Program-made: the position numbers and the translations under genes
Notes under the pieces: model-generated
Told to the model about the DNA's origin: nothing
Seen by the model: the letters and a program-made list of their open reading frames with translations, nothing else
The model's database searches: none
Assembly: GCA_029008005.1 (NCBI GenBank)
Contig: JAQXIX010000037.1
Location: 1 to 51,145, forward strand
Direction: 5' to 3'
DNA length: 51,145 bases
From: Bacillota bacterium
Lineage (GTDB): Bacteria; Bacillota; Clostridia; Peptostreptococcales; Anaerovoracaceae
In this document: piece after piece, positions 1-51,145 of the stretch
Layout: each line of letters starts with the position of its first letter
How positions within the stretch are numbered: the first letter of the stretch is position 1

Positions 1-378
1 GTAGGTACAGCGACAGTTCAGATTTCAGGAAAGGGAAAATATGAAGGAACTGTCACAAAGACCTTCAAAATCAATCCAAAGGGAACTTCAATCTCGAAGA
101 TGTTCAGAGGTAAAAGGACAGTCACACTGAAGTGGAAGAGACAGTCTGCGAAGATGGCATCATCGAGGATTACAGGATATCAGATCAGATACAGCAGATC
201 ATCGGAGATGACAGATGCCAAGATGAAAACTGTGAAGGGTTACAAACATAAATACAAAAAAATCACTAAGCTTAAAGCTAAGAGTAAGTACTATATACAG
301 ATAAGAACTTACAAGACTGTAAGCGGCAATAATTACTACTCAGGCTGGAGCAAAGTCAGAACAGTCAAAATCAGATAG
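1..378 (+). CDS. Surface protein with Ig/FN3-like repeats, 3' end only
   Basis: The frame is open from base 1, so the start lies outside the window; 125 residues are visible. The first part (residues 1-32) has the GTATVQISGKG and KTFKINP pattern of bacterial Ig-like repeats found in clostridial cell-surface proteins. The rest is a lysine-rich fibronectin type III-like module with the usual YQIRYS, YYIQIRTY and GWSKVRTVKIR strands. The last strand closely resembles the C-terminus of the protein at 41491-43047, so the two probably share a surface-protein architecture. No LPXTG motif or membrane anchor follows. Substrate and attachment mode cannot be told from this fragment. Confidence 0.75.
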   Translation, partial: VGTATVQISGKGKYEGTVTKTFKINPKGTSISKMFRGKRTVTLKWKRQSAKMASSRITGYQIRYSRSSEMTDAKMKTVKGYKHKYKKITKLKAKSKYYIQIRTYKTVSGNNYYSGWSKVRTVKIR

Positions 379-400
379 AACCGGGTGGCAATGTATTATG

Positions 401-430
401 TTGACAGAATTAGTCTGAATTTGTTAGAAT
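401..430 (+). promoter_or_regulatory. Sigma-A promoter for the ferritin gene
   Basis: TTGACA at 401-406 and TAGAAT at 425-430, spaced 18 bases, about 30 bases before the start codon. An AAGGAGG ribosome-binding site follows at about 445. Confidence 0.6.
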
Positions 431-459
431 GTCAGTAGTGTAAAAAGGAGGTTAGTTAA

Positions 460-975
460 ATGTTATCACAGAAAGTAGCAGAACTGCTTAACAAGCAGGT
501 TAACGCTGAGTTTTATTCAGCATATCTTTATCTTGATTTTTCAAACTATTACAAGGATGAGGGTCTTGACGGCTATTCAAACTGGTATAATATTCAGGCT
601 CAGGAAGAAAGAGACCATGCGATGCTTTTCATAAAGTATCTCCAGCAGAACGGTGTTGCAGTTACTCTCGAGGCTATTGACAAGCCTGATAAGGAATACA
701 AGGAATTTATCGATCCGCTTAATATGGGAGCAGAACACGAAAGACTTGTTACATCACTTATTAACGACATTTATGCAGCTGCATACGAAGAACATGATTT
801 CAGAACTATGCAGTTCCTCGACTGGTTTGTTAAAGAACAGGCAGAAGAAGAAGATAACGCAGATGATAATGTTAAGAAATTTGAGCTTTTCGGAAGCGAT
901 GCCAAGAGCCTCTATGAGCTTGATGCAGAGATGAAATCAAGAGTTTATACAGCACCGTCACTGGTACTTGACTGA
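460..975 (+). CDS. ftnA: Ferritin (non-haem, FtnA type)
   Basis: A 171-residue four-helix-bundle iron-storage protein that oxidises Fe(II) and stores it as a ferric mineral in a 24-subunit cytosolic shell. Visible family features are the N-terminal helix with NAEFYSAYLYL (ferroxidase Glu17), the EERDHAM motif on helix B (Glu and His ligands), a Glu near residue 94 and the helix D segment with FVKEQAEEEDN. The length is normal for bacterial FtnA. It has its own promoter and a strong terminator, so it is probably monocistronic. In anaerobes such ferritins also limit oxygen and peroxide damage. No Fur-like box was recognised upstream. Confidence 0.95.
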   Translation: MLSQKVAELLNKQVNAEFYSAYLYLDFSNYYKDEGLDGYSNWYNIQAQEERDHAMLFIKYLQQNGVAVTLEAIDKPDKEYKEFIDPLNMGAEHERLVTSLINDIYAAAYEEHDFRTMQFLDWFVKEQAEEEDNADDNVKKFELFGSDAKSLYELDAEMKSRVYTAPSLVLD

Positions 976-990
976 TTGAATTAGAGAGAA

Positions 991-1022
991 AAACCGCAAT
1001 CTTTGCGATTGCGGTTTTTTTA
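991..1022 (+). terminator. Intrinsic terminator after ferritin
   Basis: Perfect stem of about 9 base pairs (ACCGCAATC at 993-1001 with GATTGCGGT) followed by a T tract. The A tract on the other side could also let it serve the convergent hydantoinase gene. Confidence 0.85.
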
Positions 1023-1046
1023 TTGTTTCTGTGTCTGTATTCGGGT

Positions 1047-2477
1047 TTAGAGTTCAGGTCCCTTGAACTTAAGCTTCTTCTGCTTAACGAACTGACCTGC
1101 ACCCTGCTTGCCGACAAAGTCTTTGCCGTCAAATACAAGTTTGCCGTGGCTGTATACAGCACATGGATATCCTTTGCATTCAACACCTTCCCATACAGTG
1201 TGGTCAAGTGCACCGTGCTGGTTTTCGTCATTCTTAATAACGAAGTTTTTCTTAGGATCGTAGATAACGATATCAGCATCGAGACCAACTTCGATAGCTC
1301 CCTTGCAGTAATCAACTCCGAAGAGCTTAGCCGGGTTAGTTGCTGCGATTTCAACAGCCTTGTTGAAAGTAATCTTACCCTTGTTAGCTTCAGACAGGAT
1401 GAACGGATACATATTTTCAACGCCTGCGCAGCCGTTAGGAATAGTAGTGAAGTTGCCAGGAGTCTTTCCGTCTTTCTGAATCTGCCCCCAGTCTTTTTCT
1501 GACTTCAGGAACGGACAGTGGTCTGTAGCAAGTGTTGATACAACGCCTGTCTTGATTCCTTCCCAGAGAGCATTCTGAGATTCTTTGCCCTTCATTGGAG
1601 GTGAGCATACGAAATCCTGTGGTCTGAGGCCAACTTCAGGTCTGCCGTTCTTGTATACGTCCTTCGTGAAGTACAGATACTGAGGACATGTTTCTGCGAA
1701 GATAGGGTAACCTTCAGCTCTGGCTCTTGCAACAGCGTTAACACCCTGAGCGTTATCCAGGTGAACGATGTAGAGTGAAGTTCCTGCCATCTTGGCAAGG
1801 TTGATAGCTCTTTCATCAGCTTCGCCTGCAACAGCTTCATACTTTGACATATAGTGATACCAAGGTGAAACCTTACCTTCTTCGAGATACTTGTTTACCA
1901 GGAATTTGTTTACGTTGTTGTTTTCTGCGTGAACTCCTACGAGAGCACCGATTTCAGCTGCATGTGTAAGTGTGCTGTAGAACTGACCGTCATCAACACC
2001 GAAATCATAAACCATGAATACTTTGAAGGAGGCAATACCCATATCTACAACTTTATCCATTGTCATGAGCATTTCCTTAGTTGTAACATCGCCTACACCA
2101 ACGTGAAGTGAGTAGTCGATTGCAGGACCCTGGCTTTCTGCCAGTTCCAGCTTCTGTTCAACGAGCTCGTTCATAGGCTGGCCGGGAGCCTGAGTTTCGA
2201 AATTGAAAATCGTTGTAGTTCCGCCGCAGGCAGCAGCTCTTGTACCTGTGAAATAGTCATCTGTTGATATAGTGCCGCCGAAAGGCATTGCCATATGTGT
2301 ATGACCGTCAAGTGCGCCCGGAAGGATATATTTGCCCTTTGCGTCAACGACTTCTGTGTTCTTTTCAGGCTTAAGGTTAAGTCCGATTGCTGAGATTTTG
2401 CCGTTCTTTACTGCAACATCTGCCTTAAATGTGCTTTTCGCTGTAACGACTTTTCCGCCCTTAATTAATAAATCCAT
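1047..2477 (-). CDS. hydA: Dihydropyrimidinase / D-hydantoinase
   Basis: A 476-residue cyclic amidohydrolase that opens dihydropyrimidine or hydantoin rings to N-carbamoyl amino acids. The TIM-barrel metal site is complete: DGHTHMAMPFGG near residue 58 (His-x-His), a lysine in ASFKVFMVYD near residue 150 that is carbamylated in this family, GVHAEN and YIVHLDN histidines, and the late Asp in LATDHCPF. It starts from ATG behind AGGAGG. It lies downstream of an NCS1 permease on the same strand, which fits uptake and hydrolysis of a hydantoin, dihydropyrimidine or allantoin-like compound. The exact substrate cannot be assigned from sequence; no carbamoylase gene is adjacent. Confidence 0.92.
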   Translation of the reverse strand: MDLLIKGGKVVTAKSTFKADVAVKNGKISAIGLNLKPEKNTEVVDAKGKYILPGALDGHTHMAMPFGGTISTDDYFTGTRAAACGGTTTIFNFETQAPGQPMNELVEQKLELAESQGPAIDYSLHVGVGDVTTKEMLMTMDKVVDMGIASFKVFMVYDFGVDDGQFYSTLTHAAEIGALVGVHAENNNVNKFLVNKYLEEGKVSPWYHYMSKYEAVAGEADERAINLAKMAGTSLYIVHLDNAQGVNAVARARAEGYPIFAETCPQYLYFTKDVYKNGRPEVGLRPQDFVCSPPMKGKESQNALWEGIKTGVVSTLATDHCPFLKSEKDWGQIQKDGKTPGNFTTIPNGCAGVENMYPFILSEANKGKITFNKAVEIAATNPAKLFGVDYCKGAIEVGLDADIVIYDPKKNFVIKNDENQHGALDHTVWEGVECKGYPCAVYSHGKLVFDGKDFVGKQGAGQFVKQKKLKFKGPEL

Positions 2478-2624
2478 TAGTTGTTACCTCCTTTTTCAAA
2501 AATGCGAGAGATTCTCTCATTTATTCCGAAACCGGTGAAGCTCCGGATAATGCAAGAGCCTTTGGGTCTCAAAGGCTCCTGCGTAGTTATTATGTTTTAC
2601 TTTTCTTTATTTACCGGATAGCGA
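2478..2624 (-). promoter_or_regulatory. Hairpin-rich gap between permease and hydantoinase genes
   Basis: Read on the minus strand, three hairpins follow the permease stop. The first is an 8-bp perfect stem (2556-2563 with 2571-2578). The second is CCGG-loop-CCGG. The third is a GAGAG/CTCTC stem near 2498-2518 followed by ATTTTT just before the hydantoinase ribosome-binding site. The last resembles a weak intrinsic terminator and may tune hydantoinase expression relative to the permease. Confidence 0.45.
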
Positions 2625-4196
2625 TTATGCTCTCTGAGTAAATGCTTCGTGTTCTTCTTCGCTTACATCTGAATTCTTCTTGAATGAAGGAACCTTCATG
2701 AGAATCAGATATACAATGAATGCGATTACGAATGACCAAATATAGTTGATTGAGTTGATGAATGTGAAGAATGCACCGGATGCTCCGAAGTAAAGCATCA
2801 GCGGCAGGATGAATGCAACTACCCATGCGATAACTGCAGCCATGTTGAAACCGCCTGAATACCAGTATCTTCCTTCTTTACCCTTGAACAGGGAGATGAT
2901 ATCAACTCTCTGCCTCTTAACAATCCAGTAGTCTGCGATGAAGATAGCAGCGATAGGTGAAAGAATTGTTCCGTAAGCGTTCATCCAAGTGAAGTATGCC
3001 GAACCGGAACCATAAATCCACCAAGCCTGGAGAATGAAGAATGCAATAAGGATAGTCACAACAACACCTGTCTTGTAGCTGATCTTCTTAGGGTTGATGT
3101 TTGAAATTCCGTTTGCAGGAGCAACTACGTTAGCAGCTACGCAAGTAGTAACTGTAGCAGCAACTGTTCCGAGAGCTGCGATGAATACTACGATAGCGTT
3201 GTCGATGTGGTAGAGAACCTGAGTTGGGTCGAAGATTGCTTCGCCGTAAGCAATCTTTGATGCCTGTGAATAGTAAGCACCAACGAATGCGCAGAATGCC
3301 ATTGGAAGAGGCATACCAAGCATCTGTCCCCAGAACTGGTCTTTCTGACCTCTCGCATATCTTGAGAAGTCAGGAATGTTAAGTGCCATTGTAGCCCAGA
3401 ATGCAATGTTGCCCATGAGAGCGAACAGATAGCAATATGCCCATCCGCCTGAAGCTTCGATCATTGCAGGGTCACTTGGCTGATTCATTACATCCCAGAA
3501 TCCCATCTGATCCTTAACGATAGCGTAAGCCCAGATAAGGAGTGCAATCATAATTGCAATAAGGAGAGGACCGCCAAGGTTCTGGATAAGCTTGATTCTG
3601 TCCATTCCATTGTAAGCTACCCAGCCTACGAAGAGAATGAAGATTACATATCCTACGAATGTTCCGATAGGAACAGTAGTCATTCCGCCCCATGATGGAA
3701 GACTCATTGTCCAGTCAGGATCTGCGAAAGGCTTAGCAAAGATACCGATGATAGCGCCTACAGCACCGCCGCCTACCCATGCCTGTACTGAAGTCCATCC
3801 GCAAGCAGTGAGTGCTCTCAGAAGTGCAGGAATCTGTGCGCCTATCGAACCGAAAGTAAGTCTTGCGAAAAGAGGGAACGGGATACCATACTTAGTACCT
3901 ACGTTTGAGTTCAGCTGAATAGGTACCAGGATGATAAGGTTACCAAGTGCTACGTTGAGTACCGACAGCCACGGTGAAATACCGTATGCAATACAGCCTG
4001 ATGCCAGTGAAAGTGATGGTATACAGATTGACATACCAACCCAAAGCATCGTGATGTTGTAAGTAGTCCATTTTCTTTCAGCGACTGTAGAAGGAGCCAG
4101 GTCTTCATTGTAGTATGAAGAATTGGCCAGTTCCTGTCTAGCTTCGTCGGTGAGTTCAAACAGGCCATTACGTTCAACTTGTGAATACGTTGCCAT
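2625..4196 (-). CDS. NCS1 family nucleobase/hydantoin/allantoin permease
   Basis: A 523-residue inner-membrane carrier of the nucleobase:cation symporter-1 family (Mhp1, PucI, CodB relatives) with about 12 hydrophobic segments. It has the family N-terminus (NEDLAPSTVAERKWTTYNITMLWVGM), a conserved FARLTFG segment and a LRALTACGWTSVQAWVGG helix. I chose ATG 4196, which has GGAGGTG in front; the open frame extends 10 codons further without a good ribosome-binding site. It is the first gene of a two-gene unit with the hydantoinase, so its cargo is probably the hydantoinase substrate. Hydantoin, allantoin, uracil or dihydrouracil are all possible. Confidence 0.9.
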   Translation of the reverse strand: MATYSQVERNGLFELTDEARQELANSSYYNEDLAPSTVAERKWTTYNITMLWVGMSICIPSLSLASGCIAYGISPWLSVLNVALGNLIILVPIQLNSNVGTKYGIPFPLFARLTFGSIGAQIPALLRALTACGWTSVQAWVGGGAVGAIIGIFAKPFADPDWTMSLPSWGGMTTVPIGTFVGYVIFILFVGWVAYNGMDRIKLIQNLGGPLLIAIMIALLIWAYAIVKDQMGFWDVMNQPSDPAMIEASGGWAYCYLFALMGNIAFWATMALNIPDFSRYARGQKDQFWGQMLGMPLPMAFCAFVGAYYSQASKIAYGEAIFDPTQVLYHIDNAIVVFIAALGTVAATVTTCVAANVVAPANGISNINPKKISYKTGVVVTILIAFFILQAWWIYGSGSAYFTWMNAYGTILSPIAAIFIADYWIVKRQRVDIISLFKGKEGRYWYSGGFNMAAVIAWVVAFILPLMLYFGASGAFFTFINSINYIWSFVIAFIVYLILMKVPSFKKNSDVSEEEHEAFTQRA

Positions 4197-4631
4197 AAAA
4201 CACCTCCATTTAAAAATTAGATACAAATTATAACAAGGAAATTATACAACAAAAAAAAGACATTGTAACTAGTTTTATTTTCGTTTTTAACGGAGAAAAG
4301 GGAATTTTGAAAAGGAAAAAACTTCTAATCCGTTGAAAAAAAAGGGGTTCAGCAAATTAAGAACACAAATGTTTTTTTTAAAGTACAAGAATATTAACAG
4401 TTATTAATCATTATATTTTGAATTTTTTTGTTCAAATGGTGAAAAACAATGAAATACCAGGCTTTAGTTGAGGAAGGACAAAGATGAGTGAATCTATTGA
4501 TTGATTACAAATCATGAATAAAAATGCCCGAAATGATAGCAAGATAGTAAACAAAAACAGTATATTTGTGCTGTTTTTTTCTTGTAAACAGAAAGATTGT
4601 CGGTATAATATGAAGTAACGGAGGTGGAATT
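4197..4631. promoter_or_regulatory. A+T-rich divergent intergenic region (435 bases)
   Basis: No gene is supported here. It holds the permease promoter on the minus strand (TTACAA at 4263-4268, TATAAT at 4241-4246, 16-base spacer) and the nth promoter on the plus strand (TTGTAA at 4582-4587, TATAAT at 4604-4609). A weak AACAG/CTGTT hairpin with a T tract lies near 4557-4581. The middle (4270-4550) is poly-A/T rich with only trivially short frames. Confidence 0.6.
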
Positions 4632-5291
4632 TTGAAGACTGATTCTAAAGAAATACTTGACCTTTTGGGCAGAGAATATCCCGATGCCGAATGCGCGCTT
4701 GTTCATAAAAATGTATTCGAGCTGATTGTGTGTGTCGTACTCAGTGCACAGACAACAGACGTGAGTGTCAACAAGGTAAGTCCCAAGCTTTTTGCGAAGT
4801 ATCCCGATGCAGAGAGTCTTGCCGGTGCAAAAGCCGAAGACATAACGGAAATAATAAAAACAATTGGAATGTATAAAACGAAATCCCGGTCAGTTGTTAA
4901 TCTGGCTAAGGCTCTTTGTGAAAACTACGGGGGAAATGTTCCGGACAGCTACGACGAACTTGTTAAGCTTCCGGGGGTAGGAAGAAAAACGGCAAACGTA
5001 GTTCTGGCAGTCGGTTTCGGACAACAGAGAATTGCTGTTGATACACATGTTTTCAGAGTTGCCAGGCGAATCGGACTTGTTTCTTGCGAGGGCGGTTTTT
5101 CTGCAAAATCAGCAGGACAAAATGCTGTTCTCGATACAGAACGACAGCTGATGGAGATTCTCCCGGGTGACAGGTGGTCTGAAGCGCATCACAGTTTGAT
5201 ATTTCACGGGAGGAACTGTTGCACAGCAAGAAACCCTAAATGTGACAAGTGTCCGATTGAGAAAATGTGCGAAAAAAACGGTATTCACTAA
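4632..5291 (+). CDS. nth: Endonuclease III (base-excision DNA glycosylase/AP lyase)
   Basis: A 219-residue enzyme that removes oxidised pyrimidines and cleaves the abasic site. The helix-hairpin-helix LPGVGRKTANVVL is followed by VDTHVFRV, containing the catalytic Lys and Asp. The C-terminal 4Fe-4S loop has the complete C-x6-C-x2-C-x5-C spacing (CTARNPKCDKCPIEKMC). Translation starts at TTG, supported by GGAGGTGG eight bases upstream. The gene sits 23 bases before a flavin oxidoreductase gene and likely shares its transcript. Confidence 0.95.
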   Translation: MKTDSKEILDLLGREYPDAECALVHKNVFELIVCVVLSAQTTDVSVNKVSPKLFAKYPDAESLAGAKAEDITEIIKTIGMYKTKSRSVVNLAKALCENYGGNVPDSYDELVKLPGVGRKTANVVLAVGFGQQRIAVDTHVFRVARRIGLVSCEGGFSAKSAGQNAVLDTERQLMEILPGDRWSEAHHSLIFHGRNCCTARNPKCDKCPIEKMCEKNGIH

Positions 5292-5314
5292 GGCAGACAC
5301 GGAGGTGGAGAAAA

Positions 5315-5806
5315 TTGAACAGAAGAGAGCTTGAAATCAAAGATAAAGGCGAAATAAAAGGAATAATAGAAAAAGCGAAAATATTGCATCTGGGGCTGAT
5401 TGATGAGGGGTTGCCCTATATTGTCCCTATGAATTACGGATTTGAAATGGAGAACGGAAAGCTGACACTTTACCTTCACAGTGCAGTTAAAGGTTATAAA
5501 ATAGATGTAATGAAGAAAAGTCCCGTATGCTGTTTTGAGCTGGAATGCGATGTAGCTCCGTTTGAAGGTGAGAAGCCTTGTCAGAACGGCATGGTTTATT
5601 CATCAGTAATAGGAAGAGGAAAGGTTAGCTTCATTACTGACGGAGATGATAAAATCCACGCGATGAAGGTGCTGATGAAAACTCAGACCGGAAGAGATTT
5701 TGATTTTACGGAGAGGGAACTTTCGGCAGTAGCAATGATTCGGATAGATGTCAGTGAGTATACAGCCAAAAGGCGGCCTCATCCTTTGGAGAGACGTGGT
5801 AAATAA
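5315..5806 (+). CDS. NimA-like / pyridoxamine 5'-phosphate oxidase-fold flavoprotein
   Basis: A 163-residue protein of the FMN-binding split-barrel family that includes 5-nitroimidazole reductase NimA. Recognisable parts are the N-terminal helix (IIEKAKILHLGLIDEGLPYIVPMNYGF), the strand LYLHSAVKGYKIDVM and the CCFELE segment. I chose the TTG at 5315 because GGAGGTGG lies just upstream; a 16-codon upstream extension would overlap the end of nth and has no ribosome-binding site. Members bind FMN or haem and reduce small molecules; the substrate is unknown. Confidence 0.85.
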   Translation: MNRRELEIKDKGEIKGIIEKAKILHLGLIDEGLPYIVPMNYGFEMENGKLTLYLHSAVKGYKIDVMKKSPVCCFELECDVAPFEGEKPCQNGMVYSSVIGRGKVSFITDGDDKIHAMKVLMKTQTGRDFDFTERELSAVAMIRIDVSEYTAKRRPHPLERRGK

Positions 5807-5812
5807 ACGAAA

Positions 5813-5859
5813 AGAGGGCTGTGTATCGGCGTTGAACAATGTCGGTACACAGCCCTTTT
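5813..5859. terminator. Bidirectional terminator between convergent genes
   Basis: A long inverted repeat (GGGCTGTGTA near 5816 pairs with TACACAGCCC ending at 5855), with A and T tracts on its two sides, lies between the flavoprotein gene and the convergent serA. Confidence 0.85.
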
Positions 5860-5875
5860 GGTTCGTTAATTTCGA

Positions 5876-7012
5876 TTACTTAATGTAACGGGTTCTGATT
5901 ACGCCTGCAATATGCAGTTCGAATTCAGGAACGGATACATCTGCCAGAATATACGCATATCCGTTTCTTGTTGCTGACTGCATATTTGTTGCTCCGAATT
6001 CAACAAGACGTTCGAGAACATCTGAAGCAGCGCCTTCTTTGCAGAATACGGAAACTCTTGCTCCTGTACGCTTTCCGAGTGAAACGTTCGGCATGTTTAC
6101 GGAATTCTTGATATTGCCGTTTTCAAGGTAATCCATTACCTGAGTTACTGCCATTGAAGCACAGTTTTCCTCGGCTTCTGCTGAAGAAGCACCGAGATGC
6201 GGAAGAATAATGATATCATCCTGATCTGCATTGAGAACTGCATCATCAGCAAAGTCTGTAACATATGTCTCAACTTTACCGCTTGCAAGTGCAGCCAGAA
6301 GATCGTCATCGTTCATAAGCTTGTCACGTGAGAAGTTAAGGAAAATTACTCCGTCCTTCATCTGATCGAAAGCTTCCTTATTGATCATTCCCTTTGTTGA
6401 GTCGTTAGCAGGAACGTGTATTGAGATGAAATCACATACAGGATAAAGTTCCGAAAGATCAGAAACGATTTCAACTGATGCATCAAGGCTTTCTTTAGCC
6501 TTATCGCTGAGGAAAGCGTCATATCCGACAACCTTCATGCCAAGAGCAACAGCTGCATTGGCAACGAGGACACCGATTGCACCCAGTCCGATTACACCGA
6601 GAGTCTTACCCATGATTTCAATACCGGCAAACTGACCTTTTCCTTTTTCAATCTGCTTGCCTACGCCTTCGCTTCCGACGAGAGTTTTAGCCCATGAGTA
6701 GCCTGCAGTAACATTTCTTGCAGCTAAAATCATTCCGCAGATTACCAGTTCTTTTACGGCATTTGCATTGGCGCCGGGTGCGTTAAATACGCAGATTCCC
6801 TTTTCTGTGCATCTGTCAACAGGAACATTGTTTGTTCCTGCGCCGGCTCTGCCTATAGCAAGAAGATCGTCGGAGAAATCCATTTCATGCATATCATAGC
6901 TTCTGAGGATAATACCCTCAGCAACATTCTGATCGTCGATCAGAGTGAAATTGTCAGTAAGCTTGTTAAGACCTACCGGAGAAATTTTATTAAAAGTACC
7001 AATTTTATACAT
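5876..7012 (-). CDS. serA: D-3-phosphoglycerate dehydrogenase
   Basis: A 378-residue NAD-dependent enzyme that oxidises 3-phosphoglycerate, the first step of serine synthesis. The substrate domain carries the RAGAGTNNVPVDRCTEKGI motif, followed by the Rossmann fold with GLGAIG near residue 146. The second half has the FISIHVPAN and NFSRDKL motifs and the catalytic His in ILPHLGASSAEAEENCA. The tail after about residue 315 is a short ACT-like stretch ending in IRTRYIK, not a full regulatory domain. Downstream of serC with a 40-base gap, so the two form a serine operon without serB. Confidence 0.95.
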   Translation of the reverse strand: MYKIGTFNKISPVGLNKLTDNFTLIDDQNVAEGIILRSYDMHEMDFSDDLLAIGRAGAGTNNVPVDRCTEKGICVFNAPGANANAVKELVICGMILAARNVTAGYSWAKTLVGSEGVGKQIEKGKGQFAGIEIMGKTLGVIGLGAIGVLVANAAVALGMKVVGYDAFLSDKAKESLDASVEIVSDLSELYPVCDFISIHVPANDSTKGMINKEAFDQMKDGVIFLNFSRDKLMNDDDLLAALASGKVETYVTDFADDAVLNADQDDIIILPHLGASSAEAEENCASMAVTQVMDYLENGNIKNSVNMPNVSLGKRTGARVSVFCKEGAASDVLERLVEFGATNMQSATRNGYAYILADVSVPEFELHIAGVIRTRYIK

Positions 7013-7052
7013 TGCAGATATTACCTTTCCGTATATTTATTATATACTTGTT

Positions 7053-8138
7053 TTATTTTGATGCTTCGTAATCCTTGAGGAATTTTACGAGGGCTTCAAC
7101 GCCTTCCTTAGGCATTGCATTGTAAATCGATGCACGGAGACCGCCGACACTTCTGTGTCCTTTGAGATTATCAAATCCGGCTTCCTTAGTTGCCGCAACA
7201 ACTGCTGCGTCTTCGTCAGCTGAAGGTGATACGAACGGAACATTCATCAGTGAACGGTCTTCTTTGACAACAGAACCCTTGAAGTATTCGCTGCTGTCGA
7301 GGAAATCATAAAGTACAGCTGCCTTTTCTTCGTTGAGCTTCTGAACAGCTTCAAGTCCGCCGAGGCTCAGCAGATACTTGAATACCTTGCCGCAGCAGTA
7401 GATGTCCCAGCAGTTAGGTGTGTTGTACATAGAATCTTTATCTGCGTGTGTCTTGTACTTGAGATATGTAGGTGTGAAATCAGGAACATCATCTGTAATA
7501 AGATCTTCGCGTATTATTACAACTGCCATTCCTGCAGGGCCTACATTCTTCTGTACTCCTGCCCAGATGAGACCGTAGTCTTCAACGTTGCATGGCTTTG
7601 ACAGGAACATTGATGACTGGTCGGAAACGAGAATGTGTCCCTTAGTGTTAGGAAGCTTGTTAAATGTTGTTCCGTTTATTGTTTCATTCTCGCAGATGTA
7701 AACATAGTCCGCGTTATCCGGAATATCCAGATCGCTGCAGTCAGGTACGTATGAGTAGTTCTTGTCTTCTGAAGAAGCTACAACCTTAACTTCGCCGTAC
7801 TTCTTGGCTTCTTTAATTGCTTTGCCCGACCATGAACCGGTGTCAACATAACATGCTACGCCATTCTTCATAAGGTTCATTGGAACCATGGCAAACTGAA
7901 CTGTTCCTCCACCCTGAACAAAGAGAACTTTATAGTTGTCCGGAATGTTCATCAGCTTTCTCAGGTCAGCAACAGCTTCTTCATAGATAGCTGTGAAAAC
8001 CTTTGAACGATGGCTCATTTCCATTACTGACATTCCGCTTTCACGGTAATTGAGGACTTCCTGAGCGATTTCCTCAAGAACAGGTTCCGGCATCATTGCA
8101 GGACCTGCAGAAAAGTTAAAAGTTCTTCCATGCTTCAT
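7053..8138 (-). CDS. serC: Phosphoserine aminotransferase
   Basis: A 361-residue class V PLP aminotransferase that converts 3-phosphohydroxypyruvate and glutamate to phosphoserine. It begins FNFSAGPAMMPEPVLEE, the family signature; the PLP lysine lies in AGVQKNVGPAGMAVVI; the C-terminal GHRSVGGLRASIYNAMP is conserved. I chose ATG 8138, preceded by GGAGGGAC; the frame stays open 21 codons further but that part is A+T-rich leader. First gene of the serC-serA operon. Confidence 0.96.
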   Translation of the reverse strand: MKHGRTFNFSAGPAMMPEPVLEEIAQEVLNYRESGMSVMEMSHRSKVFTAIYEEAVADLRKLMNIPDNYKVLFVQGGGTVQFAMVPMNLMKNGVACYVDTGSWSGKAIKEAKKYGEVKVVASSEDKNYSYVPDCSDLDIPDNADYVYICENETINGTTFNKLPNTKGHILVSDQSSMFLSKPCNVEDYGLIWAGVQKNVGPAGMAVVIIREDLITDDVPDFTPTYLKYKTHADKDSMYNTPNCWDIYCCGKVFKYLLSLGGLEAVQKLNEEKAAVLYDFLDSSEYFKGSVVKEDRSLMNVPFVSPSADEDAAVVAATKEAGFDNLKGHRSVGGLRASIYNAMPKEGVEALVKFLKDYEASK

Positions 8139-8309
8139 ATTATTGTCCCTCCTGTTAAGAAAAACCACATTAATTTTTAATTTATTTTTAAATATGTACA
8201 CTTGTTTTATTATCGCTCACACCGGTACAAAGTGTCAAGTGCTTCCGGGTATTGTTTTTTATTTAAGAACTGTTGAAGTTAAACAAGTGTTCATAGTATA
8301 ATTTACACT
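8139..8309. promoter_or_regulatory. Divergent serC / carboxypeptidase control region
   Basis: The minus-strand serC promoter is TTGACA (8233-8238) and GATAAT (8209-8214) with an 18-base spacer. The plus-strand promoter is TTGAAG (8273-8278) and TATAAT (8297-8302) with an 18-base spacer. A 15-base word AAACAAGTGTWCATA occurs on the plus strand at 8281-8295, inside the second promoter, and again in inverted orientation at 8193-8207, just downstream of the serC -10 box. Confidence 0.6.
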
Positions 8310-9722
8310 ATGAAAACGGAAAGAAATATGTTCAGAAAAATAATATGTACAGCTGTTGTCGCAGCACTGATGATGCCTGTTGTTTCCTTCGGAGCCACGA
8401 AGGAAAAGCCTGAGAAAATAAGCGGAACATCAGCAATTCTCATGGATGCCGGAAGCGGTCAGATTCTTTATGAGAAAAATGCCGAGGAGAAGAGAGATCC
8501 GGCCAGCATAACGAAGATGCTGAACGCTCTGGTTATTATCGATACTATGGAGCTGGATAAGGTTGTGACGATACCGGAGTATTCCTATGAAACAGTGGGA
8601 CACGTGTATGGAATCAAAGCAGGAGAAAAGTATACGGTAAGGGATCTTTTGTATGCGATGATGCTACCTTCAAATAACGACGTGGCAGAGGCTCTGGCGT
8701 TAATCGCAGGAGGAGATATCAGCGGCTTTTGCACGATGATGAATGATAAGGCAAAGGCGTGCGGCGGGAAAGATACTAATTTTACGAATCCCAACGGCCT
8801 TAACAATGCAGGACAGGAACACCACCGTACAACTGCCTACGATCTGGCGATGATAGCATCGGAAGGTATGAAAAACAGTACCTTCAGAAAGATTGTCAAA
8901 ACAAAGAAATACGAAGTTACAGAGAAGACATCTGGTAAAACAAGAGTTGTGCGTAATACAAATGCCTGCCTGTATGACAGGAAGGTGAAGATTGATGACG
9001 GTAACAAAAAAGTAAAACTGTACTACAAGGGATGTAACGGAATAAAAACAGGAATAACCAGTGTCGCGGGATACTGCTTCGCCGGAAGTGCCAGAAGGGG
9101 CAACACAGAGCTCATTGCCGTTTCACTTAATGCATCGGCACCGGAGGAAAGATTCAGGGATACGGCCAGGCTCTGGGACTACGGATTTGCCAACTACAAG
9201 ACATATACTGCAGCAAAGGCATCAGAATACATATATGAGCTTGACGTAAAGAAAGGAAATCTGGCTCAGGTTGATCTGGGAATAAAAGAAGATCTTGATG
9301 TGACTGTCCTCAAGAAGAGTAAGCCTGAGGAAACGCTGACAACAGAAGTGAAAATATACGAAGATGAAGTGATTGCTCCTGTAGAAAAGGGAGAAATTCT
9401 CGGAGAGCTTGTATGTAAAAATGAAGACGGAAATATTATGAGAGCGGAGGAGCTGTTCGCCCTTGAAGATGTTTCCGAAGGATGGATACTGTCGGCAATA
9501 GGCATATCAAATGAAGAGATACCCGTATTTTTGCTTGTGTCTGCACTTGTAATAACTGCGTTTCTGATTTTTGCTCTGACGAGAAAGATGAGAATAAGAC
9601 GCAGAAAACAGAGAAGAAGAGCAAAGAGAGAAAGAGCTGTCAGAAGCAGAGGACGAGAAAGGGAGAGAAACCCTTTCGGGAATACAGATGATAGAAGAGG
9701 CGGCAGAAATGTTCGATATTAA
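8310..9722 (+). CDS. D-alanyl-D-alanine carboxypeptidase (DacF-like PBP)
   Basis: A 470-residue low-molecular-weight penicillin-binding protein that trims the terminal D-Ala of peptidoglycan stems outside the cell. Order: signal peptide (residues about 7-29), SxxK catalytic motif in DPASITKMLNAL, SxN in SNNDVAEAL and KTG in CNGIKTGITSVAGY. Next come a beta-rich PBP5-type C-terminal domain, a membrane helix near residues 405-427 and an extremely Arg-rich cytoplasmic tail. ATG 8310 lies only seven bases past the TATAAT box with no ribosome-binding site, implying a near-leaderless message; ATG 8328, giving MFRKIICTAVV, is a reasonable alternative. Its end overlaps uvrC. Confidence 0.93.
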   Translation: MKTERNMFRKIICTAVVAALMMPVVSFGATKEKPEKISGTSAILMDAGSGQILYEKNAEEKRDPASITKMLNALVIIDTMELDKVVTIPEYSYETVGHVYGIKAGEKYTVRDLLYAMMLPSNNDVAEALALIAGGDISGFCTMMNDKAKACGGKDTNFTNPNGLNNAGQEHHRTTAYDLAMIASEGMKNSTFRKIVKTKKYEVTEKTSGKTRVVRNTNACLYDRKVKIDDGNKKVKLYYKGCNGIKTGITSVAGYCFAGSARRGNTELIAVSLNASAPEERFRDTARLWDYGFANYKTYTAAKASEYIYELDVKKGNLAQVDLGIKEDLDVTVLKKSKPEETLTTEVKIYEDEVIAPVEKGEILGELVCKNEDGNIMRAEELFALEDVSEGWILSAIGISNEEIPVFLLVSALVITAFLIFALTRKMRIRRRKQRRRAKRERAVRSRGRERERNPFGNTDDRRGGRNVRY

Positions 9723-11577
9723 AGAAAATCTAAAAAAACTCCCGGCATGTCCGGGAGTTTATATGCATAAAGACGCATTAGGCAATATAATATATGTAGG
9801 TAAAGCGATAAATCTGAAGAACCGTGTCAGCCAGTATTTCAGAAGCAGGAAGGATATGGCACCGAAGGTCAGAAGCATGGTGGACAATATCGCCGAGTTT
9901 GAATATATAACGGTTGCCAGTGAAATGGAAGCACTTATTCTGGAATGCAACCTGATAAAAAAGCACAGGCCTCGTTATAACATTCTACTGAGAGATGACA
10001 AAACCTATCCTTATATTAAAGTGACCGGTGATGAGTTTCCCAGAATTATTAAAACCAGAAATGTAGCAAGAGACGGAGGAAAGTATTACGGACCTTACAG
10101 CGATGCAGGTGCGGTCAACAGGATTATAGACCTTCTTAACTCCGCCTTTTCTCTAAAACGGTGCTCGGCATCATCATTTCCGGAGGGATTCAGACCATGT
10201 CTGAACTACCACATTGACCAGTGCCGGGGCATATGTACCGGAGAAATATCCGCAGAAGAATACAGAGACAGCCTGAAAGGTGCAGTTGACTTTCTCAATG
10301 GTAATACAGGTGAAGTGACGAGAGAACTCCGGGAAAAAATGAAAAGGGCTTCTGACGAAATGAGATACGAAGACGCAGTCGTGTACAGAGACTGTCTTGA
10401 AGCTGTTAAAACATTATCAGAGACCCAGAGAGTGGTGCTCCATCATGATGATGAGGGAGATATTTTGATTCCCGCAAAGTCCGGAGAAACAATGCATGTC
10501 ATATTGTTTTCCGTAAGGGAAGGGAAGCTTGTTGGAAGAGAAGTATTCGATCTTGATGGTGATGTATACGAAACAGATGACAGAAAAGAAGCCGTATCAG
10601 CCTTTATGAAGCAGTACTATTCTTCAGCGGCTTTTGTGCCGAGAGAAATAATATTGAAGGAAATGCCTGAGGACAGAGAGCTTCTTGAGGAATATCTGAC
10701 AGATATTTCGAAGAGAAAAGTCAGAATCCTGCGTCCGGAAAGAGGAGAGAAAAAGGCTCTTCTGGAACTGGCTTCTAAGGATGTTATTGAAATGGTTAAA
10801 ACTCTCGATGAAAGATCGGCTGCAGGAAGAGAACGAAGAAACAGTCTAAGGAATGAGCTTGGGGAGATAATAGGTAAAATGGGCTGCTCTGTAATCAGCG
10901 GGGATGACAGAGAGTATCGCATTGAAGCTTATGATATTTCCAACACAAACGGGATAGATACTGTCGGCGCGATGGTGGTATTTGAGGGGCTCAGACCTGA
11001 CAGAAAGAGTTACAGGAAGTTCAAGGTAAGAACAGTAAAGGGGCAGGACGATTACGCATCGATGAATGAAATTCTTTCGAGAAGGTTTCTGAGACTGCTT
11101 GACGGAGATCATAATTTCTCAGTTGTTCCGGACATAATAATGATGGACGGAGGCAAGGGTCACGTTTCAGTTGCAGAGGAAGTGGTAGAAGCAGCAGGCC
11201 TTGATATCCCTGTTGTTGGAATGGTAAAAGACGATAAACACAGGACACGTGCTCTCACGTTCAGACATAACGGAGAGTGGGAAGAGGTTTCCCTGAGAGA
11301 TAAACCGTTATTGTATAAATATACGGGAACAATACAAGAAGAAGTTCACAGATTTGCCATCGATTTTCACAGCAGCGTCAGAGGAAAAAAGGCGATAAAA
11401 TCTGCGCTTGATGAGATAAAAGGAATCGGTCCCGTAAGGAGAAATGCACTTTTGAAAAAATTCGGCAGCGTTGAGGAAATCAAAAAAACAGCCCTGGAAG
11501 ATTGGGAAAAACTTAACGAAATTCCCGAGATGGACAGAGCAGCAGCAAAGAGCATTTATACATACTTTTCTGAATAA
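9709..11577 (+). CDS. uvrC: Excinuclease ABC subunit C
   Basis: A 622-residue nuclease that makes both incisions in nucleotide excision repair together with UvrA/UvrB. The N-terminal GIY-YIG domain is seen as CPGVYMHKDALGNIIYVGKA. It is followed by the cysteine-rich segment (CLNYHIDQCRGICTG), a UvrB-binding helix pair near residues 200-235, the RNase H-like nuclease domain (YDISNTNG, MMDGGKGH) and tandem helix-hairpin-helix motifs (IKGIGPVRRNALLKKFGS). ATG 9709 has AGAGGCGG upstream and overlaps the previous gene by 14 bases, implying translational coupling; an in-frame ATG at 9688 is possible. Confidence 0.96.
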   Translation: MFDIKENLKKLPACPGVYMHKDALGNIIYVGKAINLKNRVSQYFRSRKDMAPKVRSMVDNIAEFEYITVASEMEALILECNLIKKHRPRYNILLRDDKTYPYIKVTGDEFPRIIKTRNVARDGGKYYGPYSDAGAVNRIIDLLNSAFSLKRCSASSFPEGFRPCLNYHIDQCRGICTGEISAEEYRDSLKGAVDFLNGNTGEVTRELREKMKRASDEMRYEDAVVYRDCLEAVKTLSETQRVVLHHDDEGDILIPAKSGETMHVILFSVREGKLVGREVFDLDGDVYETDDRKEAVSAFMKQYYSSAAFVPREIILKEMPEDRELLEEYLTDISKRKVRILRPERGEKKALLELASKDVIEMVKTLDERSAAGRERRNSLRNELGEIIGKMGCSVISGDDREYRIEAYDISNTNGIDTVGAMVVFEGLRPDRKSYRKFKVRTVKGQDDYASMNEILSRRFLRLLDGDHNFSVVPDIIMMDGGKGHVSVAEEVVEAAGLDIPVVGMVKDDKHRTRALTFRHNGEWEEVSLRDKPLLYKYTGTIQEEVHRFAIDFHSSVRGKKAIKSALDEIKGIGPVRRNALLKKFGSVEEIKKTALEDWEKLNEIPEMDRAAAKSIYTYFSE

Positions 11578-11609
11578 CAATTGTATCTTGTATACTTTTA
11601 AAAACATCA

Positions 11610-11638
11610 TTGACAGCTGACCAAATAATAAATAAAAT
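11610..11638 (+). promoter_or_regulatory. Sigma-A promoter for pyruvate:ferredoxin oxidoreductase
   Basis: TTGACA at 11610-11615 and TAAAAT at 11633-11638 with a 17-base spacer, about 47 bases before the start codon. Confidence 0.65.
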
Positions 11639-11684
11639 TGAACGCAAATTTATTTCACCAAAATTGCGAAAGGGGAAACCTAAA

Positions 11685-14600
11685 ATGAGACAAAAACGAA
11701 TGCTGACAATGGACGGAAACACAGCAGCTGCACATGTTTCTTATGCTTTTACGGATGTTGCTGCGATATATCCGATCACTCCATCATCTCCAATGGCTGA
11801 GACCGTTGATGAATGGGCGGCATACGGTAAAAAGAATATTTTCGGTCAGCCTGTTAAGATTGCAGAGCTTCAGTCAGAGGGAGGAGCAGCAGGTGCTGTT
11901 CACGGAGCCCTTCAGGCAGGAGCACTGGCGACAACTTATACATCATCGCAGGGTCTTCTGCTTATGATTCCAAATATGTACAAGATGGCAGGAGAGCTGC
12001 TTCCGGGAGTAATTCACGTAGCCGCAAGAAGCGTTTCGACACATGCGCTTTGTATCTTCGGTGACCATTCGGACGTAATGGCATGCAGACAGACAGGATA
12101 TGCCATGCTCTGTTCAAGTTCCGTACAGGAAGTAATGGACCTGGGAGGAATTGCACATCTTTCAGCTATTAAAGGTCGAGTACCGTTCCTGCACTTTTTC
12201 GACGGGTTCAGAACATCTCATGAAATCCAGAAAATCGACGTTTTCAATCATGATGATTTCAGAAAGCTTGTTGACTGGGATGCACTTAACGAATTCAGAA
12301 GCAGAGCGCTTAATTCGGAACACCCTGTAATAAGGGGAACGGCACAGAACCCTGACGTTTTCTTCCAGGGAAGAGAAGCGTCAAACAAGTTTTATGATGA
12401 AATACCTGAAATCGTAGCTGATTACATGGAACAGATAAGCGAACTGACCGGCAGAAGCTACAAGCCTTTTGATTACGTGGGAGCGCCTGACGCAGAGAAC
12501 GTAATAGTAGCAATGGGATCCGTATGTGAGACTATCGAGGAAACTATGAACAAGATGGTTGAGGAAGGTCACAGAGTTGGATTAATCAAGGTAAGATTGT
12601 ACAGACCTTTCGTTCAGGAGTATTTCCTGGACGTTCTCCCGAAGACTGTTGAGAGAATTGCGGTTCTTGACAGAACGAAGGAACCGGGAGCTCTGGGCGA
12701 ACCTCTCTACCAGGATGTTAAGACGGCGCTTTACGGAATGAGAAATGCTCCGGAAGTTTACGGCGGCAGATACGGAATAGGTTCCAAGGATACAACTCCG
12801 GGAATGATTCATTCCATATACGACAATCTGTATCACAAGAATCCTAAGAACAACTTCACTGTAGGTATTGAAGACGACGTTACAGGCAGATCACTGCCGT
12901 ACACAGAAGGAATTGCCAGAGAGCCGAAGGGTACAATAAAGTGCAAATTCTGGGGACTGGGTTCCGACGGTACGGTAGGTGCCAACAAGACAGCAATCAA
13001 GATCATCGGTGACAAGACCGATTTATATGCTCAGGGATATTTTGATTATGACTCGAAGAAATCCGGAGGTCTGACAGTATCACATCTCAGATTCGGAGAA
13101 CAGCCGATTCAGTCAACGTATCTCATTAACAGAGCAGACTTCGTAGCATGTCACAATCAGGCGTACATAAGGCAGTATGACATGCTGAAGGAACTTAACA
13201 AGGGAGGAACCTTCCTGCTCAACTGTCTCTGGAAGACTCCGGAGGACTTCGAGAAGGCGCTTCCGCCTAAGGTTAAGAGAACCCTTGCGAAGAAGGAAAT
13301 CAATTTCTATGTTATTGACGCATGGAATATAGCAGAGGAAATAGGACTCGGAAGCAGAATCAATATGATTATGCAGGCTGCATTTTTCCAGCTTACGGGA
13401 GTAATTTCTATTGATAAGGCAGTTCAGTATCTCAAGGAAGGTATTGAGAAGACATACAAGAGAAAAGGACAGGAAATCGTCGATATGAACTGCAGAGCAG
13501 TTGATGCCGGAATCAGATCCATTCAGAAAGTGGAGATACCGCCTGAATGGGCTGACGAAGAGGACGGCAAAGAGCCTTATGAAGAACTGCCTGAGTTTAT
13601 CGAAAACATACAGATACCGATGACAAGAAAAGAAGGCGACGATCTTCCGGTAAGTGCTTTTGCAGGTGCAGAAGACGGAACATTCCCTTCGGGAACATCC
13701 GCATACGAAAAACGAGGCGTTGCTGTATACCTTCCTGAGTGGCAGAAAGATAAGTGTCTGCAGTGTAATCAGTGTGCATTTGTTTGTCCGCATGCTGCTA
13801 TCAGACCAATGCTCGCATCAGAGGAGGAACTTAAGGAAGCTCCGGCAGGATTTGAAACAATAAAGGCCTTCGGAAAGGGCGTAGACGGGCTTAATTACAG
13901 AATGCAGGTTTCGGCTATGGACTGTATGGGATGCGGAAACTGTGCAGACATTTGTCCGGCTAAGGAATCGGCTCTCGTAATGAAGCCTTACAGAGAGGTT
14001 GTTCATGAGAGAGAAAACTGGGATTTCGGAATCAAGCTTTCTAGAAGAGACGAAAAATACAACGGAGATACAGTTAAGGGAAGTCAGTTCAGAAAACCTT
14101 ATATCGAATTCTCGGGAGCATGTGCAGGCTGTGGCGAAACTCCTTACATCAAACTGGTAACACAGCTGTTCGGCGACAGAATGATAGTTGCCAATGCTAC
14201 AGGATGCTCATCTATCTGGGGAGCGTCTGCACCGAGCATGCCGTACTGTAAGGACGAAATGGGCAGAGGACCTGCATGGGCCAACTCTCTCTTCGAAGAC
14301 AATGCCGAATTCGGATACGGTATGGTTATGGCCGTTAAGCAGATGAGAGAAAAGATTGAGCGCAATATGAAAGCTCTTCTTGAACTTGATGTTGACGAAA
14401 GACTTAAAGAAGCTATTGATGAGTGGCTTGAATACAAGGATGACAGAAAAGAAACCAGAGCTAAGAGCGAGAAGGTACTGAAAGCCATTGAGGAACTTGA
14501 TACGACCGACAGTGTTGTACAGGGTCTTTGCGAGAGAATTATCGAAGCCAAGGATTATCTTGTTAAGAAATCAATGTGGGCTGTCGGCGGTGACGGATGG

Positions 14601-15230
14601 GCTTACGATATCGGTTTCGGCGGTCTCGACCATGTTCTCGCATCAGGTGAGGATATTAATATACTTGTATTTGATACCGAGGTATATTCCAATACAGGAG
14701 GACAGGCTTCCAAGGCTACTCCTGAAGCGGCAATTGCTAAATTCGCCGCATCGGGAAAGAGAATCAAAAAGAAAGACCTGGGACTTATGGCAATGTCATA
14801 CGGATATGTTTATGTAGCTCAGGTTGGAATGGGTGCAGACAAGGATCAGCTTATGAAGGCTCTCCTTGAAGCAGAAGCATATGATGGTCCTTCCATCGTA
14901 ATCGCGTATGCTCCTTGCATTAACCACGGCATCAAGAAGGGAATGGGCAAGTCACAGGAAAACATTAAAGACGCTGTTGACTGCGGATACTGGCATCTGT
15001 ACAGATACAATCCGGAACTGAAGAAAGCCGGAAAGAATCCGTTTATCCTTGATTCGGGAGAACCGACAGAAAACTTCAATGACTTCCTGATGGGACAGAT
15101 CAGATACTCATCACTGGTTAAGGAGTTCCCTTCCGTTGCAAGCAAGCTGTTTACTATGGCTGAAGAGGACGCAAAGGGAAGGTACAGAACGTACAAAGAG
15201 CTGGCAGACAGAGAGACACCGCTTCTTTAG
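11685..15230 (+). CDS. nifJ: Pyruvate:ferredoxin (flavodoxin) oxidoreductase
   Basis: An 1181-residue single-chain enzyme that converts pyruvate and CoA to acetyl-CoA, CO2 and reduced ferredoxin, the central step of anaerobic pyruvate use. Domains in order: the pyrimidine-binding domain (MDGNTAAAHVSYAF, YPITPSSPMAE), the transketolase C-like domain, the gamma domain and the EKR region. A two-cluster ferredoxin domain follows (CLQCNQCAFVCPHAA and CMGCGNCADICP). The TPP domain comes last (CAGCGETPYIKL, GDGWAYDIGFGG, NTGGQASKATP). The length is normal. I chose ATG 11685 because GAAAGGGGAAA precedes it and MRQKRMLTMDGN is the family start. Acetyl-CoA made here would feed the Pta at 33449. Confidence 0.97.
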   Translation: MRQKRMLTMDGNTAAAHVSYAFTDVAAIYPITPSSPMAETVDEWAAYGKKNIFGQPVKIAELQSEGGAAGAVHGALQAGALATTYTSSQGLLLMIPNMYKMAGELLPGVIHVAARSVSTHALCIFGDHSDVMACRQTGYAMLCSSSVQEVMDLGGIAHLSAIKGRVPFLHFFDGFRTSHEIQKIDVFNHDDFRKLVDWDALNEFRSRALNSEHPVIRGTAQNPDVFFQGREASNKFYDEIPEIVADYMEQISELTGRSYKPFDYVGAPDAENVIVAMGSVCETIEETMNKMVEEGHRVGLIKVRLYRPFVQEYFLDVLPKTVERIAVLDRTKEPGALGEPLYQDVKTALYGMRNAPEVYGGRYGIGSKDTTPGMIHSIYDNLYHKNPKNNFTVGIEDDVTGRSLPYTEGIAREPKGTIKCKFWGLGSDGTVGANKTAIKIIGDKTDLYAQGYFDYDSKKSGGLTVSHLRFGEQPIQSTYLINRADFVACHNQAYIRQYDMLKELNKGGTFLLNCLWKTPEDFEKALPPKVKRTLAKKEINFYVIDAWNIAEEIGLGSRINMIMQAAFFQLTGVISIDKAVQYLKEGIEKTYKRKGQEIVDMNCRAVDAGIRSIQKVEIPPEWADEEDGKEPYEELPEFIENIQIPMTRKEGDDLPVSAFAGAEDGTFPSGTSAYEKRGVAVYLPEWQKDKCLQCNQCAFVCPHAAIRPMLASEEELKEAPAGFETIKAFGKGVDGLNYRMQVSAMDCMGCGNCADICPAKESALVMKPYREVVHERENWDFGIKLSRRDEKYNGDTVKGSQFRKPYIEFSGACAGCGETPYIKLVTQLFGDRMIVANATGCSSIWGASAPSMPYCKDEMGRGPAWANSLFEDNAEFGYGMVMAVKQMREKIERNMKALLELDVDERLKEAIDEWLEYKDDRKETRAKSEKVLKAIEELDTTDSVVQGLCERIIEAKDYLVKKSMWAVGGDGWAYDIGFGGLDHVLASGEDINILVFDTEVYSNTGGQASKATPEAAIAKFAASGKRIKKKDLGLMAMSYGYVYVAQVGMGADKDQLMKALLEAEAYDGPSIVIAYAPCINHGIKKGMGKSQENIKDAVDCGYWHLYRYNPELKKAGKNPFILDSGEPTENFNDFLMGQIRYSSLVKEFPSVASKLFTMAEEDAKGRYRTYKELADRETPLL

Positions 15231-15249
15231 CAAATACTTTCAATTCGCC

Positions 15250-15278
15250 TTGATAAAAGCCTTTGCAGGTGTTATAGT
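15250..15278 (+). promoter_or_regulatory. Sigma-A promoter for the DUF1292 gene
   Basis: TTGATA at 15250-15255 and TATAGT at 15273-15278 with a 17-base spacer, starting 20 bases after the nifJ stop. Confidence 0.6.
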
Positions 15279-15308
15279 AGCCTTAATAAACTGAAAAGGA
15301 GAAAAAAC

Positions 15309-15581
15309 ATGGCTGACGAAAAAGAACTGTACGGATACGAGGAAGAAGAAATCATTACACTGGAATTCGATGATAGTTCAGAAGAAGAGTGCGGAATTCT
15401 CGGCGTATTCGATGCAAACGGCAAAGAATATATAGCTTTAAATCCTCTCGGAACCGAGGACGTATATATTTACGGATACAAGGAATACGAAGAAGACTAT
15501 GAGCTGATTGATATCACAGACGAGAAGGAATACGAAGAAGTTGTGAAAGAATTTGAGAAGCTCGCTGTAGAAGAAGCATAG
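15309..15581 (+). CDS. DUF1292 small acidic protein
   Basis: A 90-residue, very acidic protein of the DUF1292 family (YrzB relatives), which is widespread in Firmicutes and of unknown function. The core strand pattern (ITLEFDDSSEEECGILGVFDANGKEYIALNPL, then VYIYGYKEYEEDYELIDI) is the family signature. It starts from ATG with AAAAGGAG in front and has its own promoter and terminator. In many Firmicutes the family sits near alaS/yrrK-type genes; here it follows nifJ, which gives no functional clue. Confidence 0.85.
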   Translation: MADEKELYGYEEEEIITLEFDDSSEEECGILGVFDANGKEYIALNPLGTEDVYIYGYKEYEEDYELIDITDEKEYEEVVKEFEKLAVEEA

Positions 15582-15605
15582 ACGAATTAAGAAGAATTAC
15601 GAAAG

Positions 15606-15637
15606 ACCCGTCTCAGCAGACAATGAGACGGGTTTTT
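15606..15637 (+). terminator. Intrinsic terminator after the DUF1292 gene
   Basis: Perfect 10-bp stem (ACCCGTCTCA at 15606-15615 with TGAGACGGGT at 15624-15633) and a T tract. Confidence 0.9.
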
Positions 15638-15639
15638 AT

Positions 15640-15668
15640 TTGCCATGAACATGCAAAAGCTGTATAAT
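15640..15668 (+). promoter_or_regulatory. Sigma-A promoter for the ATP-grasp/racemase/Mur operon
   Basis: TTGCCA at 15640-15645 and TATAAT at 15663-15668 with a 17-base spacer, directly after the preceding terminator. Confidence 0.65.
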
Positions 15669-15703
15669 TAAATGGACTATGCGAAAAGGGAGAATATGAT
15701 TGT

Positions 15704-16915
15704 ATGAAGATTGAAGAGAGAGATTTTATACCGGTACTTCTGGGAGGAGATATTAATACATACAGCGTTGCCAGAGCCTTCTACGAGAAATACGGAGTAC
15801 GGTCTTACGTGTTCGGTAAATTCCCGACAGGACCCAGCTACGGAAGCAGAATTACTGTATACGAAGCGGACACACGCATAGATACGAAGGATTATTTTAT
15901 TAAGAGAATCAGCGATTTTGCAAAGGAACACGGAGACAGAAAAATACTTCTTATAGGATGCGGCGACAGTTATGTGGCATTGGCGGCGAAATACAGAAAG
16001 GAGCTGCCTGAAAATGTTACGGTTCCATATATTGATTTTGAACTGATGGACAGCCTGCAGCATAAGGAAACCTTTTACGGACTTTGCAGGGAATACGGAC
16101 TCGACTATCCGGAGACAATAGTTCACAGAAAGGAAATGGGAATGGACTTCCCGTGTAATTTCAGATATCCGGTAATAGTCAAACCGTCAAACAGCATAAT
16201 GTATTGGGAATACCCTTTCGGTGGACAGGAAAAAGTATACAAGGCTGAATCAAGAGAAGAGATGGAACGAATTCTCGGGGATATTTACGGTTCCGGATAT
16301 GATGATGCAGTGATTATCCAGGATATGATTCCGGGGAATGATGAATACATGAGAGTGCTGACGTCATATTCAGACAGAAACGGCAAGGTGAAAATGATGT
16401 GTCTCGGTCATGTTCTTCTTGAAGAGCATACACCTCACGGAAGCGGAAATCATGCTGTAATAATACCTGAATATGACAGAGAACTTATGGAGAAAACTCG
16501 AAATATGCTGGAATCCATTAATTACAAGGGGTTTTCCAATTTCGACATAAAATTCGACAGCAGAGACGGAAGCTACAGATTTTTTGAAATCAACACAAGA
16601 CAGGGAAGAAGCAATTACTACGTTACGAATGCCGGGCTGAATGTGGCAGAGCTGCTCACAGAAGACTATATTTACGAAAAGGATATGGAATACAATGATC
16701 GTTTCGAAGAAAGGCTGTGGCTTACGGTTCCCGGCAGTGTTGCGAGAAAATACGTTAAGATTCCGGAAAATGCCGAGAAGCTGAATAAGCTGCTCAGTGA
16801 AAAACGCTATGCGAACCCTGTTTTCAAAAAGGGAGATTCCGGCTTGCTCAGATGGCTAAGAATGGTGAAGAATCATCTCAAACAGCATTCAAATTACAAA
16901 AAATATTACAGATAA
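15704..16915 (+). CDS. ATP-grasp carboxylate-amine ligase, probable D-aspartate ligase type
   Basis: A 403-residue cytosolic enzyme of the COG3919 ATP-grasp group. The N-terminal pre-ATP-grasp fold is followed by the ATP-binding lobe (RYPVIVKPSNS near residue 160, VIIQDMIPG near 205) and the Mg-binding end (FFEINTRQGRSNYYVT near 300). The C-terminus is basic. The founding characterised relative is the Enterococcus faecium D-aspartate ligase, which attaches D-Asp to the lysine side chain of peptidoglycan precursors and sits beside an aspartate racemase. The same pairing occurs here, plus a Mur ligase, which supports that role. Substrate assignment is inference. Confidence 0.75.
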   Translation: MKIEERDFIPVLLGGDINTYSVARAFYEKYGVRSYVFGKFPTGPSYGSRITVYEADTRIDTKDYFIKRISDFAKEHGDRKILLIGCGDSYVALAAKYRKELPENVTVPYIDFELMDSLQHKETFYGLCREYGLDYPETIVHRKEMGMDFPCNFRYPVIVKPSNSIMYWEYPFGGQEKVYKAESREEMERILGDIYGSGYDDAVIIQDMIPGNDEYMRVLTSYSDRNGKVKMMCLGHVLLEEHTPHGSGNHAVIIPEYDRELMEKTRNMLESINYKGFSNFDIKFDSRDGSYRFFEINTRQGRSNYYVTNAGLNVAELLTEDYIYEKDMEYNDRFEERLWLTVPGSVARKYVKIPENAEKLNKLLSEKRYANPVFKKGDSGLLRWLRMVKNHLKQHSNYKKYYR

Positions 16916-16934
16916 GGAAATTAGGAGAGTGAAA

Positions 16935-17639
16935 ATGAAACAGGGATATAAGACACTTGGAGTAATAGGCGGAATGGGACCGGAAGCCACAAGTGTGTTT
17001 TTTAACCGCATCGTTAAACACACTGATGCAGAAAAAGATCAGGATCACATTAACTCAATAATACTGAATTATGCCGATATGCCTGACAGAACGAAGGCAA
17101 TAATTTCCGAAGATACGGCACAGATAAGAGAAGCTCTCGAAAACTGTGCCAGAGTTCTGGAAGGTATGGGCGCTGAAAATATAGCGATACCGTGTAATAC
17201 AGCACACTTTTTTATAGATGCGATAAAAGGAGCCACAGATGTTAACGTTATCAGCATGGTAGACGAAAGTGCGGAACTTGCACGTGATATGGGGGCGAAA
17301 AAAGTAGGAATAATGGCTACTGACGGTACTGTGTGGTCAGGAGTGTACGCCAGGGCATGCATGGAGAGAAATATGATAGCTGTACACCCTCCTACAGAGG
17401 TACAGAGAAATGTGATGTCTCTGATTTACGATGATATCAAACAGGGTAAACCAGGTGATCCCGAGAAGTTCAACAGGGTAATCGAATCATTTCGGGAAGA
17501 CGGCTGCGATATAGTAATTCTTGCCTGCACGGAGCTTTCTGTATATTGTGCCGTCAACGAAGTACCTGATTTCTGCATTGATGCTATGGATGTTCTGGTG
17601 AAGGCCTGCATTGAGAAGTCAGGTGCGAAATACGTATAG
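16935..17639 (+). CDS. Aspartate racemase (Asp/Glu racemase family)
   Basis: A 234-residue PLP-independent racemase that interconverts L- and D-aspartate by two-cysteine acid-base catalysis. Both catalytic cysteines are present, in AIPCNTAHFF and LACTELS, and the N-terminal GVIGGMGPEATSVFF motif marks the aspartate racemase subgroup. I chose ATG 16935, preceded by AGGAG at a good distance; a GTG two codons earlier is too close to the ribosome-binding site. Gene order (ligase, racemase, Mur ligase) suggests it supplies D-Asp for cell-wall precursors. Confidence 0.88.
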   Translation: MKQGYKTLGVIGGMGPEATSVFFNRIVKHTDAEKDQDHINSIILNYADMPDRTKAIISEDTAQIREALENCARVLEGMGAENIAIPCNTAHFFIDAIKGATDVNVISMVDESAELARDMGAKKVGIMATDGTVWSGVYARACMERNMIAVHPPTEVQRNVMSLIYDDIKQGKPGDPEKFNRVIESFREDGCDIVILACTELSVYCAVNEVPDFCIDAMDVLVKACIEKSGAKYV

Positions 17640-17665
17640 ATTATTAAAAAAGAAGGGATGATAAC

Positions 17666-19213
17666 ATGGAAACAAAGAAATACTGTTTCTCCCAATACAT
17701 TGAAGAGGTTAAGGGAAAGAATATGATTGCCGGATGTTCAGAAATGACACCGGAAGCAGAAAATATAATTGTTAAAAATCTAACATATGACTCCAGGGAA
17801 GTTACTCCGGGAACAATGTTTATATGCAAAGGTGCTGCATTCAGAGAGGAATATCTGAATGCAGCCTTTGAGAAAGGCGCAGTGTGTTATGTTGCCGAAA
17901 GAGAATATGACAATGTTCCTCTGCCGGGAATGATTGTGAAAGACATAAGAGAGGCGATGCCTGTTATTGCCGCAATGTTTTACGGCAGACCATGGGAGAA
18001 GCTGACTGTTTTCGGAATCGGAGGAACCAAGGGTAAATCAACCTCCGCTTATTACATGAAAGCAGTACTTGACGATTATCTCGAGGAACAGGGCAAGAAA
18101 GAAAGCGCAGTTGTATCGAGTATCGATGTGTACGACGGAGTGGAAAGCTTCGAATCACATATAACAACGCCTGAATCGGTGGAACTGCAGAGACATATGC
18201 GTAATGCAGTGGACAGCGGAATAGAATACTTAAGCATGGAAGTTTCGTCTCAGGCGCTTAAATACAACAGAATGGATCAGGTTCGCCTGGACGTCGGAAT
18301 ATTTATGAATGTTTCGGAAGACCATATCAGTCCGATAGAACACAGCAGCTTCGAGGACTACATTTCATCTAAGATGAAAATGTTCGCACTTACCGATACT
18401 GCTGTAATCAATATCGGCTGCGATTATCCGGAGCGCATTGCAGAAGCCGCAAAGGCTGCAGGCCGTGTTATTACATTTAAGGTAGGCAGTGAGGAAGGTG
18501 CAGATTTCAATGCCTTTGGTATAAAGAAGAACGGAATGGGAATAGACTTTACTGTGAAGGCAGGAGATGATTTCGAAGAGGAATTTTCTCTTGGAATGCC
18601 GGGATTCTTTAATGTCGAAAACGCTCTTGGTGTAATTGCAGGTGCAATGTCGGCCGGCATACCTCTTAAGAATATTAAGAATGGTCTCGCCAAGGCAAGA
18701 TCCAAGGGAAGAATGGAAACGACTCTCAGTAATGACGGGAAGATTCTGGCGATACTGGATTACGCACACAACAAGCTTAGTTTCGAGAAGCTGTACGGAT
18801 CAATGAAAGAAGAATATCCGGGATACAGAATAGTCGGTATTTTCGGATGTCCCGGAGGCAAAGCCTTTAACAGAAGAGAGGAACTGGGCCGTATCGCAGG
18901 GGCAAATTCCGAAAAAGTGTATCTGGCAGCTGAGGATCCGGGAAAAGAAAAACCGGGAGATATTTCCGAAGAAATCGCAGTATTTTTGAGAGAAGAAAAC
19001 TGCCCTTACGAAATAATTGACGACAGGGGCGAAGCGATAAAGAAAGCTATTTATGAAGCAGGAGCTCTGGCGGAAGAAAAGGGCGAGAAAACCCTTTTGC
19101 TTATAACAGGCAAAGGTCATGAGACAAGACAGAAAATCGGAACAGAGTACGTACCTTGCATTTCGGATGCAGAATATATAAACAGATATATCGACGAATA
19201 TAACAGCAGATAA
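17666..19213 (+). CDS. MurE-type Mur ligase (UDP-MurNAc-tripeptide synthetase family)
   Basis: A 515-residue ATP-dependent amino acid ligase. The MurE architecture is clear: an N-terminal UDP-MurNAc domain (NLTYDSREVTPGTMFICKGA), the P-loop GIGGTKGKST, THITTPES- and SMEVSSQALK-type motifs, a Lys in SSKMKMF that is carbamylated in the family, DYAHNKLSFEKL, and the C-terminal LITGKGHETRQKIG. The amino-acid specificity motif is unusual: where meso-DAP enzymes have DNPR, this has EDPG in AAEDPGKEKPGD, so it should not be assumed to add DAP. It may be a second, specialised MurE paralogue or the organism's only one. Confidence 0.85.
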   Translation: METKKYCFSQYIEEVKGKNMIAGCSEMTPEAENIIVKNLTYDSREVTPGTMFICKGAAFREEYLNAAFEKGAVCYVAEREYDNVPLPGMIVKDIREAMPVIAAMFYGRPWEKLTVFGIGGTKGKSTSAYYMKAVLDDYLEEQGKKESAVVSSIDVYDGVESFESHITTPESVELQRHMRNAVDSGIEYLSMEVSSQALKYNRMDQVRLDVGIFMNVSEDHISPIEHSSFEDYISSKMKMFALTDTAVINIGCDYPERIAEAAKAAGRVITFKVGSEEGADFNAFGIKKNGMGIDFTVKAGDDFEEEFSLGMPGFFNVENALGVIAGAMSAGIPLKNIKNGLAKARSKGRMETTLSNDGKILAILDYAHNKLSFEKLYGSMKEEYPGYRIVGIFGCPGGKAFNRREELGRIAGANSEKVYLAAEDPGKEKPGDISEEIAVFLREENCPYEIIDDRGEAIKKAIYEAGALAEEKGEKTLLLITGKGHETRQKIGTEYVPCISDAEYINRYIDEYNSR

Positions 19214-19229
19214 TTGCGGAGGTGGCATT

Positions 19230-20618
19230 TTGAAAAAATACGATATTATCATTGTCGGTGCAGGAGCCGGCGGAGTGTTCATGAGCTATGAGCTTGCTAA
19301 AATGAATACCGGAGCAGAGATTCTTGTTATTGATAAAGGAGCAAGGCTGGAAGAAAGACAGTGTCCGATAAAACTCGGCAAGACATCAAACTGTGTTAAA
19401 TGCAATCCGTGTCACATTATGAACGGATATGGAGGTGCGGGAACTCTTTCTGACGGAAAGTACAATATTACCACACAGTTCGGCGGAAATCTCCACGAGT
19501 ATGTAGGCGTTGATGAGGCTATGAACCTTATGGAATATGTTGACGATGTGCTCTGCAGTATGGGCGGCGCATCTGCGAAACTATTCTCAACGGCCAGCAG
19601 CGATCTTAAAACAGAATGCCTGAGAAACAACCTGCATCTTCTTGAAGCGAAGGTAAGACATCTGGGAACAGACAGAAATGTTAAAATTCTGGACAAGATG
19701 TACGATTACTGTGAAGAGAAAATCGAAATGAAGTTCCGTACAACTATTGAAGATGTCGAGAGAAAGGATGACGGAACTTTCCTGGTAAGAACGGACAAGG
19801 GTGACGAGTATACGTGCGACAACCTCGTTCTGGCAACAGGCCGTTCCGGTTCCAAATGGATCGGGAACATCTGCGATAGCATGGGCATAGAGCAGAAAAA
19901 GAACCGTGTTGATATAGGCGTACGTGTGGAGCTTCCCGCTGAGGTATTCAAACATATCACGGATGATGTGTACGAAAGTAAAATCGTATACAAGACAGAC
20001 AAATACAATGATATGGTCAGAACCTTCTGCATGAATCCTTACGGAGAGGTAGTTGCGGAAAACACAAACGGAATTGTTACGGTTAACGGACACAGCTATG
20101 ATTCCCCTGAACTTCATACTGAAAATACAAACTTCGCTCTGCTTGTATCAAATCATTTCACGGAGCCTTTTGATGACAGTAACGAATACGGTGAATCCAT
20201 AGCCAGACTTTCAAATATGCTGGGCGGAGGAGTTCTGCTTCAGAGATTCGGCGATCTGGTAAAGGGAAGAAGATCCAGTGAGAGAAGAATGAAGAAATGC
20301 TTCACTAAGCCGACCCTTAAGGCAACACCGGGAGACCTGAGCCTGGTAATTCCTAAGCGTCAGCTAGATAACATTATTGAAATGATTTACGCCCTGGATA
20401 AGATAGCACCGGGAACAGCCAACGAAGATACGCTTCTTTACGGAGTCGAAGTCAAGTTCTACAATTCGGTTGTTAAAGTAGACGAAAATCTCGAAACATC
20501 AGTTCCGGGATTGTATGCCCTGGGAGACGGATCCGGTGTGACACACTCCCTTTCACAGGCATCAGCCAGCGGTGTACATGTAGCGAGGATACTGGCTAAA
20601 AAATACGAAAACAAATAG
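19230..20618 (+). CDS. FAD-dependent dehydrogenase (COG2509 type)
   Basis: A 462-residue flavoprotein with an N-terminal dinucleotide-binding motif (IIVGAGAGGVFMSYELAK). A cysteine-containing stretch (RQCPIKLGKTSNCVKCNPCH) follows, then a central NLVLATGRSGSKWI and a C-terminal GLYALGDGSGVTHSLSQASASG FAD-binding segment. The family is common in anaerobes and has no settled function. Start is TTG with GGAGGTGG in front, the same arrangement as nth. It lies 16 bases after the Mur ligase and 15 bases before the next gene, so it is in the same operon, though a cell-wall link is not evident. Confidence 0.82.
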   Translation: MKKYDIIIVGAGAGGVFMSYELAKMNTGAEILVIDKGARLEERQCPIKLGKTSNCVKCNPCHIMNGYGGAGTLSDGKYNITTQFGGNLHEYVGVDEAMNLMEYVDDVLCSMGGASAKLFSTASSDLKTECLRNNLHLLEAKVRHLGTDRNVKILDKMYDYCEEKIEMKFRTTIEDVERKDDGTFLVRTDKGDEYTCDNLVLATGRSGSKWIGNICDSMGIEQKKNRVDIGVRVELPAEVFKHITDDVYESKIVYKTDKYNDMVRTFCMNPYGEVVAENTNGIVTVNGHSYDSPELHTENTNFALLVSNHFTEPFDDSNEYGESIARLSNMLGGGVLLQRFGDLVKGRRSSERRMKKCFTKPTLKATPGDLSLVIPKRQLDNIIEMIYALDKIAPGTANEDTLLYGVEVKFYNSVVKVDENLETSVPGLYALGDGSGVTHSLSQASASGVHVARILAKKYENK

Positions 20619-20633
20619 GAGAGGAGAACTTAT

Positions 20634-21038
20634 ATGAGCAGTAAAGCAGTTAAAGCAGTTGAAAATCACCACAAAGGATACAATTGTGCTCAGTCAGTGG
20701 CATGTGCCTTTGCGGAAGAACTTAAAATGAGCGAAAAAGACGTCTTCAGAATTATGGAAGGCTTCGGTTTCGGTATGGGATGCATGGGAACATGCGGAGC
20801 GGTTTCGGCAATGGCAGCTGTGGTCGGTATGAAGGAATCCGACGGAAATCTTGACGGACCGTCAACCAAAAAGAACTGTTACAGATCTGCAAAGGCTCTG
20901 ATCGGTGAATTTGAGGAAATGAACGGATCCTTTATATGCCGCGAAATAAAAGGCGTTGACACGGGAAAGGTTCTGAGAAGCTGTGACGGATGTGTTGAGG
21001 ATGCAGCCGCGCTGCTTGAAAAATATTTGTCCGAATAA
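20634..21038 (+). CDS. C_GCAxxG_C_C family redox-type protein
   Basis: A 134-residue protein of the C_GCAxxG_C_C family, named for its spaced cysteines. Visible are the N-terminal GYNCAQSVACAF, the central GMGCMGTCGAVSAM, then NCYRSAKALIGEF, FICREIKG and a C-terminal SCDGCVEDAA. The family is found in anaerobes next to oxidoreductases and is thought to bind a metal or act in redox chemistry; no reaction is established. Adjacent to the FAD protein, possibly as a partner. Confidence 0.85.
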   Translation: MSSKAVKAVENHHKGYNCAQSVACAFAEELKMSEKDVFRIMEGFGFGMGCMGTCGAVSAMAAVVGMKESDGNLDGPSTKKNCYRSAKALIGEFEEMNGSFICREIKGVDTGKVLRSCDGCVEDAAALLEKYLSE

Positions 21039-21097
21039 AGATAATTCATTAAAAGTCTAATATCTAAAAGTTGTATATCCGAAAAGGAGGACAGGCT

Positions 21098-22903
21098 ATG
21101 AGCGATGCGTTCGAGAAGAGGAAGAAAGCTCAGGAGTGGGCCCTTAAAGTTGTTGAGGGTGTAAACAATGACCCGCGCCCCTTCGTTAAGTGCAAGGAAA
21201 GCAGACCGATAACAGATATAAAGGATTTGCTTAATTCCAGCGGGGAGCTGTTTGCGGATAATATTATGTATCTGCAGAAATGGAATCCGAAAGGAGAGTA
21301 TGAACCGATTACGTACAGAGAAGGGCTTGCCGATGTAAACGGGCTGGGCACATCGCTGTTCGCAAAAGGCCTTAAGGGAAAAAGAGTAGCTGTAATCGGC
21401 CCAAACTGTTACCAGTGGTGCAGTACGTATCTGGCTGTTACGGCAGGCGGAGGATGTATCGTTCCTCTTGATAAAGAGCTTAGTCCCGAGGAATTGAAGA
21501 ATCAGATTATAAGGTCTGAAGCTTCGGCTGTGGTTTTTGACAGGAAATATTCGGATATTTTCATAGATATGAAGGAATCGGGAGACACCGGTCTGGAAGT
21601 GCTGGTGAGCTTTGACGAAGGTTCGGAAGAAAAAGGCGTTCTGGCATGGAAAAGTCTTGTGAACGAAGGAAAGGAACTGGTAGATAAGGGAGAAAGAGCA
21701 TTCCTTGATGCGGAAGTGGACAATGAGGCAATGAGTATTCTCATTTTCACGTCTGGTACGACAGGTAAACCGAAAGGTGTAATGCTCAGTCAGAAAAACG
21801 TTTGTGCAGAGCTGATGATTGCCCCTACGATTTTCACCCTTGAAGAAGAAGACAGATATCTGTCCTTTCTGCCTTTGCATCACACATATGAATGCACTTG
21901 CTGCTTCCTGATGGCTATATACAAAGGTTCCTCGGTGGCTTTCTGTCAGGGTCTGAAATATATAACAAAGAATCTTAAGGAAACACGACCGACAATGATG
22001 CTGGGAGTTCCGGCTCTTTACGAAAAACTGTACAGAACAATATGGAAAAATGTTCGAAAACAAGGTAAGGAAAAGCTTCTGAGGAAGGTTATTTCGGTAA
22101 ACAGAATAACGAAGAAAATCGGAATTGATCTGGGTGACAGATTCTTCGGAGAAATAAGGGGCATATTCGGGGGAAGAATGAAGACTCTGATTTGCGGAGG
22201 AGCGAAAATCGATCCGGAAATACTGGACGGACTGAGAGATTTCGGATTTAACGCACTTCAGGGATACGGTCTTACAGAGGCGGCTCCTATGGGAGCATTT
22301 AATCCTCAGGACGCACCGAATTCAAGATCTGTAGGAGTGCCGTTCCCGGGACAGGAGATTAAAACGATTAATAATAATGAGGAAGGCATCGGTGAAATCT
22401 GCATACGCGGAGAGAATCTCATGATGGGATATTTCAAGGATCCGGAAGAAACCGCCAAGGTTATAGACAGTGACGGATGGTTCCATACGGGGGATCTGGG
22501 ATATGTTGATAATGACGGATATGCATATCTGACAGGTCGTGCCAAGAATGTTATTATTACGAAAAACGGCAAGAATGTATATCCGGAAGAACTCGAGTAT
22601 CAGCTGGGCCTCGTGCCTTTTGTTGCCGAGTCGTTTGTATTTGAGGATGACAATGCTGCAGGAAATGATACTGTAATCGTAGCGTCCGTGAAGGTCGATG
22701 AGGAAGAAATCAGAGAACTGGCAGGAGACGGATGCAGTGATGATGACATAAAGAAATTAATCTGGGAGGAAGTTGATAAAATCAATGAAAAGTCACCTGC
22801 CTACAGACAAATCAGGAAGGTGTTATTGAGAAAGAAGGATTTTATACACAACACATCGTCGAAGCTGATAAGGTTTGCGAAAGAAAACAAAGTTGAGGAA
22901 TAG
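21098..22903 (+). CDS. AMP-forming long-chain acyl-CoA synthetase
   Basis: A 601-residue adenylate-forming enzyme that activates a carboxylic acid, probably a fatty acid, with ATP and CoA. Motifs: ILIFTSGTTGKPKGVMLS (AMP-binding P-loop), LPLHHTYE, LQGYGLTEAAP, WFHTGDLGYVDNDGYAYLTGRAKNVI (hinge) and a C-terminal catalytic Lys region near HNTSSKLIRF. I chose ATG 21098 behind AAAAGGAGG. It ends two bases before the next gene and is translationally linked to it. Chain-length specificity is not readable. Confidence 0.92.
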   Translation: MSDAFEKRKKAQEWALKVVEGVNNDPRPFVKCKESRPITDIKDLLNSSGELFADNIMYLQKWNPKGEYEPITYREGLADVNGLGTSLFAKGLKGKRVAVIGPNCYQWCSTYLAVTAGGGCIVPLDKELSPEELKNQIIRSEASAVVFDRKYSDIFIDMKESGDTGLEVLVSFDEGSEEKGVLAWKSLVNEGKELVDKGERAFLDAEVDNEAMSILIFTSGTTGKPKGVMLSQKNVCAELMIAPTIFTLEEEDRYLSFLPLHHTYECTCCFLMAIYKGSSVAFCQGLKYITKNLKETRPTMMLGVPALYEKLYRTIWKNVRKQGKEKLLRKVISVNRITKKIGIDLGDRFFGEIRGIFGGRMKTLICGGAKIDPEILDGLRDFGFNALQGYGLTEAAPMGAFNPQDAPNSRSVGVPFPGQEIKTINNNEEGIGEICIRGENLMMGYFKDPEETAKVIDSDGWFHTGDLGYVDNDGYAYLTGRAKNVIITKNGKNVYPEELEYQLGLVPFVAESFVFEDDNAAGNDTVIVASVKVDEEEIRELAGDGCSDDDIKKLIWEEVDKINEKSPAYRQIRKVLLRKKDFIHNTSSKLIRFAKENKVEE

Positions 22904-22905
22904 GA

Positions 22906-24021
22906 ATGAATGAATTTTATGAAAAGACCGGATATCCAAGGCTTGTTGTTGACTTGGAGAAACTGAGGACTAACCTGAATGTGGTTCTGGGCAAATGTTC
23001 TGACCTCGGCATTGAGGTGGCCGGTGTTGTAAAGGGCTGCACTGCGCTGATTCCATGTGTGGAGCAGTTTGCAAATGCCGGATGCCGCTGGATTGCCTCA
23101 TCGAGACTGGAACAGCTTGCGGCTGTGAGAGATGCCGGAATACAGACAGACCTTATGATGATAAGAATTCCGGGATTAAGTGAAGTCGAAGATGTTGTCA
23201 GAATCTGTGATTACAGCCTGAACAGTGAAATTGAGGTAATAAAAGAACTTAACAGGGCTGCCGGAAGACAGGACAGGATTCACAAGGTAATACTCATGGC
23301 AGATATCGGCGATCTCAGAGAAGGATTCTGGGATAAGGATGAAATGCTGGAAACAGCACTCATGGTCGAAAATGACATGAGGAACCTTGAGCTTGCGGGA
23401 GTAGGCACAAATGTAGGATGTTACGGATCGGTTCTCGCGACAGCAGATAAGCTTCGGGAGCTTGTCGATATCGCTGAAGCCATTGAAGAAAAAATAGGCA
23501 GAGAGCTTGAGGTGATATCCGGAGGCGCTACGACTTCATTTATGAGAGTATGGGACGGAGATATTCCTGAAAGAATAAATATGCTGCGAATTGGAGAAGG
23601 AATACTTCTTGCGCGGGATTTCAGGGAGCATTTCGGTTATAACATGGAGGGGCTTAATACAGACGTGTTTACTCTGGAAGCCGAGGTAATTGAAGTGAAG
23701 GATAAGCCTTCACATCCTGTCGGAGAAATTTCAGTAGATGCCTTCGGACATAAAGTGCAGTATGAGGATAGGGGGATAAGGAGAAGAGCTCTTCTTGGAA
23801 TCGGCAAAGTGGATTTCGGAGGAAATATTTCGGAGCTGTTTCCTCGTCTCGAAGGAATTGAGATTTTAGGAGCTTCCTCGGATCATACTATTCTGGACAT
23901 ACAGAACATGGTAGATGAAGGCAGAACTCTCAAGACAGGAGATATCGTCAGGTTTGATTTGAATTACGCTACAATGGTGTACGTTACGAATTCAGATAAT
24001 ATTGTTAAAGTTTACATTTAA
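22906..24021 (+). CDS. PLP-dependent amino acid racemase (ornithine/alanine racemase-like)
   Basis: A 371-residue fold-type III PLP protein with an alanine racemase N-terminal TIM barrel. The Schiff-base lysine is in GVVKGC near residue 43. The barrel strands LILMADIGDLREGFW-like segment and VGTNVGCYGS, plus the phosphate-binding SGGATTSF, match the ornithine racemase/YhfX branch and not the canonical Alr. The C-terminal beta domain carries VDFGG and LNYATMVYV. Likely interconverts a basic or neutral amino acid. It is coupled to an NhaC-family carrier gene 20 bases downstream, so the carrier may bring in its substrate; this is inference. Confidence 0.8.
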   Translation: MNEFYEKTGYPRLVVDLEKLRTNLNVVLGKCSDLGIEVAGVVKGCTALIPCVEQFANAGCRWIASSRLEQLAAVRDAGIQTDLMMIRIPGLSEVEDVVRICDYSLNSEIEVIKELNRAAGRQDRIHKVILMADIGDLREGFWDKDEMLETALMVENDMRNLELAGVGTNVGCYGSVLATADKLRELVDIAEAIEEKIGRELEVISGGATTSFMRVWDGDIPERINMLRIGEGILLARDFREHFGYNMEGLNTDVFTLEAEVIEVKDKPSHPVGEISVDAFGHKVQYEDRGIRRRALLGIGKVDFGGNISELFPRLEGIEILGASSDHTILDIQNMVDEGRTLKTGDIVRFDLNYATMVYVTNSDNIVKVYI

Positions 24022-24041
24022 GACAATCAGGAGAAGAAGAA

Positions 24042-25364
24042 ATGGAAAAATTAGGTAATAAGGAACCGAGAGGTGTGGCACTGCTGCCGATATTAATATT
24101 CCTCGTTGTTTATCTGGGAAGCGGAATATATTACGAGTATATTAATCCACCTGAAGGAGGCATGGGTTTTTATGTAATGTCGGTAGTCGTTGCGTTCATG
24201 ATTTCCCTCACAGTTGCATTCTGCCAGAACAGAGCGCTTTCCTTTAATGAGAAGATTACAGTGTGTGCTAAAGGTATCGGTGATGATAATATCACGATAA
24301 TGCTGTTTATATTCCTTATGGCAGGTGCATTCAGCGGAATCGCCAGTGAAGCAGGCGGAGCAGCAAGTACAGCGAATATGCTCCTCAACATAATACCTGC
24401 AAACTTCGCAATTCCGGGACTGTTTATAATCGCATGTCTCATTTCGATGGCAATGGGAACATCCTGCGGAACTATCACGGTACTTACACCTATAGCAATG
24501 AATGTTGCCATGTCGGCAAGTTTGAATCTTCCTTTCTGCGTTGCTACGATTGTCGGAGGAGCAATGTTTGGAGACAATCTTTCATTTATCAGTGATACGA
24601 CAATTGCAGCCACAAAGACTCAGGGCGTGGAAATGAAGGCGAAGTTCAGAGAAAACCTGAAAATAGCAGTTCCTGCAGCAATTGTTACTCTGATCGTCAT
24701 CGCAGCCGTGTGTATGAAGGGCGGAGCCGCAGAACTTGAGCATTTTGACTTCAACACTCTTCAGGCAATTCCGTATTTCATAGTTCTTATTGCTGCGATC
24801 TGCGGAATCAACGTGTTTATTGTACTCGGATGCGGAACGATTCTTTTCGCAATCGTCGGGCTGATTACAGGTTCACTGACTGTAAGTACTGCATTCAGTT
24901 CAATGGGGGCAGGCACATCCGGAATGTTCGAGACAATGATTGTAACAATACTCGTTGCATCGATGGGAGCCCTTATGAAGGAATACGGCGGCTTCGAATT
25001 TATTCTTAAGGTTATTACAAAGATGTTCAAAAGCAGAAAGGGCGGAGAACTGGGCGTAGGAATTCTTACTTCGGTTATGGACGTTGCCACTGCCAACAAT
25101 ACAGTTGCTATAGTTATGGCAGGGCCTATAGCGAAGGAAGTATCCGAAAGATATGAAATCAGACCGGAGAGAACGGCATCACTGCTTGATATTTTCTCAT
25201 GTGTATGGCAGGGAATTATTCCTTACGGAGCACAGCTTCTCATTGCGTCAGGGCTGGCGGGAATAGGAAGCATTACAATTATTCCGTTCCTGTTCTATCC
25301 TTTCGTTCTTCTTATTATGATTCTGCTTAACATAGCTTTTAGCAAAAGCGTGAAAAAGCAGTAA
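24042..25364 (+). CDS. NhaC-family Na+/H+ antiporter or amino acid carrier
   Basis: A 440-residue integral membrane protein of the NhaC family with about 11-12 hydrophobic segments. Conserved stretches include MAMGTSCGTITVLTPIA, GGAMFGDNLSFISDTTIAATKTQG and MDVATANNTVAIVMAGPIAKE. NhaC proteins exchange Na+ and H+; some relatives beside amino acid enzymes exchange organic substrates (malate/lactate or amino acids). Position after the racemase gene makes an amino acid role possible. ATG 24042 has AGGAGAAG in front. Confidence 0.85.
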   Translation: MEKLGNKEPRGVALLPILIFLVVYLGSGIYYEYINPPEGGMGFYVMSVVVAFMISLTVAFCQNRALSFNEKITVCAKGIGDDNITIMLFIFLMAGAFSGIASEAGGAASTANMLLNIIPANFAIPGLFIIACLISMAMGTSCGTITVLTPIAMNVAMSASLNLPFCVATIVGGAMFGDNLSFISDTTIAATKTQGVEMKAKFRENLKIAVPAAIVTLIVIAAVCMKGGAAELEHFDFNTLQAIPYFIVLIAAICGINVFIVLGCGTILFAIVGLITGSLTVSTAFSSMGAGTSGMFETMIVTILVASMGALMKEYGGFEFILKVITKMFKSRKGGELGVGILTSVMDVATANNTVAIVMAGPIAKEVSERYEIRPERTASLLDIFSCVWQGIIPYGAQLLIASGLAGIGSITIIPFLFYPFVLLIMILLNIAFSKSVKKQ

Positions 25365-25434
25365 GAGGCGGTTTGACTTTTTGAAGCCTTTGTGCAACAA
25401 TTAATTCTTGAACAAAACGAAAAGGAGATTATAA

Positions 25435-25920
25435 ATGGATAATATCGTAAACGAAGAAATGTTATTAACACAGGAAGGTTACGACAAAATAGTAGCTGAA
25501 CACGACGAGCTGGTATCGGTTAAACGTGCGGAAGTTGCTGAGAGAATTAAGGAAGCAATCTCCTACGGAGATATATCGGAAAACGCAGAGTACGATTCGG
25601 CTAAGAACGAGCAGGCAGAACTCGAGGAGAGAATTCACAAGCTCGAGGAAATGATGAGAAGGGCCAAAATCGTTCAGGAAGACGATGTTCAGGGTGACGT
25701 TGTTAACGTTGGACTGAAAGTTAAGGTTAAGGATTTAGATTTAGGAGATGTGGAGGAGTTCGCTATAGTAGGTGCGACGGAGTCAGATCCGTTTAACGGT
25801 AAAATCTCTAACGAATCCTCCGTTGGTAAATCGCTGATCGGAAACAAAGTCGGTGACAAAGTTGCCGTTGAAGTTCCGGATGGCATTATCAACTACGAAA
25901 TTCTGGATATATACAAGTAA
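25435..25920 (+). CDS. greA: Transcription elongation factor GreA
   Basis: A 161-residue factor that rescues backtracked RNA polymerase by stimulating transcript cleavage. The N-terminal coiled coil has the tip acidic residues in ISYGDISENAEYDSAKNEQ; the C-terminal FKBP-like domain contains GATESDPFNGKISNESSVGKSLIGNKVGD. Normal length. It stands 27 bases before lysS and is probably cotranscribed with it, a common Firmicutes arrangement. Confidence 0.97.
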   Translation: MDNIVNEEMLLTQEGYDKIVAEHDELVSVKRAEVAERIKEAISYGDISENAEYDSAKNEQAELEERIHKLEEMMRRAKIVQEDDVQGDVVNVGLKVKVKDLDLGDVEEFAIVGATESDPFNGKISNESSVGKSLIGNKVGDKVAVEVPDGIINYEILDIYK

Positions 25921-25947
25921 TCTGAACTAAATAAGGAGATAAATAAA

Positions 25948-27486
25948 ATGAGTGACGAAAAGAGAAACAATCAGGTGGCGGAAGCTGCTGAAATGACAGA
26001 GCAGGATATTAATGAGCAGAGACAGATAAGAAGAGAAAAGCTTAAGGCTCTGCAGGAAGCAGGCAGAAACCCGTATCTTATAGAAAAATGGGATCAGGAT
26101 GCATATTCGAAGGATATCAAAGAAAACTTTGATGAGTACGAAGACAAGGTAGTTACCATTGCCGGTCGTATGATGGCGAAGAGAGTAATGGGTAAAGCCG
26201 CATTCATCGACATTCAGGATGACAGAGGCAGAATCCAGTGCCACATTAAAAGAGACGTAATCGGACAGGAAGAATACAAGTGGTTCAAGACTTCTGACAT
26301 CGGAGATATTTTCGGCGTTGTAGGTAAGGTTTTCAGAACACAGAAGGGTGAGGTAACTGTTGAGGCTTCACAGCTTGTGCTTCTGTCCAAGTCACTTCAG
26401 GTGCTTCCTGACAAGTGGAGCGGTCTGAAGGATATGGATATAAGATACAGACAGAGATATGTTGATCTTATCGTTAATCCGGAAGTAAAAGAAAGCTTCA
26501 TTAAGAGAACTAAGATTATCAAGGAGATAAAGAGAACTCTTGAAGAAGATTTCGGTTACATGGAAGTTGATACACCAATACTGACAACTATTGCAGGCGG
26601 TGCCAATGCCAGACCGTTTGAAACTCACCACAACACTCTCCACCTGGATATGAAGATGAGAATATCCAACGAGCTCTTCCTTAAGAGACTTATTGTCGGT
26701 GGTATCGACAGAGTTTATGAAATGGGTAAGATGTTCAGAAACGAAGGTATGGACAAAAACCATAACCCTGAGTTCACTTCCATGGAATGTTATTATGCAT
26801 ACGGAAACATGGAAACTACAATGAGAGTTACGGAAACAGTAATCTCCAACGCTGCAAAGGCAGCAACAGGCAGCATGGTAATCAATTACCAGGGTAAGGA
26901 ATTCGATCTGACTCCTCCATGGAGATCAATAGATATGACAGATGCCGTAAGAGATATTACAGGTGTTGATTTCCACGCTATCGAAAGCGATGAAGATGCA
27001 CGTGCTGCAGCAATAGCTTACGGAATGGATGAAGATGATGTTAAGGACATGACAAGAGGTAAGCTTATTGCCGAGATGTTCGAAGAATACTGTGAAGATG
27101 TTCCGGGATTCCTGGACGGCCCTGTATTCGTAACAGGACATCCTGTTGAAATTTCTCCTCTGGCTAAGAGAGATCCTGAAGACCCGAGAATCACAAGAAG
27201 ATTCGAGGCGTACATCAATGGATGGGAAGTGGCAAATGCGTTCTCAGAGCTGAACGACCCAATCGATCAGTACGAGAGATTTGCTGAACAGCAGGCTGAA
27301 CTTGATGCAGGTATCGACGATGAAGCACATCCTATGGATATGGACTTCGTAAATGCTCTGGAAGTAGGTCTCCCTCCGACAGGAGGACTGGGAATCGGTA
27401 TTGACAGAGTTATTATGCTCGTTACTAATGCACCGACAATCAGAGACGTAATTCTCTTCCCGACAATGAAGCCGCTGGATAAATAA
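25948..27486 (+). CDS. lysS: Lysyl-tRNA synthetase, class II
   Basis: A 512-residue class II synthetase. It has an N-terminal OB-fold anticodon-binding domain (VTIAGRMMAKRVMGKAAF, IDIQDDRGRIQ), motif 1, the GGANARPFETHHNTLHLDM segment, and motif 2 with FRNEGMDKNHNPEFTSME. Motif 3 is in GLPPTGGLGIGIDRVIML. ATG 25948 has AAGGAG in front. A short acidic N-terminal extension (residues 1-20) precedes the usual start of the family. It is followed by a strong terminator. Confidence 0.97.
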   Translation: MSDEKRNNQVAEAAEMTEQDINEQRQIRREKLKALQEAGRNPYLIEKWDQDAYSKDIKENFDEYEDKVVTIAGRMMAKRVMGKAAFIDIQDDRGRIQCHIKRDVIGQEEYKWFKTSDIGDIFGVVGKVFRTQKGEVTVEASQLVLLSKSLQVLPDKWSGLKDMDIRYRQRYVDLIVNPEVKESFIKRTKIIKEIKRTLEEDFGYMEVDTPILTTIAGGANARPFETHHNTLHLDMKMRISNELFLKRLIVGGIDRVYEMGKMFRNEGMDKNHNPEFTSMECYYAYGNMETTMRVTETVISNAAKAATGSMVINYQGKEFDLTPPWRSIDMTDAVRDITGVDFHAIESDEDARAAAIAYGMDEDDVKDMTRGKLIAEMFEEYCEDVPGFLDGPVFVTGHPVEISPLAKRDPEDPRITRRFEAYINGWEVANAFSELNDPIDQYERFAEQQAELDAGIDDEAHPMDMDFVNALEVGLPPTGGLGIGIDRVIMLVTNAPTIRDVILFPTMKPLDK

Positions 27487-27529
27487 ATCGGTTAAATAGA
27501 AATACTGCCAAAGGGGCAGCGAATGTTAA

Positions 27530-27583
27530 GCATTCGATTACACATAGTTAGGTCTTAGAAGATGTGTAGTCGGATGCTTTTTT
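27530..27583 (+). terminator. Strong terminator after lysS, with a competing upstream hairpin
   Basis: A 16-bp stem (27530-27545 with 27562-27577, including G-T pairs) is followed by six T. A smaller hairpin, CGAATG/CATTCG at 27520-27536, overlaps its 5' arm and would compete with it, and a CTGCC/GGCAG hairpin precedes that. This may be only a terminator or a small attenuator-like element. Confidence 0.8.
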
Positions 27584-27605
27584 ATTGAGAAGGCCGGTTC
27601 TTTAT

Positions 27606-27658
27606 AATGCCACAAATAATCACAGAAACCCTTGATATTCAGCAGACTTTGTGGCATT
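27606..27658. repeat. Inverted repeat with 11-12 bp arms
   Basis: AATGCCACAAA at 27606-27616 is matched in inverse by TTTGTGGCATT at 27648-27658, enclosing about 31 bases. No T tract follows and no gene lies inside. It could be a relic of a mobile-element end or recombination site in this decayed gap. Confidence 0.5.
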
Positions 27659-27758
27659 TGCGGTTAGTGAAACTGGCGTATTATTTACATGCAGCAACAG
27701 CGGGATGCTTCACCGGAGGGTATTTCTGTATTATAATAGTTTAAAGATGGTGATAATA

Positions 27759-27862
27759 ATGGACACAAAGAATGTATTATTCGAACTTAGAGCAAACAGG
27801 ACGAATTAGCAGGTGAAAGCCGGTCATCGGAGCAGATTAGGGTATATATGTCGAATAAGTAA
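27759..27862 (+). pseudogene. Remnant of an XRE-type helix-turn-helix regulator gene
   Basis: ATG 27759 opens MDTKNVLFELRANRTN and stops at 27809. This matches the usual beginning of small XRE repressors (MDTKNVLxELRKxxG). Shifting frame at 27797 continues the family pattern with QDELAGES before fading out by 27862. So a short N-terminal piece survives with a deletion and frameshift, and the helix-turn-helix core is gone. A TATAAT box lies near 27732, and GTGATAATA sits just before the start. Confidence 0.6.
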
Positions 27863-27871
27863 AGGACAGAA

Positions 27872-29020
27872 GTGATGATAAAGATTTTTGTTACGGGAGA
27901 TAACCATTTCGGGAAGAAATACGGACGATACCCCGAGATCAAGGACAAACTGATACAGAGCAGGTTTGATGTTCTGGAAGATATGGTTCAAAAAGCGGAA
28001 ATGGAAGGCTGTGAACTGTTTGTCATTACGGGGGATCTTTTTGACAACATCAAGACGATAAAAGTTTCTGATGTGAAGCATGTAGCCGGAATATTAGCAG
28101 GATTCACGGGAAATGTGATAGTTCTTCCCGGGAATCACGACTACTTTACGGGAGATGAAACAGTTTGGAAAGACTTTGAAAATGCCATTTCATCGACAGA
28201 ACACAACATTACGCTGATAAAAGAATACAGAAAATATGAATTCGATACTGCAGAAGAAAAAATAGCGGTATATCCTGCCTTTTGCCGGTCGAAGCATTCG
28301 AAAGAAAATAATCTCGGATGGATAAAAAGCGAAGAGATTCATAGAGACGGTGCAATCAATATAGGAATTGCCCACGGAGCACTTCGAGGCATTACACCGG
28401 ACTTAAAGGAAGAATACTTCCTTATGACAGAAATGGAGCTTTCTGCTATACCGGTTGATGTTTGGCTTATCGGACATACTCATATACCGTATCCCGATAC
28501 GCTGGAGGAAAACTCCGATGCGAAAGGGTACAAAATCTTTAATGCAGGAACACACGAGCAGACGGACTTAAGCAATAACACAGAGGGAAACTGCTTTATT
28601 TTAACAATCAGAAAACAAGGAGAGTCGGCTGAAGTTCTTGCCAGAAAATACGTAAGCGGTAAAATACGCTTTTATGATCTGGACATTAGTGTGAAGCCGG
28701 ATAGGGAAAACTCCCTGTCGAATGCCATTAAAGAAGCTGTTAAAGATAAAGACATGAATTCCGTACTCCGTCTTAATCTTTCAGGTTCATTGAAGCAGGA
28801 AGAATACAGAGACAGAAGCAGTATTTACAGAGAGCTTCTCGGAGGTTTTCTGACCTATGAGATAAATGACAGCGATTTGAGTGAAGAAATAACGATTGAA
28901 AAAATACATGAGGAATTCGCTGAGACTAGCTTCGCGGCTCAGTTTATGGAAGAACTCATAGACAATCCTACTGAATTGCAGATGGCGTATCAACTGCTGC
29001 AGGAATGCAGAGAAAGTTAA
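27872..29020 (+). CDS. SbcD/Mre11-like DNA repair exonuclease (metallophosphoesterase)
   Basis: A 382-residue calcineurin-like phosphoesterase. The five metal-binding motifs are present: TGDNHFG, ITGDLFDN, LPGNHDYF, IAHGAL and IGHTHIPY. The C-terminal part (after about residue 270) is a helical region of the type that binds the SMC-like partner. The partner gene follows 16 bases later. Starts at GTG 27872 or ATG 27875 behind AAAGGAC. It resembles the YhaO/SbcD group that processes DNA ends and hairpins. Confidence 0.87.
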   Translation: MMIKIFVTGDNHFGKKYGRYPEIKDKLIQSRFDVLEDMVQKAEMEGCELFVITGDLFDNIKTIKVSDVKHVAGILAGFTGNVIVLPGNHDYFTGDETVWKDFENAISSTEHNITLIKEYRKYEFDTAEEKIAVYPAFCRSKHSKENNLGWIKSEEIHRDGAINIGIAHGALRGITPDLKEEYFLMTEMELSAIPVDVWLIGHTHIPYPDTLEENSDAKGYKIFNAGTHEQTDLSNNTEGNCFILTIRKQGESAEVLARKYVSGKIRFYDLDISVKPDRENSLSNAIKEAVKDKDMNSVLRLNLSGSLKQEEYRDRSSIYRELLGGFLTYEINDSDLSEEITIEKIHEEFAETSFAAQFMEELIDNPTELQMAYQLLQECRES

Positions 29021-29036
29021 GTGGAGGCGTGACATC

Positions 29037-31436
29037 ATGAATATCAAACGATTGGAATGTGACCAGTTTGCAGGTCTTTTGGACAAGAGTCTGGATTTCG
29101 AAAAGGGGCTTAATATAGTTGTCGGTGAAAACGAAAGCGGCAAAAGCACAATGGTGGACCTTATTTATCAGCTCCTGTTCAAGGATGTTAAGCTGAGCGG
29201 ACGAAGCGATACGGATTTTATAGATAAATATTTTCCGAAAAAAGCAGGCGGGTATCAGGGAGATGTGGTTGACGGTGTGCTGGTTTTTGAAACGCCATCC
29301 GGAACATTTAAGCTGAGAAAAGAATGGGAAAAAGGAGAAGGTGTCTGCAGGCTTACTCTCCCGGACGGAACTTCCGTAAAAAGCATTGAAGTAATAAGCG
29401 AAATATTAGGCAAGGAATTAAAACACCGTGCCGGAGTATACAGTGAGATTGTATTTGCTTCCCAGAAAAGTGACAGTAAGGCAGTAGAGAGCATAATGAG
29501 CGCATTAAAGAAAAAAGGTGATTCCTTATGGGAAACAAGAACTGAGCTCACTTCAACCTTGACACGTGCGGCGCTGGAAACGGGCGGCGTTTCCATTGAG
29601 AAAATTGAAAAAAACATACAGACAAATATGGACAGTCTCATCGGACGATGGGATTGGGAAGCAGATGCGCCTGAAGGCGGACCGAAGCGGGCGTCATATA
29701 AGAATGCATGGGTAAACGGAGCCGGTGCAATTGTAAAGGCCTACTATGAAGCCGACAAGATTCGAAGTATGCAGATTGATGCGGAAAATGCAGAAAGAGA
29801 AGCAGAAGCCGAAAAGGAAATTATACAGAGGCTGAGGGCAGAAAAAAAATCAGCCGAAGCAGAGAGAACCGCATTTCAGAAATACAGAGGACTGATAGGG
29901 CAGATTTCTCTCCTTGAAAATTCAATCAAAACCATTGAAGAGAAAATAATCGAACAGAACAAAGCACTTTCCGTATGGCCGGAAACAAAAGACAGTATTG
30001 CAAAAGCTAAAGAACTGCAGGAAAAACTAAGGCAGGCACAGATTCGTGAGTTGTACTTAAAAACGGAACCTGTTTACCGGTCATATCAGAAAAAAACAGA
30101 AGAACTTACCGACATGAAGGAAGTTGATGACTTAGATCTGAAACGCCTGAGAGAACTGGTAATCTGCAAACAGAAGGAAGAAACGAAGCTGACCGGAATT
30201 AATCTGGCTGCGAAAATCAGAGAATTCGGATCTGCCGAAGTGCTGATCACATCAATAGCTACAGGCGAGGTCTTGAACCCATCCGAAGGAGAGGTAAGGA
30301 TTACCGAAGCAGTTAATATCAGTATTCCCGGCATTGCAGATATACAGTTAATGCCGGAGGGCGTTGAGATTGAGAAGGTGGAAGAAAAGCTCAGAACACT
30401 TGAAGGGGAAATAAAAGCTCTGTACGAAAAATACGAAGTGTATAGTCTTGAAGAACTGGAGAATAAATCAGAAGCTTTTGCATCAGCAAAACAGGAATCG
30501 GACAGACTTGCTCTCGAGCTGGAGAAAAATCTCAAGGGAATGGATCGTGAGACCCTTAAAGAGATGAATGCCGGTGTGCCGGAAGACATTGAGAGTGAAA
30601 AGGAAATCGAAAGTCAGATTTCAATTTTGTGCGGAAGTAAAACAATCGACGGGTTCATCGGTGGCATGGAATCGACACTGGACGGTTATGAAAACAGGTA
30701 CGGAAGCGTCGAAAAACTGAAGGCATCGGTTAAGAAACTTAATGAGGATAAAGAAACAAGCCGCAGGAAGCTTGATTCCATGGATGAAATTCCCGAGAAA
30801 TATCATGGTATAGAGGATCCTGACCGCTTTGACGATACTCTGCTGGAGAAAATCGAGGATTATGATGCTCGGATTGAAATTCACAGCATTAAGCTCAGTG
30901 AAGCGGAAAGAAACCTTGGAGACAAGTCATCGGAAGAATATACGGAGGAACTTCAGGACAAGGAAGCCGTTCTGAAAGCACGAAAAACGGAGTATGAGCA
31001 TTGGAATAATATATACAGAGTATTCCGCAGATTAATGGAAAGAAACGATGAGAATCCTGTTGATGACATAGAGGAGAAGTTCCGCGAATATCTGCAGCTG
31101 ATTTCCGAAGGAACTCTTCAGCTCAGGTCAATGGACGAGAAGATGTCTGTGCAGCTGACGAGCGGTACGCACGCACTGACATACGGCATTCTATCGGAGG
31201 GAACGAAAGACACTGTTTCCCTGGCGTTCAGGCTGGCGATGCTCGAACATTTATATCCTGACGGAGACGGACTGGCGGTGTTCGACGATCCCTTTGCCGA
31301 TATGGATGCAAAACGCGTGGAACAGTCATGTAAACTGATTCAGAAATTTGCAGAGAAGAATCAGATCATATTCGTGACATGCGATCGAAAGTATGAGGAA
31401 TATATGTGCGGAAATGTTATTCACATCAACAGATAA
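29037..31436 (+). CDS. SbcC/YhaN/Rad50-like ATPase
   Basis: A 799-residue ABC-type ATPase of the SMC-like repair group. N-terminal half-domain: Walker A in VVGENESGKSTMVD near residue 30. The middle, about residues 230-660, is mostly charged coiled coil. C-terminal half-domain: signature ILSEGTKDTVSLAFRLAML and Walker B FDDPFADMD. It is shorter than Escherichia coli SbcC (about 1050 residues) and closer to the YhaN type. No CxxC zinc hook was noticed at the coiled-coil tip. Forms a complex with the preceding nuclease by family knowledge. Confidence 0.87.
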   Translation: MNIKRLECDQFAGLLDKSLDFEKGLNIVVGENESGKSTMVDLIYQLLFKDVKLSGRSDTDFIDKYFPKKAGGYQGDVVDGVLVFETPSGTFKLRKEWEKGEGVCRLTLPDGTSVKSIEVISEILGKELKHRAGVYSEIVFASQKSDSKAVESIMSALKKKGDSLWETRTELTSTLTRAALETGGVSIEKIEKNIQTNMDSLIGRWDWEADAPEGGPKRASYKNAWVNGAGAIVKAYYEADKIRSMQIDAENAEREAEAEKEIIQRLRAEKKSAEAERTAFQKYRGLIGQISLLENSIKTIEEKIIEQNKALSVWPETKDSIAKAKELQEKLRQAQIRELYLKTEPVYRSYQKKTEELTDMKEVDDLDLKRLRELVICKQKEETKLTGINLAAKIREFGSAEVLITSIATGEVLNPSEGEVRITEAVNISIPGIADIQLMPEGVEIEKVEEKLRTLEGEIKALYEKYEVYSLEELENKSEAFASAKQESDRLALELEKNLKGMDRETLKEMNAGVPEDIESEKEIESQISILCGSKTIDGFIGGMESTLDGYENRYGSVEKLKASVKKLNEDKETSRRKLDSMDEIPEKYHGIEDPDRFDDTLLEKIEDYDARIEIHSIKLSEAERNLGDKSSEEYTEELQDKEAVLKARKTEYEHWNNIYRVFRRLMERNDENPVDDIEEKFREYLQLISEGTLQLRSMDEKMSVQLTSGTHALTYGILSEGTKDTVSLAFRLAMLEHLYPDGDGLAVFDDPFADMDAKRVEQSCKLIQKFAEKNQIIFVTCDRKYEEYMCGNVIHINR

Positions 31437-31452
31437 AATATAATTAAAAAAA

Positions 31453-32343
31453 TTATTCTGCCGGGTTAACGTGGACCATTACATGCTTGGCGTTCGGGAA
31501 TCGTTTTTCTATTCTGTCGTGTACGGCCTCGGCAATGTTGTGGGCTTCAAGAAGTGTTATTGAACCGTCTGCCCATATTTCAACATCAACATAGAACTTG
31601 CTTCCGAAACGCCTGGTCTGAAGGAGATCGATGCCCATTACGTTTTTGTTTTCCATTATGCAATCGCGAAGCTGCTGCTCAGTTTCTTCATCGCAAGAAC
31701 TGTCAACCATTTTGTTCATTGCGTCCATGAAAATATCGTAGGATGCCTTTGCGATGAAAAGGAAAATCACAAGACTGGCGATAGAATCCATAATGGGGTA
31801 TCCAAGCATCGCGCCGCCGATGCCGATAAGTGCGCCGACTGATGAAAGGGCATCCGATCGGTGGTGCCATGCATCTGCCATCAGAGCACTGGAATCGATT
31901 TTTTTGGCGTTGAAGCGAGTGTACCAGAACATGGCTTCTTTTGAGGCTATTGAAATTAATGCCGCAATAAGAGCGAGCATTCCCGGAGCCTTAAGAGTTT
32001 CGTAGCTGCCTCTGAGGATGTTCTGGAATGCGGGAATGCCTATACCGATTCCCGTGAGAAACAGAACCATGGCCAGCATTGTGGCAGCGACACATTCGAG
32101 GCGTTCATGACCGTAAGGGTGATTTTTATCCGGACCTTTTGATGAAAGACGAACGCCTATTATTACAATAAATGAACTGAATACGTCGGATGCAGAATGA
32201 ATCGCATCGCTGATCATCGCACTTGAGTGTGCGAAAATCCCGGCGAAGAGCTTAAGTCCGGCCAGAACAAGATTGCCGGCAATCGATATAACTGCCACTC
32301 TGGTGGCAGTTTTCTGAAATGAATTTTCGGTTTTTGTTTTCAT
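31453..32343 (-). CDS. Cation diffusion facilitator efflux transporter (Co/Ni/Zn type)
   Basis: A 296-residue CDF protein with about six membrane helices and a C-terminal cytosolic metal-sensing domain. Metal-site residues are in SDAIHSASD (helix 2) and ADAWHHRSD (helix 5); the cytosolic domain holds VDVEIWADGSITLLEAH and a final HVMVHVNP. I chose ATG 32343, preceded by GAGGT. It exports divalent metal ions in exchange for protons. The NiCo riboswitch directly upstream points to cobalt and nickel as the physiological cargo. Confidence 0.93.
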   Translation of the reverse strand: MKTKTENSFQKTATRVAVISIAGNLVLAGLKLFAGIFAHSSAMISDAIHSASDVFSSFIVIIGVRLSSKGPDKNHPYGHERLECVAATMLAMVLFLTGIGIGIPAFQNILRGSYETLKAPGMLALIAALISIASKEAMFWYTRFNAKKIDSSALMADAWHHRSDALSSVGALIGIGGAMLGYPIMDSIASLVIFLFIAKASYDIFMDAMNKMVDSSCDEETEQQLRDCIMENKNVMGIDLLQTRRFGSKFYVDVEIWADGSITLLEAHNIAEAVHDRIEKRFPNAKHVMVHVNPAE

Positions 32344-32373
32344 TTGATACCTCGCTTGATTATCTCGGGGCAT

Positions 32374-32416
32374 AAAAATACCCACGAATCAGTAATAATT
32401 ATTGCTGTCCCGTGGG
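32374..32416 (-). terminator. Terminator of the NiCo riboswitch expression platform
   Basis: On the minus strand CCCACG (32416-32411) pairs with CGTGGG (32386-32381), with a nearly palindromic inner stem and TATTTTT after it. The 5' arm overlaps the last aptamer stem, so ligand binding and termination are mutually exclusive. Confidence 0.8.
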
Positions 32417-32478
32417 GTAATCCACTGTCACTGATGCGACCCGGCTCCATGACCTGACTGTCACGGCCTGTTCAGTTT
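32404..32478 (-). promoter_or_regulatory. NiCo (czcD motif) riboswitch
   Basis: The minus strand reads in order ACTGAACAGGC, TGAC-loop-GGTCATG, AGCCGGG, and a GTGG/CCAC stem ending in GGGACAG. These are the conserved blocks of the Ni2+/Co2+ riboswitch, which is known upstream of czcD-type CDF exporters. Metal binding should block the overlapping terminator and turn on the exporter gene. A promoter lies just upstream. Confidence 0.88.
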
Positions 32479-32491
32479 TATTTCTGTAGAG

Positions 32492-32519
32492 AGTATCACG
32501 AGTTGCAGGCGATTGTCAA
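32492..32519 (-). promoter_or_regulatory. Sigma-A promoter for the riboswitch-controlled efflux gene
   Basis: Minus strand TTGACA (32519-32514), 16-base spacer, GATACT (32497-32492). It overlaps the leader of the divergent S4-protein gene. Confidence 0.6.
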
Positions 32520-32544
32520 GAAGAGTATGAAAAAAGGAGAATTT

Positions 32545-33345
32545 ATGGATAAGGACAGGCTGTTTATTGCGCAGCTGGAAGACAGATTTAACAGAGCAGA
32601 CAGCAGATATATGATGGTGTCGGGTGATTTTATGGATGCACATCAGAAAAAGCTGGCATCGGATTTCATGAGACAGATGAAGATCCCGTGCGCTGCTGAC
32701 ACCGGAGATGATTATCCGGGATTAAGATATATGTTTTTTGGAGGATATGAAGGAGCAGAACGTACTATTCCCGTATTTCTGCCGGACTACTGTGACCCTG
32801 CCGAAGTCATAAGCCTGCTGTCGGCGGTGAGAGTGACTGCGCCGAAAGGCGGAAGGAAGCTTAGTCACAGAGATTATCTCGGGGCGCTGATGGGACTTGG
32901 AATTGACAGAGAAGTAACAGGAGACATTATTGTCCGTGATGAAGAATCCCCTGAAGGACCGGGAGCTGATATTATCCTGCTGTCTGAAATGGCGGATTTT
33001 ATTCTTCTGAATTACAGCAAGGCCGGAAGGGCGGAACTTAAACCCGAAGTAATTCCTCTCGATGAAATCTCCGAATCAAATGTGAACTTAACATACAGAA
33101 CCGATACAGTTGCATCACTGCGCCTTGACAGCGTTCTGGCAAGCGGATTCGGAATGTCCCGGGCAAAGGCAGCAGAAGCAATCCGGGCAGGACTCGTATC
33201 AGTAAACGGAATGGAAGTAATAAAGGTTGATGCAGAAGTTGAGGAGAAGGACAGAATAACATTAAGAGGAAAAGGAAGGATGATTCTGGAAGAAGTGGGA
33301 AACCGCAGCCGCAAAGGGCGAATATTCATAAGAACAGGAATATAA
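32545..33345 (+). CDS. YlmH-like RNA-binding protein with S4 domain
   Basis: A 266-residue protein similar to Bacillus YlmH. A mixed N-terminal domain (FMDAHQKKLASDFM, YMFFGGYEGAERTIPVFLPDY) and a central GRKLSHRDYLGALMGLGIDREVTGDI are family marks. The C-terminal S4 fold, about residues 180-245, contains LRLDSVLASGFGMSRAKAAEAIRAGLVSVNGMEV. YlmH binds RNA and is linked to ribosome quality control and cell division. I chose ATG 32545 with AAAAGGAG in front; the frame is open further upstream into the divergent promoter region. Confidence 0.9.
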   Translation: MDKDRLFIAQLEDRFNRADSRYMMVSGDFMDAHQKKLASDFMRQMKIPCAADTGDDYPGLRYMFFGGYEGAERTIPVFLPDYCDPAEVISLLSAVRVTAPKGGRKLSHRDYLGALMGLGIDREVTGDIIVRDEESPEGPGADIILLSEMADFILLNYSKAGRAELKPEVIPLDEISESNVNLTYRTDTVASLRLDSVLASGFGMSRAKAAEAIRAGLVSVNGMEVIKVDAEVEEKDRITLRGKGRMILEEVGNRSRKGRIFIRTGI

Positions 33346-33372
33346 GTTAAATAAATAACTTTTGATGCGTTG

Positions 33373-33401
33373 TTAACATTCCCTTTTGATAGTGGTATAA
33401 T
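33373..33401 (+). promoter_or_regulatory. Sigma-A promoter for pta
   Basis: TTAACA at 33373-33378, 17-base spacer, TATAAT at 33396-33401. Confidence 0.7.
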
Positions 33402-33448
33402 TCTGTTGGCACTTTGATAGTGAACAAAACGAAAGGATAAAGGAAAAC

Positions 33449-34426
33449 ATGTTTGAAAATTTAGTTGAAATACTTAAAGAAAACCCTAGAAAAATCGTAT
33501 TTACAGAAGGTCCGGATCCGAGAATTCTCGAGGCGACTGACAGACTTAAGAAAGGCGGATTCCTTACACCTGTGCTGGTAGGAAATGTTGATGAAGTTAA
33601 AGCAGCAGCCGAAAAAGGCGGATTCGATATTGAAGGAATCGAAATTCTCGATCCGCTCACATACGAAGGTATGGAAGAAATGGTTGCCAAGATGGTTGAA
33701 CTCAGAAAGGGCAAGATGACTGAAGAACAGTGCAGAGACGCTCTTTCGAAAGGAAATTATTTCGGAACAATGCTGGTTAAGATGGGTGTTGCCGATGCGC
33801 TTCTGGGTGGTGCAACATATTCAACAGCAGATACAGTAAGACCTGCACTTCAGCTGATTAAGACAAAACCCGGCAACAAGAGCGTGTCATCAGTCTTCAT
33901 CATGGTAAGAGAACACGAAGACGGAAAGGCTCCTGAAATTCTCGCAATGGGTGACTGCGCTATTAACATTAAGCCGTCAGCAGAAGAAATCGCAGAGTGT
34001 GCCGTTGAATCAGCAGGAACTGCCAAGGTCTTCGGAGTTGAACCTAAGGTAGCAATGCTTTCATATTCAACAAAGGGCTCAGGTGCCGGAGAAGATGTTG
34101 ACAAGATGGTTGAAGCTACAAGACTTGCTCAGGAAGCGGCTCCTGAACTTGACATTGACGGTGAACTTCAGTTTGACGCATCAGTATCACCGGTTGTTGC
34201 CAAGACAAAGTGCAAAGGCTCGAAGGTTGCAGGTCAGGCAAACGTATTCATCTTCCCTGATATCAATGCAGGAAACATCGGATATAAGATTGCTCAGAGA
34301 CTCGGAGGCTTCGATGCATACGGTCCTATTCTTCAGGGACTTAACGCACCGATTAACGACCTTTCAAGAGGCTGCAATGCTGACGAAGTGTATACAATGG
34401 CACTTATTACAGCAGCACTGAAATAA
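33449..34426 (+). CDS. pta: Phosphate acetyltransferase
   Basis: A 325-residue phosphotransacetylase that converts acetyl-CoA and phosphate to acetyl phosphate, the first half of the acetate/ATP-forming branch. It begins KIVFTEGPDPRILEATDRL. Further conserved blocks are GMLVKMGVADALLGGATYSTADTVRPALQLI-type residues, LSYSTKGSG, ELQFDASVSPVVAKTK and the C-terminal NVFIFPDINAGNIGYKIAQRLG. Length is that of the short, single-domain Pta class. An acetate kinase gene, often adjacent, is not in the window. The gene has its own promoter and terminator. Confidence 0.95.
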   Translation: MFENLVEILKENPRKIVFTEGPDPRILEATDRLKKGGFLTPVLVGNVDEVKAAAEKGGFDIEGIEILDPLTYEGMEEMVAKMVELRKGKMTEEQCRDALSKGNYFGTMLVKMGVADALLGGATYSTADTVRPALQLIKTKPGNKSVSSVFIMVREHEDGKAPEILAMGDCAINIKPSAEEIAECAVESAGTAKVFGVEPKVAMLSYSTKGSGAGEDVDKMVEATRLAQEAAPELDIDGELQFDASVSPVVAKTKCKGSKVAGQANVFIFPDINAGNIGYKIAQRLGGFDAYGPILQGLNAPINDLSRGCNADEVYTMALITAALK

Positions 34427-34461
34427 ACAAAGCTATACAGCAGAGCGAAACATATAATAAT

Positions 34462-34503
34462 AAAGGGCTGCGGCACTGTGTAATCAGTGTAGCAGCCCTT
34501 TTA
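34462..34503. terminator. Bidirectional terminator between pta and the Rrf2 gene
   Basis: AAAGGGCTGC pairs with GCAGCCCTTT, with an inner CACTG/CAGTG stem, and A/T tracts on both sides. On the minus strand the stem overlaps the last codons and stop of the Rrf2 gene. Confidence 0.88.
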
Positions 34504-34894
34504 CAAGATCTTCAATAGTGATTCCGTAAAAAAAGTCGTGAATCATAGAATCGTATTTTTTCCACATAGGCAGTGTTTTGCAGTTTTCCATTCTTGGGCA
34601 TATGTTATCCTCATCGGCGAGACAGGCAACAGTAGCCAGCGTGCCTTCTGCGGCAGTGAGAATTTCACCGACAGTGTATTCTGACGGTTTTTTAATCAGG
34701 CAGTATCCGCCGCCTTTACCGCTGAACCCCTTTACCATCTTATTTGATACCAGAAGCTTCACAATAATTTCAAGATATTTCTTTGAAATGTCCTGGCGCT
34801 GTGCAATATCAGACAGAGGTACAGGCTGGCCTTCCGGTTGTTCGGCAAGGTCAATCATGAAACGGATAGCGTATCTTCCTTTTGTTGAAATCAT
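34484..34894 (-). CDS. Rrf2-family transcriptional regulator (CymR/IscR-like)
   Basis: A 136-residue DNA-binding protein with the typical start MISTKGRYAIRFMIDLAE and a winged helix-turn-helix (SDIAQRQDISKKYLEIIVKLLV, GKGGGYCLIKKP). The C-terminal loop has three cysteines spaced C-x7-C-x5-C (ACLADEDNICPRMENC). Such cysteines bind an Fe-S cluster in IscR and NsrR, while CymR, the cysteine-metabolism repressor, acts with CysK. It is divergent from a cysteine/homocysteine operon containing cysK, which fits a CymR-like role. ATG 34894 has AAAGGAGG in front. Confidence 0.9.
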   Translation of the reverse strand: MISTKGRYAIRFMIDLAEQPEGQPVPLSDIAQRQDISKKYLEIIVKLLVSNKMVKGFSGKGGGYCLIKKPSEYTVGEILTAAEGTLATVACLADEDNICPRMENCKTLPMWKKYDSMIHDFFYGITIEDLVKGLLH

Positions 34895-35043
34895 TTTTTG
34901 AACCTCCTTTTATTTACCTATTTTACCGCAGGGTAAATATATTTTTCAATAAATATTTATTTACCTATTGACAAGATAGGTGAATAGGCGTATATTATGA
35001 TTAAAGAATTTGAGCAACTAATTTAGGAAAGGAGATGAATGTA
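34895..35043. promoter_or_regulatory. Divergent promoter region with candidate Rrf2 operators
   Basis: The plus-strand promoter is TTGACA at 34968-34973 and TATATT at 34991-34996, 17-base spacer. Its -35 box lies inside an inverted repeat ACCTAT-N7-ATAGGT at 34963-34981. A second inverted repeat, TTTACC-N4-GGTAAA, is at 34922-34937. The word TTTACCTATT occurs twice in the same orientation (34913-34922 and 34960-34969). These are natural operator candidates for the divergently encoded Rrf2 protein. Confidence 0.65.
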
Positions 35044-35160
35044 ATGTTTAAGTCAGATACACACAACAGATTCAGCATGTGTCTTTGTCGAATGTCATTC
35101 TCCCGGGCATGTTTCTGTGGCCAGGTGCATTCGTCTGCTTTGTGCTGCACCTGTAGATAA
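35044..35160 (+). CDS. Cysteine-rich leader peptide (38 residues, 7 Cys)
   Basis: A short frame with a strong ribosome-binding site (GGAAAGGAG) at good spacing and ATG at 35044. The peptide carries cysteines in three groups: MCLCRM, ACFCG and LCCTCR (residues 13, 15, 23, 25, 34, 35, 37). Seven Cys in 38 residues is far above chance. It lies between the promoter and a terminator that precede cysteine and homocysteine biosynthesis genes, so it has the expected position and composition of an attenuation leader peptide. No function as a mature protein is claimed, and I cannot match it to a named family. Confidence 0.72.
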   Translation: MFKSDTHNRFSMCLCRMSFSRACFCGQVHSSALCCTCR

Positions 35161-35230
35161 TGTTTCATGTTTATTATGAAACGATGTTTATGCCATATGC
35201 CCGGGAGCTTTCAGAAGCCCCGGTTTTTTT
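35100..35230 (+). promoter_or_regulatory. Candidate transcription attenuator with antiterminator and terminator
   Basis: An 11-bp perfect long-range pairing joins 35100-35110 (CTCCCGGGCAT, inside the leader peptide frame) to 35197-35207 (ATGCCCGGGAG). It encloses two hairpins, CAGGTGCA/TGCACCTG (35122-35129 with 35146-35153) and GTTTCAT/ATGAAAC (35162-35168 with 35176-35182). The 3' arm of this long stem is also the 5' arm of an intrinsic terminator: CCGGG(A)GCTT, TCAG loop, AAGCCCCGG, then seven T (35201-35230). The two folds cannot coexist. Confidence 0.75.
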
Positions 35231-35284
35231 AAGCTCAAATTTAACTTGAATCAAAAAAAGAAAAAGAAAAAGGAGATAACAACA

Positions 35285-36571
35285 ATGTCAGAATATAGAT
35301 TTGAAACACTTCAGCTTCATGTAGGACAGGAACAGCCGGATCCGGCATCAGATGCGAGAGCAGTTCCGATTTACGCAACAACATCTTACGTGTTCCATAA
35401 CAGCAAACACGCAGCAGACCGTTTCGGTCTGGCAGATCCCGGAAACATATACGGAAGACTTACAAACAGTACACAAGGCGTATTCGAAGACAGAATTGCC
35501 GCACTGGAGGGAGGAGTTGCCGGACTGGCAGTTTCATCAGGTGCCGCCGCAATAACATATGTAATTCAGGCTCTCGCATCTCAGGGAGAACACATAGTGG
35601 CGCAGAAAACAATTTACGGCGGAACTTCAAACCTGTTTGCCCACACACTTCCTTTATACGGAATTACCACAAGCTTTGTGGATATACACAATATCGATGA
35701 GGTAGAAGCAGCAATCCGGGATAACACAAAGGCAATCTACATAGAAACACTTGGAAATCCTAATTCGGATATTCCGGATATTGATATACTGGCGGAAGTC
35801 GCTCATAAACACGGATTACCTCTTGTAATAGACAATACTTTCGGTACACCTTATCTTATCAGACCGATTGAACACGGAGCAGATATAGTTGTTCATTCAG
35901 CGACGAAGTTCATAGGAGGACACGGAACCACTCTCGGTGGAGTAATCGTTGACGGAGGAACCTTCGACTGGGGAAAGAGCGGCAGGTATCCATGGATTTC
36001 AGAACCTAATGACAGTTACCACGGAGTGAAGTTTACGGAAGCTGCAGGAGCGGCGGCATTTGTCACATATATAAGAGCAATCCTGCTCAGAGATGAAGGC
36101 GCATGCATTTCACCTTTCGCAGCATTCCTTCTCCTGCAGGGAACTGAAACACTCAGTCTCAGACTTGAAAGGCACGTTGAGAATGCTCTGAAGGTTATCG
36201 AATATCTTGAGAACCATCCGAAGGTAGCCAAGGTTAACCACCCGAGCCTTAAAGAACATCCGAACCACGAACTGTACGAAAAGTATTTCCCTAACGGAGG
36301 GGCATCGATTTTCACCTTTGAAATTAAGGGAGGACAGGAAGAGGCCTTTAAGTTTATTGACAGCCTGAAGCTGTTTTCACTCCTTGCCAATGTTGCAGAT
36401 GTAAAGTCTCTTGTAATTCATCCGGCAACAACGACACACTCACAGCTGACAGAGGAAGAACTGGCAGATGCGGGAATCAGCCGGAGCACAATTCGTCTTT
36501 CCATAGGCACAGAACATATTGAAGATATAATAAACGATCTCGACCAGGCATTTGAATCTGTAAGTTTATAA
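35285..36571 (+). CDS. metY: O-acetylhomoserine sulfhydrylase / Cys-Met metabolism PLP enzyme
   Basis: A 428-residue fold-type I PLP enzyme of the MetY group, which makes homocysteine from O-acetylhomoserine and sulfide. It starts [34 protein letters not shown], typical of MetY; the PLP lysine is in [18 protein letters not shown]; the length exceeds the roughly 390 residues of MetB/MetC. I chose ATG 35285, preceded by AAAAAGGAG, over an upstream TTG. First full gene of the operon behind the attenuator; 19 bases before cysK. A methionine gamma-lyase-like activity cannot be excluded. Confidence 0.9.
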
Positions 36572-36590
36572 AATGAAAGGAGTATTGAAA

Positions 36591-37523
36591 ATGACTACTA
36601 TTTACAAATCAGCCGATCAGTTAATAGGCAGAACTCCCCTTCTGGAGCTGACAAATATTGAAAAGGAAAACAATCTCAAGGCAACAGTACTGGCTAAGCT
36701 GGAATATTTCAATCCGGCAGGCAGTGTGAAGGATCGTATAGCAAAGGCAATAATCGATGATGCAGAAGAAAAGGGTCTGCTGAAGCCGGGCGCAACACTT
36801 ATTGAACCGACATCAGGTAATACAGGAATAGGCCTGGCGTCAGTGGCAGCGGCCAGAGGCTACAAGCTGATATTAACAATGCCGGAAACAATGAGCGTGG
36901 AGAGACGCCAGCTTATGAAGGCATACGGTGCCGAAATAGTGCTCACCGAAGGTGCGAAGGGCATGAAGGGTGCTATAGCTAAGGCAGAGGAACTCGCTTC
37001 CGAAACAGAAGGCAGCTTTATTCCGGGTCAGTTTGTAAATCCGGCTAACCCGGAAGCTCATTATTCGTCGACAGGACCTGAAATATGGGAAGATACAGAA
37101 GGAAAGGTGGATATTTTCGTAGCAGGCGTGGGAACAGGGGGAACTGTAACAGGTGTAGGCAGATATTTGAAGGAACAGAATCCGAACGTTAAAATAGTTG
37201 CGGTAGAACCTGCATCATCACCGGTTCTTTCAACAGGCCAGGCAGGAGCACATAAGATTCAGGGAATAGGAGCCGGGTTCGTTCCGGATGTGCTAAATAC
37301 AGATATTTATGATATAATTATTCCGGTTAAAGATGAGGATGCTTTCACTACAGGCAGACTTGTCGGGCATAAAGAGGGTGTACTTGTAGGTATTTCTTCG
37401 GGAGCGGCAGTGTGGGCTGCAGTTGAGCTTGCCAAGAAGCCGGAGAATGAAGGAAAGAATATAGTGGTACTGCTGCCGGATACCGGTGACAGATACCTGT
37501 CGACACCTCTGTTTGCTGATTAG
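36591..37523 (+). CDS. cysK: Cysteine synthase A
   Basis: A 310-residue fold-type II PLP enzyme making cysteine from O-acetylserine and sulfide. The PLP lysine is in [11 protein letters not shown] near residue 43, the phosphate/substrate loop is [12 protein letters not shown], and the glycine-rich [15 protein letters not shown] and late ISSGAA are present. I chose ATG 36591 with AAAGGAG in front. With the divergent Rrf2 gene it recalls the CymR-CysK sensing pair of Bacillus and Staphylococcus, where CysK is the corepressor. Confidence 0.95.
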
Positions 37524-37557
37524 CAATAAGATTAACATATGACAGCGATTGGGGATA

Positions 37558-38904
37558 ATGAGACAGATTGATATGCTTAGCGGGCCATTGCTTAAGAAGA
37601 TTCTGCTTTTCGCACTGCCTCTTGCGGCGAGCAGCGCTCTGCAGCAGCTTTTTAACGCAGCAGATGTGGCAGTGGTCGGAAGATTTGCAGGAAGTGCTGC
37701 GATGGCAGCAGTCGGAAGCAATGGCCCGGTGATTAATTTAATAGTTAACATTTTCGTCGGACTGGCAGTTGGAGCTAATGTGGTTATTGCCAACTGCATA
37801 GGTCAGGGAAGAATGGATAGGGTCAGAACTGCCGTCAACACAACAGTAGCCATCGGGCTTGTTGGCGGAGTTTTTGTTGCTGTGCTCGGTTTTGTTGTTT
37901 CCAAACCGTTGCTTATTCTTATAGGGGCGCCGGAAAACGTAATCGGAATGGCAACATTGTATCTGAGAATATATTTTTGCGGTATGCCTTTTATGATGAT
38001 GTACAATTTCTGTGCATCAATACTCAGGAGCAAGGGAGATACCACCAGACCTCTGATATGCCTTATTGTATCGGGATTAATTAATGTTGCTCTGAATGTA
38101 TTCCTTGTTGCTGTGGCGAAGCTGGGAGTAATCGGAGTCGCGGCTGCAACTGTTTCCGCCAATGCAGTAAGCTGCGGCATGATGATGTATTTTCTCGCCC
38201 ATGAGGAAGAGCCTTTCAGGGTGGGATTCAGTTCTCTCGGATTTCACAGGGATCAGCTGTTGAGAATAGCTAAGATCGGTGTACCGGCAGGAATCCAGAG
38301 TATGGTATTTTCACTTTCGAATGTTGTGATACAGTCCTCAGTAAACAGTTTCGGGTCGGATTGTATCGCAGGATGTGCCGCAGCAATTAATTTCGAGTAC
38401 TTCTCGTATTTCATTATCAATGCTTTTTCACAGGCAGCTGTAACATTCACTGGACAGAATTACGGCGGCAGCAGGCTGAAAAGATGTCGAAAAGTGTGGG
38501 TAAGATGTCTGCTGACAAGTGCTCTCGTAACAGCAGCTGTAAATATGGCTTTCTTTTTCGGGAGATATGTACTTGTGGGATTGTTTACAGAAGAACCTGC
38601 AGTAATGGAGTATGCTTTTATCAGGATGACCCATGTGCTTCTGTTCCAGTTTATAGCATGCTCGTATGAAATCTCTGCTTCATCTATGAGAGGAATGGGA
38701 CACTCATTGCTGCCGACGATTCTCACGGTATTCGGATCCTGTGTTTTGCGTGTTGTCTGGATATTTACGGTATGCAGAATGTACACTTCTTTTGAAACTC
38801 TCGTGAATGTTTATCCGGTGTCATGGATACTGACAGGAACAGCTGTCGTTACAGCGTATTTTATCATTCGCGGCAAGGAGGAGAAGGCTGCGTTGCATAA
38901 TTGA
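37558..38904 (+). CDS. MATE-family efflux transporter
   Basis: A 448-residue membrane protein with about 12 helices in two homologous halves. The start MRQIDMLSGPLLKKILLFALPLAASSALQQLFNAADVAVVGRFAG is the MATE signature, and the second half repeats the pattern at LLRIAKIGVPAGIQSMVFSLSNVVIQ. It exports organic compounds using Na+ or H+. A weak ribosome-binding site (GGGGA) precedes ATG 37558; TTG 37549 is possible. The 34-base gap after cysK suggests the same operon, so it could export a sulfur metabolite, but this is only context. Confidence 0.9.
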   Translation: MRQIDMLSGPLLKKILLFALPLAASSALQQLFNAADVAVVGRFAGSAAMAAVGSNGPVINLIVNIFVGLAVGANVVIANCIGQGRMDRVRTAVNTTVAIGLVGGVFVAVLGFVVSKPLLILIGAPENVIGMATLYLRIYFCGMPFMMMYNFCASILRSKGDTTRPLICLIVSGLINVALNVFLVAVAKLGVIGVAAATVSANAVSCGMMMYFLAHEEEPFRVGFSSLGFHRDQLLRIAKIGVPAGIQSMVFSLSNVVIQSSVNSFGSDCIAGCAAAINFEYFSYFIINAFSQAAVTFTGQNYGGSRLKRCRKVWVRCLLTSALVTAAVNMAFFFGRYVLVGLFTEEPAVMEYAFIRMTHVLLFQFIACSYEISASSMRGMGHSLLPTILTVFGSCVLRVVWIFTVCRMYTSFETLVNVYPVSWILTGTAVVTAYFIIRGKEEKAALHN

Positions 38905-38966
38905 CGGCTTCACAGACAGTGTGGTAAAATCACAATAGTGTGCACCCGGGAGAGAACCAGGGTGCA
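38901..38966 (+). promoter_or_regulatory. asnS promoter and leader hairpin
   Basis: TTGACG at 38901-38906, overlapping the MATE stop codon, and TAAAAT at 38925-38930 with an 18-base spacer. A perfect TGCACCC/GGGTGCA hairpin (38941-38947 with 38960-38966) lies in the leader. It is too short for a T-box and no T tract follows. Confidence 0.55.
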
Positions 38967-38996
38967 ATAAATAGTAGATACAGAGGAGAAATATAA

Positions 38997-40391
38997 ATGG
39001 CAGACGTTTTAGTAAGACAGTTGTTCAGACAGAAGGAAGATTTTGCAGACGCTGAAGTTACGGTGAGAGGCTGGGTAAGAACGAACAGAGGATCGAATAA
39101 GTTCGGATTTATCGAGCTTAATGACGGATCGTTTTTTAAGTCCGTTCAGATTGTATATGAAGCAGATGCTATTGATAATTATCGTGAAGTATCGAAGGCT
39201 CCTATTTCATCGGCACTTAAGATTACCGGCACATTTGTACTTACACCGGAAGCCAAGCAGCCTTTCGAAATTAAAGCAAAGGCTATTGAATTCGAAGCAG
39301 ATGCAGAAGCAGATTATCCTCTGCAGAAAAAGAGACATTCAATGGAATTTCTCAGAGAGATTGCTCATCTCAGACCAAGATCAAACACTTTTGCTGCTGT
39401 ATTCAGAGTAAGATCCGTTACTGCCTATGCACTTCACAAATTCTTCCAGGAAAGAAATTTTGTTTATGCGCATACACCTATTATTACGGCAAGTGACTGT
39501 GAAGGTGCGGGAGAAATGTTCCAGGTTACAACTCTCGATATGGATAATCCACCGAGAAATGAAGATGGAACGATAGATTATTCAAAGGACTTTTTCGGCA
39601 AGAAAGCAAACCTGACGGTAAGCGGACAGCTTAATGGTGAGACTTTCGCACTGGCCTTCAGAAATATATATACATTCGGACCTACATTCAGAGCAGAAAA
39701 CTCATATACTGCGAGACATGCTTCGGAATTCTGGATGGTTGAGCCGGAAATGGCCTTTTGCGATCTGAAGGGAGATATGGAAGTTGCGGAAGATATGATA
39801 AAGTATGTTATCAACTATGTACTTACAGAATGTCCTGAGGAGATGGAATTCTTCAACAAGTTTATTGACAAGGGTCTTCTTGACAGACTTGACAATATTG
39901 TTAATTCGGATTTCGCCAGAATCACATACACCGAGGCTGTTGAAATTCTTCAGAAATCAGGCGAGGATTTCCAGTATCCTGTTGAGTGGGGAATCGATCT
40001 TCAGACAGAGCATGAAAGATATATTACGGAGAAGGTATATAAGAAGCCGGTGTTTGTAACTGATTATCCGAAGGATATTAAGGCGTTTTATATGAGATTA
40101 AACGATGACGGCAAAACAGTAGCGGCATGCGACCTGCTTGTTCCCGGCGTGGGAGAAATCATCGGCGGTTCTCAGAGAGAGGAACGCTACGATGTTCTCA
40201 AGGAGAGAATCGAGGAAATGGGCATGACAGAGGAAGATTACAGCTGGTACATGGATCTCAGAAAATACGGCGGCGTGAAGCATGCCGGATTCGGATTGGG
40301 ATTTGAAAGAATAATCATGTATATGACAGGAATGAGTAATATCCGTGACGTTCTGCCGTTCCCTAGAACACCTAAATCAGCTGATTTTTAA
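38997..40391 (+). CDS. asnS: Asparaginyl-tRNA synthetase
   Basis: A 464-residue class IIb synthetase. An N-terminal OB fold ([35 protein letters not shown]) binds the anticodon. The catalytic core has [16 protein letters not shown] (motif 1 region), [26 protein letters not shown] (motif 2) and [31 protein letters not shown] (motif 3). The tail [11 protein letters not shown] is typical of AsnRS, distinguishing it from AspRS. The next gene follows after 11 bases. Confidence 0.96.
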
Positions 40392-40402
40392 GGAGAAACC
40401 AT

Positions 40403-40795
40403 ATGAAAAGACGTTTACTGGCAGCAGTTACTGCTGCATTGATGGTATTGTGCCTTTGCGCATGCGGAACAGAGAATGGCACTAATGCAGAAGAACAGCC
40501 TGTAACAGGAACATGTACAATATCTGTCGATGATTTCTGTGACGACATGAAAATCGATATACATGAAGGTGATACAGTCTATGATGTGCTGGTTGCTACG
40601 GGAGCGGAGCTTGAAACATCGGATACAGGTTCCGGAACTGCTATCGACGCAATAAACGGAATTGAAAACGGCAGTGAAGGACCTATGAGCGGCTGGATGT
40701 ATGAGGTCAATGACGAAACGCCTATGGATTACTGCGACAAGCACGAGGTCAGTGACGGAGATGACATCGAGTGGGATTTTTCCGACGGAATGTAG
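40403..40795 (+). CDS. Small lipoprotein with a DUF4430 (transcobalamin-like beta) domain
   Basis: A 130-residue lipoprotein. The N-terminus has a signal segment and a lipobox (LCLCAC, Cys at about residue 20). It is followed by a single DUF4430 domain (residues about 36-128) with TVYDVLVATGAELETSD, the signature MSGWMYEVND and the terminal SDGDDIEWDFSDGM. DUF4430 is the family annotated as similar to the C-terminal domain of transcobalamin. It follows asnS by 11 bases behind AAGGAG. It sits before, not after, the cobalamin riboswitch, so it is not directly under that switch. B12 binding is a reasonable guess from family and neighbours only. Confidence 0.82.
   Translation: MKRRLLAAVTAALMVLCLCACGTENGTNAEEQPVTGTCTISVDDFCDDMKIDIHEGDTVYDVLVATGAELETSDTGSGTAIDAINGIENGSEGPMSGWMYEVNDETPMDYCDKHEVSDGDDIEWDFSDGM
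40768..40793 (+). repeat. Direct repeat copy 1 (end of DUF4430 lipoprotein gene)
   Basis: These 26 bases, encoding the last residues EWDFSDGM of the lipoprotein, recur exactly at 41004-41029. Confidence 0.85.
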
Positions 40796-40837
40796 TGTCA
40801 ATCGTTTTTGAAAATGTCTTAAAAAATTAATAACATT

Positions 40838-40864
40838 AGCACCGAATACACGGTGCTTTTTGTT
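40838..40864 (+). terminator. Intrinsic terminator after the DUF4430 lipoprotein gene
   Basis: AGCACCG pairs with CGGTGCT (stem of 7 bp with an AATACA loop), followed by TTTTTGTTT. Confidence 0.8.
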
Positions 40865-41003
40865 TAAAGAAATGTTATTCCACGGTGCGCTTGACAATGA
40901 GCCTCCTGTGGCATGAGTTCAAGGTGTGGGGAGGAGGACAGTAATGAACCTCCACCATGGCATTACAGCCGATATATTAAGACATTATCATATACGAAAC
41001 AGA

Positions 41004-41029
41004 CGAGTGGGATTTTTCCGACGGAATGT
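41004..41029 (+). repeat. Direct repeat copy 2 (orphan DUF4430 gene end)
   Basis: Identical over 26 bases to 40768-40793, but with no intact gene around it. In the matching frame it reads ETDEWDFSDGM. It is probably the remnant of a second DUF4430 gene or of a local duplication, and it lies just upstream of the riboswitch promoter. Confidence 0.75.
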
Positions 41030-41031
41030 GG

Positions 41032-41060
41032 TTGACATTACGACAATATAGATTTATTAT
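41032..41060 (+). promoter_or_regulatory. Sigma-A promoter of the cobalamin riboswitch operon
   Basis: TTGACA at 41032-41037, 17-base spacer, TATTAT at 41055-41060. Transcription would start near 41067, just before the aptamer. Confidence 0.75.
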
Positions 41061-41084
41061 GAAACAAGAATTGAATATTTCCAG

Positions 41085-41263
41085 CTCAGACATTTTCGGA
41101 AGCCGGTTAAATTCCGGCACTGTGTCTCAGCAACCGTGATATTTACGAAAGAGCATGTTCTTCTCCATGGAGAGAACGGCCACTGGAGAATACTCCGGGA
41201 AGGCGCTTTAGTAGGCAGGCTCCGTTGGGAGCCGTAAGGATTAAGTCGGTAGACCTGTCTGAG
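41085..41263 (+). promoter_or_regulatory. Cobalamin (B12) riboswitch
   Basis: The closing stem is CTCAGACA (41085-41092) with TGTCTGAG (41256-41263). Inside, in the right order, are the conserved blocks: CGGAAGCCGGTTAAATTCCGG, CACTGT, the B12 box region CAGCAACCGTGA, GCCACTGG, GGGAAGGCG, and AAGTCGGTAGACCTGTCTGA. These match the core of the cobalamin riboswitch family. Such elements switch off B12 transport or synthesis genes when cobalamin is abundant. A terminator follows at 41321. Confidence 0.93.
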
Positions 41264-41320
41264 TTTCATGTTAGTCTTCTGAGGTAGGACGGCGGTAATT
41301 ACTTATAATACAAACCACAG

Positions 41321-41345
41321 TGCACTCGGAATGGGTGCATTTTTT
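41321..41345 (+). terminator. Terminator of the cobalamin riboswitch
   Basis: TGCACTC (41321-41327) pairs with GGGTGCA (41333-41339), followed by TTTTTT. Its position about 60 bases after the aptamer is that of an expression platform. Confidence 0.82.
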
Positions 41346-41365
41346 GTTTGCAGCTGCACAGTTCT

Positions 41366-41456
41366 GTCCTCGGATGGAAGGATGCCTTTTCATCCGCAGG
41401 TTCGGGTAAGCAAGATGATAAAGCTTCTTATCCGGCCTGCTATCCTGAGAGAGACA
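41366..41456 (+). other. Second structured leader element of unknown type
   Basis: Between the riboswitch terminator and the first gene, a three-stem fold can be drawn. Its parts are an outer stem (TGTCCTCGGAT region with ATCCTGAG...ACA), CGGATG/CATCCG (41371-41376 with 41391-41396), and a strong GCAGG-CGGGTAAG / CTTATCCG-CCTGC hairpin (41396-41440). I do not recognise it as a named riboswitch class. Confidence 0.45.
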
Positions 41457-41490
41457 ATGGAAATGTGAAAAAAATAAGGAGGAGAAAAAA

Positions 41491-43047
41491 GTGAAGAAGA
41501 AAATGACAAGAACAATTGCAGTGCTGATGTGTCTCCTGACTGCAGTGGCATTCATGCCGACCTTTGCTTTTGCTGCAGAGCAGGAAGAACCTTCAGCTGA
41601 AATCGAAACTCAGCAGCAGGATGTTCAGGAAGAACAGGCGACTGAAGCCGAACCTGAATCAGAAGAAGTTGAAGCAGCATCAGTAGAGGAAGATGCAGAT
41701 GTTAAACCGGCGGAAGCAGAGGAAGGTAACACTGAGGCTGCGAATCCTATAAACGTTAAAATTACAGTGAGCAGCAAGGGCGTTATCGCGAAGGATAAAG
41801 ACGGAGAAGCGATGGCTTACAGAGACGTGACCGCAGAGGACGTTGACAAGGACGGTAAAATCACATATGAAGAAGCCCTTATTGCAGCTCAGAATAAATA
41901 TCTTGATGGAGGAGCTGATGCAAACTACGCGGCTTCATCAGGATGGGTAAATAAGTTCTGGGGACAGACAAGTGATGCAAGCTTTTCATTCCTCAGAAAC
42001 GACAGAATTGATATAGATCCTGTAACAGGATATTCAAGTACAGTAGACTTATGGGAAATTGCAGATGGCGATTATCTTACGGCATCAGTAAACAGTGATA
42101 CGGCTCATTATGCAGACTGGTACACTTATTTTGATAAAAAAGAAAATACTGTAAATGCTAAGGAGAAATTTACTCTCACACTTAAAGGCGGACAGGCAAT
42201 GGGTACTGCCTTTAATAATCCTGCAAAAGGTGTGACCGTGGGATACTGGAAGGACGGAAGCTTCGAAAGCCTTGATGCAAAAACAGATGCTGAAGGCCGC
42301 GTGAAAGTATCTTTCGCTGAACCGGGAACATATATAGTAACAGCATCGGGAAGTGTTTCCGATATGGTTTATGACTGGTCTAAAGGTACTACAGTAGAGG
42401 CTGATTGTCCGATTATCGCTCCGGTATGCATCGTTAATGTAAGGTCTTATGAAGACTCGATTGATGATCAGCAGAAAATGATCGATGAGCTTAAAAAAGC
42501 TGTTGCAGCTCTCAAAGCATCGGCAATATCACCTAATGCCAGAACTTCTGCAAGCTCCACATCAGTTAAGCTCTCATGGACTGTAATTGACGGAGCCGAC
42601 GGATATGAGGTAAGCGCTAACGGCGGAAGCTGGCAGGAAGTGACCGGAAACAGCAAGTCATATACAGGTCTCGCACCTGCAGCTAAATACAGCTACAAGG
42701 TAAGAGGTTTCGTATATCTTGACGGAGAAGGAACAGAAAAATATTATTCAAGTGTTTCTTCTGCCTCGGCAGTAACAACTCTCGATAAGACAGCAGTTAC
42801 TTATGCGAAAAGCAAGAAGAGAAAAATCACGGTAAAGTGGAATACCGTTAAAGGTTCACCGTCCTATCAGGTATATTTCAGCACAAACTCCAAGTTTACC
42901 AAGGGTGTTGTGAAGTACTCTGTATCGGGAACAGCGAAGACTTCAAAGAAGCTTAAGAAAGGTAAGAAGTACTATGTGAAGGTTCGCGCATACAAGAACG
43001 GAGTATACGGACCATGGTCTGCAGTTAAGACAGTAAAGTGCAGATAA
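41491..43047 (+). CDS. Secreted protein with EF-hand-like motif and C-terminal FN3 repeats
   Basis: A 518-residue secreted protein. A signal peptide (1-28) is followed by a Glu-rich linker (29-85). Next comes a domain starting at about 88 that includes a dockerin/EF-hand-type calcium loop DVDKDGKIT (117-125) and an aromatic stretch (WYTYFDKKENTVNAKEKFTLTLKG). A beta domain (GVTVGYWKDGSFESLD to TYIVTASG) and two fibronectin type III-like modules (about 345-430 and 432-518) complete it. No membrane anchor or sortase motif is seen. GTG start with AAGGAGGAG in front. It is the first gene behind the cobalamin riboswitch, so a B12-related surface role is likely, but its ligand is unknown. Confidence 0.72.
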   Translation: MKKKMTRTIAVLMCLLTAVAFMPTFAFAAEQEEPSAEIETQQQDVQEEQATEAEPESEEVEAASVEEDADVKPAEAEEGNTEAANPINVKITVSSKGVIAKDKDGEAMAYRDVTAEDVDKDGKITYEEALIAAQNKYLDGGADANYAASSGWVNKFWGQTSDASFSFLRNDRIDIDPVTGYSSTVDLWEIADGDYLTASVNSDTAHYADWYTYFDKKENTVNAKEKFTLTLKGGQAMGTAFNNPAKGVTVGYWKDGSFESLDAKTDAEGRVKVSFAEPGTYIVTASGSVSDMVYDWSKGTTVEADCPIIAPVCIVNVRSYEDSIDDQQKMIDELKKAVAALKASAISPNARTSASSTSVKLSWTVIDGADGYEVSANGGSWQEVTGNSKSYTGLAPAAKYSYKVRGFVYLDGEGTEKYYSSVSSASAVTTLDKTAVTYAKSKKRKITVKWNTVKGSPSYQVYFSTNSKFTKGVVKYSVSGTAKTSKKLKKGKKYYVKVRAYKNGVYGPWSAVKTVKCR

Positions 43048-43072
43048 GAGGAAAAAAACAATTTGACGCAGC

Positions 43073-43104
43073 GGAGCTGTAGCATGAAATGTGCAGCTCC
43101 TTTT
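43073..43104 (+). terminator. Partial terminator inside the cobalamin operon
   Basis: GGAGCTG (43073-43079) pairs with CAGCTCC (43094-43100), followed by only four T. It may lower expression of the genes after the first, abundant surface protein. Confidence 0.55.
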
Positions 43105-43149
43105 GCACTGTTTGGAAAAGGCTAATGTGCCACAGGGAAAGGATGAAAA

Positions 43150-44328
43150 GTGGAAGTTAAATCAAAGAAGAAGCTGTTTAACGGAATAATGGTTGCGCTG
43201 ATTGTCGTTATTGTCGGCTGTGGTATTATGGCAGTAGGCAATATCAAGGGATGGTTCGGCAGCAACAGTGAGTCTCCGGTCATCTCAGATGAAATCACCG
43301 GGGTTGCCAACATGGAAAGAGACGGAGTAGCATATACCCTCTCTGACAGGACTCCCATAAAAGCAGGCGATATCCTCGAAACCAAGTCGGGATCCAAAGG
43401 CGTATTTAATGTGTCCGGTGGCGATATGTTCTGTCTCGGAGAAAAGACAAGTATAAGGGCGGATGCATGTGATGAAAAAATTGCCTTTACTCTGAATGAG
43501 GGCGATGTGTATTCCGAAGCAGGTAAATCGGAAATCACATTCTCAGGCGGAAACCTGACAGTGATTCCGGAAGATGCCGTTTTTTCGATGAGTGTTCACA
43601 AAGGAAGCAGGGAAATAAGTGTTTTCAGCGGAAGTGTAAGCATCAGGACAGAAAATGAAAAGGAGCGGACAATAGAATCCGGAAGTAAAATTGTATTAAC
43701 CGAAGAAAATGCTTCCGACGCAAAGGCAGAAAAAATACCGGCATCGTCATTAAGCGAATTCCAGATTGAAATGCTCCTGGCAAGTGATAACAGTGATATA
43801 TGCTTCTCATCGGAAAAACTTAACAAAGTTGTTTCTGACAGAGAAAAGGAGCAGCGCAAGGCAGAAAAGGCTCTTGAGCAGGAAGCTATCGCAGTAGTGG
43901 AAGGAAACTCCACAGAAGATTCGCAGTCAGGTGATGCCGATAAGAAAAAGGTTAAGGTTTGCACTATACAGATACAGTGCAAGTCGATTCTCAGCAACAT
44001 GGGAAATCTGAAGGAGGGTAAAAACAGGTACGTTCCTTCAAATGGCGTTATTCTGGCTACAAGCAAGGTGGAGTTCAACGACGGAGATACAGCTTATGAT
44101 GTAACAAAGAGAGCATGTTCAACTGCGGGAATTCAAATTGAGGCCGCATATACTCCGGCATATGGCAGCTATTATGTCGAAGGTATAAATCATCTTTATG
44201 AATTCGACTGCGGTGAAACATCGGGCTGGATGTACAAAGTCAATGGCTGGGCACCGAATTACGGTTGCTCCGAATATAAATTAGAGGATGGAGACAGCAT
44301 AGTATGGTATTACACGTGCAGCAAATAA
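43150..44328 (+). CDS. Membrane-anchored FecR-like protein with C-terminal DUF4430 domain
   Basis: A 392-residue protein. A single N-terminal membrane anchor (about 9-30) is followed by a FecR-like beta domain (about 50-190: GDILETKSGSKGVFNVSGG, MFCLGEKTSIR, VFSGSVSIRTEN) and a charged helical linker (200-260). A DUF4430 domain follows (about 273-391) with TAYDVTKRACSTAGI, the signature GETSGWMYKVNGWAPNYG and LEDGDSIVWYYTC. GTG start. In other bacteria FecR domains relay signals for iron uptake; here the domain seems to be an extracellular scaffold. Its end overlaps the next gene by 25 bases, so the two are translationally coupled. Confidence 0.8.
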   Translation: MEVKSKKKLFNGIMVALIVVIVGCGIMAVGNIKGWFGSNSESPVISDEITGVANMERDGVAYTLSDRTPIKAGDILETKSGSKGVFNVSGGDMFCLGEKTSIRADACDEKIAFTLNEGDVYSEAGKSEITFSGGNLTVIPEDAVFSMSVHKGSREISVFSGSVSIRTENEKERTIESGSKIVLTEENASDAKAEKIPASSLSEFQIEMLLASDNSDICFSSEKLNKVVSDREKEQRKAEKALEQEAIAVVEGNSTEDSQSGDADKKKVKVCTIQIQCKSILSNMGNLKEGKNRYVPSNGVILATSKVEFNDGDTAYDVTKRACSTAGIQIEAAYTPAYGSYYVEGINHLYEFDCGETSGWMYKVNGWAPNYGCSEYKLEDGDSIVWYYTCSK

Positions 44329-46643
44329 TCATATCGGTAGTTACGGCGGTCATGCTGGCATTCGGTACGTTGCCGGCTGTTGCTTTTGCAGAAGAAGAAT
44401 CGGCGGAAGAGCAGCAGACTGAAGTTGTATGCGAAATTCCCGAAGAGGAACCGGTAGCAGAAGAGGAAGTTCCCGAAAAAGAGGAGACAGATAATAAACA
44501 GGCGGAATCTGTGAAAAAACAGGTTTCGGTAAATGTTGTCATCTCTATGGAAGATGCAGAATCGGACAGCATAGATATATGGTTTGAAGAAAGAACATTC
44601 TCGGCAGAGGAAGGCGCATCATTTAAAGACATAATCGACGTAATAATGCATGAGACAGAGCTGAACTTCACCTTTGACTCTGAAGGACGAATAGAGAGTA
44701 TTGCCGGAAACAAAGAGTCTTTGAAGACCGACGATACTCATAAATGGTACGTTAAAATTAACGGCGGAGAGCCTGAAGATACTGTAAATCTGCAGACTTA
44801 TACGCCTAATAATGGTGAAGCTTTTGAATTTGTCTATGCAGAGGAAATAAAAGATGAAATTGTGGAGGCTCAGGAGATTTCACAGGATGACACGGTTGCG
44901 ATTATGGCATCTGATAATGAGATAGCCTTCAAGTATGGTAATACCAGGGATTATCTCCTTAAAAACGGAGATAAGTCAGGCTGGATTTACGGTGATGAAT
45001 TCTCTGTAATTGGCAATGCCAGAGCCGGACTGATGACGGAGGCTCGAAAAAATGCTTATTACGCTAATCTTGTAAAAGAGCTGAATGAGCTGGGAACCGA
45101 AAAACTCCATAACAACCAGTCGAGTGATAACTCTAAGGTAGTAATAGCTCTGACATCAATTGGAATTAATCCGGCTGATGTTGAAGGGTATAATCTGCTG
45201 CAGCCGCTGTCGGACATGAATTATCTGTTGAAGCAGGGAATGAACGGACCTGTCTGGGCGCTTATAGCTTTTGATTGCGGCGGATATGAGATTCCGGCTG
45301 TCAGTGCAGGGGGTGAGCAGGTAACAAGAGATAAGCTGGTGACAATGATTCTGAAGTGGCAGCACAGCGACGGGGGATGGTCATTCAGCGGAAACTCCGA
45401 TATTGATATGACTGGTATGGTTATTCAGTCTCTGGTTCCTTATTACAATAAAGATGCGAAAGTAAAAGCTGCAGTAGATAAGGCGCTTCTCTGGCTCTCG
45501 AAAAATCAGAATGACAAGGGTGAATTCACAACGGGCGTCGGAGCGTCAAGTGAATCTCAGAGCCAGGTGATAGTTGCTCTCACATCCCTCGGAATCGACC
45601 CTACCAAGGATTCAAGATTCCTGAAGAACGGCAAAGGTGCTTTAGATGCTCTACTTTCGTATTATGTGGAAGGCGGAGGATTTAAGCATATATCGAGAGA
45701 GTGGAAGGCTAACGGACTTGCCACTGTGCAGGGTAATTACGCGCTGGTAGCCTATTACAGATTCATTAACGGACAAAGCAGTCTTTATAACATTACAGAC
45801 AGCAAAGGCTATGAAATAATAATTGAATACAACAAGGATAACAGAAAGCCTGTCGAAAATACGAAAACTGAAGAGGAGCAGAAGGCAGAAGGACTTAGTG
45901 CTTCTGCGGGAACCAAGGCACTCGGTCTTATCAGTGCCTCGGGAAATCTTTCGGAGAATGCCGTACGTGTCATTGATATGATAAAAGCTGTAAATTCTGC
46001 GAAAAGTCCTGATGCCGTGAAGGTGACTGAAGCCTACAAGGCCTATATGGATCTGGGACCGGCGGAAAGGCTGGCAGTAGAGAAAGATGAAGCCTGGAAG
46101 ACCTTCGAGAAAATTACGAAGAAAATCGGAGATGAATATCATTACGATAAACCTTCAGGTATAGATTTAAGATCTAACAAGGAAGAAATACTTCCGTGGT
46201 ATGTTAAGCTGGAGCCGGAAAACAAGAAATTCACCGAAAAACAGGAGAAAAAAATCCACGACATTCTCGGTGAAGGAAGCAAAATCTTCAGTTCATATGA
46301 CATAAAGCTTACCAATACACTTGACAACAGCAGCTGGGAGCCGGAGAATGTAATAAATGTTAAATTCGAGGCCGATGAATTCGACTACAGTCTTGAGCCT
46401 GTTGTGGTACATGAGGGCAAGAACGGAAGACTTGAATTTATTGATACGGAAACAGACAGGGAGAACGGCACTGTGTTCTTTAAGACAACGGAATTTTCTC
46501 TGTATGGGCTTGCCGGAACAGCGTCGGATGTCAAGACTCTGACCGGTACCGAATCAGTAAATGTAATGCCGTGGTGCCTCGGAGCCGCAGCTGCGCTTGC
46601 GGCGGTAGTTGTGATGGCAGTAATCAGGAGAAAGCTTAGATGA
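44304..46643 (+). CDS. Transcobalamin-like surface protein (DUF4430 + alpha/alpha toroid)
   Basis: A 779-residue membrane-anchored extracellular protein. Order: signal peptide (1-29), acidic linker, DUF4430 domain (about 72-178; HKWYVKINGGEPEDTVNLQTY). Next is an alpha/alpha-toroid domain of the terpenoid cyclase/prenyltransferase fold (about 205-515), seen as repeated helical units such as DKLVTMILKWQHSDGGWSF, KALLWLSKNQNDKGEF and QSQVIVALTSLGIDP. A linker, a beta domain (about 620-740), a C-terminal membrane helix (752-772) and a positive RRKLR tail follow. Transcobalamin and intrinsic factor bind B12 between an alpha toroid and a small beta domain of the DUF4430-like type; here the order is reversed. 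With the upstream B12 riboswitch and downstream ECF genes, a cobalamin-capture role is likely. Confidence 0.8.
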   Translation: MVLHVQQIIISVVTAVMLAFGTLPAVAFAEEESAEEQQTEVVCEIPEEEPVAEEEVPEKEETDNKQAESVKKQVSVNVVISMEDAESDSIDIWFEERTFSAEEGASFKDIIDVIMHETELNFTFDSEGRIESIAGNKESLKTDDTHKWYVKINGGEPEDTVNLQTYTPNNGEAFEFVYAEEIKDEIVEAQEISQDDTVAIMASDNEIAFKYGNTRDYLLKNGDKSGWIYGDEFSVIGNARAGLMTEARKNAYYANLVKELNELGTEKLHNNQSSDNSKVVIALTSIGINPADVEGYNLLQPLSDMNYLLKQGMNGPVWALIAFDCGGYEIPAVSAGGEQVTRDKLVTMILKWQHSDGGWSFSGNSDIDMTGMVIQSLVPYYNKDAKVKAAVDKALLWLSKNQNDKGEFTTGVGASSESQSQVIVALTSLGIDPTKDSRFLKNGKGALDALLSYYVEGGGFKHISREWKANGLATVQGNYALVAYYRFINGQSSLYNITDSKGYEIIIEYNKDNRKPVENTKTEEEQKAEGLSASAGTKALGLISASGNLSENAVRVIDMIKAVNSAKSPDAVKVTEAYKAYMDLGPAERLAVEKDEAWKTFEKITKKIGDEYHYDKPSGIDLRSNKEEILPWYVKLEPENKKFTEKQEKKIHDILGEGSKIFSSYDIKLTNTLDNSSWEPENVINVKFEADEFDYSLEPVVVHEGKNGRLEFIDTETDRENGTVFFKTTEFSLYGLAGTASDVKTLTGTESVNVMPWCLGAAAALAAVVVMAVIRRKLR

Positions 46644-47530
46644 GAGAAGATACTTTTTCTTCGTTCAATCCTGCTGTGAATTTCATATTTTTTATCGGGG
46701 CGGTAGTTTTCGGTATGTTTATTGTGCATCCGGTGTTTATGGTTTGTTCTGTGGTCACAGCCTTTGCATATTATGCAACTGTGAAGGGAACAGGCGCTGT
46801 TAAGCTGCTGGTGGGAATACTTCCGGTATTTGTACTTATCTCACTGTTTAATCCTCTTGTGAACACGCGGGGAGAGACGGTGCTGTTCATGCTCGGAAGC
46901 AGACCGTACACTCTGGAAGCACTGTATTACGGAATGTCGATTGGCGGGATGTTTGCCGGAATAATCCTCTGGTTCGCATCCTACAGCTGCGTTATGACGA
47001 GCGATAAATTTATGTATATATTCGGGAGACTGATACCATCAGTCTCTCTCGTGCTTACTATGATTCTCAGGTTGATCCCGTCTTTCAGGAACAAGACGAA
47101 ACAAATTGCCGGAGCCAGAATGGCTGTCGGTAAATGGGGAAGCTCTGCGCCATTAAAAGAAAAAATAAATGACGGCGCGACTATACTTTCATCGCTTACG
47201 GGATGGGCTCTGGAGGGCGGCATTGTAATGGGCGACAGCATGAGAAGCCGAGGATACGGCAGCGGGAAGAGAACAAGTTTCAGCATATACAGATTTGATA
47301 TGCGTGATATAATTCTTACTGCAGCAATGATGCTTTTAATGGGATTCGTAGTTTACTGCTGTGCAATAGGAGTTTCAGCGGCTGAATTCACACCTGATTT
47401 ACGAATAGCAGGTACGGAGAATCCTTTATTTATACCGGCGTCTGCAGCGTATTTTCTGTTTTTGATAATACCTACGGGAACAAATATTGCGGAGGAAATC
47501 AAATGGCGCATTTTGAGATCAAAAATTTAA
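46640..47530 (+). CDS. ecfT: ECF transporter transmembrane component T (copy 1)
   Basis: A 296-residue membrane protein of the EcfT/CbiQ family that couples the ATPases to the S component. It has about six hydrophobic segments and the two Ala/Arg coupling motifs, seen as AGARMAVG and SMRSRGYGSGKRTSF. It ends with SFSIYRFDMRD and two more helices. Its start overlaps the upstream stop (ATGA) and its end overlaps the ATPase gene by 28 bases. A homologue, copy 2, lies at 49890. Confidence 0.9.
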   Translation: MREDTFSSFNPAVNFIFFIGAVVFGMFIVHPVFMVCSVVTAFAYYATVKGTGAVKLLVGILPVFVLISLFNPLVNTRGETVLFMLGSRPYTLEALYYGMSIGGMFAGIILWFASYSCVMTSDKFMYIFGRLIPSVSLVLTMILRLIPSFRNKTKQIAGARMAVGKWGSSAPLKEKINDGATILSSLTGWALEGGIVMGDSMRSRGYGSGKRTSFSIYRFDMRDIILTAAMMLLMGFVVYCCAIGVSAAEFTPDLRIAGTENPLFIPASAAYFLFLIIPTGTNIAEEIKWRILRSKI

Positions 47531-49176
47531 CTTTTTCATACCCGGGAGCAGAAAGAAAACCTGTTTTAGATAATGTCAGCCTTACTGTCAGAGAAGGAGA
47601 ATACATTACTGTCTGCGGTAAAAGCGGAAGCGGGAAAACGACACTTCTGAGAAATCTTAAAAGTGTTCTGGCGCCTCACGGCAAAATAAGCGGTGAGATT
47701 CTGTTTAAGGGCCAGTTTCTTTCTGAAGTGGATTTGCGTACACAGTCGTCTAAAATAGGATATGTAATGCAAAATCCCGACAGTCAGATTGTAACTGACA
47801 AGGTTTGGCACGAGCTGGCCTTCGGACTTGAGAGCCTCGGAATGGATCAGAAGACGATCAGACTCAGAGTTGCCGAAATGGCCAGTTACTTCGGCATTCA
47901 GGGATGGTTCCACAGAGATGTGGCGGAGCTTTCGGGAGGACAGAAACAGCTTCTGAATCTGGCATCAATAATGGCCATGCAGCCGGAAGTGCTGATACTC
48001 GATGAGCCTACATCCCAGCTGGATCCCATAGCTGCCGGAGATTTTCTCAACACTGTTAAAAAAATCAACCTCGAACTTGGCACGACTGTAATAATTACGG
48101 AGCACAGACTTGAAGATATATTCCACGCTTCCGATAAGGTTGTCGTTTTAGAAAAGGGCAGCATAATCGCATGTGACAGTCCGAAGAAGGTGGGAGATTT
48201 TCTGAGAGGCGAAAATAACGATATGTTTACTGCAATGCCGGCGCCTGTCCAGATATATTACGGAGTAAAGGATAAGCTTGCGACCGAAACAGAATGCCCT
48301 CTTACCGTACGTGAGGGACGAAACTGGCTTAGTGAGATATTTGACGGCAGGGAGATTAAGGATTCCGAGGTCACGGAAGAGGAGTTCGGTGAAATAGGAG
48401 TGCCTGCAATATCAGTAAGAGAAGCCTGGTTCAGATATGAGAAGAAGTCGCCGGATGTACTGAAGGGGGTTTCTCTCGGCGTTCAGAAAGGCAGCTTTCA
48501 CGCTATAGTAGGTGGAAACGGAACAGGTAAATCAACACTTCTTAAGTCTGTGTGCAATATATGCAAACCTTACAGAGGCAACATACTGATTGACGGTAAA
48601 AGTATCGGCAAGTATAAGGACGGTGAGCTCTTCAAGAATAATCTGGCAATGCTCCCTCAGGATGCACAGAGCATTTTCGTAAAGAAAACAGTCAGGGAGG
48701 ATCTTCTGGAAATGATTGAGAAAAAAGACGATTCCGACAAGGAAATCGCTCGTGTTTCCGCCATGTGTGATATAGAAGAGCTTCTTGACAGTCACCCTTA
48801 CGATCTGTCAGGCGGAGAACAGCAGAGAGCGGCACTGGCGAAAGTGCTTTTGACAAATCCGCGTGTTCTCCTTATGGACGAGCCTACAAAGGGCATGGAT
48901 AATTTCTTCAAAAAGAAATTCGCGTCTATACTCAGAGCCCTTAAGGATGATGGTGTAACAATTCTTATGGTATCTCACGATGTGGAATTCTGTGCGGCAT
49001 ATACAGATATGATAAGCATGTTTTTCGACGGAGGAATCATTACTACCAACACACCGAACAGATTTTTCTGTGAGAACAGTTTCTATACAACAGCCGCAAA
49101 CAGAATGAGCAGACATATTTTCAAAAATGCAATTAACAATGAGGATGTAACAGAGCTATGCAGAAGAAACCTGTAA
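47503..49176 (+). CDS. ecfA: ECF transporter fused double ATPase (EcfA-EcfA')
   Basis: A 557-residue protein with two complete ABC ATPase domains. Domain 1: Walker A GKSGSGKTT (39-47), Q-loop YVMQNPDSQI, signature ELSGGQKQ, Walker B VLILDEPTSQLDP. Domain 2: Walker A GGNGTGKST, LPQDAQSIF, signature LSGGEQQRAALAKV, Walker B VLLMDEPTKGMD. Most ECF systems encode the two ATPases as separate genes; the fused form is known in some. All catalytic motifs appear intact in both halves. It overlaps both neighbours, giving strong translational coupling. Confidence 0.94.
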   Translation: MAHFEIKNLTFSYPGAERKPVLDNVSLTVREGEYITVCGKSGSGKTTLLRNLKSVLAPHGKISGEILFKGQFLSEVDLRTQSSKIGYVMQNPDSQIVTDKVWHELAFGLESLGMDQKTIRLRVAEMASYFGIQGWFHRDVAELSGGQKQLLNLASIMAMQPEVLILDEPTSQLDPIAAGDFLNTVKKINLELGTTVIITEHRLEDIFHASDKVVVLEKGSIIACDSPKKVGDFLRGENNDMFTAMPAPVQIYYGVKDKLATETECPLTVREGRNWLSEIFDGREIKDSEVTEEEFGEIGVPAISVREAWFRYEKKSPDVLKGVSLGVQKGSFHAIVGGNGTGKSTLLKSVCNICKPYRGNILIDGKSIGKYKDGELFKNNLAMLPQDAQSIFVKKTVREDLLEMIEKKDDSDKEIARVSAMCDIEELLDSHPYDLSGGEQQRAALAKVLLTNPRVLLMDEPTKGMDNFFKKKFASILRALKDDGVTILMVSHDVEFCAAYTDMISMFFDGGIITTNTPNRFFCENSFYTTAANRMSRHIFKNAINNEDVTELCRRNL

Positions 49177-49883
49177 ACAAAAAGACAATACTGAGCATAC
49201 TGATAATTCTTGTGCTGATTCCCCTGACGGTTTTCGCATCCGGATATATGGGGGACAGAAATTACTACATAGCGGGAGTAATAATCATAATTTTGACAAT
49301 GATTCCTTTTTTCGTGGGATTCGAGGGGAGAAAACCTCATCCGAGAGAAATGGTGACCATTGCCGTAATGACTGCAATAGCAGTTGTTTCGAGAGTTGCG
49401 TTCATTATGGTGCCCGCCTTCAAGCCTATTCTGGGTATAGTGATGATAACGGGAGTTGCTCTCGGATCTCTGGCCGGATTTATGGCAGGATCCCTGGGTG
49501 CATTTGTCAGCAACTTTATTTTTGGACAAGGCCCATGGACACCGTGGCAGATGCTTGCCTTCGGCCTGGCGGGATTCATTGCTTCATATCTCGCAAAGGC
49601 AGGAATCATGAAATTCGACACATGGAAAAGATCACTTCTGTCAGCTGTTTGCGGAGGAATTCTCATACTTATTTTCGTGGGACCGCTTCTTGATACATGC
49701 ACCTTCTTTATTGCGACACCGGGAATGGGAGCCGGTGCGGCAGCAGCCGTATATCTGGCAGGTATTCCCGTAAACGCAATTCACGGTGTTTCTGTGGCAC
49801 TGACGCTTCTTTTTGTAGGCAAGCCTATAAAAGACAAACTTGACAGACTGAAGACAAAATACGGAATTTTAGATGAGGAATAA
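49158..49883 (+). CDS. ECF transporter S component (putative cobalamin-specific)
   Basis: A 241-residue membrane protein with about six to seven helices. The layout is of the ECF S-component superfamily: a first hydrophobic segment, then EMVTIAVMTAIAVVSRVAFI, GVALGSLAGFMAGSLGAFVSNFIFGQGPWTPWQMLAFGLAGFIASY with the conserved Gly/Ser-rich loop, and a C-terminal helix pair. It starts within the ATPase gene (19-base overlap). Specificity cannot be read directly, but riboswitch control and flanking DUF4430 proteins point to cobalamin, as for the CbrT group. Other possible cargo includes cobinamide. Confidence 0.82.
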   Translation: MQKKPVNKKTILSILIILVLIPLTVFASGYMGDRNYYIAGVIIIILTMIPFFVGFEGRKPHPREMVTIAVMTAIAVVSRVAFIMVPAFKPILGIVMITGVALGSLAGFMAGSLGAFVSNFIFGQGPWTPWQMLAFGLAGFIASYLAKAGIMKFDTWKRSLLSAVCGGILILIFVGPLLDTCTFFIATPGMGAGAAAAVYLAGIPVNAIHGVSVALTLLFVGKPIKDKLDRLKTKYGILDEE

Positions 49884-49889
49884 TTATCG

Positions 49890-50783
49890 ATGAGATTTGA
49901 CAGCTATCATCCTGCAATAAACTTTATATATTTTACGACTGTAATCGCCTGCACCTTTTGGTTTAATCATCCGGTGTTCCTGGCGATTTCTTTCGCATGT
50001 GCCTTTGCTTATTCCGTCAAGCTGAGGGGAATAAAAGGGCTTGTGTTTAATCTTTGCCTCATACCGCTTATCGGGCTGTATGCATGGTGGTATTCATATT
50101 ACAACCATTTCGGAGTAACAAACCTGAGGGTGAATTTCGCAGGAAACTACATAACTCTTGAATCTGTTGCTGCGGGATTCGCAGTGGGAGTTGCCGCAGC
50201 CGCGGGAATAATGTGGTTCAGCTGCGTCTTTACAGTTATTTCATCAGATAAGGTGGTGTACCTTCTGGGGCGAATATCACCGAAGCTTTCTCTTTTTTTC
50301 TCAATACTTCTGCGAATGTTTCCGAGAATCGGAAGGAGATTTACTAAGCTGAACGTATCACGCAAAGGCATAGGACACGGTGCCGCTCAGGGGAGAATAT
50401 GCGAAAAAATATTAAATCTGATAAAGATTCTGTCGTCTCTTGTTTCCTGGACAATAGAGGAATTTATTGAAAGCTCCGTATCAATGAAAAACAGAGGGTA
50501 TTCATTAAAAGGGAGAACATCTTTCAGCATTTACAGATTCGACAACAGGGACAGAAGCCTTGTAGTAATAATGTTCGCATGTATGACAGTTACGATGATG
50601 GCTGTAATGCTTGATCAGACAAGAATGATATACGATCCGGAACTGATTATGTACAGGATAACACCTGTATCAGTTGGATTTTATGTGGTGTACGGATTTC
50701 TGCTTCTCCTTCCGGGGATACTGCAGACAATGGATGAAATGAAATTCAGGAGGAATTTGAAAAATACAGTTGACAAAATGTAA
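49890..50783 (+). CDS. ECF transporter transmembrane component T (copy 2)
   Basis: A 297-residue EcfT homologue. It has an N-terminal MRFDSYHPAINFIYFTTVIA like the other copy (FNPAVNFIFFIGAVV), the coupling stretches NVSRKGIGHGAAQ and SMKNRGYSLKGRTSF, and the same SFSIYRFDNRD motif as copy 1. The two copies are clearly duplicates but have drifted considerably. It follows the S component by six bases. Having two T genes on either side of one ATPase and one S gene is uncommon. Confidence 0.88.
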   Translation: MRFDSYHPAINFIYFTTVIACTFWFNHPVFLAISFACAFAYSVKLRGIKGLVFNLCLIPLIGLYAWWYSYYNHFGVTNLRVNFAGNYITLESVAAGFAVGVAAAAGIMWFSCVFTVISSDKVVYLLGRISPKLSLFFSILLRMFPRIGRRFTKLNVSRKGIGHGAAQGRICEKILNLIKILSSLVSWTIEEFIESSVSMKNRGYSLKGRTSFSIYRFDNRDRSLVVIMFACMTVTMMAVMLDQTRMIYDPELIMYRITPVSVGFYVVYGFLLLLPGILQTMDEMKFRRNLKNTVDKM

Positions 50784-50797
50784 ATAACTGGTAAAAT
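50770..50797 (+). promoter_or_regulatory. Internal promoter before the last gene
   Basis: TTGACA at 50770-50775, overlapping the end of the second EcfT gene, 16-base spacer, TAAAAT at 50792-50797. Confidence 0.6.
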
Positions 50798-50868
50798 GGT
50801 AAAAAATGACAAACGACAGTAAAAGGGGTTAGGGAACTGTTGATTGTCTTTTGGAAAGGAGATTGGAG

Positions 50869-51145
50869 ATGTCAGGCAGAAGGAAAGGAATAAACCTTCT
50901 GCAGAGGGGGATAGCTGCTTTTTTATTGCTCTTAATTACGGTGTTTTCAGTGTATACGAACGTCAGAGGGGCTGAAGCATTTGCAGATGAGGAGGTGGTA
51001 ATTGCGGAAGAGCCTGAGGGCAGCGGCGATGAAATAAGTGAACTGGGTACTGTCCGGGTGGAAGGAGAAGATGAGAAGTCGGAGCAGGTAGTAGAAGCTA
51101 TGGAAGACAGCGGAGGACAGATATTCTTTTCGTCGGATACACCGC
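50869..51145 (+). CDS. Secreted protein, N-terminal part only
   Basis: ATG 50869 with GAAAGGAGATT in front opens a frame that runs off the window after 92 codons. Visible are a basic start, a signal-type hydrophobic stretch (residues about 14-27) and a strongly acidic Glu-rich stretch (residues about 36-80), resembling the linkers of the neighbouring surface proteins. It probably belongs to the same system. The rest of the protein is not in the window, so no domain can be called. Confidence 0.7.
   Translation, partial: MSGRRKGINLLQRGIAAFLLLLITVFSVYTNVRGAEAFADEEVVIAEEPEGSGDEISELGTVRVEGEDEKSEQVVEAMEDSGGQIFFSSDTP

What the first reader, a model, noticed from the sequence alone, without database searches (positions are those of the whole stretch)
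41085..50783. Cobalamin-riboswitch operon coding for a transcobalamin-like surface capture apparatus plus an ECF importer
A recognisable cobalamin riboswitch controls one long, overlapping gene block. It encodes a secreted FN3 protein, a FecR-DUF4430 membrane protein, a DUF4430-alpha/alpha-toroid membrane protein, EcfT, a fused EcfA-EcfA', an S component and a second EcfT. The toroid and DUF4430 domains are the two fold types that clamp B12 in animal transcobalamin and intrinsic factor. This suggests a Gram-positive surface system that captures cobalamin and hands it to a CbrT-like S component. ECF transporters for B12 and the family link of DUF4430 with transcobalamin are known; a dedicated bacterial multi-protein receptor of this layout, controlled by B12, is the part I would call new.
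Basis: partly seen in the sequence, partly recalled or inferred. Interest (0 to 1): 0.9.

Follow-up and report, generated by a model that had tools for sequence, protein, structure and literature searches.

The report
Bacterial transcobalamin-like vitamin B12 uptake operon
A Gram-positive bacterium carries a gene block under a vitamin B12 switch that appears to catch B12 outside the cell with protein domains folded like our own B12 carriers and pass it to a membrane importer; the general idea was predicted in 2007, but the link to the B12 switch across many bacteria makes it directly testable.

Summary
A full-length Rfam cobalamin riboswitch (41071-41276, 47.7 bits) precedes seven same-strand genes: FN3 secreted protein, FecR-like/DUF4430 membrane protein, DUF4430-like/toroid membrane protein, EcfT, fused EcfA-A', S component, second EcfT. 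The predicted DUF4430 domain matches the beta domain of human transcobalamin (TM 0.82 over the target). Foldseek's best hits for the toroid protein are transcobalamin, terpene cyclases close behind. The S component is nearest to B12-specific CbrT among solved structures. In 60 same-family genomes, 50 of 106 DUF4430 places lie within 10 kb downstream of a cobalamin riboswitch (0.77 expected). Of 50 toroid loci tested in other Bacillota, 41 have the riboswitch upstream. The genome has B12 enzymes but no detected corrin methylase. Best reading: a riboswitch-controlled corrinoid scavenger whose surface alpha and beta domains capture B12 and pass it to a CbrT-type ECF importer. Binding and hand-off are inferred. 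Not new in kind: Burroughs et al. 2007 predicted B12-scavenging operons of transcobalamin-like surface proteins with CbiO/CbiQ. The riboswitch link, the CbrT assignment and an ECF importer with extracellular binders go beyond what I read there.

The parts
41032..41060 (+). sigma-70-like promoter site
   Evidence: 11 of 12 consensus matches; consensus match only, such sites are not enriched over shuffles there
41071..41276 (+). cobalamin riboswitch aptamer (RF00174)
   Evidence: 47.7 bits, E 6.3e-9, full model 1-189
41319..41341 (+). terminator-like hairpin, probable expression platform of the riboswitch
   Evidence: 10-pair stem followed by T run; present in the predicted fold; role inferred
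41491..43047 (+). secreted protein: N-terminal part shared with a second riboswitch-associated protein of this genome, two FN3 stretches at the C-terminal end
   Evidence: fn3 35.2 bits, 2 stretches; 29% identity, E 4e-19, to the C43 protein; export read from the sequence
43150..44328 (+). protein with N-terminal hydrophobic helix, FecR-like domain, long helix and C-terminal DUF4430 (transcobalamin beta-domain fold)
44304..46643 (+). exported protein: divergent DUF4430-like domain (about aa 94-183), alpha/alpha toroid (about aa 225-505), C-terminal hydrophobic segment
46640..47530 (+). EcfT (CbiQ family) 1
   Evidence: CbiQ 32.1 bits, cut-off 25
47503..49176 (+). fused EcfA-EcfA' ATPase
   Evidence: two ABC_tran stretches, E 1.2e-62; TIGR04520 350.7 bits, cut-off 315
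49158..49883 (+). S component, CbrT-like
   Evidence: PF07155 53.2 and PF12822 40.8 bits, over cut-off; best PDB hit 6fnp E 2.9e-5; profile of 30 relatives: 6fnp E 1.9e-17, 3p5n (riboflavin) 6e-7
49890..50783 (+). second EcfT
   Evidence: 31% identical to EcfT 1, E 7e-42; no Pfam hit
40403..40795 (+). small DUF4430 gene with lipobox-like start, between asnS and the riboswitch, with its own terminator-like site 40838-40857; possible accessory binder, not in the riboswitch unit
   Evidence: DUF4430 56.6 bits; terminator-like site; lipobox and asnS (38997-40391) named by eye from the translations

Best explanation
A cobalamin-riboswitch-controlled uptake operon. When intracellular B12 is low, transcription reads through and the cell makes surface proteins whose alpha/alpha-toroid (alpha) and DUF4430 (beta) domains clamp a corrinoid outside the membrane, as the two domains of animal transcobalamin do, here partly on separate membrane-anchored chains. 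The DUF4430 protein, usually encoded next to EcfT, brings the ligand to a CbrT-type S component, and the EcfT/EcfA-A' module drives import. Shown here: gene content, riboswitch, conserved association, predicted folds, CbrT affinity of the S component. Inferred: corrinoid binding by the surface proteins, cooperation of toroid and DUF4430, hand-off to the S component, repression by B12.
Against: No binding or transport data. Neither the DUF4430 nor the toroid profile hits transcobalamin in the PDB by sequence. VIA's 50 listed rows for the toroid model are terpene cyclases and sugar enzymes, without transcobalamin, and the Foldseek superpositions on transcobalamin have rmsd 5.4-6.6 (ranks 1-6). 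FecR is below cut-off. NCBIfam's best S-component model is the folate family, below its cut-off (30 of 60 bits). Ten of 40 S-component regions show neither DUF4430 nor toroid in the DNA held, several cut by contig ends. Nine of 50 toroid loci lack a riboswitch within 9 kb upstream. 72 of 114 riboswitches have no DUF4430 within 10 kb downstream. The genome has two FecCD permeases that could belong to another B12 importer. PF00590 is absent from an 86% complete genome altogether, although all 14 controls have it, so incompleteness may play a part.
Confidence: 0.77

Rival explanations
1. Same architecture, but the physiological ligand is another corrinoid or a precursor (cobinamide, another cobamide, alpha-ribazole) rather than cobalamin.
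For: CbrT binds cobalamin and cobinamide (PMC5997447 passages); no ligand data here.
Against: The genome encodes corrinoid-dependent enzymes and shows no corrin methylase, so it needs a finished or nearly finished corrinoid; which one is open.
Confidence: 0.4
2. The surface proteins are B12-regulated adhesins or structural proteins that do not bind corrinoids; only the ECF module imports B12.
For: FN3 and FecR-like domains; the ORFs downstream in two relatives carry adhesin-type domains; the toroid fold is shared by many enzymes.
Against: The two fold types that clamp B12 in transcobalamin recur together near B12 riboswitches, and DUF4430 precedes EcfT even in regions where no toroid was detected, for example L083, L092, L096, L098, L099.
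Confidence: 0.12
3. A cobalt or nickel importer of the CbiMNQO kind under B12 control.
For: EcfT is CbiQ family and EcfA matches CbiO models.
Against: The S component matches ECF-ribofla_trS/ECF_trnsprt and CbrT; no CbiM or CbiN match was listed for the operon's S component or EcfT genes; no corrin methylase that would use the cobalt was detected.
Confidence: 0.04

Closest known systems
Transcobalamin-like SLBB operons with CbiO/CbiQ predicted by Burroughs, Balaji, Iyer and Aravind 2007 (PMC1796856; abstract, passages, section 7 part 1 and one referee report read)
   Same: Signal-bearing beta-grasp (DUF4430-type) and alpha/alpha-toroid proteins in conserved operons, often with a second SLBB paralogue, plus CbiO-like ATPase and CbiQ-like protein; predicted to scavenge B12; hosts usually lacking key B12 synthesis enzymes.
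   Different: The word riboswitch does not occur in the main text held; no CbrT-type S component is named in what I read. Here the riboswitch link is counted, the S component assigned, S fused to EcfA-A' in some genomes, and two EcfT and a FecR-like domain occur.
Animal transcobalamin, intrinsic factor, haptocorrin
   Different: In the window the clear beta domain is on a separate protein; the toroid protein has only a divergent beta-like domain, N-terminal rather than C-terminal; no sequence-level match.
ECF-CbrT of Lactobacillus delbrueckii (PDB 6FNP; PMC5997447 passages)
   Same: Nearest solved S component; same ECF module parts.
   Different: There one ECF module is shared by several S components; here the module is encoded with the S component, EcfA-A' is fused, there are two EcfT genes and co-encoded extracellular proteins.
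BtuG/BtuH surface B12 binders of Bacteroidetes (PMC8941943 passages)
   Same: B12-binding proteins encoded in cobamide transport loci with cobamide riboswitches.
   Different: Different phylum and other proteins; [quoted passage not shown] Not compared by sequence here.
RUMGNA_00854 (PDB 3u7z, 'putative metal binding protein', Ruminococcus gnavus)
   Different: A single small domain (97 residues in the listing) with no tested function given there.

Membership tests
Cobalamin riboswitch (RF00174) | Rfam score at or above gathering, full-length aptamer | tested here: met
   47.7 bits against 31.5, model 1-189
ECF transporter | Two ECF-type ATPase domains | tested here: met
   two ABC_tran stretches; TIGR04520 over cut-off
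ECF transporter | EcfT membrane subunit | tested here: met
   CbiQ over cut-off for EcfT 1; EcfT 2 31% identical to it
ECF transporter | Membrane S component | tested here: met
   PF07155 53.2 and PF12822 40.8 bits, both over cut-off
CbrT (B12 S component) | Closer to CbrT than to S components of other vitamins | tested here: met
   6fnp E 1.9e-17, next 3p5n (riboflavin) 6e-7; solved structures only, no tree; that chain A of 6fnp is CbrT itself is inferred from its length and the paper's deposit
CbrT (B12 S component) | Binds and transports cobalamin | not testable with these tools
   needs a transport assay
[quoted passage not shown]
   H315-325 then E330-335, E340-346 in the model; DUF4430 71 bits; feature taken from PMC1796856
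Transcobalamin-like SLBB clade (DUF4430) | Operon with CbiO-like ATPase and CbiQ-like protein | tested here: met
   window; relatives
Transcobalamin-like SLBB clade (DUF4430) | Host usually lacks key B12 synthesis enzymes | tested here: inconclusive
   no PF00590 match, but genome 86% complete and only this family was sought
Animal transcobalamin/intrinsic factor | Beta-domain fold | tested here: met
   5no0 TM over target 0.82
Animal transcobalamin/intrinsic factor | Toroid resembling transcobalamin more than other toroids | tested here: inconclusive
   Foldseek ranks transcobalamin 1-6; VIA's listed rows are other toroids
Animal transcobalamin/intrinsic factor | Toroid then beta domain on one chain | tested here: not met
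   window: a divergent beta-like domain precedes the toroid and the clear DUF4430 is on another gene. The animal order with adjacent domains occurs in 1 of 79 relatives' ORFs (L169) and in L100 of the same family
Animal transcobalamin/intrinsic factor | B12 sandwiched between the domains | not testable with these tools
   no ligand modelling available
FecR | Pfam FecR over cut-off | tested here: not met
BtuG/BtuH | Sequence or fold match to BtuG/BtuH | not tested
   compared only through the literature

The most novel reading that the evidence does not exclude
A split bacterial transcobalamin serving an ECF importer: B12 is clamped between an alpha toroid and a beta domain on two separate membrane-anchored chains that assemble on the ligand, and the loaded complex docks on the CbrT-type S component. 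This would be an ECF transporter with dedicated extracellular substrate-binding proteins, where S components are otherwise held to be the substrate-binding part, and a living relative of the bacterial source proposed in 2007 for animal B12 carriers.
Probability: 0.45. Interest if true: 0.8.

Novelty: new member of a known kind. Interest (0 to 1): 0.6.

Why it matters
How Firmicutes catch B12 is little known (PMC8941943 says so, passage), while surface binders of Bacteroidetes have been studied. Here a class of transcobalamin-like proteins that was predicted in 2007, and for which my ten literature searches listed no test of function, is tied to B12 riboswitches and to a B12-type importer across many Bacillota, including Ruminococcus bromii and Paenibacillus loci. 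If right, it names B12 capture genes for many of these bacteria, gives an ECF importer with outside binding proteins, and bears on the proposal of Burroughs et al. 2007 that animals took their B12 carriers from Gram-positive bacteria.

Tried and rejected
Cobalt/nickel import was considered because of CbiQ/CbiO names and set aside on the S component. Sequence-only links to transcobalamin were sought with profiles and not found; the link is by fold. VIA-align did not list transcobalamin among its 50 rows for the toroid model, so I do not claim that the toroid alone is transcobalamin-like. NrdJ was sought as a B12 enzyme and not found. A B12-box motif check (43 places in 42 loci) agreed at 17, against 2.1% of random segments; it misses weak aptamers, so I turned to direct Rfam scans.

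How the 41 of 50 was reached: the 50 loci are L111-L166 in rank order without seven that hold little upstream DNA (L113, L114, L127, L128, L143, L144 skipped; L110 too); L167-L187 were not searched. In one search contig numbers and accession suffixes did not always agree, so 42 of 50 is by coordinates and strand. L111 proved false. 26 of 28 directly scanned loci were confirmed; those 28 had been picked among the coordinate matches, so 26 of 28 is not an unbiased rate. The other 15 have agreeing contig numbers. Four of the 41 (L118, L120, L121, L153; 27-27.8 bits) are below Rfam's threshold. Nine loci without: L111, L116, L131, L132, L147, L150, L152, L163, L165; L152 and L163 lie in one genome.

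Other limits. The 106 DUF4430 places include several in one protein, and 114 riboswitch places include some below Rfam's threshold, so they are not independent events. Of 41 genomes with an S-component match, regions were fetched from 38 (40 regions; G012, G042 and the own genome left out, as were weak second matches in G002 and G046). One of the 19 toroid-protein matches (L072) covers only its C-terminal part, and L105's is weak. EcfA matches can be other ABC ATPases; the S count is the safer one, and L110's S gene was hidden by an antisense ORF in my ORF choice.

Literature: 10 searches; none listed a paper that I could see to join cobalamin riboswitch, DUF4430/toroid and ECF. Two papers hold the words transcobalamin, ECF and riboswitch: of PMC2667541 I saw passages, PMC12713380 I did not open. 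PMC1949818 was seen in listings only. Rodionov et al. 2009 (PMC2612444) is not held and was not read.
Full report
Observation. The aptamer is 41071-41276, 47.7 bits against a gathering score of 31.5, full length. A promoter-like site lies at 41032-41060 and a terminator-like hairpin at 41319-41341, before the first gene at 41491; promoter-like sites are not enriched over shuffles in that region. The 41061-41350 transcript folds more stably than its shuffles (z -3.36). This is the layout of a transcription-terminating riboswitch; the off-switch function is inferred from the family.

Genes. Pfam gives DUF4430 (71 bits) in 43150-44328, FN3 in 41491-43047, CbiQ in 46640-47530, two ABC stretches in 47503-49176 and ECF S-component families in 49158-49883. 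The last gene, 49890-50783, has no Pfam hit but is 31% identical to the first EcfT. The toroid in 44304-46643 is below Pfam's cut-off, but a profile of 19 toroid regions hits squalene-hopene and related cyclases; a weak DUF4430-like stretch precedes it. The FecR match is below cut-off.

S component. The window protein's only PDB match below E 0.3 is 6fnp (E 2.9e-5). A profile of 30 relatives gives 6fnp E 1.9e-17, 3p5n (riboflavin) 6e-7, 4hzu 1.9e-4 and the folate S component 0.05. PDB 6FNP is ECF-CbrT, characterised for cobalamin and cobinamide (PMC5997447, passages). NCBIfam's best S-component model is the folate family, below cut-off.

Same-family survey. In 60 genomes of the window's family, drawn evenly and including its own, the S component has a match in 41 (some weak ones, such as G042 at 25% identity, may be other S components), the toroid protein in 34 (G057's match lies outside the toroid), a cobalamin riboswitch in 45, DUF4430 in 46. 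Among 14 control genomes DUF4430 rings in 2 and the riboswitch in 8. Of 106 DUF4430 places, 50, in 28 genomes, lie within 10 kb downstream of a cobalamin riboswitch on the same strand and contig; 0.77 are expected from riboswitch number and genome size. Of 114 riboswitches, 42 are followed by a DUF4430 within 10 kb. In 40 regions around S-component matches of 38 genomes, 29 hold DUF4430, 19 a match to the toroid protein, 15 a riboswitch, 14 an S component fused to EcfA-A', and 10 neither DUF4430 nor toroid, several of them cut by contig ends. A frequent order is riboswitch, toroid, DUF4430, EcfT, EcfA-A', S. In L100 toroid and then DUF4430 share one 535-residue ORF on the same strand after a riboswitch, the order of the animal proteins.

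Named relatives. Of the 78, 72 have a DUF4430 ORF, 61 an EcfA match, 60 an S component, 60 an EcfT, 47 an ORF with both toroid and DUF4430; 22 have S fused to EcfA-A' and 14 two EcfT. In 79 toroid ORFs, DUF4430 lies close before the toroid in 20 and close after it in 1. Genomes of 50 of the 78 loci were searched for riboswitches. By coordinates and strand 42 of 50 have one within 9 kb upstream; direct scans of 28 of these 42 loci confirmed 26, left L118 below threshold and showed L111 to be false. With 15 more whose contig numbers agree (L118 among them), 41 of 50 stand, four of them below Rfam's threshold. Nine of 50 do not.

Own genome. G000 (1.63 Mb, 86% complete) has three DUF4430 places and three cobalamin riboswitches, one of them below threshold. 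On contig C43 the weak one (25.6 bits) precedes a gene of at least 1113 codons whose protein has a DUF4430 domain and an N-terminal part like the window's FN3 protein (E 4e-19). On C22 a strong one (107.8 bits) precedes an exported-looking protein cut off by the contig end. The genome encodes MetH-like, lysine 5,6-aminomutase and D-ornithine 4,5-aminomutase proteins, some in part, no PF00590 match, no NrdJ and two FecCD permeases. It therefore looks like a B12 consumer, with the caveat that the genome is incomplete and only one synthesis family was sought.

Mechanism. Low B12 lets the operon be read. The DUF4430 protein, held by an N-terminal helix (residues 3-34 in the model), and the toroid protein, held by a C-terminal hydrophobic segment, face outwards (topology inferred). 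By the precedent of transcobalamin, whose separately expressed domains assemble on cobalamin (PMC5599065, passages), I infer that the toroid and a DUF4430 domain clamp the corrinoid and pass it to the CbrT-like S component. That DUF4430 precedes EcfT even in regions where no toroid was detected (for example L083, L092, L096, L098, L099) suggests that it is the part nearest the importer. The two EcfT genes and the FN3 protein have no assigned role; the FN3 protein may help to hold the complex at the wall.

What is known. Burroughs et al. 2007 named the beta-grasp superfamily, noted SLBB-toroid fusions and paralogue pairs in operons with CbiO and CbiQ in bacteria that usually lack key B12 synthesis enzymes, and predicted B12 scavenging; [quoted passage not shown] The word riboswitch is absent from the main text held. 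So the kind is known as a prediction. Added here are the counted link to cobalamin riboswitches, the CbrT assignment, the S-EcfA-A' fusions and the view of an ECF importer with its own extracellular binders. Ten literature searches listed nothing that I could see to join these, within an open-access library only.

Verdict. A real, conserved, B12-controlled uptake system, very probably for corrinoids; a new member of a predicted kind; the binding step is the one to test.

Noticed in passing
32403-32485 (-) and 31453-32385 (-): NiCo riboswitch (54.1 bits) just upstream of a cation-efflux family gene, about 9 kb from the B12 operon.
   Followed up: partly
40768-40796 and 41004-41032: A 29-base direct repeat (97%): the 3' end of the small DUF4430 gene recurs just before the operon's promoter-like site, perhaps a remnant of a second copy. 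L122 has tandem riboswitch plus small-DUF4430 units about 1031 bases apart.
   Followed up: partly
50851-51144 (contig end): Exported-looking ORF after the operon, cut by the contig end. By eye it resembles the start of ORFs in the matching position in L110 and L112, which carry thioester (TED_2) and T-Q ester-bond domains and so look like covalent surface adhesins.
   Followed up: partly
L008 (C43) 3-3341 and 4011-4171, minus strand: Second large DUF4430 protein of the same genome behind a sub-threshold cobalamin-riboswitch match.
   Followed up: partly
L009 (C22) 5466-6058: Strong cobalamin riboswitch (107.8 bits) before an exported-looking protein truncated by the contig end.
   Followed up: no
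L075, L076, L084, L090, L118, L133 and others: S component fused to the C-terminal side of EcfA-A' (14 of 40 same-family regions, 22 of 78 named loci), one chain carrying ATPases and S component.
   Followed up: partly
G053:C63:18651-21285: Three DUF4430 places alternate with two cobalamin riboswitches over 2.6 kb.
   Followed up: no
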